DNA of 64,000 bases from Crossaster papposus. Lineage: Eukaryota; Echinodermata; Asteroidea; Velatida; Solasteridae. A program made the position numbers and the translations under genes. Position 1 is the first letter of the stretch. Every line of letters begins with the position of its first letter. The notes under the pieces were generated by a model. That model made no database searches and was not told where the DNA came from. It saw nothing but the letters and a program-made list of their open reading frames with translations. Positions 1 to 64,000 of this stretch are shown here, in pieces. Location of the stretch: positions 868,001 through 932,000 of the forward strand of contig JBAIAA010000433.1 of the NCBI GenBank assembly GCA_037893245.1. The letters run 5' to 3'.

Positions 1-650
1 GGACGGGAATTTGACAGACACAGGTTAAAATATTTTCATGGCGCTATCGTAACAGCCAATAAGTCTATTCCAGTTAATATTAATTGCCATCATACAATGT
101 ACATAATATGACAGTAATTTCAATTTGTTGTGACAGGCACTGTAATGGCTCCCTGGAAGTTCACCAGGGGTCATTCCTCCCGTAGCTCCTTGCGTTAAGC
201 GGGGGAACATCCGGTGCCTGGATGGTTTACTAGTTCAATTTTGATATTTTCATTCAAGAGTTTCTTAACCGGTGTTGAAATGCCTTTTCGTCTTGGATAT
301 TTTGTATGGCCTGGTGTTGCCATTTTGTTATGGTTATTGTGTCACATCCATTATGTAACTGGGTCGGGCGTGCCCTCGTTATCAGGGTCTGGTGTGCCCT
401 ATGTATCAGGGTCTGGTTGTGACAGGGTCTGGTGTGCCCTAATTTTATGGTGGGCCTGGTGTGCCCTATTCATGGCTGGGTTGGTAAACCCAGGGGGTCC
501 GGTGTGCCCCACTCTAATTCATTTGTTTGCCAGTTTGCCCATAGCAATGGTATCTGGCAATATTGTGTTTCAGAATAAAAATAGAGCTGTGGCATAATTC
601 CATTCAAACAAGTTTATGGTGTGTCGATTATTTCATCAGTCTGAGAATAA
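1..650. repeat. 650-bp direct repeat, copy 1
   Basis: This block recurs at 1891-2540 with no difference that I could see. It is AT-rich at its ends and holds a short internal minisatellite at about 360-500, built on a GGGTCTGGTGTGCCCT motif. The open frame across it (214-597, plus) is made largely of that minisatellite and is probably not a gene. The copy starts exactly at the window edge, so its true left end is unknown. Confidence 0.9.
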
Positions 651-1890
651 GACATTTTATCATTAAGTGATCAAATGCTTTATTCTCAGTAATTCTCTGT
701 TGGTGATTTTATTTAATGTGTGAAATAACTCCTCGGAAATTGTCACAGAATCACACTTGAAATATATCACAAATCAAATTAATTAACTGCGTTGTATAAA
801 GTTCGCCATAAGAAATTAGCTGTGATGTACATACAATTTGTTTGGATCGTCACTGTTAAAGTCCCATTGTAGAATTATGCTATTTACACACTGTGCATGC
901 ATGAATTCCTATGTATCCATGTGAAAGAATTACTGCACAAAATACCATTGCAAACTTTGTGGCAACACAGGATCCTGTGCTGACCATGAGCAGCCAATCA
1001 GCTGCGGGGTTGGCAAACTTTCTAATGAATATGCATTACCAGATGGTAGTATTATGTAGGCTTGTGTGTGTGGTACTTTGCAAAAGAACATTGCACTGTA
1101 TTACATAGAAACCCACTGTATGTTTATTGTGTGAATGTAGCCTTACTAAAAATTCAATAATTTGGAAGCAGTACACTATGAAGGTCTGAGTGTGTACATA
1201 AGTAAGGGCTTCTCTTGTACCAATGGCATTAGAAATTGGGGGGAAATTGATGATTCTGCACAGCATCAGCTTCTTAGGTGGGAAACTTGTTCATGGCTAT
1301 ACAGAGCTCTTTAACAGCTTTCTGGCCATGCATATATATCAACAATTTTGTTAGGATTTCTTGACAAAAATTGCATTTTACTTTTTGTAAAAAACACAAG
1401 ATTCTAAATAAGATACAGTGATATTACACTATATATGCAGGTTGTTAATTAGCCAATCAGATTAGAGGGTTTGGACCAATGAGAGCTTATGTTACACCAA
1501 ACTTTCAGCCAATGGGGCGACATCTTAGTCTGCTAGCTAGTTTTAGTGAAAAAATGTGTGCAATGTTTAAGCTCACTTTGTCACAGTCCTTTGTGCAAAG
1601 CACAACAATAACAATTAACTGTAAAATTTCCCACCTCCACCCCGTCACCTCCGTGCAACTTTGCATGGGGACAAATTATTTACCGGACTGTTTTTGCATT
1701 GTGAAATAAATTTACGTTTCATGCCCTACTTAATCACATTGGTTTCCTGGATGTTCACCAAGAGCCATATTATTCCTTCTGTTGGTTTAGACAAAGGATA
1801 ATTCTACTGTAATGTTAACTACATTAATTATAATGCCAATTATCTAACAAAGATTGACTTGGATGTTCTCTTGTACAATGGGGCATTTTT
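651..1890. other. spacer between the 650-bp repeats, no gene seen
   Basis: AT-rich sequence. Short open frames occur at 911-1108 and 1479-1709 but show no recognisable domain, splice structure or repeat homology. No primer-binding site follows copy 1 and no polypurine tract precedes copy 2. This argues for a 1,890-bp tandem duplication rather than a pair of LTRs. Confidence 0.6.
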
Positions 1891-2540
1891 GGACGGGAAT
1901 TTGACAGACACAGGTTAAAATATTTTCATGGCGCTATCGTAACAGCCAATAAGTCTATTCCAGTTAATATTAATTGCCATCATACAATGTACATAATATG
2001 ACAGTAATTTCAATTTGTTGTGACAGGCACTGTAATGGCTCCCTGGAAGTTCACCAGGGGTCATTCCTCCCGTAGCTCCTTGCGTTAAGCGGGGGAACAT
2101 CCGGTGCCTGGATGGTTTACTAGTTCAATTTTGATATTTTCATTCAAGAGTTTCTTAACCGGTGTTGAAATGCCTTTTCGTCTTGGATATTTTGTATGGC
2201 CTGGTGTTGCCATTTTGTTATGGTTATTGTGTCACATCCATTATGTAACTGGGTCGGGCGTGCCCTCGTTATCAGGGTCTGGTGTGCCCTATGTATCAGG
2301 GTCTGGTTGTGACAGGGTCTGGTGTGCCCTAATTTTATGGTGGGCCTGGTGTGCCCTATTCATGGCTGGGTTGGTAAACCCAGGGGGTCCGGTGTGCCCC
2401 ACTCTAATTCATTTGTTTGCCAGTTTGCCCATAGCAATGGTATCTGGCAATATTGTGTTTCAGAATAAAAATAGAGCTGTGGCATAATTCCATTCAAACA
2501 AGTTTATGGTGTGTCGATTATTTCATCAGTCTGAGAATAA
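1891..2540. repeat. 650-bp direct repeat, copy 2
   Basis: Second copy of the block at 1-650. Both copies share sequence up to CTGAGAATAA. Copy 1 then continues with GACATTTTAT, whereas copy 2 is abutted at 2541 by a piece of the Gypsy element 1 LTR. The right edge of this copy is therefore a junction with a retroelement. Confidence 0.9.
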
Positions 2541-2948
2541 CACGTACATGTATATTGTGCATGTGCTCTGGCAGAAACGCAACGCACGGCAACTGTCACC
2601 GCTAAACTTTTGACACTTCGACACAAGTTTCTAAACTCCAAAATAACACTTTTTGGTACCACGTTTTACATAAAAAGTACAATAGGCATGAGCCATAGAC
2701 CCAAGCGGACAAACTGGAAATAATAATGGACAAGTATCATTAGAGTGTAATCTCCAAAATCTAGGTTCAAATAATCAGTCAAAAATTGACGTTCTCACCT
2801 GTGAAAGATTGTGCAGGCAGTAAGGAGCCTTGGGTCATCGAACTTTTACATGAACATTATGTTAAAATAAAGGGCGCCATCGTTCAGCGGAGAGAGACAA
2901 AACAACTTATAAAAATTGAACAATAACAGCTAAGAACGCCTCCTCACA
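2541..2948 (-). mobile_element. truncated LTR of Gypsy family 1
   Basis: The block matches 17758-18078, the outer part of the LTR of Gypsy element 1, in the same orientation, with an extra stretch of about 90 bp near 2735-2822. On the minus strand it begins TGTGAGGAGGCG, the same LTR terminus as at 18078. The purine run immediately upstream on that strand (2949-2962) is a credible polypurine tract. I read it as a 3' LTR that has lost its distal half. Confidence 0.75.
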
Positions 2949-2962
2949 ACCTTCCCCGCCTT
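2949..2962 (-). other. polypurine tract next to truncated LTR
   Basis: On the minus strand the 14 bases are almost all purine (AAGGCGGGGAAGGT) and abut the TGTGAGG terminus of the LTR. That is the expected position of the primer for plus-strand DNA synthesis in an LTR retrotransposon. Confidence 0.55.
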
Positions 2963-4892
2963 GGAGTCATCGTCCCTTGATGACTCGGGGATATACATGA
3001 ATTAAACAATCGGTTAAACTAAGCTCCAAGTCTAGGCAAGATGTCACTCTTAGAATTAAGTGCTAAATCACACTAAGTGAGAACAAGGGTGCAATATTAA
3101 GTGCAGCCGGTCGCCAGAGGAATCCATTTTGATTCAGTCCAAAATAACTCGCAAATTCAGAAAATTCATGACTCACAAAACACGAGGAGTAACAAACGGT
3201 AAAAATACACAATGCAAAACAAGAGAGAAGCAACTCTCAAAATTGGTTAACAGGGCAACCGGCCAGAGTTAATATCACACTTGACTTATACGGTCAGCCT
3301 GTCTGGTGGCTTGCCACGAGTGGACCGCAGAGGGTAGCGGTGTGATGGGGCAGCCTCTTCCGCTGCACCAGCGTAGACTTCTGGCTTGACATCAATAGTG
3401 TGTGAGCTGCGGTCATCTGGGCTAGGGGCAGGAGTGATCTCCGGTACCGAGCCTGCGGTTGAACTAGGAACGCGAACAGGACGGAGAACACGGCTGTTTC
3501 ACACGCATAAAAGAGCGCCCTCGCTTGGTGAATTTTGGAGAGTTGGTTCTGAGCGTCCAAACGTATGACGTCATTATTTATAAAAAGAACGGCGCTCGAA
3601 ACGACGCCTTCGAGAGGTCATAACCTTCCCCTAATTCAGGTTTTTCATTGGCTGGTTGGGTATTTTTATGGAAATTTATTGTCAACTCTTAATTATATGG
3701 TCATACTAGTCTCTTCTCCGGTGAAATAACCCCGTATAGTAAACGATTTGAATGGAAGACTACGGTTTAAACACCTCGTGTTAAAACGGACGGCGCGTTG
3801 TTGTTTTCTGCGGATGCGTGGAAAAACAACCCCACAAAATCGTCATTTTAAAAAAAGCTGAGCATTCACCAGAGTTAATGAAGGAAATTGACGTCACGTT
3901 CGACATCATTCAACTTAGTAATATAAACGGTAAGTCTGGGACATTATGTTGTTTGAAGTAAATTTGGAAAGTAATCGCTGGTTTTTCGAGCATGATGAAG
4001 GCCGCGTGTACCGTTTGCGTATTCACATGTATGTACATGTGTACATGTACCCTATATTTTGTACGTGCTTGACGGGCTGGTGCCCATGAATTTTTTAATC
4101 ATGTTCATAAACCACATTTTGATTCCAATTATCTAGTTTTTATAGAGTTCGTCAGACATGTCAGAAAGGCTAGGCCTAATACTTTTAGTATTTTGAAATA
4201 TATTTGAGCCCTATTTAAAATTTAGACATGTTGATCATGTTGATCATGAAGTTTTTTTCATGGAAAAAATTACATAGGCTAATTAGTAATAATACTAGTA
4301 ACTAAGGGGATATAATCATGATGAAAATCCTATCATGGCATGCATGGTCAGAGGTCGGATTAATTGGTTATGTGACTATATGATGATGTACATGAGCTGT
4401 CGTTTCAACTCCAAGTACATGTAATGATGTTACCAGCCTGTAGGCCTATCATGAAGTATCATGTATACAGTTAAACCATGGAGCTATAAAAAAGAACGCA
4501 AACTGAACATGCGCTTATCCACGTAGACATACACGTACAAATCATCAGAGTTCAGACGTTTTTTTCTCCATTGCTTAACATACATGTATGCTATGCTCAT
4601 ACAGGGCATAATTTCTTTGACATACATCACGAGATTCGCAAGGATAACAAAAAGGGTGAATAATGGTTCTCAGTGTGCACATACAGTAGATATGGTGTTG
4701 TTTTTTTTGGGGGGGTGTCTTGGGAATTTCAAATCTACTTATATGCAACAAAAATGGAAACCTGAATAGGAAGTAAATAATTCACACCAGGCAAGTTAAA
4801 CTATATGAAGATCGGGTTAAATAACCTGTTTCTCGTCAACAGTCATGTTCCCTGAACATGTATTTATTATTTTTCTGAACTTTTTTTTCTTC
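2963..4892. other. no gene recognised; microsatellite-rich stretch
   Basis: This stretch lies between the truncated LTR and the 3' end of the RAG1-like transposase. It holds a perfect 8-bp stem with a 7-nt loop (GAGTCATC at 2964-2971 with GATGACTC at 2979-2986), TACATG-rich microsatellites near 4020-4050, and a T-rich tract near 4559. Short open frames at 3294-3560 (minus) and 4584-4769 (plus) have no recognisable domain. The left end of the RAG1-like element should fall here, but I could not define its terminal inverted repeat. Confidence 0.5.
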
Positions 4893-7800
4893 TCAACATT
4901 CATGTTTCCTGAAGGTTGATGCCATGTTTGCCAAGACTTCTGGCGTTGTGCTGACAAGATGCCTTCTCATGATGGCCATCAGTCGCTGGAGAGGATCTCT
5001 CATCCCATGCACCACCCTACCAGTCGTGTTGAAGTCCGTGTGAATCAGCTCACCTCCTTGTTCGTTTAGAAGGCCAAAGCCCACCCGGAATCTTTGGAGC
5101 TGCTCAACTGCGTGGTCTTCTAGGAGATGGAGTTTCGGTGAGATGTTCGTGCTTGGGAACGTTTCACGGAATGATTTCAAGAAATCCTTGATGCAGATAT
5201 CTACATTAAAACACAAAGAAATATGACTTACCGGTACTTTCTCACAAAAAAAAGATAAGTGATCACCATCAAGGTTGGAACTTGTCCACATGCAAAGAAC
5301 ATGTAAGTCTAGGTTTAGCCTACCAACACGGTGGATTTCCGGTAGCGAGAGTGCCCTTGCATGGTTGATGCCATGATGCACATCAGAGAATTTCAGAAAG
5401 ATGTCATGAAATTTCCTTTTGATGTGAGCCGATTCTCTGATTATGCGTTCTTGAGCTGCAAGGGTGATGTCATCGGTCATGTGATCCAGCATGACTTGCA
5501 TTGGAGCAGCAGTCAACGCATCAATGACTTCAACCTGTCACGGGAAAATGCAGATTATGTGACTTACATGTATGTGTACTGTATTTATTGGCATCATTGT
5601 GTATGCCCATAGATTTTTGGAAAGTCACATTAAATGACATTTCATGTAGTGTGCATGTAGTAATTGTCGTGAACTTACGGTGCAGCATCGATGTACGTGG
5701 TTGCCCACAAACGCTTTGCCATGGTAGGCTTGTCGCTGGACATGGAATTTGGACAGCACCCTGTCCAACGAGCTGACAACGGGACCCGTTCCAAAGGCAA
5801 GGTCTGCCTGACGCATTTCATCTTCCTGTGGAAAAACAAAATGTGAGCAATATTATCATCATTGTGCATGCACGGTGTATGTATGTACAACATAAAATGG
5901 TGAGTTAATTGAACATCTGTTGACACTATTGAGGCGACATCGTAATGACATGACTATGAAACTCACTAGGTCATGTACATCCACCCTCAGCTGATACGTC
6001 TCCTTTGCCAGCTGACAAAATTCTTCGTCAACATGCTGCTGCTCTGTGCGCTGCAGCACGAATAGTGGGAGATCCTCCTCTAACTCATCAAGACGGGATA
6101 TTTTCTCTCTCAGCTGCTGAGCAATGCTGTTTCGTTTCTTGACGCTGGTGGTTACTTGCTCGTCAAAATTAGTGCCGGCATTTTCATCTTCATCTTCTTC
6201 TGCTTCGGCTCTTAATTTGAAGAGGTGCTCGTCGAGTTTGTGCCAGTCACTCTCAAACAGGTCGCAGAGCTTCTTGAAAACTCCCAGTGAGATGTGTAGA
6301 CTTGGTAGTATTACTTGGTGATACATTAATGTACATAATTATTGTTGTGAACAAATTTGTGAACAAATTTATAATTCAAAATTATCTTCTACATGTGCAT
6401 GTTCATGTTGATCCATATGTGAGCATGCAAATGTATAAGTTTAAAAACAGTACATGTACTTGAAGGTAATACTACTGTATGTAGTTACATCTGACTTACA
6501 TGATCAACATCTATTGGCATAAGCGGTTCATTGACGACACTGAAAGACACATCCTTGGCCTGACTTCTTTTGGCACCGCTTCTGAGGAAGTCTTGATGTC
6601 TTTCTTTGATGGTGTGTAATGAACGCGCAGGGGAGGGTCCACGTTCCACTAAGGGTCGTTGCATCATTTCTTTTGATGCTGTGCAATAAATGCAACAGTA
6701 ACGAGCTGTAAAAAGGCATAACATATTGTGCGATTAAATTGGCAATGTTCATAATCTTTCCAGATGATGAATGTACTGCTTGTTATTAAATATACATGTA
6801 CATGTACTTACCATTGCAACTACAAAGACCATACATCTTGTTCAAGAGCTCGTAATCTCCAAAACAGAGAAGGCGAATGGACTTGTCTCTGCAAGATGTA
6901 CATGTATCCCCCCAAAAAAAAAAATTAATAACTAGTGTATTATAAAAAAAAGGGATTTCATCAAGTACATGTACTATTTTTACAGACTAACCTATCATGT
7001 GCATGTTTAAGGAAAATGTAAATGTCTCACCTCCACTTTGTCGATGAGAGAGCTGCTACCTGTTCCATGAGCTTGGGGAGTGTGCATTGCAAATTGACAA
7101 GGAAATCATTTCCCTCAAAAACACAGAACACCACGGTGTTACTAAGTGAATTGGGATGCGGCACATTCACTATCTGCAAGTCCATCTTGAATGATGTCCC
7201 GCCCTTGTCCCCACCGATTTTCAACCAGATTTCATTCTGGGGAATGACACCGTCATGCCATGTCAGAATTCCTGTGCTGTTAAAAGAAAGGCCATAAAAC
7301 ATTGCTGTCACTTCTTTGCACACAAAATAGAGCATTTCAATTGGATCAAAGTCATTTCAAAGTTAGCTTTGCTTACTCCCCTTGCTCATATTATTTACCT
7401 GTCAAGGCGGTCCAGGAAGTCCAAAATGAAGGAAGGCAGATGGTTGATGTAAACAAAGGGGGTTTCTTTTGTTACCATACCATTGATGCCATCTGCTTTA
7501 GGGGAGGGAAACAAAAGCTTGGTCAGTACCCCACACAGGTTGTCCTTGAGGAAGATGTCTTGTTGCTTTCTCATCTTTCTCTCGGATGCCACTTTGAAGC
7601 CTGCATTCAAATATCTGCAAATAAGTTTGTTAAACCTGTATATTATTCAATGTTTTACACAGAGTCAACTATTATTTGAGACATGGACAATTTTACGACC
7701 CTTATGATGTGCATCTTTTTAATGAGTCAATGAACATAAAATACGGAAAGCGCTGCAGTATGTAGTTAATGTTATCTACTTTGAATTAACACAAATATCA

Positions 7801-7994
7801 GTTAACTACAAAATTTATATAAATACATGTACCTACTCAGCTTACGAAGTTGGTCCCAGGCAAGGTCGCAGTCGCGCATCATAGCCAATGCTTGATTTGA
7901 AGTCATTGAACTCGGGCCCAGTCTCAGATGTAGTTGAAGCTCTGTGCTTGTCAGCAGACTTACTTGTTGTGGTCACTTTCTGAACTAAAGCAGG
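4893..7994 (-). CDS. RAG1/CMC-like DDE transposase core, exons 2-10
   Basis: This is the catalytic half of the gene whose first exon is 8515-9555. Reading down the minus strand, exons are: about 7994-7833 (exon 2, start uncertain), 7614-7399, 7276-7031, 6888-6812, 6705-6500, about 6318-5967, 5825-5679, 5534-5324 and 5200-4893. Each has GT and AG borders, except the acceptors of exon 2 and of the exon near 6318, which I could not fix. Phases agree across the well-defined junctions. Candidate catalytic acids are Asp in GGDKGG (7276-7031 exon), Asp in FGDYELL (6888-6812 exon) and Glu in NEQGGELIH (last exon). A CxxC (CIYC) followed by H-x5-H in the 6705-6500 exon matches the zinc-binding insertion layout of RAG1. 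Within exon 2 the family-like frame differs from the frame predicted by splicing from exon 1, so either an indel or another acceptor is present. With exon 1 the protein would be about 1,000 residues, close to RAG1 in size. Confidence 0.8.
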
Positions 7995-7999
7995 CTGAA

Positions 8000-8514
8000 A
8001 ATGAGTTTAAAATAGAGTTGTAATTTGTTTTATTATGTGTTTTTGTCTTGTAACAACATGCACACTGTGCTGTTCGTATGATTCTGGTTATCAATTGCTT
8101 GTGTTTTGTAAATAACTCATTTAACATAAAAGGAGCTGTACTTTTTTGTGAATCAAAATGTTATATGATATTTGTGCAATACAAAGAAATGTGAACTTCT
8201 TAAGAAATATTGAATTCAAGTGAAGGTGATATATATTATTATTGTTTTAAATTCAATGTTCTTATGTGGCAATTAGGTAAATACAGTAGTTTATGTAAAT
8301 ATTTTTGTAGCACCTTTAAATTGCCTCAAGGTCTCTTGACATTATTACGGGTACATAGAGATTTTTAAAGAAAATTTTGGAGAATATATCTATACTGTTT
8401 ATTAACATTTTGTAAGCTTTTTTTTTTTTACTGTTAACTATGTTAAATATTACTGTAATATCTGTTATATTTTATATTTATGTATTTTCCTGACAATATC
8501 AATTGACTACTTAC
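8000..8514 (-). other. first intron of the RAG1-like gene
   Basis: AT-rich sequence between the donor at 8514 (GTAAGT) and a candidate acceptor TTTTCAG at 7995. It contains a poly-T run near 8420 and no coding frame that continues the family. Confidence 0.6.
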
Positions 8515-9555
8515 TCGTCCACCGGTGTGAAGATAAGCCTTGTGCTCTTTGTGTTCTTGCAACTTGATCCAAGTCCACTTATCAGTGGCTTGCTCTATTT
8601 CAATGGGAATGGGGTTACCCTGTTGGTGCTCATTTGCAAGGGATTTAAGCAACCTTGCAGCATCAGTCACTTGTTTGTTGGGAGTTTCCGTGCTTTTTGC
8701 CTGGGACTCGCTAACACTGGAATTTGTTACTATGGTTACTCTTGGCTGAACCCTTACAGTCACTTCACAAGTGTGATCCACAATTTTGTGGATGTTACTG
8801 ATACGGCTGCAGTGGATACATGCAACATCCAAGCTATCAAGCTGAACACAAAGAACCCTCGGACTTGCAGTTACATTGTCAAAGTTGACCAGTTCCATGC
8901 AGACTGGGCACTTGAGTTCAGTCACTTTGTGATGTGTGAAGTAGGTCGACAAACATACTGCGCAATAATTATGCTGGCAAGGTGTCTGTACCGATGGTCT
9001 GCTCAGAATGCATAGGCAAATAGCACAAGTGAAAAGACTTTGTTCAACATGCCCAAAGACATCTAGGCTGGGTGGGACCTGCTGATGGGAAGTAGTCGTG
9101 GGCATTCGAAGATGACAGAATATATTTTCTGATGAACAGTCAAATGGAATAATTATTTGTGAGTCAATGACTTTCACAAGTTGCCCTCTTTTAGGCTTGA
9201 GGGGTGATGCTCGCGGACCCCCCTTGGACTGTTTTTGTTGCAAATCGCACACGTAGCAAAACCCTATCCTCTGGTGTTTTGGCCAGTTTGTCCGAATCTC
9301 CTGAGTTAACGATGCTTGCTTAAAGCTGTAATCTCGGGTACCTGCCCTCTGATGCCGAACCTTCCGTGCACACAGTTCACAAAGGTGATGGGGTTGTTGA
9401 TCTGGCGTGTCAGCCCATGTTGAAATTCCAAAAACAGTGTCGATTTCCTTGTTGTATTCTTTGCAGACCGTTGGTTTTCTCGTTGATGTTTTTACTCTAT
9501 TTGTACATATCCTACATATTTTTGTTAAACCTAACTGATGGAACTTGAAACTCAT
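8515..9555 (-). CDS. RAG1 N-terminal-like exon (zinc/RING region)
   Basis: First exon, 347 codons, ending at a GT donor (8514-8513, GTAAGT). The open frame reads through to about 8443, but that tail is intronic. Residues 14-17 (CRIC), 59-62 (CELC) and 100-103 (CYVC), with FGISTWAD between the first two, follow the pattern of the zinc-rich RAG1 N-terminus. Residues 177-219 form a C3HC4 RING (C177, C180, C193, H195, C198, C201, C216, C219). A further CxxC/His/Cys cluster at 246-263 corresponds to the zinc finger next to the RAG1 RING. In vertebrate RAG1 this region is a dimerisation and ubiquitin-ligase module. Similar N-terminal proteins occur in mobile elements of molluscs and other invertebrates (the N-RAG-TP group). 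I see no Kelch-type RAG2 partner nearby. The exon has no frameshift and looks functional. Confidence 0.88.
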
Positions 9556-10240
9556 ATTGAAAGAAGAATAAATATCCGATGAAGAACTGAAGTCAACTTA
9601 TATATTTGAGCAATAACTTGAATAATTTCAATTCCGTTGTCGACCCAGCCCCCAAAAAATCAATAAGAAACAACTCCAGCTACCCGTACTTCACATCAGT
9701 GGCCGATGTAAACAAGACACTTTATGTGTGTGTACGTACGTACATGTACATGTACATGTATTTCAATAGCTTAATACATATTTTTTGTTAAACCTAACTG
9801 ATGGAACTTGAAACTCATATTGAAAGAAGAATAAATATCCGATGAAGAACTGAAGTCAACTTATATATAAGAAACAACTCCAGCTACCCGTACTTCACAT
9901 CAGTGGCCGATGTAAACAAGACACTTTATGTGTGTGTACGTACGTACATGTACATGTACATGTATTTCAATAGCTTAATACATATTTTTTGTTAAACCTA
10001 ACTGATGGAACTTGAAACTCATATTGAAAGAAGAATAAATATCCGATGAAGAACTGAAGTCAACTTATATATTTGAGTAATAACTTGAATAATTTCAATT
10101 CCGTTGTCGACCCAGCCCCCAAAAAATCAATAAGAAACAACTCCAGCTACCCGTACTTCACATCAGTGGCCGATGTAAACAAGACACTTTATGTGTGTGT
10201 ACGTACGTACATGTACATGTACATGTATTTCAATAGCGCG
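9522..10240 (-). repeat. three tandem copies of the transposase 5' end
   Basis: Three copies of a 204-263-bp unit begin at about 9524, 9787 and 9991. Each contains, on the minus strand, an upstream TACATG run, a sequence ending in GAATAAATATCC, then an ATG and the first 11-12 codons of the RAG1-like protein. Only the inner copy (ATG at 9553-9555) continues into the gene. The outer ATGs (9816-9818 and 10020-10022) open short frames of about 15 codons that stop. The middle copy lacks about 60 bp found in the other two. This could be a subterminal repeat or a promoter array. Confidence 0.85.
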
Positions 10241-10823
10241 CGCTTCGCAGACAAATAACTGGTGCGCGCTATGTGTGTATATTTTAAATGAGATAGCTGT
10301 TGCTGTTGAGAACCAGCGAAACCATATTTTTTCTGCCGCGTATACGGCACTCGCTGCGTCGCGACGATGAAGAAAACTTAACGTTTTTCTTAAGTGTTTT
10401 CTATTAAAATACCAAAGTCCCAGAGTCCCCAGTAAGATTTTGTTATGTAAAATGTATGTGGTGACACGGTTTCGATGAATAAATGTCGTGGCTATGCTTT
10501 AATTGTTTATATTTGTGGGTTTTACAAAGTCATATTTTTCTCGTGTGTTCCAACACATCGATTGAATAAAGCACAAAACAAATCTTCCGATTTTAAATTT
10601 ACTCATATTTACTGGAAGCTATTGATAGATTCTGAGGTAGAAACTCGTATCAAAGGATTGCAGGGCTTAAGGGATCATTTGAATGATGATAACTTGTCCA
10701 ATTTACAAGTTTTGTCACCGTAGTACTTGGCCGAGTAGCGCAAAGCTTACTGCACAATGGCGGCCCACGAACGTACGCGCATCACATGATTGGAGTACAC
10801 ACGAATAGCACAACAAACGGATT
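10241..10823. other. no gene recognised between the RAG1-like element and Gypsy 1
   Basis: Contains a GCGCGC-rich imperfect palindrome at 10237-10270 and an open frame at 10475-10723 (plus, 82 codons) of no recognised family. No LTR or polypurine tract follows the integrase stop at 10824. Gypsy element 1 therefore does not end here in the usual way. Confidence 0.5.
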
Positions 10824-11915
10824 TCATAACTTGGCTAGCGCGTAACGCATAGCGCGTGAAACAGCCGTGAGAACATATCCTCTAGCGGATGGAGAGGAAT
10901 CTTCGTCGGATGAATAAAGTGCTGTATCGCTCACACTTGAAGGAGATAGGGCATTGTTTGGTGGCCATGGGCAGAGTTTCAGTTCACTGCGATGGAGAAC
11001 CTTTTCCTGATTCTGACGGTTGCGAACCACATATACCGGTTGTCCCTCAAATGGCTGTTTAACTATCATGAATGGCTCTTCCTCCCAGTAGTCTTGGATC
11101 TGTGAACGGCCTTTATGAGATCGGCAACGAATGAGGACATATTGCCCAACGCCAAGAGGTTTCTCAAACACCTTTCCAGCTCTTGCAGCCTTCCGAGCCG
11201 CCACCGCTCTATCTGTGTGTTGTATTGCCACTTTACGGGCAGCTTGCAACCTTGCCTGGTGTTGCAGGACATACAAGTCGATATCCTTGGCCTTGGAATG
11301 GGTGGCTTCCCCGCCTAAGTCTAGACTATGAGGAAACCGAGCATTCCTCCCAAACATTAGGAAGAAGGGGTCAACCCCAGTAGTTGAGTGTTCTGAGCTG
11401 TTGTAAGCGAAGACAAGTGCCTGTATGTATTCTGTCCACCTAGCCTTTTTCTTGGGAGGTAGTGACGCGAGCATGTTGTGGAGGGTGCGGTTGAACCGCT
11501 CGCACTGCCCATTTCCTGCTGGGTGATACGGTGTGGTGTGGCTTCGTTTAACTCCATATAATTCACACAACTCTGCGACAATATGGGACTCAAAATTGCG
11601 GCCATTGTCGGAGTGTAGTCCCAGTGGGCAGCCGTAGGGGATAAACACATGCTTGACAAGAGCTTTGGCGACCGTCGATGCTTTTTGGTCCTTGGTAGGG
11701 ATGGCCCATGCATACTTCGTAAATACGTCCGTGACGACGAGAACATTTTCATACCCATCGCCTGACGCCTCGAGGAGAGTAAAGTCCATAGCGAGCACTT
11801 CCATAGGAGCTGTTGCAGATATTGTGCCAAAGGGGGGTTTGGTCCGTCTTATAGGCGGTTTACTGACGCCACATCTCTTGCATGTGGTACACCACTGTTT
11901 GACAAAATCTTGCAT
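10824..11915 (-). pseudogene. Gypsy element 1 integrase core and C-terminus
   Basis: Frame of 363 codons. It begins with the second half of the HHCC zinc-binding region (CTTCKRC) and continues into the rve-type catalytic core. The DDE residues are visible: Asp in LAMDFT, Asp in LHSDNGRNF, and Glu in GQCERFNR, with 35 residues between the last two, the usual integrase spacing. A basic C-terminal region with a GPF/SH3-like segment (VGQYVLIR to YVVRNRQ) follows. It lies one frame away from the RNase H segment upstream, so a frameshift near 11.9 kb separates it from the rest of pol. I see no chromodomain. Confidence 0.9.
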
Positions 11916-12793
11916 GCCGTGCCAATATAATCTTGGCCAAATGAACTTGAAAGTGCGATGTGTCCAACCTCATCATGGAATCTGGTCAAGACTTCATCAC
12001 GAAGGAGTGATGGGAGTAGCAGCTGGTGATATGTTTGCTGGTCAGATGGCGATGTGACTCTACGGTATAGACACCCATCCTGAAGGAGCCGCAGAACATC
12101 ATGTGGGCAGCCAGCCCGCTCTCGGCGAGACGGTTGTTGCTTCCTCTCTACAAACTCAATGACCTTTCCCAAGGTGGGATCTGCTTGCTGTTTCTCTGTT
12201 ACTTGCCGAAGTGAGTATCCAGGCAGGCGGCTAGACCCTCCTGTACGACAAGCTTCAATGTGGTGACAGACGGCAGGGGGTAGTTGTGTGCCCGGCGAGT
12301 AGCTCCGGACACATGCTTGAATGGAACTCGAAGTTACAACAGGGCTCGTTGGGTGTTCAACTTGGACAACTTCACCAGCATCTTCCCCTTGGCCTTTCCT
12401 GGAAAGAACATCTGCGGCTTGATTGCATCTACCTGGCCTATAAACGAGCTCATACTCGAATGAACTCAATTGCTGAACCCACTTCATCTCTGTGCAGCCC
12501 AAGTTGGCTGTATCAAGGTACTTCAGGGGATGGTGATCTGTAACGACGAGACACTTATTGCCCAAGAGATAATCCTTGAAAACTTCCGTCACTGCCCACT
12601 TAATTGCTAACAGCTCCAGTTTAAATGCGCTGTAACGCCCAGACTTCTCAGCTACTCTCAGTGTGCGGGAAGCATATGCAATGGCATGGTGATTGCCCTC
12701 GTCATCCGTTTGGAACAAAACTGCACCAAGACCTGTGCTGCTTGCATCAGTCTCCACCCGGAAGGGTTTGGAAAAGTCAGCATAGGACAACAC
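11849..12793 (-). pseudogene. Gypsy element 1 RNase H and integrase zinc-finger start
   Basis: Frame of 314 codons continuing pol after the RT. It shows the RNase H pattern FRVETDAS, then SAFKLELLAIKWA, VVTDHHPLKYL and NQAADVLSR, followed by a linker and the first half of the integrase HHCC region (RFHDEVGH). Its frame differs from the RT segment upstream (a single-base shift near 12,975) and from the integrase core downstream. The copy therefore cannot make an intact polyprotein. Confidence 0.9.
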
Positions 12794-12849
12794 TGGAGCC
12801 TTTGTCAGGCAATCAATTAGGGCCCCGAATGCAGCCTGGTCTTCGGCGT

Positions 12850-14721
12850 CTAGCGTGATCTTTGTTCCAGGTGGCCTACTCCCCTTTCGTTTTGTGCCAG
12901 GTTTACATTGCAGATGCCTAAATAGAGGCGAGGCAACGGTTGCGTACCCCCGAACGAACCGCCGGAAAAATCCAGTGAAGCCCAGAATGCTCTCATCTCA
13001 CGAACAGTCGTCGGCGATGACCAGCTCTCTACAACTCTGATCTTTTCTGGGTCGACTGCTACTCCCTTACTAGAAACCCGGTGCCCCAAGTAGCAAACCT
13101 CTTTTTGAATTAGGTGGCACTTAGCGGGCTTTAGCTTGAGGCCATGACTTCGAAGTCTGGCAAAAACTGCATCGAGGTGTGACATGTGTGAGTCAAAATC
13201 GGCAGAGTAAACGATAATGTCGTCGAGGTAGATGAGTACACTCTCGAAACACTTATCTCCCAAGCAGCGCTGCATCAAACGTTGAAAGGTAGCAGGGGCA
13301 TTTGACAGCCCAAATGGAAGGCGGGTGTATTCGTATAGGCCAAAAGGGACGACAAAGGCCGTTTTCTCGATGTCATCGGCATCAACAGCAACCTGATAGT
13401 AGCCACTGGTTAGGTCTAGAACACTAAAATACTTGGCTCCGCCGAGGGCTTGGAGGGACTCTTCGATGCGTGGAAGTGGAAAGGAGTCCCGGTGGGTGAG
13501 TCGGTTGAGAAGGCGATAATCTACACACAAGCGGATCGACGAGTCCTTTTTCTGTACAATCACAACCGGAGAGGCCCATGGACTGCTACTTTCCCGTACA
13601 ACTCCTTTCTCAAGTAGACCATTTATGTGGTCACGTACAGCCTGGTACTGGGACGGTGGAAGAGACCTATGACGTTGTCGGACTGGGTGTGAAGAGCCTG
13701 TATCGATGCTATGGGTTATAGTGCTTGTAAAACCAAAATCCTGATTGTCTGATGAGAAAGCAGTCTGGTGCTTCTTCAGTAGTGCACAAAGCTTGTTATG
13801 CCGTTCAGCATTTAGCAGAGTTGGGTCAACATCGACAGGGATAGGGACAGGATAAAGCTCCTCATCAACTCCAACTGAAGCAACCCTTGCCGAGAGGTCA
13901 GTCGCATCAGTGGGGTTGTCTGGTAATGGACAACTTTGTGGATCACAGGGCTCTATTTCCTTTGGACGATTGGCCGTACCCAGGTACAGCGTACCAAGTT
14001 CAGCAGAAGTCGGGATTACCAGGTCTATGTCTGTGTCATTAAAGAGTGCAATAGAGAACCGTCCATTCTCCACTCTAACCATACACGGTGGAACAACGAC
14101 ACCCGACGGGATACCACTGTCCCTAACCGGTTCAAGAACTGCATCATAGGAGCCTCCAACTGGACCACGCTGGCCCCTTCCTTCCAGTATGACTGCCTGG
14201 CGGGCCGAGACGACAATGCGTTGCTCCTCTACAAGTCGTGCCTTTCCTACTTCGCCAGTGTTCCCACCAAAGGACAGTTTTTCACCAACAATATGGAGCG
14301 CAGTTTGCCAAGCCGTTTCCGGTGTGGGCCAGTCTATCTTACAGATGTGATTTGCTCCTCTGACATCAATGAGTGCCTCCCAACACTCACGAAGCACATT
14401 CATACCAAGGATACCTCTGACATTCGCCTCCTCCCAGTTCTTTAATGCCGACCACTGCTCCTTGATCACCAAAACTACCCTTGATTTGACATTGTGCCCC
14501 AGCGCAGATACATCTGTCTCAAAACAGCCTACGTTGGGGATGGGGGATACCACTTGCAGATACCAGGGGAAATATCGTTGGAATACCCTGTAGCTTAAAC
14601 CCCTGGGGCTCCAAACACTGGTGGAAAAAATGCTCACCGACAGTAGTAACTTGCGATCCTGGATCAAGCAAACAGTTAACTGGTACTCCTCCAAATTTAG
14701 CTCGAACAGAATAACATTCAC
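12850..14721 (-). pseudogene. Gypsy element 1 reverse transcriptase
   Basis: Frame of 623 codons. The RT domain has LCVDYRLLN, the FSVLDLTSGYYQV catalytic Asp block, FGLSNAPATFQ and the YLDDIIVY active site (about 13205-13230). The first 50 or so codons of the frame are out-of-frame sequence. The real junction with the protease frame lies near 14,530-14,600. The last 50 codons, after MRAFW, are also out of frame because of the shift near 12,975. The RT and RNase H sequences recall the Mag-type end of Gypsy diversity, but that assignment is a judgement from motifs only. Confidence 0.92.
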
Positions 14722-14797
14722 CCACAGTCTTTGAAAGGAAGTTGGATCCTAGCACTCCTGTTGAGCCATCTACTCCAACCTCTGCCGTATGGCTCAC
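14519..14797 (-). pseudogene. Gypsy element 1 aspartic protease segment
   Basis: Frame of 92 codons with the retropepsin-like pattern VNCLLDPGSQVTTV. DPGS stands where DTGS or DSGS is usual, so the active-site Thr/Ser is replaced by Pro. The flap region and the ILGMNVL motif lie in the next frame, after a shift near 14,560. Confidence 0.75.
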
Positions 14798-16182
14798 TAC
14801 AGAAGAGGGGGGAAGTTTCCCTGGCTCGAAGTGGTTGTCTGGTTTGTCTGTCTCTGCTCGCGTGATCCTCGTGTCGTACCGAAGGGAAGTGTGTCCTGGG
14901 GACCGCTCTGATGGGTACTAGAGCCGAAGGATATATCCACACCTGGGGGAGTGGCAAACTGGGCCTGCTGTGGTCGATATATGTTTGAACTCTGGCCCTG
15001 ATAGTACTTGTGGTCACGCCTTGGCCACTGAGGGGCGGAACTTTGTCTGCAGTGGCGAGCGATGTGTCCGAATTCACCACAACGGAAGCAGCCACGGGGT
15101 CTATCCCTTCCATATGGAGTCTGGCTTACTGGTGGCCCATGAGCACGGCTAGATGGGGGTTGAGCAATCTGCCGGACTGTCGCCACTACCTGGTTGGCCA
15201 TTTCTCTGAATGCCGACATCATCTCGTCACATGCCCTTTGGTCCGGTGACGTAGATGGGCGAGGGCTTCCAGGGAGTTGCATTGCGGCGTTGAATGCACT
15301 GCTGGCCTTGTTTCGGGCTTCCTCTCGTCCCTGGCGCTTGATTGCATACTCCCGTAGCTCTCTGAACGTCTCCATAGTGCCTTGTTCATATTGATCACGG
15401 CATGAGTTGCGAAGGTAGAGATCTTCGATGCCCTCTATAAACTGTTCTGCAAGCGTCGAGTCTGGAGTTGAGTAGAGCTTTGGGTCCCGGCGTGTCAGTC
15501 TCAAGAAGCGCTTCTCGATATCGACCGCATAGTCTCGGATCGCTTCTCCACTCTTCTGTCTCCGCTCAAGAAACATCCGCTGCAGTTCACCAACAGCTAA
15601 CTTGTCACTGTACGACTCGCGTAGGAACGCCATTATCTCGTCGACAGTCTTCTTCTCCACCAAGAGGGCCTTAACTTCAGCTTTCGGACCGCCGCGTAAA
15701 TAATCAAGAAGAAAGGCACCTCTCTGATCCTCGGGAATGGAGTAGCGTTTAAAGGCATTCTCCATACTAGTGATGAACTCGCGGACCTCTCCAACCTTCC
15801 CTTCAAATGTGGAGATTTTCCTCTCGGGGGTCATGACAAGTTGAGACTGTGGTTTCAGAAGCAGCTTCATCAATTGTGACTGAATGTCGAGAATAGTAGA
15901 ATCCTCTTTCTGAGAACTAGCTTGTTCTGGAAGAAGAACAGAGTAGGTGTGTTCTCCCCATCCTTCTTTGGGCGGCTTTATGATTTCCTCCTGGGCTGGG
16001 ACCACTACTTTGCTGTCGCCGTCTGGGTATAACAGTCCCGTAGCTGAGGGATATTGGGACTGGAGTACAGCCAAACTGAGGGTGCCATCATCTTCGTCCA
16101 GGGGGAATTGGTGGACAGTGGGGTCTTCCCCTTGGATCCTAATGTATGCCGCCATAGTGCTATCTGATATGCCTGTTTCCAA
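14797..16182 (-). CDS. Gypsy element 1 gag
   Basis: Open frame of 461 codons. A second ATG at codon 10 (16155) gives MAAYIRI and may be the real start. The middle (about residues 110-300) has the alpha-helical retrotransposon gag/capsid composition (ISTFEGKVGEVREFI, RSYSDKLAVGE-like). One CCHC zinc knuckle, CFRCGEFGHIARHC, lies at about residues 363-378. The C-terminal tail is Gln/Ser-rich. The frame is intact and overlaps the protease frame at its end. Confidence 0.92.
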   Translation of the reverse strand: METGISDSTMAAYIRIQGEDPTVHQFPLDEDDGTLSLAVLQSQYPSATGLLYPDGDSKVVVPAQEEIIKPPKEGWGEHTYSVLLPEQASSQKEDSTILDIQSQLMKLLLKPQSQLVMTPERKISTFEGKVGEVREFITSMENAFKRYSIPEDQRGAFLLDYLRGGPKAEVKALLVEKKTVDEIMAFLRESYSDKLAVGELQRMFLERRQKSGEAIRDYAVDIEKRFLRLTRRDPKLYSTPDSTLAEQFIEGIEDLYLRNSCRDQYEQGTMETFRELREYAIKRQGREEARNKASSAFNAAMQLPGSPRPSTSPDQRACDEMMSAFREMANQVVATVRQIAQPPSSRAHGPPVSQTPYGRDRPRGCFRCGEFGHIARHCRQSSAPQWPRRDHKYYQGQSSNIYRPQQAQFATPPGVDISFGSSTHQSGPQDTLPFGTTRGSREQRQTNQTTTSSQGNFPPLL

Positions 16183-17086
16183 AATATTAATATAAGGTAC
16201 TCAAGTCTATCAAAATACACAATGTAAGTGGTGTCCTCACAACACGGTAAAACGTTACATAGTACAGTATAACACTCTGACTGACAGCCTCAGCCAATTA
16301 CACAGTAACCACCAACCAATTTGATGGAGTGTTATACACTATGCACCAATTACATATCAAAACCTGTCACTGTACCAGGCACAAGCCTATTGATATGACA
16401 ATATTTAGGAACATCCAATACAACAATACACCAATCTATTGACACGACAATACTTCGGAACACGTAGTATGTCAATACACAAAATTCTATAAACACCAGA
16501 TATAAAACAAATGATCGGTGTAAGGTACAACCTCAATCTCAATTAAAAGAATTATGTAAAATAGTGTGAATTACACTAAAAACACAAAGCAAATATTTCC
16601 AAACAACAGTTCTTTCAGCTGCACCTATCAGTTTCTGACTGTAGGACTTCCAACACCGTTCTTGAGAACTGTAATGCAGTAGATCCCCAACAACAACGAC
16701 AAGTCCGATTACAATTATTAGTTCTTGCCTTACAATTAGCGATCCTCCAAAGCTGATGTAAACTGGTCACTCTTGCTTGACAGAATAAAAATGCTAAGTC
16801 CAGAAATTTCAATCGTAATAATCTGTTCTTGCTTTGCAATTATCAGATTTCCAAAGCTGATGTAAACTGGTAAGTCCTGCTCGAAAAAACTAAGTCCACA
16901 ACAGTTTTATCTTCAGTTGTTGCCGACAAGCCTAATATACATTTTCCGAAGAGCACTCTTCAACAGGATGACAAGTGACGACTTGAAGTCCACAGTAAAC
17001 TTGACTCTGGTACTGGTAACCAAATCCACAGACTGGCTGAGTATGCTGTTCGCCCTGCAACCTGTCTGGAGAAGCTTTAAAATCCC
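16183..17086 (-). other. Gypsy element 1 leader with tandem repeat
   Basis: About 900 bp of AT-rich leader between the primer-binding site and gag. It contains two copies of a roughly 108-bp unit (about 16710-16880) sharing CCAAAGCTGATGTAAACTGG. There is no coding frame of note. Confidence 0.6.
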
Positions 17087-17104
17087 ATCCTGCCGACTAC
17101 GCCA
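17087..17104 (-). other. primer-binding site of Gypsy element 1
   Basis: On the minus strand TGGCGTAGTCGGCAGGAT starts two bases after the end of the LTR. Gypsy element 2 has the closely related TGGCGTCGTAGACAGGAT at the equivalent place (26825-26842). The shared position and core support a tRNA-primed minus-strand start. I did not assign the tRNA. Confidence 0.7.
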
Positions 17105-17106
17105 GT

Positions 17107-18078
17107 TGTAAGGGGGGGGGGGGGGGGGGCTAGATCCGGGGCCGCGGTTACTCCCGGTGAAAGAGAGGACAAAGCACAGGTTCTTTCTGGGGTCTCTCTC
17201 CAGCCAGGGCCGGGTTTATTGTCGCATACGCCTGTGGGATACCTGCACAAACTGTGAAAGATTGTGCAGGCAGACAGACAAGATAATTATTTAGACAAAT
17301 TGTAATACATGAACAAATATGACTGACATTTGAAAGAATATCAACAAACTAAAAGTGACTGTATAATTACTTAAAATGCACATTAATAAAAATAAGAGTG
17401 ACTATAGTATTACTGTATCCAACTTGTTGTACCTTAATTTGTCTCCTTTTTCCAACAAACATTCCTTTCAACAAATGTCATCATCAATTTCTCAATAATT
17501 AAATATCCCAGATTATGTAGGTTGCAAAGATGCCACAGAAACGCTAGGCAGGAGGGGTATGGGACACAAACACACATCGCTGGGCCCAGCTGCACTCATT
17601 CACATACACAGAAAATACACGCCCATTCCCCCAAAGTCCAGCGCACCATAGCGACTTCCATGCAACCCGCCACAACCAGCAATGTATACATTGTAATTAA
17701 ATTATTATTCCACGCGCGCACAACAAGCCAACTGCCTCCACAAATCACCACGTACAGCACGTACATGTATATTGTGCATGTGCTCTGGCAGAAACGCAAC
17801 GCACGGCAACTGTCACCGCTAAACTTTTGACACTTCGACACAAGTTTCTAAACTCCAAAATAACACTTTTTGGTACCACGTTTTACATAAAAAGTACAAT
17901 AGGCATGAGCCATAGACCCAAGCGGACAAACTGGAAATAATAATGGACCTTGAGGAGCCTTGAGTCATCGAACTTTTACATGAACATTATGTTAAAATAA
18001 AGGGCGCCACCGTTCAGCGGAGAGAGACAAAACAACTTATAAAAATTGAACAATAACAGCTAAGAACGCCTCCTCACA
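17107..18078 (-). mobile_element. 5' LTR of Gypsy element 1 (972 bp)
   Basis: Bounded by TG...CA termini: TGTAAGG at 17107 and CCTCACA ending at 18078 on the plus strand. It abuts the primer-binding site and so is the 5' LTR of this minus-strand element. It holds a homopolymer G run (17112-17129), an 8-bp stem (CTGCACAA with TTGTGCAG) at about 17243-17269, and an outer part repeated at 2541-2948. It joins directly to a truncated LTR of element 2 at 18079. Confidence 0.82.
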
Positions 18079-18765
18079 TAACTATTTAACTAATTCGTCT
18101 GATATAAATCAATAAACTGCCACACCGCAGAACCTTGGGAATTACTCCGCGATCGTTAACCTTAACTTAAATTCGCATTAACCCTGCTGAAATTACTCCG
18201 GTAAATTAAAACCGCTAATGCTACGTCGGTAATTCAGCCCTGCTGCAATCACTCCGGTAGATTTAAACCGCTACTGCTACATCAGTTATCAGCCCTGCTG
18301 CAATTACTCCGGTAGATTAAAACCGCTACTGCTACGTCGGTAATCAGCCCTGCTGCAATTACTCCGGTATATTAAAACCGCTACTGCTACGTCGGTAATC
18401 AGCCCTGCTGCAATTACTCCGGTAGATTAAAACCGCTACTGCTACGTCGGTAATCAGCCCTGCTGCAATTACTCCGGTAGGTTTCTCTGTAACGTCAGTT
18501 TCCTCCCTTGGTACTCCGCCAGGTTCAACTGCCCGTTTTTACTCCGTCAGCTCCTTTCTGGTAACTGCCAGTACCCTTTAGGTACTCCACCAGGTTCAAC
18601 TGCCTCTTTTACTCCGTCAGCTCACTTCTGGTAGCTGTCAGTACCCACTAGGTACTCCGCCAGGTCCAACTGCGTCTAATACTTAGCGTGACTTCCCGGA
18701 GTCACCGGAGTTTCTTGAGTCGGAGTGAGTTGCCGCTACTTGGCCCCTTTGAACTAAATAGCACA
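18079..18765 (-). mobile_element. truncated LTR of Gypsy family 2
   Basis: Matches the inner two thirds of the LTR at 26845-28769 from TAACTATTTAACTAATTCG onward and ends at the same ...ACA terminus. The first 230 or so bases of that LTR are missing at the junction with Gypsy element 1. It contains about six copies of the 55-bp CTGCTGCAATTACTCCGGTA repeat and several tandem TACTCC-type repeats. Confidence 0.8.
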
Positions 18766-19438
18766 CTCGTCTCAGCTTACGGCAACTCATAACATTTAAT
18801 TATTATTCACAATATCAATGCACAATATAGTCGGAGCAATTAATAAATATACACAATAGGACCGGAGTTCTTGTAACCAGATTAAAGTTAGATAAATCCA
18901 TCCAATAATAAAGAATGAAATAAATAAATAAAGTGTGTGACAATCATTTGTGTGCAGAATCGGCCATAGATTCCAGCAAAAGTCAATTATTTGATCAGTG
19001 AGAATGAACAGATGAGCTTCGTACTAATTTAGCCCCCAGAGATAATAATACAGTTTTCTTACCTAAATAGCACACTCGTCTCAGCTTACGGCAACTGATT
19101 TAGGGCGCCGCGCACCGGTTTTCATACTTCCCGCTGCGCGTCAAAGAATTACACAATTGGTTCGAAAGTTGTTTACACATAGCAACCAAGATGGCGTCCC
19201 GGTAACACGGTATGTGAAATTAATCAAGTTACAAAGTTAAAGTGCACTTTATCATCATTTTAGAACAACAAATATTATCTAAGGAACTTATAATTACTAG
19301 CATCCAAATTATTAGGATAAATTAGCTAATTTTGGAAGTTTAAATCAATTAATACTAAGTGGGCACGTGGTCTGGAATGATGACGTCACAACACTCGAGC
19401 TTGTACTATAAATAAATGCTTCGCAAGTGATTCGTTTA
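18766..19438. other. no gene; short duplicated motif and TATA-like site
   Basis: The run CACACTCGTCTCAGCTTACG occurs at both ends of the 18754-19097 interval, so about 300 bp sits between direct repeats. A TATA-like CTATAAATA at about 19407 precedes the 161-bp repeat and may be an old LTR promoter. No coding frame was found. Confidence 0.5.
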
Positions 19439-20054
19439 CGGCAAATACTACACGTGAAACCTCGTCCTGTTTGCTTCCTACAATCACGGTATGTTTATAC
19501 AGGTAAGTTGATTGATACTAATAGTGGATTGCAGCGAATAAATAGAGCTTCATCTAAACAAGTTAAGTGAGACTGACGTGAAACCACCTCACGTCACACC
19601 AGCAACAAGAAGATGGTTCCCGTCGAGTTATCGCTTATGCATCGATGTCTCACCGGCCGGCCGAGAGGAACGACAAGAACTACTCCTCATTTAAGCTGGA
19701 GTTGTTGGCAGTACGCTGGGCGGTGTGTCAAGTTTTTAAGGATTATCTGATGGGCAACAAGTGTGTGGTGTACACTGATCACAACCCGCTCAAGTTCCTC
19801 GACTCGGCTAACCTGAGCTGCACAGAATTGCGTTGGGTACAGCAACTCGCCTCCTTCGACTTTCATCTGGAGTACCGGCCAGGCAGAACTAATCGGCAAA
19901 TACTACACGTGAAACATCGTCCTGTTTGCTTCCTATAATCACGGTATGTTTATACAGGTAAGTTGATTGATACTAATAATGGATTGCAGCGAATAAATAG
20001 AGCTTCATCTAAACAAGTTAAGTGAGACTGACGTCAAACCACCTCACGTCACAC
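19439..20054 (+). repeat. 161-bp direct repeats bracketing a Gypsy RNase H fragment
   Basis: Two 161-bp copies (19439-19599 and 19894-20054) differ at only a few bases. Each contains a perfect splice-donor-like ACAGGTAAGT. They flank a 294-bp plus-strand segment (19600-19893) that encodes a Gypsy RNase H piece. Confidence 0.85.
19600..19893 (+). pseudogene. isolated Gypsy RNase H fragment
   Basis: In frame it reads RVIAYASMS, then SSFKLELLAVRWAV, YTDHNPLKFLDSANL and VQQLASFDFHLEYRPGR. This is the same RNase H block as in element 1 but clearly diverged and on the opposite strand. Only about 95 residues remain. It probably came from a relative of element 1. Confidence 0.88.
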
Positions 20055-20104
20055 TGCCGCCGCCCAAGACTAACGCTGTCCCCAGCGTTGTAAGTCTGCC
20101 GAAA

Positions 20105-20270
20105 CGTCTCACTTAACTTTAATACATATAAATTGGGAATGTCAATGTATAAACATTTAAACTTATTATAACAGATAACCAACAAATTCACTTAACTTGA
20201 ATACATATATATTAGGAATGTCATTGTAGAAACATTTTAACTTATTATAACAGATAACCAACAAATATTA
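20105..20270. repeat. two tandem copies of an ~80-bp AT-rich unit
   Basis: Both copies run from CACTTAACTT through AATACATATA to CAGATAACCAACAAA with a few substitutions. They lie in the 3' untranslated side of Gypsy element 2, downstream of its extra ORF. Confidence 0.8.
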
Positions 20271-20312
20271 TAATTAACACAACTTTAACCTAACTCCAAA
20301 TTAAAATTTTCT

Positions 20313-21612
20313 TTATCCCTCAGATTCTTTGGCGAGGAAGTAGATTCGTTCCCAAGTCTCTTTCTTTAACTTCTGCGTTCCTTCATAAGAGTATACCCAG
20401 TGTTTCTCCCGGACCTTGATCACCTTTCCCTCCATTATGGATCTGACTTCCGCCGCACTCATACTTCTCAATTCGGATGAGGCTTGGTGTTGAAGTGTTG
20501 AAGACGATGATGCCGTTGTCGTGGAGGATGAATCTGAGGAGGAAGGCGAACTGGAGGACGAGCTCAACAATGTTGAAGAGCAGCTGGACGGCATTGGGCT
20601 TGGTGCAGTCTCCCTGGCTGATATTCTTTTCCCGATCCCCAAACCGGTACGCTCCACCTCACAGAGGAAATCATTCCCTCCTTCATCTAAGAGAGAAATC
20701 GATGCAGCATACACCGCACTCTCGTCTTCAACAGCCTCAATCCCTGCATCGATCATGTTATCCAGTTCTTCAAATCTTACCGCCTCTGACATCTCCCCGA
20801 ATTCTTCTTTCTCTTTCTCCTCCGCATGTCCTTCATCCCTCTCCTTCAAATCATCTGTCGCTGCATCTTTCTTCTTCTCTGTACTCTTCTCTTCCATGAC
20901 TCTTCCTTCTCTGTCGCTAACCCCCTCCTTCTCCTTGGGTTCAACTTCATCTCCCTTCTTCAACTCATCCGTCGCTTCATCTTTCTTCTTCTCTGTACTC
21001 TTCTCTTCAATGAATCTTCCTTCTCTGCTGCTAACTTCCTCCAGTTCTTTGGGTTCCCCTTCATCTCCCTTCTTGTGTCTTTCCGTTCTACTTCCATTTC
21101 CCTGTTTCTCGTGCTGCTCTTCCCACTTTCCGTCCCTGGTGCTTGTCTTCTTCTCTCCACTTCTTCTCCTTATCTTTTCCATTCTCCTCCAGTCGTACCT
21201 TTCCGCCCCTTTCCTCCTGCTTCTTCTGGTTGGGCCTATCCTTTCTTCTCTCTCCTTCGTTGTGCCTCCGCTCCTCATAACTCCCATTGCTCTTGTACTG
21301 CCCACTCCTATCCTGCCTCTCCTCTCTTCCCCTCTGCTGAACTCTTCCTTCTCTCTCTTCTAACTTCTGCCCTCCTTCCGTAGGGTATAGATGTATTCGG
21401 TTTGTGTGTTTGCGTAAATCTTCAAACCTCACAAAGGCGGCTGGGCATTGAGGGCATCGATGTTTCTCCCTCTCTCGCTGATGTCTGGCCTCATGCCTAA
21501 CCAGATTCCATCTTCGCCAGAAGGTTTGGCCGCATATCTGACACCTCAAGATTGGACGCATTCTCGAAATTCTATAGGGATTAAACAAAGGTAGAAACCT
21601 CGAGTAAATCAC
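20313..21612 (-). CDS. extra zinc-finger ORF downstream of Gypsy 2 pol
   Basis: Two overlapping frames (21612-21088 and 21305-20313) look like one gene of about 430 codons with a frame change between 21,305 and 21,088. The N-terminus has two C2H2 fingers (CQIC-x12-H-x3-H and CPQC-x12-H-x4-H). A long Glu/Lys/Arg-rich charged region follows, with an internal duplication: two copies of about 38 residues, both containing EEKSTEKKKD and ATD. Then come a Ser-rich tract and a conserved-looking C-terminal end (EVRSIMEGKVIKVREKHWVY). It sits where env-like genes lie in some Gypsy elements, on the pol strand, 40 bp after pol ends. There is no signal peptide or membrane segment, so it is not an envelope. 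Function is unknown; nucleic-acid binding is suggested by the fingers. Confidence 0.7.
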
Positions 21613-21649
21613 AGTATGATTATCATCAGTTAAATATTAGTCTGCCAGT

Positions 21650-24600
21650 CTATCTGTAGCGCTCAGGTGCAGTCCTGCGTCGTTCAGGATTACGGCGTAC
21701 AGTAACCCGTGTCGGTTTCTGAAGAAACTCCTCTGTCCCTTCTTCGCGAGTAGGTGCCTCGGACTGCAGCCAGCGTTCCACGGTTTTACCCTCATACAGT
21801 TTCAGGCGGTCGGCATGCACCACGAGCATCTTTCCTTTTGGCTTCGCCTGGATCCTGTAAATTACATCGGATAGTTTATTGATTATCAAGTATGGCCCCT
21901 CCCAAGGAGAGCTCAGTTTAGGACTATGTCCTCGTTTCTGGGCAGGGTTATGAAACCAAACGAACGTTCCTTCTTTCAGTTTACTAGTTTGGGCTTTCCG
22001 GTCGTAGTCCCTCTTTTGTCGTACAGCAGCTCCTTTTAAACACTCTCTAGCTTCAGTGTGTGCTTGCTGTATTCTCATGCGTAACATCTCTGCATAGTCC
22101 GCACCAGAGTCCAAATCGTCCTCGGTCCAAACTCTATCTGTTATTACATCTATCGGTAGAGTCAGATTCCGCCCAAGCATCATCATACTGGGTGTCTCTC
22201 CTGTTGATTCTTGGATAGACGTCCGGTAGGACAGGGTCGCATACGGTAGTTGATCATCCCAGTCTCTGTGGCATTTTACAGGATCAATCATAGAGGACAC
22301 AATATTCATCAAGGTTCGATTGAATCGTTCTACCATTCCATCCGATTTAGGATTATAACCGGTAGTTCTCGTTTTCCTGATACCAAGGTATTGGCAAACT
22401 CCTTGTATTACCCCAGCCCCAAAGTTCCGTCACTGGTCAGTGTGTAGTTCCTGTGGTACACCAAACCTGCAAATGAATTCTTCCACGAATACCCTTGCTA
22501 TGGTGTCAGCTTTCTGGTCTGGTATTGGGTACGCTTCCATCCACTTAGTAAAATAGTCGCCGATCACAAGTATGTACACATTACCCCTGTCAGTCTCTGG
22601 TAATGGCCCAAGTATGTCCATGGCTACTCGTTCAAGGGGGGCTCCAACTCGACACTGTTGTAGTGGTGCTCTAGCTTTCTTTGGAGGACATTTCCGTCGG
22701 GCACAAGTATCACATCTTCTGATAAATGAGCGAACATAAGCTGACAATCCAACCCAATAATATCTTGCCTTCACTTTCGCCAGCGTCTTTTTGAGGCCCA
22801 TGTGTCCAGCAGATTTTGCTCCGTGTAATTCTTCTAAGATGGTTTGTCTGTATTTTTGCGGCAGAATAACTTGCATCCTTGTTTGCATACCATTCGCTGA
22901 CTCCCATCTTTTACACAATACTCCACTGTGTACCTCCAGTTGGTCCCACTGTGACCAGTATGTTTTCACTGATGGCGAGTGTTGAGAAATCTTTTCCCAC
23001 TTTGGACGATCTCCAGGTGATTCTTCCTTTGCCGTACAAATATAGTTCATAGTTGGATCTTCTAGTTGTCCCTGACGGATGTCTGACGAGCTGATTTCTG
23101 GCTCCCAACACATTGCTCTGGTCCAATTATCCGCCACCTGCTCTTCTATTTTGGTTTCTTTCCTGGATTCGATACGTGTTGTATTTGGCACTTCCTTGTC
23201 CTCTGTCTTATGCCGGCCACACTGTTTACAGGGTCTCCGGGAGAGACCGTCTGCATTTCCATGCTGACGTCCCATCCTGTGTTCTATGGTGATGTCATAC
23301 TGTGCTATGACTTCCATCCAACGTGCTAACTGTCCTTCAGGATCACGAAAATTTGTCAGCCATCTCAAAGAGCCGTGGTCCGTCCGAACCAAAACTTTCC
23401 TACCATAGAGGTAGTGACGAAAATATCGGAGATATTGTACAACTGCTAAAAGTTCTCTCCTTGTCACACAGTAGTTCCGCTCCTGTGAGCTAAGGGTCTT
23501 GCTGGCGTAGGCTACTGCCACTTCGCGGCCGTCCTGTATCTGAGAAAGTACTGCTCCTGTCGGAAAATTACTAGCATCCGTGTCTAGAATGAAGTCTAGT
23601 CTTGGATCAGGATACGCCAGTATAGGTGATGAGATAAGTCTACTCTTCAACTCCAAAAATCCTTCCTCGCACTCCTCCGACCACTCGAATGCCCTATGCT
23701 TCTCTGTCAACTTATGAAGAGGCCGTGCTACGTCTGCAAAACTCTTTATGAATCTCCTGTAGTATGAAGCCAAGCCTAGAAAACTCCGGACTTCGCTTAC
23801 GTCTTTCGGCCGCGGCCATTCCTTGACCGTCTTTATTTTCTCTGGGTCTGTATGAATACCCTTCTCAGAAACAACATAACCAAGGTACAATACCTCTCGT
23901 TGATATAAGTGGCATTTTTTCGGTTTCAGCTTGAGTCCGGCCTTTCTCAGACGTTGAAAAACTATTCTTAGCCGTTCTGCCATCTCAGTAACCGTCTTGC
24001 CATACACTATGATGTCATCAAGGTATATTAAAAGAATGTCCCAGTGTAGACCAGCCATGATGCGTTCCATTAGTCTCTCAAAGGTCGATGGTGCGTTGGA
24101 CAGCCCGAATGGCATTACATTCCACGCATATAGTCCTCCCCTCACGGTAAAAGCCGATTTTCCCCTTGCCTCCTCGTCTAGCTCAACCTGCCAGTAGCCA
24201 GATGCCAGATCAAGAGTACTAAAACATTCTGAACCCGACAGTGCGTCCAACGATTCTTCGATCCTAGGGATTGGATACGCATCTTTGATGGTCACGGCAT
24301 TAAGTTTCCGATAGTCGATACAGAACCGTTTTGACCCATCCTTCTTTGTCACCAAGACTACTGGGGATGCCCCTGGACTGTCGGAAGGTTCGGTAAGTCT
24401 TCTCTCTAGCAAATCTCCTACTTGTCGGTTTATCTCCTCTTGTTGCCCCATTGGAGCTCTTCTAGGTGGTTGACGCAGTGGTGCTGCGTTACCAGTTTTT
24501 ATGTTGTGCTTGACTGCATTGGTGCGGCCTATGTCGTGGTCTCCTCTTGAAAATACATCTTGGAAGTCAATCAGCATCTTCTTCACTTGTGATTGGTGCT

Positions 24601-24908
24601 CTACATCTAGCTCCTTGCAACTTCTTGTGCACAAGTCGTTCAAATACTCAGGAACTTCAGCTTCGTTTTTCTTATCGTCAGGCTGTAGTTCTCTTATATT
24701 GCTCACTTGAATTGTCTGATCATGTGTTTGCGCAGGAGAAATTGTGCCCACGACAGTCCCCGCTCTCACTACTTGCTCCTCATCAGTAATATTAATTATT
24801 CTGGCATGTAACATACTTGGTTTCATACACACTAGTGTTCTTGCCAGCATTAGTCCTCTCCTCATTAGTTCTTCTCGTCCCGTTGGTTCAATTATGCCAC
24901 ACCCTTGT
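21650..24908 (-). pseudogene. Gypsy element 2 RT-RNase H-integrase
   Basis: One long pol frame with RT motifs FCIDYRKLN, STLDLASGYWQV, FGLSNAPSTF and YLDDIIVYGK (about 24012-24035). The RNase H part has FILDTDAS, RRELLAVVQYLRYF, VRTDHGSLRWL and NADGLSRR. An HHCC finger (HMGLKKT, CDTCARRKC) is followed by the integrase core, with Asp in AMDILGP, Asp in LHTD and Glu in VERFNRT, and a C-terminal domain ending near 21650. A single in-frame TGA at 22430-22432 interrupts the integrase core. The same frame resumes and stays open to 21650. The protease frame upstream is offset by one small indel near 24,900. Apart from these two lesions the reading frame is well preserved, so this copy is younger than element 1. 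Confidence 0.92.
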
Positions 24909-25580
24909 AGGGCTCGAGGTTTCCACTTTCATTACCGCCTCATGGCGTGCCGGTATAGTAATTGTCTTGCTTACCACTACTCTCGCACACAGTGGCAAGT
25001 CGCTATCATCTCTGCATGCGATCTGTTCGCCCTCTATTTTAAGTTGAAGCTGGTCGAAATTCAAAGTTCCCCCAGAAGCTAGCAGAAACTCCATTCCCAG
25101 GATTCCTTCCCAACTAATCTCGGCAACCGTTATATCCAGTGACTGACTCTTCTTTCCAACTTGAAGATTCATAACATTGTGTCCCCATGCCTCAACCGAA
25201 GTTCCGTGGGCTTGCTTTAAGCTACTCCCCATTGTTTCTAAAATCGGCTTTCTATCATCGGGTAGCTTCTGAAATGAAGTTGTAGATAAGACAGTCTGCG
25301 TTGACCCAGTGTCTAGAAGAAATTTCACTTTCAGGCCATTAATTATCACCGTCAGATAAATACCCGTATGTGCCCGTTCTTTGGCTGAATTTGTCTTTGT
25401 TGCATCAACATCCAACTTGTGATGTCTCTCTGTTTGTTCTACTGTTCGCTTCTCGGACCGTCTCTCCTGGACGACGTTCCCCCGGCCCGCTGGGTTCGTC
25501 CTGGAAAGTTTCCCTGCTCCCTTCTCAGTTGTACCTGACAATCTCGAGCAAAATGTCCCAGTTCTCCACAGTTGTAGCAT
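24888..25580 (-). CDS. Gypsy element 2 protease
   Basis: Frame of 230 codons. The aspartic protease domain has the catalytic FLLDTGSTQTVL and the C-terminal GILGMEFL motif. It overlaps the end of gag by about 140 bp in another frame, as expected if a frameshift joins gag and pol. It ends close to the RT frame, with an indel near 24,900 between them. Confidence 0.85.
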   Translation of the reverse strand: MLQLWRTGTFCSRLSGTTEKGAGKLSRTNPAGRGNVVQERRSEKRTVEQTERHHKLDVDATKTNSAKERAHTGIYLTVIINGLKVKFLLDTGSTQTVLSTTSFQKLPDDRKPILETMGSSLKQAHGTSVEAWGHNVMNLQVGKKSQSLDITVAEISWEGILGMEFLLASGGTLNFDQLQLKIEGEQIACRDDSDLPLCARVVVSKTITIPARHEAVMKVETSSPTRVWHN

Positions 25581-26220
25581 CTTCCTGCGCTACCGGTATC
25601 TCTTCTTGGCACAGTTCGGTATCCGGAATCTTGTCGGTGATGTTGGTTACTTCTTAACTCGTTTCTGATTTGGTCCACTGCTTCCACAACCCTTACCAGT
25701 GTGGTTTTCAACTCCGCGAACTCACTTGGCGACTTGTAACTCTGCTCTTTATCAGTCAGTGATCGAAAGAATTTGTTTGGTCTTCCCCGTTCTCTACATT
25801 TTTCAACTTTAACGAAAGACTCAGTGTCCAAGGCTGCTCTAATTGCTTCCTCTAGCGTTCCTGGGCGAGCTCGGAAAATACCCCCTCTTATTTCCGGGTC
25901 ATCAATTGCATCAGCAAAATGTCCCTTTGTCAGTCGTTCACGAACACCACCTGGTAATTCTGGGTACGCCATGGCCGACAAATCTCGAATGGCTTGGCCT
26001 AGCTCTTGTAAACTTTCACGTTGGCCTCTTTTCCGCAACCTCAGTTCTAGAAGGAAATTCTCCGCTTGCTCTCCTGGGCCGAATCGCTTCTCAAGTTGTG
26101 TACACAGTTGTGCATACGATGGGTACTCCTGCATGGAAAAGTTTCCAAGTACTTTCAGCGCTGGTCCCTGAAGTTTAGTAGCTAGTTGGTAGGAGGCTTC
26201 CTCTACTGACCATTTATTTA
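25439..26220 (-). CDS. Gypsy element 2 gag, C-terminal two thirds
   Basis: The frame from the first Met (26134) has 231 codons, and the same frame is open further upstream. It shows a gag-like helical region (LCTQLEKRFGPGEQAENFL) and one CCHC knuckle, CYNCGELGHFARDC, followed by an Arg/Gly/Gln-rich tail. The N-terminal part lies at about 26,221-26,790 in other frames. A start ATG near 26,790 opens a frame that stops after about 50 codons, so the 5' part of gag is damaged. Confidence 0.85.
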
Positions 26221-26790
26221 CTATTCTGCATGCTTCGAAATGTTTGCGATAATCCTTTCACGGGATTCCGCCATCAAATTTATCCGGAATAACTTCTCTC
26301 CTCCCACCGGATCTATTGGTCTGCATATTAAAATGGCGTCTTGGAACTGCCTCACGCCAATCTTGTTCTTGATGATACGCCTGGTAAAGTGAACGCCGTC
26401 CCCCGTGAAAATCTCCTTGCCTCTCGTATCTAGGAAACTCTCCAGTATCTGCATACCGCTGGTTCCCGATTCCCTCTCTCAGATTCCGTCTGAATTGAAT
26501 TTCTGGATCGGACTCATTGTACCAGTATGATGGAGAAGACTCTGCCCTGCCAACTGTCGCTGCTCTGGTTCTCCTTGTGGCTCACGCACATTTCCTCCGG
26601 TATCACGTCTTCTGTGAAAACTCGACTCAGTTTCCTCCGGTAAGGCGTGGATTTCCTTGGTTCTTGTCGCCACTGCTATCTTCAAACTCAACAGCATGTC
26701 CCTCTGCTGAATTGTCTCTAATGGAAGCTTCAACCGTAATATTCTTCCCTCTCACCGTTTTGGACTGCCTCGCCAAATCGCCTTCCATGC
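26221..26790 (-). pseudogene. Gypsy element 2 gag, broken N-terminal part
   Basis: Several short minus-strand frames (26790 downward, 26733-26479, 26454-26221) cover the expected gag start region, but none is continuous. The pattern fits a few small indels in an old gag. Confidence 0.5.
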
Positions 26791-26824
26791 TCGCTGCTCA
26801 AGTCGGAAGTCTAACTACGAATCA

Positions 26825-26842
26825 ATCCTGTCTACGACGCCA
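26825..26842 (-). other. primer-binding site of Gypsy element 2
   Basis: On the minus strand TGGCGTCGTAGACAGGAT follows the end of the LTR at 26845 after two bases. It matches the equivalent site of element 1 in 15 of 18 positions. Confidence 0.7.
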
Positions 26843-26844
26843 AT

Positions 26845-28769
26845 TGTCGCGCGAGCGGCCGCCGGTGTTTCCTCTCCCTCGGTCTTGGCAGAGGGCGCTC
26901 TTTTGTATGTCACCGTGGGCGGGTTGCGACAATACATTTTTCTGAATCCCGAGATTCGTTTGGTTGAAATATACAACCTCTTAGTTATACTTAAATACCG
27001 AGTCAGGACAGTGGAGGTGATGAGACGAATTAAACAGCCAAAATATAACGAACAACTTCTAAGTTCTTTATTTAACTATTTAACTAATTCGTCTGATATA
27101 AATCAATAAACTGCCACACCGCAGAACCTTGGGAATTACTCCGCGGTCGTTAACCTTAACTTAAATTCGCATTAACCCTGCTGAAATTACTCCGGTAAAT
27201 TAAAACCGCTAATGCTACGTCGGTAATTCAGCCCTGCTGCAATCACTCCGGTAGATTTAAACCGCTACTGCTACATCAGTAATCAGCCCTGCTGCAATTA
27301 CTCCGGTAGATTAAAACCGCTACTGCTACGTCGGTAATCAGCCCTGCTGCAATTACTCCGGTATATTAAAATCGCTACTGCTACGTCGGTAATCAGCCCT
27401 GCTGCAATTACTCCGGTAGATTAAAACCGCTACTGCTACGTCGGTAATCAGCCCTGCTGCAATTACTCCAGTAGATTAAAACCGCTACACTGCAAAAACT
27501 GTGGTGTTAAAATTTTAACACCAATGTTTTTTAAATCTTTTGGAATGAAAATTGGTGTTAAAATGAAGTAAAATGATTCTTGAAGTATCAGTTTCAAATC
27601 AAGTACTGGTGTTACGTACTTTTGGTGTTAAATTTGACCTAGTGCGCATGCGTGTGTAAAATAAAGCCCTCTGATTGGTCGATAAGGAATTATGGGATAT
27701 GTTAACAATAGTCGATGTTAAATTGTTGTATTTAGTCCCAAAATTCATTTTGTTTACCATAATATGTAATTATTTAAACGATTCCATGATTGAATTTTGA
27801 TTTTTGTGCAAACATAGTTAAAAATTCGCGTTACATTTTATTCGTTTTCAAATTTTGACATTATTCATAAAAACTAGTTGTGACATCGTCGTGGACAAAA
27901 AAGCGTAGTATAAAACTAACAACGGCAATAGCTATGTGTGTAGTACGTATTCAGTAGGAATATGTTATTATTGTATACATATTATGTGTAATAAGTCAGT
28001 TCTTGGTAATATTTCATTACGTAATTTGTCCATGCAGTTAATATGTACAAAATTATAGTGTTAAAACAGTACATCCTTTCGCTAGAATGACGAGCAAATG
28101 ACGTGATATCCATGTTAAATTTTGCTATCAGAGTGTACACCAAAATTGGTGTTAAAAAAATTTGATTCCCAAACTGGTGTTATTCAACACCCAAATCCCT
28201 GCCCAAAATAAACACCAGGAAATCATCAAATGTTACACCATTGGTGTACAATTTAACACCACAGTTTTTGCAGTGTACTGCTACGTCGGTAATCAGCCCT
28301 GCTGCAATTACTCCGGTAGATTAAAACCGCTACTGCTACGTCGGTAATCAGCCCTGCTGCAATTACTCCGGTAGATTAAAACCGTTACTGCTACGTCGGT
28401 AATCAGCCCTGCTACAATTACTCCGGTATATTAAAACCGCTACTGCTACGTCGGTAATCAGCCCTGCTGCAATTACTCCGGTAGGTTTCTCTGTAACGTC
28501 AGTTTCCTCCCTTGGTACTCCGCCAGGTTCAACTGCCCGTTTTTACTCCGTCAGCTCCTTTCTGGTAACTGCCAGTACCCTTTAGGTACTCCACCAGGTT
28601 CAACTGCCTCTTTTACTCCGTCAGCTCACTTCTGGTAGCTGTCAGTACCCTCTAGGTACTCCGCCAAGTCCAACTGCGTCTAATACTTAGCGTGACTTCC
28701 CGGAGTCACCGGAGTTTCTTGAGTCGGAGTGAGTTGCCGCTACTTGGCCCCTTTAAACTAAATATCACA
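26845..28769 (-). mobile_element. 5' LTR of Gypsy element 2, carrying a 788-bp insertion
   Basis: Starts TGTCGCGCG at 26845, next to the primer-binding site, and ends ...ACA near 28769, where similarity to 18079-18765 also ends. Without the insertion at 27488-28275 the LTR is about 1.14 kb. It holds about nine to ten copies of a 55-bp repeat (CTGCTGCAATTACTCCGGTA core), against about six in the left LTR, and TACTCC-rich subrepeats near its outer end. Confidence 0.8.
27488..28275. mobile_element. 788-bp TA-flanked inverted-repeat element
   Basis: Terminal inverted repeats CACTGCAAAAACTGTGGTG at the left and its complement at the right continue for at least 23 bp. A TA target duplication flanks it (27486-27487 and 28276-28277). 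The other 55-bp repeat units show the empty site (CCGCTACTGC). The interior is AT-rich with many GGTGTTAAA or TTTAACACC motifs and no transposase, so it is non-autonomous. TA duplication suggests the Tc1/mariner assemblage; the CACTG end recalls CMC elements. I leave the superfamily open. Confidence 0.88.
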
Positions 28770-28784
28770 CTTGGTATATCAACG

Positions 28785-29345
28785 ACTAGGTGTAACTCTG
28801 ATTCTTGCCTAAATAATAACGGTTATAATCTCATCAACCTCTGTAAAAATCTTGATTTGCATATTGTCAATGTACGAACATGCAGGTGGCGATAACAACA
28901 TAGGCAGGGTTACCTGCAGTAGCTCAAGCACGATTGACTATGTTATCGTTTCCACTGAGCTGTTTCCTCCAATTACAAATTATGCTGTTGGTAATTTTGA
29001 TGGGTTCTTGTCGGACAAACATAACCCAATTCAGTTACTATTAAAGTTAAACATGTGTCATCAGCAGATAGATACATGTAGGGAGCAGGTGCCAATAGTA
29101 GATACACAAACCACTAATTGGGATCCGACTTTTTCTGTTTAATGTAAAAATGCATTTAATGAAGACAAAATTATGAAATTGCAAGCAAAAGTGGTGAAAT
29201 ATAAATCTCTGCAAATGGCACATTTTGATATGGATGACATCACAAGTGACTTGAGTGCTAAATTTTTGAATTCTGCTTTTCAAACTGGAATAAGTAAACA
29301 GTGTAATATAAATCGTGGTTTAACAGTGACTGCAAAAAAGCCAGA
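28785..29345 (+). pseudogene. LINE endonuclease-end remnant
   Basis: Plus-strand frames show the end of an APE-type endonuclease: LINLCKNLDLHIVN, then STIDYVIVS and a SDKHNPIQL block (SDH-like), as in many non-LTR retrotransposon ORF2 proteins. The frame changes near 28,885 and decays after 29,140. Confidence 0.7.
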
Positions 29346-29689
29346 TCTGAGTATTTAAAAACTAATATGAGCTTAAGAAAATCAATTCGCATCAAGTCAA
29401 ACTTAAATAATGTTATTAAAAAATATAAAAGCTCATGAATAAACTAAACATGACTTTATTACAAACTTAATAATAAAATAAGGACACTTAAAGCACTAAC
29501 CCCAAGGACTATTGGACAATTATTAATGATGCAAGCAATCAGGGTAAAGATAAACTGGGAAATATTGCATTAGAAGCATTCTTTAAGTATTTAAAAAACT
29601 TAAGTTAGGTCCAACCGAAAAATATCAAATCCAATGACATTGATCCCAGGAAAATCGATCACTCGGTAAATGAGGAAATAAACAAGTGT

Positions 29690-29960
29690 TTCACTAAAAA
29701 TAAAATGTTGGTCCAAATAAGAAACCAAGAAATAATAAAGCTGCTGATGTTGATTTAATTATTAATGAATTTTGTTAACATTGTCCTGAACCAATTGATC
29801 ACACTTATTGTATCTCTGTTTAATTTGATATTAACTACTGGTTTAATACAATCAGGAAGGTGTATTGGTATGATCAAACCGCTATATAAAATGGATCGCT
29901 TGACGACACTGATAATTATAGAGGAATCACACTGTTGAGCTGTTTGTGTAAATTATTATC
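29690..29960 (+). pseudogene. LINE reverse-transcriptase fragment, copy 1
   Basis: Encodes, with frameshifts, the RT N-terminal block (IGMIKPLYK, then DDTDNYRGITLLSCL). Copy 2 is at 31020-31545. At the site of the TTAA element of copy 2 this copy is uninterrupted (GGTTTAATACAATC). Confidence 0.8.
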
Positions 29961-31020
29961 AGAATTCAGGGCCATAAATATTGAGATTAATTTCTGTTTG
30001 CGTGCCTAAAAACAGAGGCAGGGCCATGAATATTGTGATTACAATTTCTGTTTGCTTGCCTGAAAAAAAAGACCAGGCCCGGAGTATTGAGTTTGCCTTG
30101 ATTATTGTGATTGTTTTCGTGTTTGCATATCATTAAACAGAGACGGGGCCTTGAATATTGAGTTTGTGTTCATGTTTGCATATCAGAAAACAGAGGTGGC
30201 CGGACCTTGAATGTTGTGATTGTATTCCTGTTTGCTTGCTTGAAATCAGAGGTGGGCCTTGATTATTGTGATTGTATTCCTGTTTTGCATATCAGATAAC
30301 AGAGGTGGGGCCTTGATTATTTAGATTGTATTCCTGTTTGCATATCATAAAACAGCGGTGGGGCCTTGATTATTGTGATTGTATTTCTGTTTGCATATCA
30401 GATAACAGAGATGGGGCCTTGAATATTGAGTTTGTATTCCTGTTTGCATATCAGAAAACAGAGATGGGGCCTTGAATATTGATTTTGTATTCCGGTTTGC
30501 ATATCAGTAAACAGAGGTGGGCCCTCGAATATTGAGATTGTATTCCTGTTTGCATATCAGAAAACAGAGGTGGGCTCTTGAACATTGAGATTGTATTCAT
30601 GTTTGCATATCAGAAAAACAGAGGTGGGCCCTCGAATATTGAGATTGTATTCCTGTTTGCATATCAGAAAACAGAGGTGGGGCCTTGAGTATTTAGATTT
30701 TATCCCTGTTTGCATATCAGAAAACAGAGGTGGGCCCTCGTATATTGAGATTGTATTCCTGTTTGCATATCAGAAAACAGAGGTGGGCCCTTGATTATTG
30801 TGTTTGTTTTCCTGTTTGCACATCAGAAAACAGAGGTGGGGCCCTTGATTATTGTGTTTGTTTTCCTGTTTGCACATCAGAAAACAGAGGTGGGGCCTTG
30901 AGTATTTAGATTTTATCCCTGTTTGCATATCAGAAAACAGAGGTGGGCCCTCGTATATTGAGATTGTATTCCTGTTTGCATATCAGAAAACAGAGGTGGG
31001 GCCTTGATTATTGAGATTAG
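29960..31020. repeat. minisatellite, ~56-bp unit, about 19 copies
   Basis: Units carry TGTTTGCATATCAGAAAACA followed by GAGGTGGGGCCTTGA and ATTGAGATTGTATTCC. It separates the two LINE RT fragments. Open frames across it are repeat artefacts. Confidence 0.92.
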
Positions 31021-31545
31021 TGTTTTACTAAAAACGAAATTGTGGTTCAAATAAGGAAACCAAAAATAATAAAGCGGCTGATGTTGATTTAATTATTAAT
31101 GAATTTCTCAAATATTGTCCAGAGCCAATGATCACACTTATTGTATCTCTGTTTAATTTGATATCAAATACTGGTTTAACCAGTTCGCGCCGGGATTATT
31201 TTAACATCGCCGAGCCGACGGGCGGGATTATTTTTAACGAAACTCGATCCGAAGCGTGTTCAGGCCGATAGTCCTGGGTAGCACACCCACGCATTTCCGG
31301 CCTTGCGCGCTGCTGACATACATTTCCGAACTTGAACTTGGCGTGTTTATTCGTCATCCGTTTTGAATTTGGGAAAATTTTTGCGTTTATATACGTCATC
31401 CAGCGCGAACTGGTTAATCCCAACAGATTGGCGTATTGGTATGATCAGACCGCTATATAAGAAAAATGGTTCGCTGGACGACACTGATAATTATAGAGGA
31501 ATCACACTGTTGAGCTGTTTGGATAAATTATTATCAGAGAGGCAG
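31020..31545 (+). pseudogene. LINE reverse-transcriptase fragment, copy 2
   Basis: Second copy of 29690-29960, reading RIGMIRPLYKKNGSLDDTD and NYRGITLLSCLDKLLSE in frame. A 234-bp element interrupts it at 31180-31413. It passes at about 31,546 into a copy of the satellite core found at 52.7-64 kb. Confidence 0.85.
31180..31413. mobile_element. piggyBac-like short element with TTAA duplication
   Basis: The 234-bp element has short terminal inverted repeats (CCAGTTCGCGC at one end, GCGCGAACTGG at the other) and is flanked by TTAA at 31176-31179 and 31414-31417. The paralogous LINE fragment at 29690-29960 is the empty site. TTAA duplication with CC-starting ends fits piggyBac-type mobility. No coding capacity. 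Confidence 0.85.
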
Positions 31546-32088
31546 GGCCATGAATATGGCCACTCTACTCATGAGCGTCACCAGGCGGCGCTCTTTCTTT
31601 CAATTTTTATGTTGGTTACAATGAGCGCCGTATTTAGTGTAGTGGAACCTATAGGGTGCGTGTGACTAAATCTCTGAAAATCACTGCGCGCGAGCTCATT
31701 AATATTTTTGTGACCCCTCCGGTAATTTTGAATAAGAGGTGCCTGGGGCCTATACATAGGACTGATTGTAGAAATATTTGTGGAAATCAAGAATTGGTGA
31801 CCCGTGGCTTCCAACTCGGGGAATTCCGTTCACAAAAAAAAGACCAATTCATGGGTCTATTTAGCATAGAGGCTTGGGGCTACATTGAGACCTGGGCCCA
31901 GAGCTGGGCCACCAGCTCTGTGTGGAGGGGAGTATACAAAAAATTCATTCTGTCAACACCCATACATTTGAAAAGAAAATTGTTCTAGGAGTCCTAATCT
32001 TTGATTTGCAGTAAAAAAAATATGGCCACTCTACTCACGAGCGTCACCAGGCGGCGCTCTTTCTTTCAATTTGTACGTTGGTTACAAT
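31546..32088 (+). repeat. dispersed, diverged copy of the satellite monomer core
   Basis: Carries the same run as the satellite (GCGCGAGCTCATTAATATTT, TTGAATAAGAGGT, TGGTGACCCGTGGCTTCC, GCGTCACCAGGCGGCGCTCT), with many substitutions. It lacks the pair of 170-bp ATGGCGGC modules that separate monomers in the main array. Confidence 0.88.
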
Positions 32089-32160
32089 GAGTACCCTATT
32101 TGCACTGCTGCTTTGTTCGGGCCCCAGAATCTATACTAGAGTTTTAGATATGGGGAGATT
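32089..32160. repeat. 72-bp direct repeat, copy 1 (pair at 34966-35035)
   Basis: The run from TACCCTATTTGCACTGCTGC through GGGCCCCAGAATCTATACTA to GATATGGGGAGATTC occurs here and again at 34966-35035, about 2.88 kb apart. Confidence 0.85.
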
Positions 32161-32404
32161 CGAGAGAAGAAACCGGAGCCCGAACAAACCAACATCGGGT
32201 GGTAAGGCGGTAGGGTGGTAAAATAAGGGGAGAAAAAAAAAAAAAAAAGTGTAAGTAACAGGTGCTGTCCCCTCGAGACTGGGCCCGGATTTATTGAAGT
32301 ACACATATTGTTTCACTTGTACCTACCGGCTACACCTTACCGTTCATCCTTGCCTCAACCAGACTTAACACTGACAGTATCTTATCTTGCGCCCTCACTC
32401 GCCG

Positions 32405-32640
32405 CAGTGCAAATAGTCATCATTTTGAATGACTAACTGCAAAAGTCAAATGACTAACGTTTAGTCATTTCATACGCTTTTTGGTTTAATCAGAAGACTA
32501 ATTAATATTAGTCATTTTGACTAATATGTGACTAATTAATGTTGGTCATTTGGCCTGCCTGACTAATTTTAATTAGTCATTTCAGACGTAGGGCAGGACT
32601 AACTTTTATTAGTCAAAATGACTAACTTATGTTTACAGTG
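32405..32640. repeat. TGACTAA/TTAGTCA array 1
   Basis: At least ten TGACTAA-like or TTAGTCA-like 7-mers lie in both orientations, ending in GTTTACAGTG. The first 130 bp match 34824-34950 as a direct repeat. Each pair of motifs can fold into a short stem. Confidence 0.8.
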
Positions 32641-33064
32641 TAAGTATTATTGTTCACAATTTCATGAGGTAAATAAAAACTATCGTGAATGAAAGACTGT
32701 CACTGGCAAGAGTATGTTCTCGCTCGACAAAAAGAGCTGTTTTACAGACTAGTAAATGGCTAAGTATTATTGCTGGCATATACTAATTATAAATGTAATG
32801 AGGTAAATAAAACATATCGTGAATAAAAGACTGTCACTGGCAAGAGTATGTTCTCGCTGCTTTACAGACTAGTAAATGGCTAAGTATTATTGCTGGCATT
32901 TACTTATAAATTTAAAGCTATAGTCCATCATTTGCAGATACCCAAAAAGTAACTGACGAAATTGTTGTTGAAAAGCATACTTGGTTTGACATTTAGATCC
33001 TAGAATATTGTTTTTCTCGGAATGTACGTGAATTCACCGAGCTAAAACTTCATACGGTTTGTTG
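32641..33064. repeat. degenerate ~120-bp tandem repeat, no gene
   Basis: Two copies contain TAAGTATTATTG, GAGGTAAATAAAA, AGACTGTCACTGGCAAGAGT and ATGTTCTCGCT (about 32640-32760 and 32761-32890). No coding frame. Confidence 0.7.
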
Positions 33065-33068
33065 TTAA

Positions 33069-33477
33069 AGGTAGGATACACCATTGGCAGATATCGAACA
33101 AATTTACTGCCAAATTATTAAGAAATATCTTACCCATCTTAAAGTAAATAATGATTCTAGGCATCCAGCAAAATGATTGCGCTAGATATCTTGCAATTAT
33201 TCTGGAAAATAGGATTGTATAAAGAAATATTCGCGATTGCCGGACGGCGATCGCGAAAAAACAAAGATAACATAAGAATAACTGCTCGACGCCGGTTGAA
33301 AACAAACGCTGTTTTTCGTGCTTTTCTCGGCATTCATGATTGTAAAAATTCGGACAGATCAGTTAAACCATAGAGAAATAAGATTCTCCATGGTTAAACG
33401 AGATTTACTATAAAATACAACCCCCCAAATCCACCTATTCCTGATAATTCAAGCAATTACTAATGGTGTATCCTACC
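33069..33477. mobile_element. Kolobok-like non-autonomous element, copy 1
   Basis: Terminal inverted repeats built on GGTAGGATACACCATT with flanking TTAA (33065-33068 and 33478-33481). Near the right end there is an internal stem GTTAAACCAT / ATGGTTAAAC with a GAGAA/TTCTC inner pair. A second copy lies at 37931-38288. TTAA duplication plus an RGG start fits Kolobok. No coding frame. Confidence 0.83.
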
Positions 33478-33481
33478 TTAA

Positions 33482-34363
33482 AAGAAGCTTTAAAACCAAT
33501 CTAATAACTTCAAGAAAGTTATTGGACAAATCCAATATGGCCGAAATCTGGGTCAGAGGTCAATCGCAGTGAAGAAATTAAAAGAGCCAGAATCATATAT
33601 GATACGTTTTTGGGGGGGGTTTAGGGGTTGGGGAATCTGATTCTGACGTTATTTCAATGAGTTGAGGGCACGTTGACCCCTCAAAATTACCAAAAATTAT
33701 ATTTTGGGGTCAAATCCAGTGTTTTAGGTGCGCGATCCCAAATCCCACCTACAAAATTTATAAACTGTATTGTATCTTATCATTTTGATATTGAAACATA
33801 CCCTCGATGTCAATAAACAAATCAGTGAAGATTATATTCAGGAACAACTTTCATTGATATTATTTGGAGATGACATCTGCAGTGACAAAATGCTATATGC
33901 CGCTGTGTACATTTAAATGATCCAAATACAATACAAGGATTAGCAACACAACAACATACCAATAATACTATTACTACCTGTACATTCTGGTTTGCGCTCT
34001 ATGATGCCAGCGATGAGTTTTACTGGTCATCACTTCCGTTATTAAGGCACCCGCCTTCGCATTTGCAGAGGACTGTGCATTGGACATTGGCACGGTTGCA
34101 TTTGCACCTTCCCGTGCATGCCTTGAGGCACCCGCAGTGCAAGAGAATGGCACATGCCACTGAAGCATCGCTGAGAGTGGTCCATAGCAATTATTCGCAA
34201 TTTTATTGATTCAAAAGGAACAAATAATACTCAATTATCACTAAATTAATGAAATAATTTGTAAAAAGTGTAATATCGATAAAAGTGACAATATACATAT
34301 TAATTTAATGATGAAAATGCTTCTGAAGCATTGATGAACTTAAAATAATGAATTTTAGCCCAA
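33482..34363. other. no gene recognised
   Basis: AT-rich. A minus-strand open frame at 33974-34168 (64 codons) contains several Cys/His-coded bases but no clear domain. A G-rich run lies at 33611-33635. Confidence 0.4.
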
Positions 34364-34960
34364 AATGGATGACTAACTTGTATTAGTCACAGACCTCAAT
34401 AATGACTAGCTTAAGTTAGTCATTGCTGACTAAGCATTAGTCCTGTGTTGATTTAATTAGTCACGGAGACCTGACTATTCTAAATTAGTCATTTTGACTA
34501 ATTTATGAGCACCAATGACTAACTTTTGTTTACAGTGTAGTCATTTACTTATGTCTGTGAGCAGCTCGAAAAAACCCTCTTGCCTGTGATAATATGATTT
34601 CATTCACAATATGTTGTATTTACATTATGAGTACAAATGTATTAATTAATCATCTTAATCAATTCATATGTACATGTATAAGTAAAGCAGTGTCAACATG
34701 AAGTTGCTTTTCTCCTATTGCGTTGAAATAATACTACATGTATTGGAAAAGATTTTGACTCGATTGCCTCAACTTTTGTTTTTACAGGAAATCAAACATT
34801 GGTCATGTGACTTATGTGATTAGTCATCATTTTGAATGACTAACTGTACAAGTCAGATGACTAACGTTTGGTCATTTCAGACGCTTTTTGGTTTAATCAG
34901 AAGACTAATTAATATAAGTCATTATGACTAATATTTGACTAGTCATGTGACTAATGTGAT
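34364..34960. repeat. TGACTAA/TTAGTCA arrays 2 and 3
   Basis: Two blocks (34370-34540 and 34820-34960) repeat the TGACTAA/TTAGTCA theme. The first ends TTGTTTACAGTG like array 1. The second is a direct repeat of the start of array 1. About 280 bp of unrelated AT-rich sequence lies between them. Confidence 0.8.
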
Positions 34961-34965
34961 TAGTA

Positions 34966-35345
34966 CCCTATTTGCACTGCTGCTTTGTTCGGGCCCCAGA
35001 ATCTATACTAGAGGTTTAGATATGGGGAGATTCTTCGCTCCGAACCAGGACCACGAAGCCTCACCCATTCCCCCAAAATCTCGCCCCAAATACCACCCAT
35101 ACCTCACCCATACCTCACCCATACCTCTCCCATACCTCTCCCGTACCGCGTCACCCGTACCGCGACGCCCGTACCGCGTCGCCCGTACCGCGTCGCCCGT
35201 ACCGCGACGCAACGCGTCACACGCACGACGCCGCCCGCATGACGCCGTCCGCACAACGCCACTCGCACGACGCCACCCGCAGGACGCCACCTGCGCGACG
35301 CCCCACGCACAACGCCACACGCACGACGCCGCCAACCATCCGGTA
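34966..35345. repeat. 72-bp repeat copy 2 plus GC-rich low-complexity tract
   Basis: 34966-35035 is the second copy of 32089-32160. It is followed by CCCATACCTCA repeats, then GTACCGCGTCGCCC and ACGCCACCCGCACG repeats to about 35335. Open frames in this tract are repeat-derived. Confidence 0.85.
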
Positions 35346-35712
35346 AAGCGGAGAACTCCCCGCCTATCTGATGGCGTTTTGCCGCAAACGCTGACGTATT
35401 ATTCGACAGACGCGGTGGAAATGCGTGCGATGAAAACCAACTTGTATTTGAAATTCGCCCCTTGTCTACGGGGGCGGCGTAGCCATTCAGACTATCGACG
35501 CTAACCAGATCGGCGGAGGCAGGTTCTGAAGGACCAGCCCCCGAGTTAGAATATCCGACATTTGCGAGTAGCGCGTTGCAGTTTGACACTGTATGTGGCC
35601 AAAGGGCGGATAGCCCTACATACCGAGGCATCAACAGCCGAGAGTTATTAGGGCACGGAATACTACCTAATGAGCGACAGATCGAACCATCCGGCGCAAT
35701 TGCGACCTTCAA
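35346..35712 (-). CDS. hypothetical open frame
   Basis: About 122 codons from an ATG at 35712 without a stop before the low-complexity tract. Composition is protein-like (balanced, Ser/Ala/Asn/Pro-rich), but I recognise no domain, signal or membrane segment. The frame then runs into repeats. It may be a chance frame in GC-rich DNA. Confidence 0.22.
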
Positions 35713-36835
35713 GATATCTTAAACATATATGTACATTTGCCATGCTCCACGGTGCCAAGGAGCGTCAATGACGGAAATATTATTATGGGGTCTCGTGTCG
35801 TCACCCCTCGCTTAGAACTCCGCCCTCGCTTTCGGGAACTTCCCGATAGACTTGCAGACGCCAAACGAGCACGGGAAGAAAAATAGCGCGGAACTGGGAA
35901 ATGCGTCCTGAATGAACCTGCAAGACCGCCCCATACCTTTAACGGTGTTTATCTAATTGATAAACTAATATTGCAGATGAGCTTCACAAGTCCGCAAATA
36001 TGCGCAGAACAACAAAAAAGAGAAATGCTGCGTGTGGGACTTTTCTCCACGCCGAATTGCATACATAAAGCGTCTCGTTTCCTCAAATGTCCCCCTGTGG
36101 GTCAATGCCTACCGCAACTGCGTATAGTTAATATCTATTTTATTGTAATTATTGCCATTACCACTTGACTCAGGCACTTTTTCAAACACAACAGTTAACA
36201 ATACGAAAAAAAGGTTGTTTCATTCTCATGCAGGAAGACCATGTGACGTTAAATTACTATAGGGATACAGGGCTACTGGCCCACAATGCTCATGTATGTT
36301 TGAATGGATTCATCTATACGTTGGAAACGGGCAGTTTTGCAGAACGGCTGCACCGATGGACAGTTGCTGACCCCTCGACACGCAATTTTCGCCTAGTTTA
36401 GCGGCGACCGTGGAAACAACAACATCGCTTTTCACCATGGAAACGGTTCTTAGGATCTGTGAAGAAAAAATGTGACTTCGATCAATCATTAAACGTCATT
36501 TAGGAAACAGAAAGCAAGAATAAAGAACACCGTTAAAAATCGTGTATAAATTAGGCCAAACTGGCTATGGCAACTACTTTACGTGCCGCTATCTCTTTTT
36601 CTTAAAATTATTTTGAGGTCTTTAGGCAAAAGTTCCGATCCCAATTATAAGACTTCTAAGAAGTGGAATAAAGATGACCACAACAATAAAAAATAGACAA
36701 GGATTGGCCGAAACTTGTTTATGTTATTAAGGACGCCCTGCTGGTACAGAAAAAAAAATACCATTTAAACATTTTAGGAAATATCCTTTAATCCATAGTG
36801 TTTTTTTTCCTTTTTTTTTTCTTTCTCCCCTTTTT
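35713..36835. other. no gene recognised
   Basis: Contains an open frame at 36165-36401 (plus, 78 codons) without recognisable features and T-rich runs near 36798-36835. No terminal inverted repeats found. Confidence 0.4.
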
Positions 36836-37926
36836 TTCGCAGAGGATCGTCCTCTAATCTTAATCGGTTAGTTACATATCTAACACGCGTGGCCCGACCA
36901 CTGCAGAACTTCTATTGTCACTCAAGCAGAGGTCCGCCCTCTGAACTTAATCAGTTATCAATTGCAACACGCAGGGCCTATCCACTGCGGAACTTTCATT
37001 TGTCTCAAATGCAGAGGCCCGTCCTCTGATCTTAATCAGTTAAATTCAAAATTTAACACGCCGGGCCTATCGACTGCGAAACTTCTTTTGTCTCTCATGC
37101 AAGGGCCCATCCTCTGATCTTAATCAGTCACATTCAAATTTAAAACGCAGGGCCTATCTACTGCGAAACTTCTTGTGTCTCTCATGAAGAGGCCCGACCT
37201 CTGATCTTAATCAGTTAAATTCAAAATTGTAAACGCAGGGCCTATCCACTGCGAAACTTCTTGTGTCTTTCATGCAAGGGTCCATCCTCTGATCTTAATC
37301 AGTCACATTCAAATTTAAAACGCAGGGCCTATCTACTGCGAAACTTCCATTTGTCTCAAATGCAGAGGCCCGTCCTCTGATCTTAATCAGTTAAATTCAA
37401 AATTTAACACGCAGGGCCTATCCACTGCGAAACTTCCTTTGTCTCTCATGCAGAGGCCCGTCCTCTGATTTTAATCAGTTAAATTCAAAATTTAACACAC
37501 AGGGCCTATCCACTGCGAAACCTCTTGTCTCTCATGCAAGGGCCCGTCCTCTGATTTTAATCAGTTACATTCAAATTTAAAACACAGGGCCTATCTACTG
37601 CAGAACTTATGTTGTCTCTCATGCAAAGGCCCACCCTCTGATCTTAATCAGGTACATTCGAATTTAACACGCAGGGCCTATCCACTGCGGAACTTCTTTT
37701 GTCTCTCATGCAGAGACCTGACCTCTGATCTTAATCAGATACATTCGAATTTAACACGCAGGGCCTATCCACTGCGGAACTTCTTTAGCCTGTCATGCAA
37801 AGGCCCACCAGTCTGATCTTAATCAGATACATTCGAATCTAACACGCAGGGCCTATTCACTGCGGCAACTACTTTTGTCTCTCATGCAGAGGCCCGTCCT
37901 CTGATTTTAACCAGCTACATGGAAAC
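36836..37926. repeat. minisatellite, ~87-bp unit, part 1
   Basis: Roughly a dozen units with CAGAGGCCCGTCCTCTGATC, TTAATCAG, AATTTAACACGCAGGGCCTA and CCACTGCGGAACTTC. Each unit can form a stem from CAGAGG and CCTCTG. A Kolobok-like element splits the array from part 2. Confidence 0.92.
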
Positions 37927-37930
37927 TTAA

Positions 37931-38288
37931 GGGTAGGATACATCATTTACTCCGAAATATTAAGAAATATCTCACTCATCTGAAAGTAAATAAAGATTCT
38001 AGGCATCCAGCAAAATGATTGCGCTAGATATCCCGAAATTATTCTGAAAAATTAAATTCTATAAAAAAAATATGCGACCGCCGGATGGCGATCGCGAAAC
38101 AACACAAATAACATAAGAATAACCGCCCAACGCCGGTTGAAAACAAACGCTGTATTCCGTGCTTTTCTCGGCATTTATGACTGTAAAACTTCGAACAGGC
38201 CAGTTAAATTATATTTACTATAAAATACAACCGTCTAAATTCGCCCATTCATGATAATTTAAGCATTTAACCATGGTGTATACTACCC
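37931..38288. mobile_element. Kolobok-like non-autonomous element, copy 2
   Basis: The 358-bp element is flanked by TTAA (37927-37930 and 38289-38292), with ends GGGTAGGATACATCAT and its diverged complement. It sits in the TTAACACGCAGGG part of a minisatellite unit; neighbouring units show the empty site. Confidence 0.88.
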
Positions 38289-39190
38289 TTAACACGCAGG
38301 GCCTAATCCACTGCGGAACTTCTAATTGTCTCAAACGCAGAGGCCCGACCTCTGACCTTATTCAGTTACATTCAAATATAACCCGCAGGGCCCTTCCACG
38401 CGGAATTGTTATTGTCTCTCACGCGGAGGCCCCACCTTTGATCTAAAAATACATATGTTAGATTAAACATTCAACACACAAGGCCTGTCCACTGCGTAAC
38501 TCCTATTTTCTCTTATCCTCCGATGATAGGCCTATCTATGTAAGATAAACGTTCATCACCAAGGGCCCGTCCCCTGCGTAACTGTTATTCTCTCTTAACC
38601 TCTGATCTTAACAAAGCTATATTTAAATTCAAACACGCAGGGCCTGTCCACTGCGGAATTTATATTCTCTCTTATCCTATGATCTTAACATTGTTAGATT
38701 AATTTTACATTCAACACACCGGGCCCGTGCACTGCGGAACTTATACTACCTTATCCTATGATCTTAACATTGTTAGATTTAAATTCAGGGCCCATCCGGT
38801 GCGTAAGTTATATTCTCTCTTATATCCTTTGATCTTAACATTGCTGGATTAAATTTAACACACGGGGCCCATCCACTGCTTAACTTCTATTTCCACTTAT
38901 CCATTGATCTTAACAGTGTTAGATCTAAATTCAACACGCAGGGCCTGTGCACTGCGAAATGTATATTATCTCTTATCCTATTATCTTAACCTTGTTAGAT
39001 TTAAGTCCAACACACAGCGCCTGTCCACTGCCTAACTTATATCCTCTCTTATCGTCTGATCTTAACAATGTTAGATTCAAATTCAAAACACAAGGCGCGT
39101 CTGCTGCGCAACTTGTAACTATCTCTCATCCACTGAACTTAACTACACTAGATTAAAATCCAAAACGCAGGGCCCGTCCGCTGCTTAACT
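38289..39190. repeat. minisatellite, part 2 (more diverged units)
   Basis: About ten further units, drifting towards CTTATCC-GATCTTAACA-GTTAGATT forms while keeping ACACGCAGGGCC-TCCACTGCG. One last unit is at 39556-39640, beyond the SINE. Confidence 0.88.
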
Positions 39191-39555
39191 TATTATAATA
39201 ATAATACTAATATCTTGGATTTATATAGCGCTTTTCACACCCGAAGGGCAACTCAAAGCGCGTCCAACATTATTACCCCCGATCACTGGGCAATTTACAA
39301 TCCTTAAACCCTCTCAACTCCCTGGGGAGTATACAGCCTGTGCTGCAATATATGCGCTACTAGGCTAAATCAATCACAATAAGCATCTCTGCCCTCACAG
39401 GTAACCATTTTACCCCTGGGTGGAGAGAAGCAATTATAGTTAAGTGTCTTGCTCAGGGACACAAGTGTCACGACTGGGACTCGAACCCATACCCATACCC
39501 ATACAGAAACACCAAAGCTTGGGCTTGGTGTTCTTATCGACTAGGCCACGGCACC
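39190..39555 (-). mobile_element. tRNA-derived SINE
   Basis: On the minus strand it starts GGGTGCCGTGGCCTAGTCG with an A-box-like TGGCCTAGTCG and, about 55 bases on, a B-box-like GGTTCGAGTCC. The body contains GTGTCCCTGAGCAAGACACT and GCGCTTTGAGTTG-like segments, and the tail is an ATT-type simple repeat. The tRNA-like head has expanded ATGGGT repeats in place of a normal arm, so it is not a tRNA gene. It is inserted into the minisatellite. Confidence 0.85.
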
Positions 39556-39639
39556 CTACTATCTTAACCATGTTAGATTACAATTTGAACCCACAGGACC
39601 CATCTTTCCTAGGCACAGGCCCGCCCTCTGATCTTAACC

Positions 39640-40030
39640 AGACCGAGTCAACACCTTATCTCGGGGTAACAATGACCAAGAATATGAAATGAAATCAACA
39701 CAACGACGTCATAACATCCAAGGCCAACAGAATGCTAGGTCTTCTGCGTCGCAATCTGCAGTACACACCATAGTCAGTAAACACCACTGCCCATCAGTCA
39801 CTAGTTCGACCCCGTCTTGCATACTGCAGTGCACAGTAGTTCCACATACACATTTTCCAATCCCTAGCCACACAACTTCTAGAAGATCCTCGGCATACAG
39901 TTGCTTACCCTATCAAACCCGGATAGATGCATTCAGGTATTCATTAATGCCCAGCACAATTCCACTTTGGAATTCCATCCCAGTCACAGTACATGCATCA
40001 CCCGGTCTTGAGCATTCAGGACTGGATTGC
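39640..40030 (+). pseudogene. LINE 3' end remnant
   Basis: With several frameshifts the plus strand shows the end of a LINE RT: YLGVTMT, then KANRMLGLLRRNLQ, and the late SLMPSTIPLWNSIP block. It is short and degenerate. Confidence 0.72.
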
Positions 40031-41470
40031 TCAATGTGGCTTTCTAAACAAAGTCCAGATTTCACTTTAAATATATGCACCTACACCCACACTATGTAAA
40101 TGAGTATTATCTACACTGGTCCACACCGTGCACGACAAGCAAATTGACGAGATATCCAGTTGGACGCACTGTCCATTATCAACGTAGAAGTAGAAGTACC
40201 CATGCTAGTCTAGCGTAAAATTGTGCATTTTAGTTAGCATTTTTAGTACAACTGCACAGACAGAAGTCGGTCACACCTTCTTGCATTATACGCGCCATCA
40301 AAAAGGGTCAGCGACTGATAAACCTGATGCTAAACAACAATGCGCGTCATTTCCACGCGTAAATACGTTCAAAAGACTGCACTCATAAGCCAGCCAGCAC
40401 TAAGAAACGTGCCGCGAGGCTGCCATTCGCCTAAGTAGTACACATGCCGCCCAAGGCGCTACGACTCATTTGAGGGTCCACTCCCCGTTTTGTTTGAATG
40501 TCAAGGCCCCCCTTTGTTTAGGCCCATCCTAAAACACGAATGCTGCCAACAAGAATGCATTATAGCTCTTCACTATGGACAATCATGATTAAATCTGATA
40601 CGCCGAGCTAATAGGGCGCGAACGACCAACTGATATTTTGAAAACCAATAACGCTACCAACATCTACGAGCCGTAACTCACTACAGCCCCCAAACCGAAA
40701 ATGTTAATTTCAGATGGTACAGAACAAAACCCTCCGCGCTTAACATATTGCGAGGTTAAAAACCTTTTCCTGGGGAAGGATCTCAAGGGTGCAAAACAAT
40801 TACATTTGTTTAAACCTGTGCTGGTGAGGGTAATGTTGGACATGTTGACATACTCAGACTATTTGCTTAGAATCCGGAGGCCTGACCGGAAATATGGAGC
40901 ACTTACCAAGGGTTCTCCGACCACGCACCTAAATCGCTTTTCAATTAAGTCAGGAAAAACCATACTTGGAACTATTACAACCATCCTTACATGCAAACTC
41001 CCATTATTTTTTATTCCGAACCACAGCGGGAGAAAAGCCTATTCACTAAATGTTCATCTCGCTATAGCCCGAGCCGTCTGTTGTAATGCCATGCCATTTT
41101 GTGAACTTAGATTGCCCTTCCGTCTTCAGCTTTGTCTCTTTTTTTCCCCCTGGTATTCCTTCCATAACCGTCTTTGTCAATATACAGTATTAGTCAGGTG
41201 ACTGTGATAAAACCCCAAATAAGAACATTGTTACAATTTAAACTTTTTTTTATATTTTTTTACCACTGACCTTAAATTACTTTGACCTCAACACCTCACC
41301 TTTGACACAATCGCCAAGGCTACAACATATACATGCCACATTAGATTGAAATCGGGACTCCAAGTTTTCAAATGAAAAAGGGTTTTAAACTCCGGCCCAT
41401 TTTAAAACTTGACCACAGATGGCCTTCGACCTCAGAAGTTGAATTTGAAAACCACTCTCGTATAGTGAGA
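40031..41470. other. no gene recognised; one long hypothetical frame
   Basis: An open frame of 166 codons (40701-41201, plus) has no recognised domain. It could be chance or an exon. The rest is AT-rich with no repeats shared with the window. Confidence 0.3.
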
Positions 41471-41720
41471 CAAGTCAAAGGTAAAATGCTCTGAGAGCAT
41501 AATAAAAGGGCCAACGGGTTTCCAGTTAAAGTAAAATGCTGTGCGAGCATTCCAGCTAAAGTAAAATGCTGTCTCAGCACTGCACTCGCGTCAAAAAGGA
41601 AGTGGACAAGAGAATGCCAACGGGTTTTACCTCTTACCCCCCCAACAAGCGCAGACCGAGCGAAAGGTCAGCAGGTGTGGGCCACTAGTTCGGTGTGGGC
41701 GGGTCGAAACCGTTGCCCTC
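41471..41720. repeat. long inverted repeat, left arm
   Basis: Nearly perfect inverted copy of 46130-46400. It contains three small stem-forming motifs (ATGCTCTGAGAGCAT, AATGCTGTGCGAGCATT, TGCTGTCTCAGCA) and AACGGGTTTTACCTCTTACC. Weaker inverted matches continue inward: 41745-41800 with 45040-45100, and 41850-41885 with 44953-44985. Confidence 0.88.
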
Positions 41721-42156
41721 CCACCTCGCCCCCTCCTCCCATATAGACCATGGGACGAGTGCGATTATTGTGTTCGTTCGTGATCCCCATTTTGGTACAA
41801 AATGAAAACATCGAAGTTCATTCAAGTTGTTGTTGCTAAATACAAAAATGACTGTTCATTTTTGCAAAAGTGGCACTTTTGGTGTATTTTTGGCAAAAAT
41901 ATTGACCGATTTTTAATTTTTTTACAAAACTTGCCGTTACATGAACCTAGGCTTTGGCCCGTACGTGGCTCCAGCGTTATTGCCAAACTGCATAACTGAA
42001 GCCAAAACTGAAACAAAGTTTCATTTAACAAAACGGCACCCACGTGACTAAACCTAAATTGTGACCAATCGGAAATACTGTGTTGTGAATCTCCGTCGGT
42101 ATCCAATCAGCGCTCTCGTTACGCACAGTTTCTGACCCGGTGTACAGCAATCCAAC

Positions 42157-43812
42157 ATGGCGGCTTCTAAAGACGACGCCGAGCCTTTATTTATGTGCAT
42201 TTTGCACTGTGATTCTGGAGCCAAAGGCAGGGTTTCACCTTTTTCTAATCAAAGCTGGTCTCGCTTCCTCGAGTTTGCTGACAAATGGAAGAGTTTGAAG
42301 GGAAAACAGTCAGATATAGCGAGAGAATTACTGGCCAAACATGACTCCGCGTTGCAGAGAGCGGATGGGTTTAGCATCGGCAGGCTAGGCGGCCGCGGAC
42401 AACCGAAACATGTTGGATTTTATCGATCTTGCTACGCCCGGTTTACGGACATCAATATGATAGAGCAAGTCACAGCTGTCCAAGAGAAACGACAAAGGAC
42501 AATCGTTGGAACCGGTAGGTGTTGCAGTAACGTTCAGGCCTAGACTTCAGACTTCGTTCAGGGTGAAGCTTTCACATCAGTGTTTGTTTGTGGTTCCGAA
42601 AAAGATTCTGATGCTCTTAAATGACATTTACGCCAACAGGCCATATTCTCTTAACTATGATATTGACCCCGGGCCACACATTTGAACACGCTTTATGTTA
42701 TTATAGTTCTGTAACTCTTTCTTTTGTCATTTGTCAATGTAGAATATGTTATGGAATGAATGTGTTGTCGGTGCTGTGCATGTTGTCGGGGGTCATACTA
42801 ATAACCGACAACACGCACAGCACCGACAACACATACAAAACATATTTGATATTGACCAAAGAGGAAGTGAACTGTAATAATACAATACAAAAAGTCAAAA
42901 GATTGTCATTCAACTCGAGGTTACAATTCATTTTTAAAATGGATATCTTTTTTCACGCGAATTTTTTTCTATATCCAGCATGAACGTTGGCCGCTATTTT
43001 GCCTTCTGGCTGCAGTTTGGCATTATGCACGAGTCTATAAAATGTGGTTGTAGCTGCTACCATAGACTCATGCATAATTTCAAGCCGCAGCGAAGTAATC
43101 CGGACACAGCCTACAGAAACTCCGCGTGCTAATTTAATAAATGAAATTGTTGGATTCAAGACAACTTAGCTACGCATACATGTAGCTCGTCAAATCTCGT
43201 TTATGTCAAAAAAAATTAGCCAGCTCTGGCTAAGTACATGTATACACCTATCTTTTATCCCCTTTTTATAAGGGTGGGGGGGGGGGTGTTTGAGAAAACA
43301 TTAGGTGTGAGCAATTTTTTGTTTGTACAAGGTTACAAATAAGACCATACCGGTATCTCAGGAAAATGCATTGTACGGCAAGTTTGCATTTCAAATCGTA
43401 AAAATTTCGTTCAACTAAAGAAATTTTATTTCAATTAATTTTGTTGTGGTGGGGGTGGGGGGGTGGGGGGGGGGGGGGGTAGGGAAGCGTGTGCAACTTT
43501 GGCTCCATATTTTTGTGTAGAACATTTAAAAAGAAAAGAAAATAGGGACAAGTGACGAGCTAAAAAATAATTCTTGTAACAAGTCATTTCCAAATTCCCT
43601 CATTGATTGTATTTTTCCCTTCTTTTTTCTCTCTAGATTTAACCTTATATGCAGTTGCTAATCAGGAGACGAGCAGTGCTAATGACAGACCTCCACAGAA
43701 GACTTGTGTTTACTCAGATCCAGTGCCAGCCTACTATCTAAGCCCCAACATTAGAAGCATGTCGTACCGGCTATGTGCATTATCTGCCCCAAATCGCATG
43801 GGTTGTGAATAA
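42157..43812 (+). CDS. two-exon gene inside long inverted repeats, unknown function
   Basis: Exon 1 is 42157-42514 and exon 2 is 43637-43812. The donor is ACCG|GTAGGT and the acceptor TTTCTCTCTAG. Exon 1 ends with one base of a codon and exon 2 supplies two, so the phase fits and gives 177 residues. The start ATG lies in AACATGGCGGC, which also resembles a YY1 initiator motif. Residues 8-100 hold CILHCDSGAKG, a Trp-containing segment, a Lys-rich stretch and FYRSCYARFTD. The Cys/His pattern recalls N-terminal zinc-binding modules found in many uncharacterised, often transposon-linked invertebrate proteins. No catalytic domain is seen. Either the protein is short or further exons or a longer isoform exist. 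Confidence 0.7.
42515..43636 (+). other. intron with strong hairpin
   Basis: The 1,122-bp intron contains a near-perfect stem of 29 bp (left arm 42761-42789, right arm about 42804-42832) and G-rich runs at 43269-43290 and 43445-43480. No other coding frame fits. Confidence 0.6.
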
Positions 43813-44949
43813 TTGTAACAATAATGTGCTCACTTCAGTGATTTTGTGATTGTTATAATTCTTAATTTTAGAGGGAAAAGCTGAGAGAATTATGCTGGAA
43901 CTGGTTTTTGTGTACTAAATGACTAAATATTTAAGACAAGTCGGGAGCATTTTTCTGAAATTTTTCATTCAGTTAACTTCAACTATCCCTGTTCCAATGA
44001 GGGCAACTAATTTCAAGGCTTTTTCTAATTGAAAAGTGTAACCTAGTTAAAACTTATTAGAGCTACATACTGAAACATCCATGATGGAGTATGAATATCC
44101 CTCTTACTGAGAAAATATGGTACTCAAATAGGCATTTACACAAATTTAAATGTAATTATTATTTGCAAATGGTGCATACAATTCACCATTTCTGTAATTT
44201 TAAATGTTATTACAACCATGACTTTAATCACAAACAATTCAGCTTCCCAGTAATGTTACAGGTCCATTGTAAAATAAACTGTAGGGTTGGGGCAGGCACT
44301 ATCACTCCTGGACCACAGCAACCAAAACGTGGGTACAGGGCCACACATTTTGAACATTCATTTGTTAATTCTCAATTTTCATGTGATTCTATTTATTTTA
44401 ATGTCACTTTGCAAGTTATGTTCCATAAAAAAAAAATGAGTGAGTACTGAAGTTTATGTACTAGTGCTGACAAGAATAAAATGACAAACAATACATATTG
44501 TGTGAATCTTATCTTTTGATGTATTTCATTATTATGTATTTCATTACAAGCTCGCCTTGCATGAAACCCATTAAAATTCCCCTTTAAACAAAACACTGAG
44601 CTGATTGATCCACCCCCCCCAAAAAAAAAAAAAAAAACATTGCAAATTGAATATAAGCCATTTAATTTATCAATAAATTATATAATAACACACTTAAATG
44701 GATCCATCTGGGAACCCATCAAGAGTGATTTACATTTAAACGATGGTAATAGTTCATGTTTGTCACTGGCAACTTTTTCCTGTCATGTACATGCTCTATG
44801 AGGCGAGTTGGCTTGAGTCAATACAATATTAGGTTAACAAAAGTATGGGGCGAACTGGCTTTGGGGCGAATTTGTTATGAAAACTAGGCGAGAAAAACCA
44901 ACTCGCCCCATGTTATTTTCGCCCCATCAAATTTTTTACGTGAAATAAC
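43813..44949. other. 3' flank of the two-exon gene, no further gene seen
   Basis: AT-rich. A frame at 44091-44450 has no recognisable domain. Near 44840-44935 there are repeated GGGGCGAA/TTCGCCCC motifs able to pair. Confidence 0.45.
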
Positions 44950-46129
44950 TCTCCAAAGTGCCACTTTTGCAAAAATGAACACCCCAAACGTTGTTAGGTA
45001 TGCCCTGAAGATCAATTTGTGAAAGTTTTATCATGTACCAAGTTGGGGATCACGAAAATGTCTTTCTGAAAGGATTTTGTGACTTCGTCCCATGGTCTAA
45101 TAGCAGCATGGACTCACAATCGGGTAGTCTAAAGCACCGACTCAATGAGCCAATGAGAGAGAGACACACGCATTGGAGGGGAAAGCGCTGCACTCTCTGC
45201 GAGAGAGAGAAGGCCGCAACGCAAGAGAGTGGGAAGGCGATCACCGGCTATGTAACGCGGTCGGTGGTCACGTAGCTGAATAACTGGCACGAAATGGACG
45301 GCGCGTAAACAATAACTCGTGCTCGCGCGATAGGGCGGATGAGCACGAGCTTATAAATAAGCTTATAATGGGCTTATTATTAACGGATAATCTCGACGCG
45401 CGCTGTGGGCCCACAGTGAAGTTCACTTCTTACCCGCTCTGTGCGCGCTGTGTATCAAGTAGTAAGTATGCTGCTATTGGCGCTCACGTGTTTCCGTGCA
45501 AAAGTTGTTGAGTATTGAAGCAAGGTGACATCGTTTTTTTTGGAATCCGGCACACGTGTCGGATGAATTAGAGAAAGCGTGCGTTCGCTGTGTATTTGCG
45601 AGCGTTTGTGAGACAAATGCGCGCAAGGCACAGCTACGTACGGTGGTCTAAAGGCGGAGAAAGAAGGCGGTGCTAAGTAGAATTGTCATTGTCAACTGAC
45701 GTGATGACCTGTTGCAGTGTATGAAGTGCAACCCTATGCAGGCGCGCACAGGCGCTCATGCATTAGGTGTAGCTGACAGATGCTGAAAGTACGCCGGCGC
45801 AGATGTGCATGCAAAGCGGAGCGAAGGCTGTCAAGTGTCTTGGGCTAGCTGGAGGGTGTAGGTTAGAATTATGGGCGTAGCTAGTATGCGCCAGAGTAGA
45901 AGAGCGTGCATAGCGGCACCTAGGACCTCTCAGACAGTGTCGTCAGTGCAGGAGAGCGCGCAGCGTATATCGAACATTGGTGATAGTACTCTTTATAGCA
46001 ACGCAAAACCAAAATTGAACTCCATCCAAGCCGTAATGGCTATCTTACGATGACCCACCAGCATTAGTGTATGCAAATAAATGCAGTGATTACGGTACGG
46101 TGCTAACCAGTTAACATCTACTGCTCGGT
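44950..46129. other. inner right arm with ~1 kb GC-richer insertion
   Basis: 44953-45100 contains diverged inverted matches to the left arm. 45110-46120 has no counterpart on the left. It is GC-richer, with short frames (45033-45275, 45871-46053) of no recognised family. Confidence 0.45.
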
Positions 46130-46400
46130 GGGAGGGCAACGGTTTCGACCCGCCCACACCGAACTAGTGGCCCACACCTGCTGACCTTTCGCTCGGTCTG
46201 CGCTTGTTGGGGGGGGGGGGGGGGGGGGGGGGTAAGAGGTAAAACCCGTTGGCATTCTCTTGTCCACTTCCTTTTTGACGCGAGTGCAGTGCTGAGACAG
46301 CATTTTACTTTAGCTGGAATGCTCGCACAGCATTTTACTTTAACTGGAAACCCGTTGGCCCTTTTATTATGCTCTCAGAGCATTTTACCTTTGACTTGTC
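46130..46400. repeat. long inverted repeat, right arm
   Basis: Complement of 41471-41720, differing mainly by an expanded poly-G run at 46209-46232. The outer ends agree at CCTTTGACTTGT here and ACAAGTCAAAGG on the left, and both copies diverge beyond that point. Confidence 0.88.
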
Positions 46401-46759
46401 CACTTCCTTTTATTTAGTAGCTTGTGTTTGAACAGTAAGAAGTTTGCATGCGCGCTTTTGGCTCGGGATCATCGGGTGCATGCAGTCCCTCACCCAATCG
46501 CTCGACTAACTCCACATCTGGCGTCCGGGGGGTTTTGTTTATAGTCGAGCGAGCGCCTTCCCCCGGCCGATTGCCCAGATGTGGAGTTTTTTGTGTACTC
46601 GTGTTGCGCGGTGCGCGGCACAAAGGAGCAATAATGTGCAGGTGTCGTCCAGCGTGAAGCGTTCGCCATGCGAGATTTTGCGGAGCACTCGAACTTTGAC
46701 GCAACCCTAACAGCGGTGCCGCAGAAAGGGTGGAGCGTTGGAGGCCTCGACGCGTCCGT
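46401..46759. other. GC-rich stretch with imperfect hairpin, no gene recognised
   Basis: CTCCACATCTGG at 46510-46521 pairs with CCAGATGTGGAG at about 46574-46586, with further pairing of GGGGGG and CCCCC inside. Short frames on both strands are not recognised. Confidence 0.5.
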
Positions 46760-46970
46760 GGATGAGAGACTAGCTAGGGATGGAGCGGAGAAGAGCTCAC
46801 GCACTCCATGACTACGTGAGTAGCTAGGGATGGAGCGGAGTAGAGCTCACGCACTCCATGACTACGTGACTAGCTAGGGATGGAGCGGAGTAGAGCTCAC
46901 GCACTCCATGACTACGTGACTAGCTAGGGATGGAGCGGAGAAGAGCTCACGCACTCCATGACTAAGAGAC
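46760..46970. repeat. 50-bp tandem repeat, four copies
   Basis: TAGCTAGGGATGGAGCGGAG starts at 46771, 46821, 46871 and 46921, giving an exact 50-bp period with few substitutions. Confidence 0.93.
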
Positions 46971-47096
46971 GGGAGAAGGGGGTGGAGCGGAGGCCTCGGA
47001 GCTGTCTACATGTGAGGGATGTAATGAGGGATGTAATGAGACTAGGCGGATGAGGGCGGTGCAAAGCGAGTGCTCGACGCAAATACGCAGGCAAGA

Positions 47097-48446
47097 CTAC
47101 TTCCGCTCCAACGGCGGCAGCAGCGCTTTGACGCCCGTGTGCGCCCACCATTGCGCATCCTCTTTGAAGAGGCGGGCGATACGCCGCTTGTGCGTGCGCA
47201 GTCGGCGCATTTTCTCGTATGCCGCGTAGAGGCGCGCGTAAATGTACTCGGAGGGTAGACTTGACCCAAGTCGGACTTACCATGGAGTTAAGACTACCAA
47301 TTTGCTTTCGTCAACTCCGGCCGAATAGTTATGTGCTTTGTTGGCCTTAGAAAAAAGGCGCCGTCATCTGGTTGTCGTTCCGCTATCGGCATCAACGCGA
47401 TGTCATCATGTCAGTGCAGTAAATCCGACTTGACGGATCGGCCAATCAAACCCCCCGCGGTGATATGTAGTTATTCATAAATTATTTGCATACGCATCAC
47501 ATGGTTATGCGCGATGTATGCCAAATAAGTCCGCCAATCGGTACGGACTCGCTAGACCGCTAACGGACTATGGAGGAATGGTAGGCAGTACTGTCACTAG
47601 ATGCCTTTTTCAAATTGAATAACTGCGTCCATACTTCGTTTATTTAGTTAGAGTATGGTATAGTGCAAACTTAACGGCCGGACAATGTACACGATAGCAA
47701 GACTATTAAACCGTTTGTACATTTACACATAATGTACACTATGCACATGTGTATGTACATTGTACATCACAATGTCCACGTATGTCCGTCGCACAACTGG
47801 GTCAAAGTTCATATTATTACAGATATATGCTAATTTATACAATTCTGCAATTTGATTGGCCTCTACCGTTTTCGGTAGATGAGCCCATAGGTTGTGTACA
47901 AACGTGCGGCAGATCCGTCAAGTCGGGATTTCTGAACCACACATGAGCATGGGTGGCGCATGAGGGCGCGCTACTGATAAGCGTGGACGTGACGCGAGGC
48001 GCACAGTGTGGATGACCATGAGCAATGTTACCACATAATCCCGACTTGGATCAAGTCTACTCGGAGGGCAGCTGGCTGCACTTGCCAGCACACTTCTGTT
48101 TGTGCGGCAGTGAGGTGCCCTTGTACTGCGGCGGGCTGTTGTTGCAGAGTGTCAGCTCACTCTCTCGCTTGGTGATGGTGAGCGGCGCCGGCGCATGGAA
48201 CTTGGGGCGTCGCTTTCGACGCGGAATGCGCGCCATGCGGTCGCGACGCGCGTCCAGCCATATGTGCATGAACTGCGTGTAGAGCAGCTGCACGTGCTGG
48301 GCCGGACGCGTGTCGTCGCGTGGCTGCGCGGAGTGACTGCGCCGACGCCGATTGATCTTATGCGCCCTATCGCGCGAGCACGAGTGCGCCCGCGCGCGAT
48401 GCGCCGCCTGCGGCCCGGTGTTGTCGCCGCAGGGCGACTTGGGCAT
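47097..48446 (-). pseudogene. unrecognised GC-rich gene cut by a DNA transposon
   Basis: Minus-strand coding sequence from ATG 48446 to 48060, then, after an 804-bp insertion, from 47246 to a TAG at 47097-47099. Ignoring the insertion and one copy of the 9-bp duplication, the frame is continuous and encodes about 178 residues. The downstream half reads YARLYAAYEKMRRLRTHKRR and WWAHTGVKALLPPL; the upstream half has YTQFMHIWLDARRDRM and Cys-rich KCAGKCSQLP. RESEL-type blocks occur twice: one upstream of the ATG in the same frame, and one about 35 residues before the insertion. The frame is open above the ATG to 48575, so the start could be further up or in another exon. Composition is Arg/His/Cys-rich and basic. 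I do not recognise the family. As it stands, translation would stop inside the insertion. Confidence 0.68.
47256..48059. mobile_element. 804-bp non-autonomous DNA transposon with 9-bp target duplication
   Basis: Terminal inverted repeats TAGACTTGACCCAAGTCGG (left) and complement of TAGACTTGATCCAAGTCGG (right), flanked by CTCGGAGGG at 47247-47255 and 48060-48068. A second, inner inverted pair (AAATCCGACTTGACGGATC at about 47423 and its complement near 47911) lies inside. No transposase. A 9-bp duplication is typical of Mutator-like elements and is possible for Merlin. Confidence 0.88.
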
Positions 48447-48578
48447 GTGCGCTTGTATCTCGTGCGCGTCGCTAGTGTACTGCGACTGGCTGCTGTCGAC
48501 GAGTTGCAGCTCACTCTCCCGCGCCCCGTAGGGTTTGCGACGCAGTCGGCGACGCGGCGACGCCTTGGGCGGCCGTCA

Positions 48579-49659
48579 CTTGTCGGCCGCACTGCGCGCC
48601 ATTATTTTTTTTAGTTTTGTGTTTTGTTTTTGTTTTGAAGGTTTTTTTACGTTTTTTTCTCTTACCTCTTACAAGCAATCGTCTTTCGCTTGTTGTGCCC
48701 GGAAATCGATGCGTAGATTCCGAGCGAAGGAAACCTGCAAAAAAACACAATGTAAGTTTGCCGATGTGCGAACAAACAGCAAACGGTTGTTGAGTATAGA
48801 TGCAAGTTGACACCTCGGTACACGTTGTTCCCACACAGAACAGAACCACCCGTTACAGTTAGTCGAGCCCATCTACTAACCTACCCGACTCTAAATAAAC
48901 CAATCAGCCTACTTTGCCGTCAGACCTACGGTGTTGCGTCTTGCCACAGACCTACGGGCTACTAGTATGTATATACTATATAGTACTGTACACCATTACA
49001 TTGTTCTCCGTATACCCATTAGCTCCTACCCTGTGAGGAGATAGCACTAGTCAATAGCAGCTGCTACTTCGTTGTTTCTGTCTTAATTGTCTAAATTGGT
49101 CACTTTTGAAGCCAAAATACGTTTTAGCTTCGTTATTTCGGGTGTTTTGTTACTTTTTTTAACCTCCCCCCCCCCTCCTGCGAGTCGGCGTCGTCGTTGT
49201 CATCGGCGAACGTCTGCGATTGTGATGATATTGTCCAGCGTCAAGTTGCCGTTGTGTGGCAAAGGGCACACTGTGACTGCTGCAAAATAGCGAAATAGTT
49301 TGACAATTTTCAGCAGGAAATGAAACAAAATTGCGGCAGAAGCAACAAAGTTAGACAGAAACACAGAATTGACCGAAATTGCCGATAATTTGAAGCGATT
49401 CAGACAGCGAAAATTATTACCAGAGCTGAAATTTGTGGTTGTGTGCGCAAGCGTTTTGGCGGCATTTGCGCAGCACACACTTGCAAACAACGCCGCACAA
49501 TTGCGCAGTACATGCGCACTGACACTAGCAAATGCTAAAACGCCCGAAACTCACAAAAACGCAAGAAATATCACACATTCTTGCACCGAGTTTCACTTAG
49601 GAATGCATTCATTCACAGATGCTTTTAGTGCCGTTTTCGTCGAACTGAGGAAATTCACA
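48579..49659. other. no gene recognised
   Basis: T-rich tract at 48601-48665, then mixed sequence with short frames (49369-49683, plus) lacking a clear domain. No repeats shared with the window. Confidence 0.35.
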
Positions 49660-50360
49660 TGTCAGATGGTCAGGTTCGTATGACAACCCCCTCTGAGAAG
49701 TCGAAAATCTAAATTCTGTCCCAATAGAACTCATGCCCTTGATCTCCTGATCATTTTCGTTATTGGGTTTTTTTCGATTCCGTGGAGCGATCGCGAGTTA
49801 TTCCAGTCGGACTGAAGAAGAAAGAAAGAAGAATAAAATTAACGCAAAATCGGTTCACTGGCAAAGTAAGGGTGCCGCGGCGCTGCCACTCCCAGCCGGG
49901 CGAACCCGTTGGGTGTGACGCTCCCGCGTCACCCTCACATGTAAGATGGTCAGATTCGTATGACAACCCCCTCTGTCGTCGAACTGAGGAAATTCATTCA
50001 CATGTCAGATGGTCAGATTCGTATGACAACCCCCTCTGTCGTCGAACTGAGGAAATTCATTCACATTTTGTTGTCATTGTCAGATGGTCAGATTCGTATG
50101 ATAACCCCCTCTGAGAAGTCGAAAATCAAAATTCTGTCCCAATAGAACTCATGCCCTTGATCTCCTGATCATTTTCGTTATTGGGTTCTTTTCAATTCCG
50201 TGGAGCGATCGCGAGTTATTCCAGTCGGACTGAAGAAGAAAGAAGAAAGAAGAATAAAATTAACGCAAAATCGGTGCACTGGCAAAGTAAGGGTGCCGCG
50301 GCGCTGCCACTCCCAGCCGGGCGAACCCGTTGGGTGTGACGCTCCCGCGTCACCCTAGAT
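49660..50360. repeat. tandem duplication, ~418-bp period
   Basis: 49661-49936 recurs at about 50079-50355, both ending GACGCTCCCGCGTCACCCT. Between them lie extra copies of a ~70-bp piece (GATGGTCAGATTCGTATGAC to CGAACTGAGGAAATTCATTC). Frames here are repeat-derived. Confidence 0.9.
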
Positions 50361-52712
50361 AGCAGTATTTCATCTCCGACCGAAACGAGATTGTAAATGA
50401 AAAGCAAGGCAATGACAGCCATATTACTTATCGGGGTTGTATTATATATAACAGCGGTGACCAAACAGCAGCGGTCAAACACTCAAACGATCAAACCAGC
50501 CCTGGTCCTCAAAGAAGTTAATTGCCCACAATAATTGTTATCTTTTATCAAAGATCCATAATAAGGCTAACAAATCCGGTACTAAGACGAATATTGATAT
50601 AGGCTGCTCACAAGCTACACGGTTCATATCATAACTGATCCGGGTACCCCGAGATGATCAAGAACCCTTTTAAATTGTACAATTTTTGCGGATTCCGTAT
50701 ACATGTACTTGACTTAAATGGAGAACTACCTTGTAATTCGAACGTATAAGGTTTGCCCAGAGCGGGCCTGATCGCTTTTACTATGCAAAATACGGGATCT
50801 TGGCACTGTCCTGGGACGGACCATGGCGATTACGCATGCCGGCTTTTCCGTGTCTTAGGTCAGAATAATATTGTGCAGAATGACCTGAAACAAACATGCC
50901 CCTTGGATGTTTCTCCCAGGTTAAACCCCTATAAGCAAGGCTTGAATAAGTTTCTGCTTAAATAGCGCTTAAATTGGCTTCCTCCCCAAAATTTGAAAAA
51001 GGTTGCATCGCATTATTATATACAAACATATTTTACACACGGGTTAAATGTTACATTTATGAATGAAACGGATCTGCCACCGTCGAAGGAGGCACTTATG
51101 GCCAGTGAAGACATGCTGACATAACCGGCAGTGTTCTTGGACTCTAATAATACCAAAAGCTTCAATTTCAATCCGGATGTGTTTTTTTTTGGTTTTTTGG
51201 GGTTTATTTTTTTTTATTTTTTTTTTAAATTTTCAACGACGATTGCTTGCAACAAAAGGACTAAAAATACTTGTATCGTCTTATTGTTTAGAGAGACTTA
51301 TCAAGTTTTCATCAACAGAGTTGAACAGCATACTGAGCCGGCTTGGCGACAAGATATGTGATTTAGTTACCTATCTTCAAAATGTGTGGTTCTTTTTTAG
51401 TTACCAAAAACAATTAGGAACACTCAAAATGTCGTCTAATTCAAAAGCAGGCTCACAAAAATAATGCGCAAAAAGCACATAAATGCATCATTAAAAGTGT
51501 ACTGACCTCAAAGGTTAAAACCATCTAACACCCCGACCAAACCTGCGTTGCTATACTAAACTCAAAGGCAAAACACATGTCAGAACCACTGCCCCATACC
51601 AGAGCAGAGCAAAGGCGCCCAACCAGAACATGTGGCACTCTGACTATCTAAAACAAACATCACATGCAAAACGTGAGCATAAAGCACAGTAATATAACAA
51701 TAGGTACGAGTATGCATTATAATTATATTGGAATTATAATATATATATTTTTTTAATATCCCGAAACAGTCAGAGTCACCATGTTGGCCCAACACCACTG
51801 CCAAAAGGAACATTACTATACTGCGGGGCACTCCTTCGTGTACCAAAAAACTCGCATTTTTGCGACTGTGAGCCGTCAACCTGCTCAAGACATCGCTGCG
51901 CACCTCATTATAAAGACTACGCTGCATTCTGACTGGCCATACGGTGCGAGAGCACCCATCAGGCTCTACGATATTTCATTCCCATGGTATGAATTAGCAC
52001 CGAAGTCCCAACATTTAGATAATACGGGCTTTCATACAGATATGCAGCAGAAATATATTATTTCAACACAGACTTCTAATAAAACTCAACCTATAATTAG
52101 CTGGGTAGAGGTTTATAAAGGTCTCAATTAAACCAGAAAATCAGATCTGTAGAAAAACACCCCCGAAATAGAGCAATCAACGAAGATTACACTGATTACA
52201 CTAAGAGCACTATACGACATATGAAATGCGGAGAACATGCGTGCGTGCTATAGTGCTGCCCCTACACCAGCATATACTGCAATATACTATACACCTGATC
52301 TAAACGCACGGCGAAATCTGCGTAAATATGCATTATATTAATTCAATACAAAAGTGAATTTTTAAATGCGATAAGAGATATACCTCTACTGGTGAACAAT
52401 GTCTTCATCTGTCTTTTTTGTTGTTGAAAATTCATTGCTGAAAACGTATGTAAACATTAAGTAGCCTGAATAACATAACTTCATTTGGACACGATATTAA
52501 AACCTGCATTCCTGGCCCTAATTGTTAAACAAATAGGCCAGCCTTTTGCGTAGACCATTGTGGCGCTCTCACATTCCATTGTCACGCATCAATGCAGCCA
52601 CTCCCAACCGTGCAAAGGTTGTCTTCAGTACGAAGACTCTATACCGCTAAGCACAGCAAGCATTCAAACCTATATGCTGGCGCAGCCTGGAGACATTATG
52701 TGAACTCTTTTA
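50361..52712. other. no gene recognised
   Basis: Mostly AT-rich with T-rich runs at 51180-51230. Open frames at 50753-50965 and 51781-52131 (plus, 116 codons) have no recognisable domain or splice context. The satellite begins abruptly near 52713. Confidence 0.35.
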
Positions 52713-52945
52713 AAGGGTGCATGTGACTAAATCAGTGAAAATGACTGCGCGCGAGCTCATTAATATTTTGTGATCCCTCCGGTAATTTTGAATAAGAGGT
52801 CCCTGGGGCCTATACATTGGACTGATTGTAGAAATAATTGTGGAAATCAAGAATTGGTGACCCGTGGCTTCCAACTCGGGGAATTTCGTTCACAGAAAAG
52901 ACCAATACCAGGGTCTATTTCGCATAGAGGCGGGGGGCTACATTA

Positions 52946-54456
52946 CAGTTTTTCTCAATCGCTTTAATGCACTTTTCCAAACTCTTACCTCATTTTGTTA
53001 ACAGCGTCTCAAAACCCCGCATCATGAATGCAATTGGCCAATCCACTATTTCTAGTTCCCATTGTGTGCACACAAAATGCAAAACTCTAAACGCACTTGC
53101 CATAGCACAGATGCAATTTTCATTCTATTTTGACATTCTAGGCAAAACAGGTTGTTTTCTTTTCAACTGACTGTGTACCTTTTCTATTCGAAATACTGCA
53201 GTTGTGCATTGGGTAAATCATTGCATGCAAAATACTACGTACAGTGAGCAGTGTGTTTGTACAAAAGATAACGCCAGCACGATGGGAGTTACTGCTCTTC
53301 ACTGGCTCAATTGAATAGGCCTACTACCAGAGCATAATGCTGTCCATTCCATCATACAAGGTAGAGATGATGAATGTTTAGTACTCATAACGTATATAAG
53401 GGTTCCACTGAGCGCAATAGTTCTACGTAAAATGGAGCGAGAGGCAGGTATCAACGAGCGTCGTGCAAGAGACGGTGTCCATGTGCGTGGTAGTAGGGCA
53501 GGAGGAAGAGTGCACAGGGGACGGGGAGGCAGGGAAGGAGGCAGGGAAGGGGAGAGAGAAAGATGCAGGGGAAGAGGCAGGGGAAGAGGCAGGGGAAGAG
53601 GCAGGGGAAGAGGCAGGGGAAGAGGCAGGGGAAGGAATATGAATGTTTCAAATGAGATACGAGCATGATCACCGACCCCAAAACCAATTATCTCTACTAG
53701 ACGCCATGAATGCTGGTTGTGGGAATATCTCACTCGAGGACTGCCAAGGTTGGATACGTCATGCCAGAAGGTTCATTGTATTTATTTCTTTAGTATTTGA
53801 TGTGGGTAATGTGTGTACATGAGCATTACTTTATTGTTTAGCGCAATAACATTTTCATCTGTTGTCCCACAGGTTTTTCCCTCGGTGCCTTCAGAGGCAA
53901 CACATCAGATGCGATGTGGATGAAGTGCTTTGGCCAAACAGGGAGGAGAGAATGGATGCCCAATGAGAGTCCTGTGGAGCTTGACTACATTTGTCAGCAA
54001 TGGGGCGATTGTCCCAAAAACTATACATAAATAAAGAAATAAGAAATAAAACAACAATACTACATGTACATGTATTACACAATATGTAATAAACGTAATA
54101 CATTCAAGATACACACCATCACAAATGTGTCTTTTCTTATATAGTGTGTCCATTTGTTGTTTACATTATCAGCAACACTATCACTCTGTCCAGTTTTGAT
54201 GCAACTACTTTGCCATTTGGGTGTTGGTGTTCATGCAGCAATCAGAAGGAGCTGTGCATTTTGTTACATTGATGTAGCAATCGACTGACTTAGTGTATTT
54301 TGACGCCTGTTGTTAGCATTTTGATTGTTTTATTTGCTTTTGCACGGGTGGTACAGTGTTGTGAGAAATGCTTTCAGTGTTTTGGGGATTGCATTTTGAG
54401 TTTTGAGAAAGAGGTTACTGTCTCGGGAAGTGCATCAAAGCAACTGAGAAAAACTG
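52946..54456 (+). mobile_element. 1,511-bp TA-flanked transposon remnant in first monomer
   Basis: Inverted ends CAGTTTTTCTCAATCGC and complement of CAGTTTTTCTCAGTTGC, extending about 29 bp, with TA at 52944-52945 and 54457-54458. The same monomer at 58383 and 62309 is uninterrupted and shows the empty site CTACATTAATACC. Ends and TA duplication fit the Tc1/mariner assemblage. Confidence 0.9.
53432..53966 (+). pseudogene. internally deleted transposase of the TA-flanked element
   Basis: An ATG at 53432 opens an Arg/Gly-rich N-terminus expanded by a 12-bp repeat (GGGGAAGAGGCA, about 53560-53635). A C-terminal piece follows in two exons (about 53671-53770 and 53873-53966). It reads DCQGWIRHARR, then FFPRCLQRQ and CDVDEVLWPNREER. 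The GWIRH and CDVDE-LWPN blocks are typical of the C-terminus of a Tc1/mariner-related transposase group. The catalytic middle is absent, so the element cannot move itself. Confidence 0.72.
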
Positions 54457-54694
54457 TAATACCTGGGCCCAGAGCTGGGCCACCGGGGTGGTTTGTGTGG
54501 ATGGGAGTATACACAAAATTTCATTTGGTCAACCCCCATAAATTTGAAAAGAAAATTGTTCTAGGAGTCTTAATCTTTGATTTCCAGTCAAAATAATATG
54601 GCCACTCTACTCAAGAGCGTCACCAGGCGGCGCTCTTTCTTTCAATTTTTGTGTTAGTTACAATGAGCGCCGTATTTAGTGTAGTGGAACCTAT

Positions 54695-55030
54695 ATGAAT
54701 CAAAGATGGCGGCGCACTAAACTGTAGCGCGCCATTTTACGCGCCATTTTAGAACAGCAAGTCCACCGCATTTAATTTTTTGAAGTGGTTACTGTATTTT
54801 AGGTAAATTGTCATTGTTTTGAGTCCCATTTCTCTGACCAAAGGCCCCAGTAAGTGCTATTCAATGAATCAAAGATGGCGGCGCACTAAACTGTAGCGCG
54901 CCATTTTACGCGCCATTTTAGAACAGCAAGTCCACCGCATTTAATTTGTTGAAGTGGTTACTGTATTTTAGGTAAATTTTCATTGTTTTGAGTCCCATTT
55001 TGTTCACCAAAGGCCCCGGTAAGTACTTTT
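54695..55030 (+). repeat. ~169-bp paired module with ATGGCGGC and GCGCCAT motifs
   Basis: Two tandem modules (starting at 54695 and 54864) begin ATGAATCAAAGATGGCGGCG and continue with GCGCGCCATTTTACGCGCCA. The pair recurs in each monomer (starts near 55911, 57003, 57816, 58621, 59837, 60929, 61742, 62547, 63763), about 20 modules in all. CAAAGATGGCGGC matches the YY1 core, and the two GCGCCAT motifs are the same core inverted. Binding is inferred only. Confidence 0.9.
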
Positions 55031-55583
55031 AAAGGGTGCATGTGACTAAATCAGTGAAAATGACTGCGCGAGAGTCTCATTTTTTTCACCAAAGGCCCCA
55101 GTAAGTGCTTTTAAAGGGTGCATGTGACTATTTCAGTGAAAATGACTGCGCGCGAGCTCATTAATATTTTGTGATCCCTCCGGTAATTTTGAATAAGAGG
55201 TCCCTGGGGCCTATACATTGGACTGATTGTAGAAATAATTGTGGAAATCAAGAATTGGTGACCCGTGGCTTCCAACTCGGGGGATTTCGTTCACATAAAA
55301 GACCAATACCAGGGTCTATTTCTCATAGAGGCGGGGGGCTACATTGATACCTGGGCACAGAGCTGGGCAACCAGTTTAGGGGTGGTTTGTGTGGAGGGGA
55401 GTATAAAAAAAATTCATTTGGTCAACCCCCATAAATTTGAAAAGAAAATTGTTCTAGGAGTCTTAATCTTTGATTTCCAGTCAAAAAAATATGGCCACTC
55501 TACTCAAGAGCGTCACCAGGCGGCGCTCTTTCTTTCAATTTTTGTGTTAGTTACAATGAGCGCCGTATTTAGTGTAGTGGAAC

Positions 55584-55897
55584 CACTGACCTCTACACCT
55601 GGACGGACCATTGTCCATATTCTGCTGTGCTAACACTTGAAGTCGGCGCGAACTGGAAGTGCAACATGGCGAACCCGAGACGTCACTGCTGTGAGCCAAT
55701 GAAATGTCCAGGTGTGGAGGTCAGCGGATTTATTCTGTACATTTTGTATTTATAAACATTACGTAATCCGTATCGTACCAACACCTGGACATTTCATTGG
55801 CTCACAGAGTCACGTCGTGGGTCCGCCATGTTGCACTTCTCCGCATGCCGACTTCAAAATGAAACAATGATGATCTGTCCATGTATAGAGGTCAGTG
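55584..55897. mobile_element. hAT-like foldback element, 314 bp, orientation A
   Basis: Ends CACTGACCTCTA and its complement, flanked by AGTGGAAC (55576-55583 and 55898-55905). Monomers without it show one AGTGGAAC. Long inverted arms (GAGCCAATGAAATGTCCAGG region) make it a near-palindrome. An 8-bp duplication with a CAnTG-type end fits hAT. Carried along at 59510-59823 and 63436-63749. Confidence 0.9.
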
Positions 55898-56717
55898 AGT
55901 GGAACCTATATGAATCAAAGATGGCGGCGCACTAAACTGTAGCGCGCCATTTTACGCGCCATTTTAGAACAGCAAGTCCACCGCATTTAATTTTTTGAAG
56001 TGGTTACTGTTTTTTAGGTAAATTTTCATTGTTTTGAGTCCCATTTTTCTGACCAAAGGCCCCAGTAAGTGCTATTAAATGAATCAAAGATGGCGGCGCA
56101 CTAAACTGTAGCGCGCCATTTTACGCGCCATTTTAGAACAGCAAGTCCACCGCATTTAATTTGTTGAAGTGGTTACTGTATTTTAGGTAAATTTTCATTG
56201 TTTTGAGTCCCATTTTTTTCACCATAGGCCCCAGTAAGTGCTTTTAAAGGGTGCATGTGACTAAATCAGTGAAAATGACTGCGCGCGAGCTCATTAATAT
56301 TTTGTGATCCCTCCGGTAATTTTGAATAAGAGGTCCCTGGGGCCTATACATTGGACTGATTGTAGAAATAATTGTGGAAATCAAGAATTGGTGACCCGTG
56401 GCTTCCAACTCGGGGAATTTCGTTCACAGAAAAGGCCAATACCAGGGTCTATTTCGCATAGAGGCGGGGGGCTACATTGATACCTGGGCACAGAGCTGGG
56501 CCACCAGTTTAGGGGTGGTTTGTGTGGAGGGGAGTATAAAAAAAAAATCATTTGGTCAACCCCCATAAATTCGAAAAGAAAATTGTTCTAGGAGTCTTAA
56601 TCTTTGATTTCCAGTCAAAAAAATATGGCCACTCTACTCAAGAGCGTCACCAGGCGGCGCTCTTTCTTTCAATTTTTGTGTTAGTTACAATGAGCGCCGT
56701 ATTTAGTGTAGTGGAAC

Positions 56718-56990
56718 CACTGACCTCTATACATGGACAGATCTTCCATTGTTTCATTTTGAAGTCGGCATGCAGAGAAGTGCAACATGGCGGACCCACG
56801 AAGTCACTCTGTGAGCCAATGAAATGTCCAGGTGTAGAGTTCAGTTGGTTGGTAAATCCACTGACCTCTACAACTGGACATTTCATTGGCTCACAGCAGT
56901 GACGCCATGTTGCACTTCCAATTCGCGCCGACTTCAAGTGTTAGCACAGCAGAATATGGACAATGATCCGTCCAGGTGTTGAGGTCAGTG
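56718..56990. mobile_element. hAT-like foldback element, 273 bp, orientation B
   Basis: Same target (AGTGGAAC at 56710-56717 and 56991-56998) and same terminal sequence as the element at 55584, but in the opposite orientation and with a different central loop. Left end reads CTATACATGGACAGATC, which is the right end of the other copy inverted. Duplicated with the higher-order unit at 60644-60916. Confidence 0.9.
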
Positions 56991-59900
56991 AGTGGAACCT
57001 ATATGAATCAAAGATGGCGGCGCACTAAACTGTAGCGCGCCATTTTACGCGCCATTTTAGAACAGCAAGTCCACCGCATTTAATTTTTTGAAGTGGTTAC
57101 TGTTTTTTAGGTAAATTTTCATTGTTTTGAGTCCCATTTTTCTGACCAAAGACCCCAGTAAGTGCTATTAAATGAATCAAAGATGGCGGCGCACTAAACT
57201 GTAGCGCGCCATTTTACGCGCCATTTTAGAACAGCAAGTCCACCGCATTTAATTTGTTGAAGTGGTTACTGTATTTTAGGTAAATTTTCATTGTTTTGAG
57301 TCCCATTTTTTTCACCATAGGCCCCAGTAAGTGCTTTTAAAGGGTGCATGTGACTAAATCAGTGAAAATGACTGCGCGCGAGCTCATTAATATTTTGTGA
57401 TCCCTCCGGTAATTTTGAATAAGAGGTCCCTGGGGCCTATACATTGGACTGCTTGTAGAAATAATTGTGGAAATCAAGAATTGGTGACCCGTGGCTTCCA
57501 ACTCGGGGAATTTCGTTCACAGAAAAGGCCAATACCAGGGTCTATTTCGCATAGAGGCGGGGGGCTACATTGATACCTGGGCACAGAGCTGGGCCACTAG
57601 TTTAGGGGTGGTTTGTGTGGAGGGGAGTATAAAAAAAAAATCATTTGGTCAACCCCCATAAATTTGAAAAGAAAATTGTTCTAGGAGTCTTAATCTTTGA
57701 TTTCCAGTCAAAAAAATATGGCCACTCTACTCAAGAGCGTCACCAGGCGGCGCTCTTTCTTTCAATTTTTGTGTTAGTTACAATGAGCGCCGTATTTAGT
57801 GTAGTGGAACCTATATGAATCAAAGATGGCGGCGCACTAAACTGTAGCGCGCCATTTTACGCGCCATTTTAGAACAGCAAGTCCACCGCATTTAATTTGT
57901 TGAAGTGGTTACTGTTTTTTAGGTAAATTTTCATTGTTTTGAGTCCCATTTTTCTGACCAAAGACCCCAGTAAGTGCTATTAAATGAATCAAAGATGGCG
58001 GCGCACTAAACTGTAGCGCGCCATTTTACGCGCCATTTTAGAACAGCAAGTCCACCGCATTTAATTTGTTGAAGTGGTTACTGTATTTTAGGTAAATCTT
58101 CATTGTTTTGAGTCCCATTTTTTTCACCATAGGCCCCAGTAAGTGCTTTTAAAGGGTGCATGTGACTAAATCAGTGAAAATGACTGCGCGCGAGCTCATT
58201 AATATTTTGTGATCCCTTCGGTAATTTTGAATAAGAGGTCCCTGGGGCCTATACATTGGACTGATTGTAGAAATAATTGTGGAAATCAAGAATTGGTGAC
58301 CCGTGGCTTCCCACTCGGGGAATTTCGTTCACGGAAAAGACCAATACCAGGGTCTATTTCGCATAGAGGCGGGGGGCTACATTAATACCTGGGCCCAGAG
58401 CTGGGCCACCGGTGTGGTTTGTGTGGATGGGAGTATACAAAAAATTTCATTTGGTCAACCCCCATAAATTTGAAAAGAAAATTGTTCTAGGAGTCTTAAT
58501 CTTTGATTTCCAGTCAAAAATATATGGCCACTCTACTCAAGAGCGTCACCAGGCGGCGCTCTTTCTTTCAATTTGTGTGTTAGTTACAATGAGCGCCGTA
58601 TTTAGTGTAGTGGAACCTATATGAATCAAAGATGGCGGCGCACTAAACTGTAGCGCGCCATTTTACGCGCCATTTTAGAACAGCAAGTCCACCGCATTTA
58701 ATTTTTTGAAGTGGTTACTGTATTTTAGGTAAATTGTCATTGTTTTGAGTCCCATTTCTCTGACCAAAGGCCCCAGTAAGTGCTATTCAATGAATCAAAG
58801 ATGGCGGCGCACTAAACTGTAGCGCGCCATTTTACGCGCCATTTTAGAACAGCAAGTCCACCGCATTTAATTTGTTGAAGTGGTTACTGTATTTTAGGTA
58901 AATTTTCATTGTTTTGAGTCCCATTTTGTTCACCAAAGGCCCCGGTAAGTACTTTTAAAGGGTGCATGTGACTAAATCAGTGAAAATGACTGCGCGAGAG
59001 TCTCATTTTTTTCACCAAAGGCCCCAGTAAGTGCTTTTAAAGGGTGCATGTGACTATTTCAGTGAAAATGACTGCGCGCGAGCTCATTAATATTTTGTGA
59101 TCCCTCCGGTAATTTTGAATAAGAGGTCCCTGGGGCCTATACATTGGACTGATTGTAGAAATAATTGTGGAAATCAAGAATTGGTGACCCGTGGCTTCCA
59201 ACTCGGGGGATTTCGTTCACATAAAAGACCAATACCAGGGTCTATTTCTCATAGAGGCGGGGGGCTACATTGATACCTGGGCACAGAGCTGGGCAACCAG
59301 TTTAGGGGTGGTTTGTGTGGAGGGGAGTATAAAAAAAATTCATTTGGTCAACCCCCATAAATTTGAAAAGAAAATTGTTCTAGGAGTCTTAATCTTTGAT
59401 TTCCAGTCAAAAAAATATGGCCACTCTACTCAAGAGCGTCACCAGGCGGCGCTCTTTCTTTCAATTTTTGTGTTAGTTACAATGAGCGCCGTATTTAGTG
59501 TAGTGGAACCACTGACCTCTACACCTGGACGGACCATTGTCCATATTCTGCTGTGCTAACACTTGAAGTCGGCGCGAACTGGAAGTGCAACATGGCGAAC
59601 CCGAGACGTCACTGCTGTGAGCCAATGAAATGTCCAGGTGTGGAGGTCAGCGGATTTATTCTGTACATTTTGTATTTATAAACATTACGTAATCCGTATC
59701 GTACCAACACCTGGACATTTCATTGGCTCACAGAGTCACGTCGTGGGTCCGCCATGTTGCACTTCTCCGCATGCCGACTTCAAAATGAAACAATGATGAT
59801 CTGTCCATGTATAGAGGTCAGTGAGTGGAACCTATATGAATCAAAGATGGCGGCGCACTAAACTGTAGCGCGCCATTTTACGCGCCATTTTAGAACAGCA

Positions 59901-62900
59901 AGTCCACCGCATTTAATTTTTTGAAGTGGTTACTGTTTTTTAGGTAAATTTTCATTGTTTTGAGTCCCATTTTTCTGACCAAAGGCCCCAGTAAGTGCTA
60001 TTAAATGAATCAAAGATGGCGGCGCACTAAACTGTAGCGCGCCATTTTACGCGCCATTTTAGAACAGCAAGTCCACCGCATTTAATTTGTTGAAGTGGTT
60101 ACTGTATTTTAGGTAAATTTTCATTGTTTTGAGTCCCATTTTTTTCACCATAGGCCCCAGTAAGTGCTTTTAAAGGGTGCATGTGACTAAATCAGTGAAA
60201 ATGACTGCGCGCGAGCTCATTAATATTTTGTGATCCCTCCGGTAATTTTGAATAAGAGGTCCCTGGGGCCTATACATTGGACTGATTGTAGAAATAATTG
60301 TGGAAATCAAGAATTGGTGACCCGTGGCTTCCAACTCGGGGAATTTCGTTCACAGAAAAGGCCAATACCAGGGTCTATTTCGCATAGAGGCGGGGGGCTA
60401 CATTGATACCTGGGCACAGAGCTGGGCCACCAGTTTAGGGGTGGTTTGTGTGGAGGGGAGTATAAAAAAAAAATCATTTGGTCAACCCCCATAAATTCGA
60501 AAAGAAAATTGTTCTAGGAGTCTTAATCTTTGATTTCCAGTCAAAAAAATATGGCCACTCTACTCAAGAGCGTCACCAGGCGGCGCTCTTTCTTTCAATT
60601 TTTGTGTTAGTTACAATGAGCGCCGTATTTAGTGTAGTGGAACCACTGACCTCTATACATGGACAGATCTTCCATTGTTTCATTTTGAAGTCGGCATGCA
60701 GAGAAGTGCAACATGGCGGACCCACGAAGTCACTCTGTGAGCCAATGAAATGTCCAGGTGTAGAGTTCAGTTGGTTGGTAAATCCACTGACCTCTACAAC
60801 TGGACATTTCATTGGCTCACAGCAGTGACGCCATGTTGCACTTCCAATTCGCGCCGACTTCAAGTGTTAGCACAGCAGAATATGGACAATGATCCGTCCA
60901 GGTGTTGAGGTCAGTGAGTGGAACCTATATGAATCAAAGATGGCGGCGCACTAAACTGTAGCGCGCCATTTTACGCGCCATTTTAGAACAGCAAGTCCAC
61001 CGCATTTAATTTTTTGAAGTGGTTACTGTTTTTTAGGTAAATTTTCATTGTTTTGAGTCCCATTTTTCTGACCAAAGACCCCAGTAAGTGCTATTAAATG
61101 AATCAAAGATGGCGGCGCACTAAACTGTAGCGCGCCATTTTACGCGCCATTTTAGAACAGCAAGTCCACCGCATTTAATTTGTTGAAGTGGTTACTGTAT
61201 TTTAGGTAAATTTTCATTGTTTTGAGTCCCATTTTTTTCACCATAGGCCCCAGTAAGTGCTTTTAAAGGGTGCATGTGACTAAATCAGTGAAAATGACTG
61301 CGCGCGAGCTCATTAATATTTTGTGATCCCTCCGGTAATTTTGAATAAGAGGTCCCTGGGGCCTATACATTGGACTGCTTGTAGAAATAATTGTGGAAAT
61401 CAAGAATTGGTGACCCGTGGCTTCCAACTCGGGGAATTTCGTTCACAGAAAAGGCCAATACCAGGGTCTATTTCGCATAGAGGCGGGGGGCTACATTGAT
61501 ACCTGGGCACAGAGCTGGGCCACTAGTTTAGGGGTGGTTTGTGTGGAGGGGAGTATAAAAAAAAAATCATTTGGTCAACCCCCATAAATTTGAAAAGAAA
61601 ATTGTTCTAGGAGTCTTAATCTTTGATTTCCAGTCAAAAAAATATGGCCACTCTACTCAAGAGCGTCACCAGGCGGCGCTCTTTCTTTCAATTTTTGTGT
61701 TAGTTACAATGAGCGCCGTATTTAGTGTAGTGGAACCTATATGAATCAAAGATGGCGGCGCACTAAACTGTAGCGCGCCATTTTACGCGCCATTTTAGAA
61801 CAGCAAGTCCACCGCATTTAATTTTTTGAAGTGGTTACTGTTTTTTAGGTAAATTTTCATTGTTTTGAGTCCCATTTTTCTGACCAAAGACCCCAGTAAG
61901 TGCTATTAAATGAATCAAAGATGGCGGCGCACTAAACTGTAGCGCGCCATTTTACGCGCCATTTTAGAACAGCAAGTCCACCGCATTTAATTTGTTGAAG
62001 TGGTTACTGTATTTTAGGTAAATCTTCATTGTTTTGAGTCCCATTTTTTTCACCATAGGCCCCAGTAAGTGCTTTTAAAGGGTGCATGTGACTAAATCAG
62101 TGAAAATGACTGCGCGCGAGCTCATTAATATTTTGTGATCCCTTCGGTAATTTTGAATAAGAGGTCCCTGGGGCCTATACATTGGACTGATTGTAGAAAT
62201 AATTGTGGAAATCAAGAATTGGTGACCCGTGGCTTCCCACTCGGGGAATTTCGTTCACGGAAAAGACCAATACCAGGGTCTATTTCGCATAGAGGCGGGG
62301 GGCTACATTAATACCTGGGCCCAGAGCTGGGCCACCGGTGTGGTTTGTGTGGATGGGAGTATACAAAAAATTTCATTTGGTCAACCCCCATAAATTTGAA
62401 AAGAAAATTGTTCTAGGAGTCTTAATCTTTGATTTCCAGTCAAAAATATATGGCCACTCTACTCAAGAGCGTCACCAGGCGGCGCTCTTTCTTTCAATTT
62501 GTGTGTTAGTTACAATGAGCGCCGTATTTAGTGTAGTGGAACCTATATGAATCAAAGATGGCGGCGCACTAAACTGTAGCGCGCCATTTTACGCGCCATT
62601 TTAGAACAGCAAGTCCACCGCATTTAATTTTTTGAAGTGGTTACTGTATTTTAGGTAAATTGTCATTGTTTTGAGTCCCATTTCTCTGACCAAAGGCCCC
62701 AGTAAGTGCTATTCAATGAATCAAAGATGGCGGCGCACTAAACTGTAGCGCGCCATTTTACGCGCCATTTTAGAACAGCAAGTCCACCGCATTTAATTTG
62801 TTGAAGTGGTTACTGTATTTTAGGTAAATTTTCATTGTTTTGAGTCCCATTTTGTTCACCAAAGGCCCCGGTAAGTACTTTTAAAGGGTGCATGTGACTA

Positions 62901-64000
62901 AATCAGTGAAAATGACTGCGCGAGAGTCTCATTTTTTTCACCAAAGGCCCCAGTAAGTGCTTTTAAAGGGTGCATGTGACTATTTCAGTGAAAATGACTG
63001 CGCGCGAGCTCATTAATATTTTGTGATCCCTCCGGTAATTTTGAATAAGAGGTCCCTGGGGCCTATACATTGGACTGATTGTAGAAATAATTGTGGAAAT
63101 CAAGAATTGGTGACCCGTGGCTTCCAACTCGGGGGATTTCGTTCACATAAAAGACCAATACCAGGGTCTATTTCTCATAGAGGCGGGGGGCTACATTGAT
63201 ACCTGGGCACAGAGCTGGGCAACCAGTTTAGGGGTGGTTTGTGTGGAGGGGAGTATAAAAAAAATTCATTTGGTCAACCCCCATAAATTTGAAAAGAAAA
63301 TTGTTCTAGGAGTCTTAATCTTTGATTTCCAGTCAAAAAAATATGGCCACTCTACTCAAGAGCGTCACCAGGCGGCGCTCTTTCTTTCAATTTTTGTGTT
63401 AGTTACAATGAGCGCCGTATTTAGTGTAGTGGAACCACTGACCTCTACACCTGGACGGACCATTGTCCATATTCTGCTGTGCTAACACTTGAAGTCGGCG
63501 CGAACTGGAAGTGCAACATGGCGAACCCGAGACGTCACTGCTGTGAGCCAATGAAATGTCCAGGTGTGGAGGTCAGCGGATTTATTCTGTACATTTTGTA
63601 TTTATAAACATTACGTAATCCGTATCGTACCAACACCTGGACATTTCATTGGCTCACAGAGTCACGTCGTGGGTCCGCCATGTTGCACTTCTCCGCATGC
63701 CGACTTCAAAATGAAACAATGATGATCTGTCCATGTATAGAGGTCAGTGAGTGGAACCTATATGAATCAAAGATGGCGGCGCACTAAACTGTAGCGCGCC
63801 ATTTTACGCGCCATTTTAGAACAGCAAGTCCACCGCATTTAATTTTTTGAAGTGGTTACTGTTTTTTAGGTAAATTTTCATTGTTTTGAGTCCCATTTTT
63901 CTGACCAAAGGCCCCAGTAAGTGCTATTAAATGAATCAAAGATGGCGGCGCACTAAACTGTAGCGCGCCATTTTACGCGCCATTTTAGAACAGCAAGTCC

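Follow-up and report, generated by a model that had tools for sequence, protein, structure and literature searches.

RAG1 is the enzyme that shuffles antibody genes, and this locus of Crossaster papposus raises the question of which catalytic core, CMC-like or Transib-like, the RAG1 N-terminus travelled with. N-RAG-TP of Aplysia californica was reportedly described by Panchin and Moroz in 2008. In the window, by which we mean the whole stretch of 64,000 nucleotides that was analyzed, positions 3489-10869 very probably hold a full-length but broken DNA transposon lying inside a Gypsy-type retrotransposon. Its one recognizable gene, which is spliced, encodes a DDE transposase of Chapaev type (DUF1280) that carries a RAG1 zinc-and-RING region (RAG1 101-382) at its N-terminus, and the element would have moved by cut-and-paste. 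To the question posed by the original prediction, the answer at this locus is a CMC (Chapaev) core.

Boundaries and insertion site of the element

Inverted matches were sought between 1500-4890 and 9556-12500. The best pair scores 15 and the runner-up 12; no further occurrence of the pattern is found in the window at up to three mismatches, and two matches to it are found in none of 100 shuffles. When 3489-10869 and one TSD are taken out, the Gypsy frame continues from the right flank into the left (...SARGYVL joined to RPVRVPSS...) with a terminal stop only. The rejoined frame, the TIRs, and the AGAA duplication together fix the element at 7381 bp (7.4 kb). The features are as follows.

3489..10869, minus strand: whole Chapaev-type element, with 18-bp TIRs, a 4-bp TSD, an empty site in Gypsy pol, and sibling copies with the same ends
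3489..3506, plus strand: TIR on the gene 3'-end side, CACGGCTGTTTCACACGC, from the inverted-match scan
10852..10869, minus strand: TIR on the gene 5'-end side, CACGGCTGTTTCACGCGC, 17/18 bases matching the other TIR
3485..3488, plus strand: left copy of the TSD AGAA, adjoining the left TIR
10870..10873, plus strand: right copy of the TSD AGAA, adjoining the right TIR
10870..11969, minus strand: right part of the host site, a Gypsy-type integrase ORF (rve) in the right flank
3289..3488, minus strand: left part of the host site, the C-terminal end of the same Gypsy-type ORF, in the left flank
9513..10237, minus strand: tandemly repeated 5' leader including the first codons, threefold only in this copy among the three examined (one unit in both siblings)

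The termini, CAC...GTG, fit the 5'-CA...TG-3' termini of Chapaev (CMC), and the DDE core would cut at these CAC ends and join them to targets with a 4-bp stagger. Because it lies inside the Gypsy element, the transposon is the later of the two. The host carries LTR-like repeats at 2541-2948 and 17758-18078 that are identical at 315 of 317 aligned bases, with 91 unaligned bases in one and 4 in the other; inspection by eye showed no 5-bp TSD for the Gypsy host. The introns of the transposon run in the sense of Gypsy transcription and yet are still present, which argues that the element entered as DNA and was not brought in by reverse transcription.

Gene structure, lesions, and sibling copies

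Splice signals and reading frame were used to place ten exons of the gene, which lies on the minus strand.

8515..9555, minus strand: exon 1, 347 aa; RAG1-type N-terminal zinc motifs (residues about 5-110), RING (177-219), adjacent zinc finger (246-263), ending HTGGR
7833..7994, minus strand: exon 2, 162 nt, with a frame change inside (161 nt in both siblings)
7399..7614, minus strand: exon 3
7031..7276, minus strand: exon 4, DUF1280 and first catalytic Asp (GGDKGG)
6812..6888, minus strand: exon 5, second catalytic Asp (FGDYE)
6500..6705, minus strand: exon 6, C-x2-C (CCIYC)
5967..6314, minus strand: exon 7, LPSLHISLG; acceptor CAA
5679..5825, minus strand: exon 8
5324..5534, minus strand: exon 9
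4893..5200, minus strand: exon 10, H-x4-H, catalytic Glu (NEQGGELIH), and stop

A spliced transposase with a RAG1-type zinc and RING region, as originally predicted, is thus what the locus contains; at least seven downstream exons had been claimed and nine could be placed, and the LPSLHISLG and NEQGGELIH blocks lie in exons 7 and 10. The further suggestion that the gene may still be expressible does not hold. Eight of the nine introns are GT...AG, the exception being the CAA acceptor of exon 7, and exon 2 is entered in one frame (PALVQKV...) and left in a different one, SSMTSNQALAMM. The relative P0001 (see below) reads through both the exon 2 frame change and the exon 7 acceptor site, and no frame-keeping option was seen when alternative splice choices for these two exons were inspected by eye. 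Expression of the full protein is excluded because exon 2 shifts the frame and the exon 7 acceptor is lost. Judged from its sequence, the window copy is broken, would yield no complete protein in its present state, and is expected to be silent.

A search of the species' own genome (1.02 Gb, 1841 contigs; G000) with the left 1402 bases of the element matched five places, which we read as at least three copies: that of the window, one in C290, and one in C381. The C290 copy (L006) is 6909 bp long and about 98% identical. The C381 copy has its right end in L007 and its left end in L005, and its coordinates suggest that it is interrupted by two insertions, one of about 26 kb and one of about 6 kb. 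The TSD is 4 bp, as is that of Chapaev, in all three copies (AGAA in the window, CCTA in C290, and TCCA in C381). Every one of the nine introns in L006 is GT...AG, and its exons, 2961 nt when joined, share a single frame that is interrupted by one internal stop, at codon 150. L007 lacks 2 nt of exon 1 and 9 nt of exon 6, and its exon 7 acceptor is CAC (the end of exon 10 is unmapped). All three copies are broken, each with its own set of lesions, with no intact copy seen among them, and broken copies like that of the window may have been moved in trans by intact ones.

Between copies, dN/dS is 0.41 for the window and L006 (10 synonymous and 15 other changes; exons 1 and 3-10), 0.34 for the window and L007, and 0.23 for L006 and L007, values that rest on 13-25 substitutions per pair in three non-independent pairs and, where L007 is involved, on exons of equal mapped length only (exons 1, 2, 6, and 10 dropped). 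The binomial P values for the synonymous excess under neutrality are 0.029, 0.025, and 0.011, uncorrected and from the same non-independent pairs. Ratios below 1 would suit a host gene domesticated from Chapaev and retained for function, a reading to which we give very little credence in view of the TIRs, the TSD, the insertion into a Gypsy element with LTR-like repeats in such close agreement (315/317), and the disabling lesions in three of three copies.

Protein searches returned 5, 6, and 6 matches, 14 proteins in all. The best relative, P0001 (Asterias amurensis, "uncharacterized protein," 989 aa), represents a cluster of 20 sequences and matches 100% of the model at 77% identity. Given this agreement, and the joining of the L006 exons in one frame, the gene features are far beyond chance. 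A second protein of Asterias amurensis, P0002 (NCBI, uncharacterized, 1025 aa), is 51% identical over the whole model. Both have RING and DUF1280 matches; unlike the window gene they are predicted as whole proteins, and their source name does not say transposase. Other relatives occur in Amphiura filiformis, in Lineus longissimus, in the eukprot record Em0016g378a (possibly from the sponge Ephydatia, judging by its code), and in further ENA and NCBI records. P0005, P0006, and P0008-P0013 are partial (shorter than 850 aa), and P0005, P0006, and P0008 have no RING in the aligned part. No match named Aplysia is among the results. One plant RING protein appears at 2.2e-4, which we take as a RING-only match.

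A RAG1-type N-terminus on a Chapaev core

When the model is aligned with five relatives, C14, C59, C62, W91, C100, and C103 are invariant before the RING, as are C177, C180, C193, C198, C201, C216, and C219 of the RING and C246, C249, and H261 of the finger that follows it. These invariant residues bear out the zinc pairs, RING, and adjacent zinc finger first noticed in exon 1. The RAG1 match that was to be checked for this region was also found: profile A2, built from the model and four relatives, puts mouse RAG1 at the top of the PDB with an E value of 5.2e-18, profile positions 5-273 corresponding to RAG1 101-382. The N-terminus had been called full, and this stands for RAG1 101-382 but not for RAG1 1-100, of which no counterpart is seen in the profile alignment.

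Common RING motifs and scattered cysteines could resemble RAG1 by chance or convergence. Searched as a single sequence against the PDB, exon 1 finds mostly RINGs (TRIM2, TRAF6), with RAG1 only at E 0.0062, so that only profiles single out RAG1. The structure model of exon 1 itself is poor (mean pLDDT 47.9; residues 1-80 mostly 58-84, the remainder mostly lower), and with it Foldseek gave no match at E <= 0.001; the best were RNF125 (0.036) and TRAF6 (0.049), and RAG1 is absent among the 50 matches listed. The profile searches, in contrast, rank RAG1 first among PDB sequences, and a profile of the pre-RING part only (A6, six sequences) matches a solved N-terminal chain of RAG1 (21wb, 1.3e-10) and the full-length protein (1.5e-8), with a ZAD domain following at 0.0099. 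Moreover, none of 200 shuffles with cysteines fixed reaches the observed score, and Pfam RAG1_imp_bd lies above its cut-off in P0003 and P0004 (two of the six members scanned), although the Pfam scan does not list it for exon 1 of the window. At the level of sequence, then, the profile results refute chance or convergence, to which we attach next to no probability. ZAD is otherwise known from arthropod transcription factors. In this family ZAD (zf-AD) does not reach the Pfam cut-off of 28 bits, the best score being 20.9 (P0007) and that of the mouse RAG1 stretch 17.3. By analogy with the RING in RAG1, the N-terminal zinc modules and RING would serve in subunit pairing or in regulation of activity and not in catalysis.

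In the numbering of the 979-aa model, the catalytic triad is D489, D559, and E928, with C578-x2-C581 and H902-x4-H907. The core motifs follow the order of RAG1, as expected; of the predicted CIYC/H-x5-H insertion, the C-x2-C part (CCIYC) is present, but the histidine spacing is x4 and not x5. The exon 4 segment (7027-7356) matches Pfam PF06918 (DUF1280) with E 3.6e-15 and 56.6 bits against a cut-off of 25, and by Pfam the core is DUF1280, not RAG1 (PF12940), in the window and in five of five relatives. PF12940 is unlisted for the eight transposase segments (nine proteins scanned at E up to 10, with most matches above 0.1 filtered out) and for the five relatives (E up to 1); a PF12940 search of the own genome gave no match, but its control likewise gave none, so that this search carries no weight. 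In the passages that we draw on from the literature, DUF1280 is the Chapaev transposase, and the traits given include a TSD of 2-5 bp (for CMCT) and, between the second D and the E, the motifs C(2)C and H(3-4)H. The element has the DUF1280 core, the CA...TG termini with a short TSD, and the DDE triad with C(2)C/H(3-4)H.

With hhalign, the family profile A4 and mouse RAG1 form one collinear alignment of 599 columns that spans RAG1 102-811 (probability 99.0, E 2.3e-18, in a single comparison) and at low stringency includes the GGRP at the start of the RAG1 core. The N-terminus contributes most of the significance of this alignment; RAG1 850-1001, the last third, could be aligned only apart from the rest, at E 0.14. 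A core-only profile reaches a probability of 11.6% (P 0.0026; above all 50 shuffles). Because this core-only match is weak, the relationship to RAG1 rests more on fold and motif register: the best structural match of a relative's model is RAG1, and the fold of the core is predicted to be that of RAG1 and Transib. In both structure models, the N-terminal parts have low confidence.

RAG1 as the best structural match, together with a RAG1-type N-terminus in which zinc motifs and a RING/ZDD are present, would also suit a RAGL/ProtoRAG (RAG1L) transposon, one directly related to the vertebrate RAG locus. This seems highly improbable, as the Pfam core is DUF1280 throughout, the TSD is 4 bp and not 5 in three of three copies, identity to RAG1 is 15% in the structural alignment, and no Kelch match that would indicate a RAG2-like gene is found in 10 chosen flank ORFs of 58-111 aa, where short exons could escape.

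Origin of the N-terminus and comparison with known systems

Two accounts of the RAG1 N-terminus are in dispute, and the long collinear match bears on both. Passages of PMC8355894 prefer a fusion of N-RAG-TP and Transib, whereas those of PMC4411706 (Kapitonov and Koonin, 2015) propose a common ancestor in which the Chapa domain and RING had already joined the core. The locus agrees with common-ancestor inheritance as set out in those passages of PMC4411706 but is no proof of it. We tentatively advance, as possible and still doubtful, the broader reading that RAG1 and this Chapaev transposase are one architecture from the first zinc domain to the DDE core (zinc domain, RING, adjacent finger, GGRP, dimerization/DNA-binding region, core), that the RAG1 N-terminus was inherited with the core from a common Chapaev-Transib ancestor and not by N-RAG + Transib fusion, and that transposase subunits pair by means of the first zinc domain, which would be of the ZAD type. 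If the ZAD lead is true, it gives a role to a little-understood part of RAG1.

Among known systems, Transib differs in having a TSD of 5 bp (in passages of PMC4411706) and in lacking the RAG1 N-terminal region (in passages of PMC7204232); in the window element the TSD is 4 bp and that region is present. RAG1 and ProtoRAG RAG1L share with it the order of zinc motifs, RING, and core, the DDE triad with C-x2-C and H-x4-H, and the predicted fold, whereas the window element has a DUF1280 core, a 4-bp TSD, and no RAG2-like gene found in the 10 flank ORFs. Echinoderm or echinoid RAG1L is reported without RING/ZDD in passages of PMC7204232 and PMC9885083; another passage of PMC9885083 mentions an N-terminal segment with the ZDD in it. 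The window element does have RING/ZDD and so, where echinoderm RAG1L is reported without them, the phylum carries a RING-bearing RAG1 N-terminus on a Chapaev. N-RAG-TP, as described in passages of PMC8355894, is likewise a RAG1 N-terminal-like sequence in a mobile element; compared by description only, the window element differs in having a full DDE core attached to its RAG1 N-terminal region.

The closest likeness is to the Chapaevs of two subgroups in which passages of PMC4411706 describe a Chapa domain and a RING. Like them, the window element has a RAG1-type zinc domain, then a RING, on a Chapaev core. As far as those passages go, Chapaev elements of such build were already in print in 2015, and the question of which core the RAG1 N-terminus travelled with was largely answered there. 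No description of this particular element was found in the open-licence PMC literature (titles and abstract openings). The likeness is one of description and does not imply identity of subgroup. What the locus adds is a bounded example, in an echinoderm, of the RAG1 N-terminal region on a CMC (Chapaev) core, with its ends, TSDs, and lesions documented in three copies of one genome.

The gag of the Gypsy-type host element

14797-16200, minus strand: gag ORF with a TDP-43 N-terminal domain (Pfam and PDB matches)

In the Gypsy-type element that holds the Chapaev-type insertion, the gag ORF matches Pfam TDP-43_N (E 2.8e-12) and, in PDB, TDP-43 chains (best E 5.3e-07). This retrotransposon gag contains a domain known from an animal RNA-binding protein; among the few papers listed by a literature search, none describes such a case, judged by titles.

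Other repeats in the window

21650-26257, minus strand: second Gypsy-type element
54457-64000: higher-order tandem array that repeats about every 3926 bp
1-650 and 1891-2540: perfect 650-bp direct repeat

The second Gypsy-type element has reverse transcriptase, RNase H and integrase matches (within 22430-24928) and a gag zinc knuckle, spotted by eye; related repeats lie at 18079-18767 and 27073-28771. The tandem array, with an identity of 99.9% across 5618 bases, runs up to the end of the window. The direct repeat, which may be genuine or may stem from the assembly, stops at the start of the Gypsy LTR-like repeat.

The 5' leader and first zinc domain of the transposase

9513-10237: 5' leader and first transposase codons, three tandem units
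9331-9531, minus strand: first zinc domain (exon 1 residues 9-75), ZAD-like

The 5' leader unit, present three times in this copy, occurs once in each of the sibling copies L006 and L007. Short upstream ORFs (MSFKFHQLGLTKNMY) would arise from the two units that precede the last one. Both the transposase and mouse RAG1 have a first zinc domain that resembles the ZAD domain of arthropods, a likeness that falls under curated cut-offs and is weaker in one comparison.
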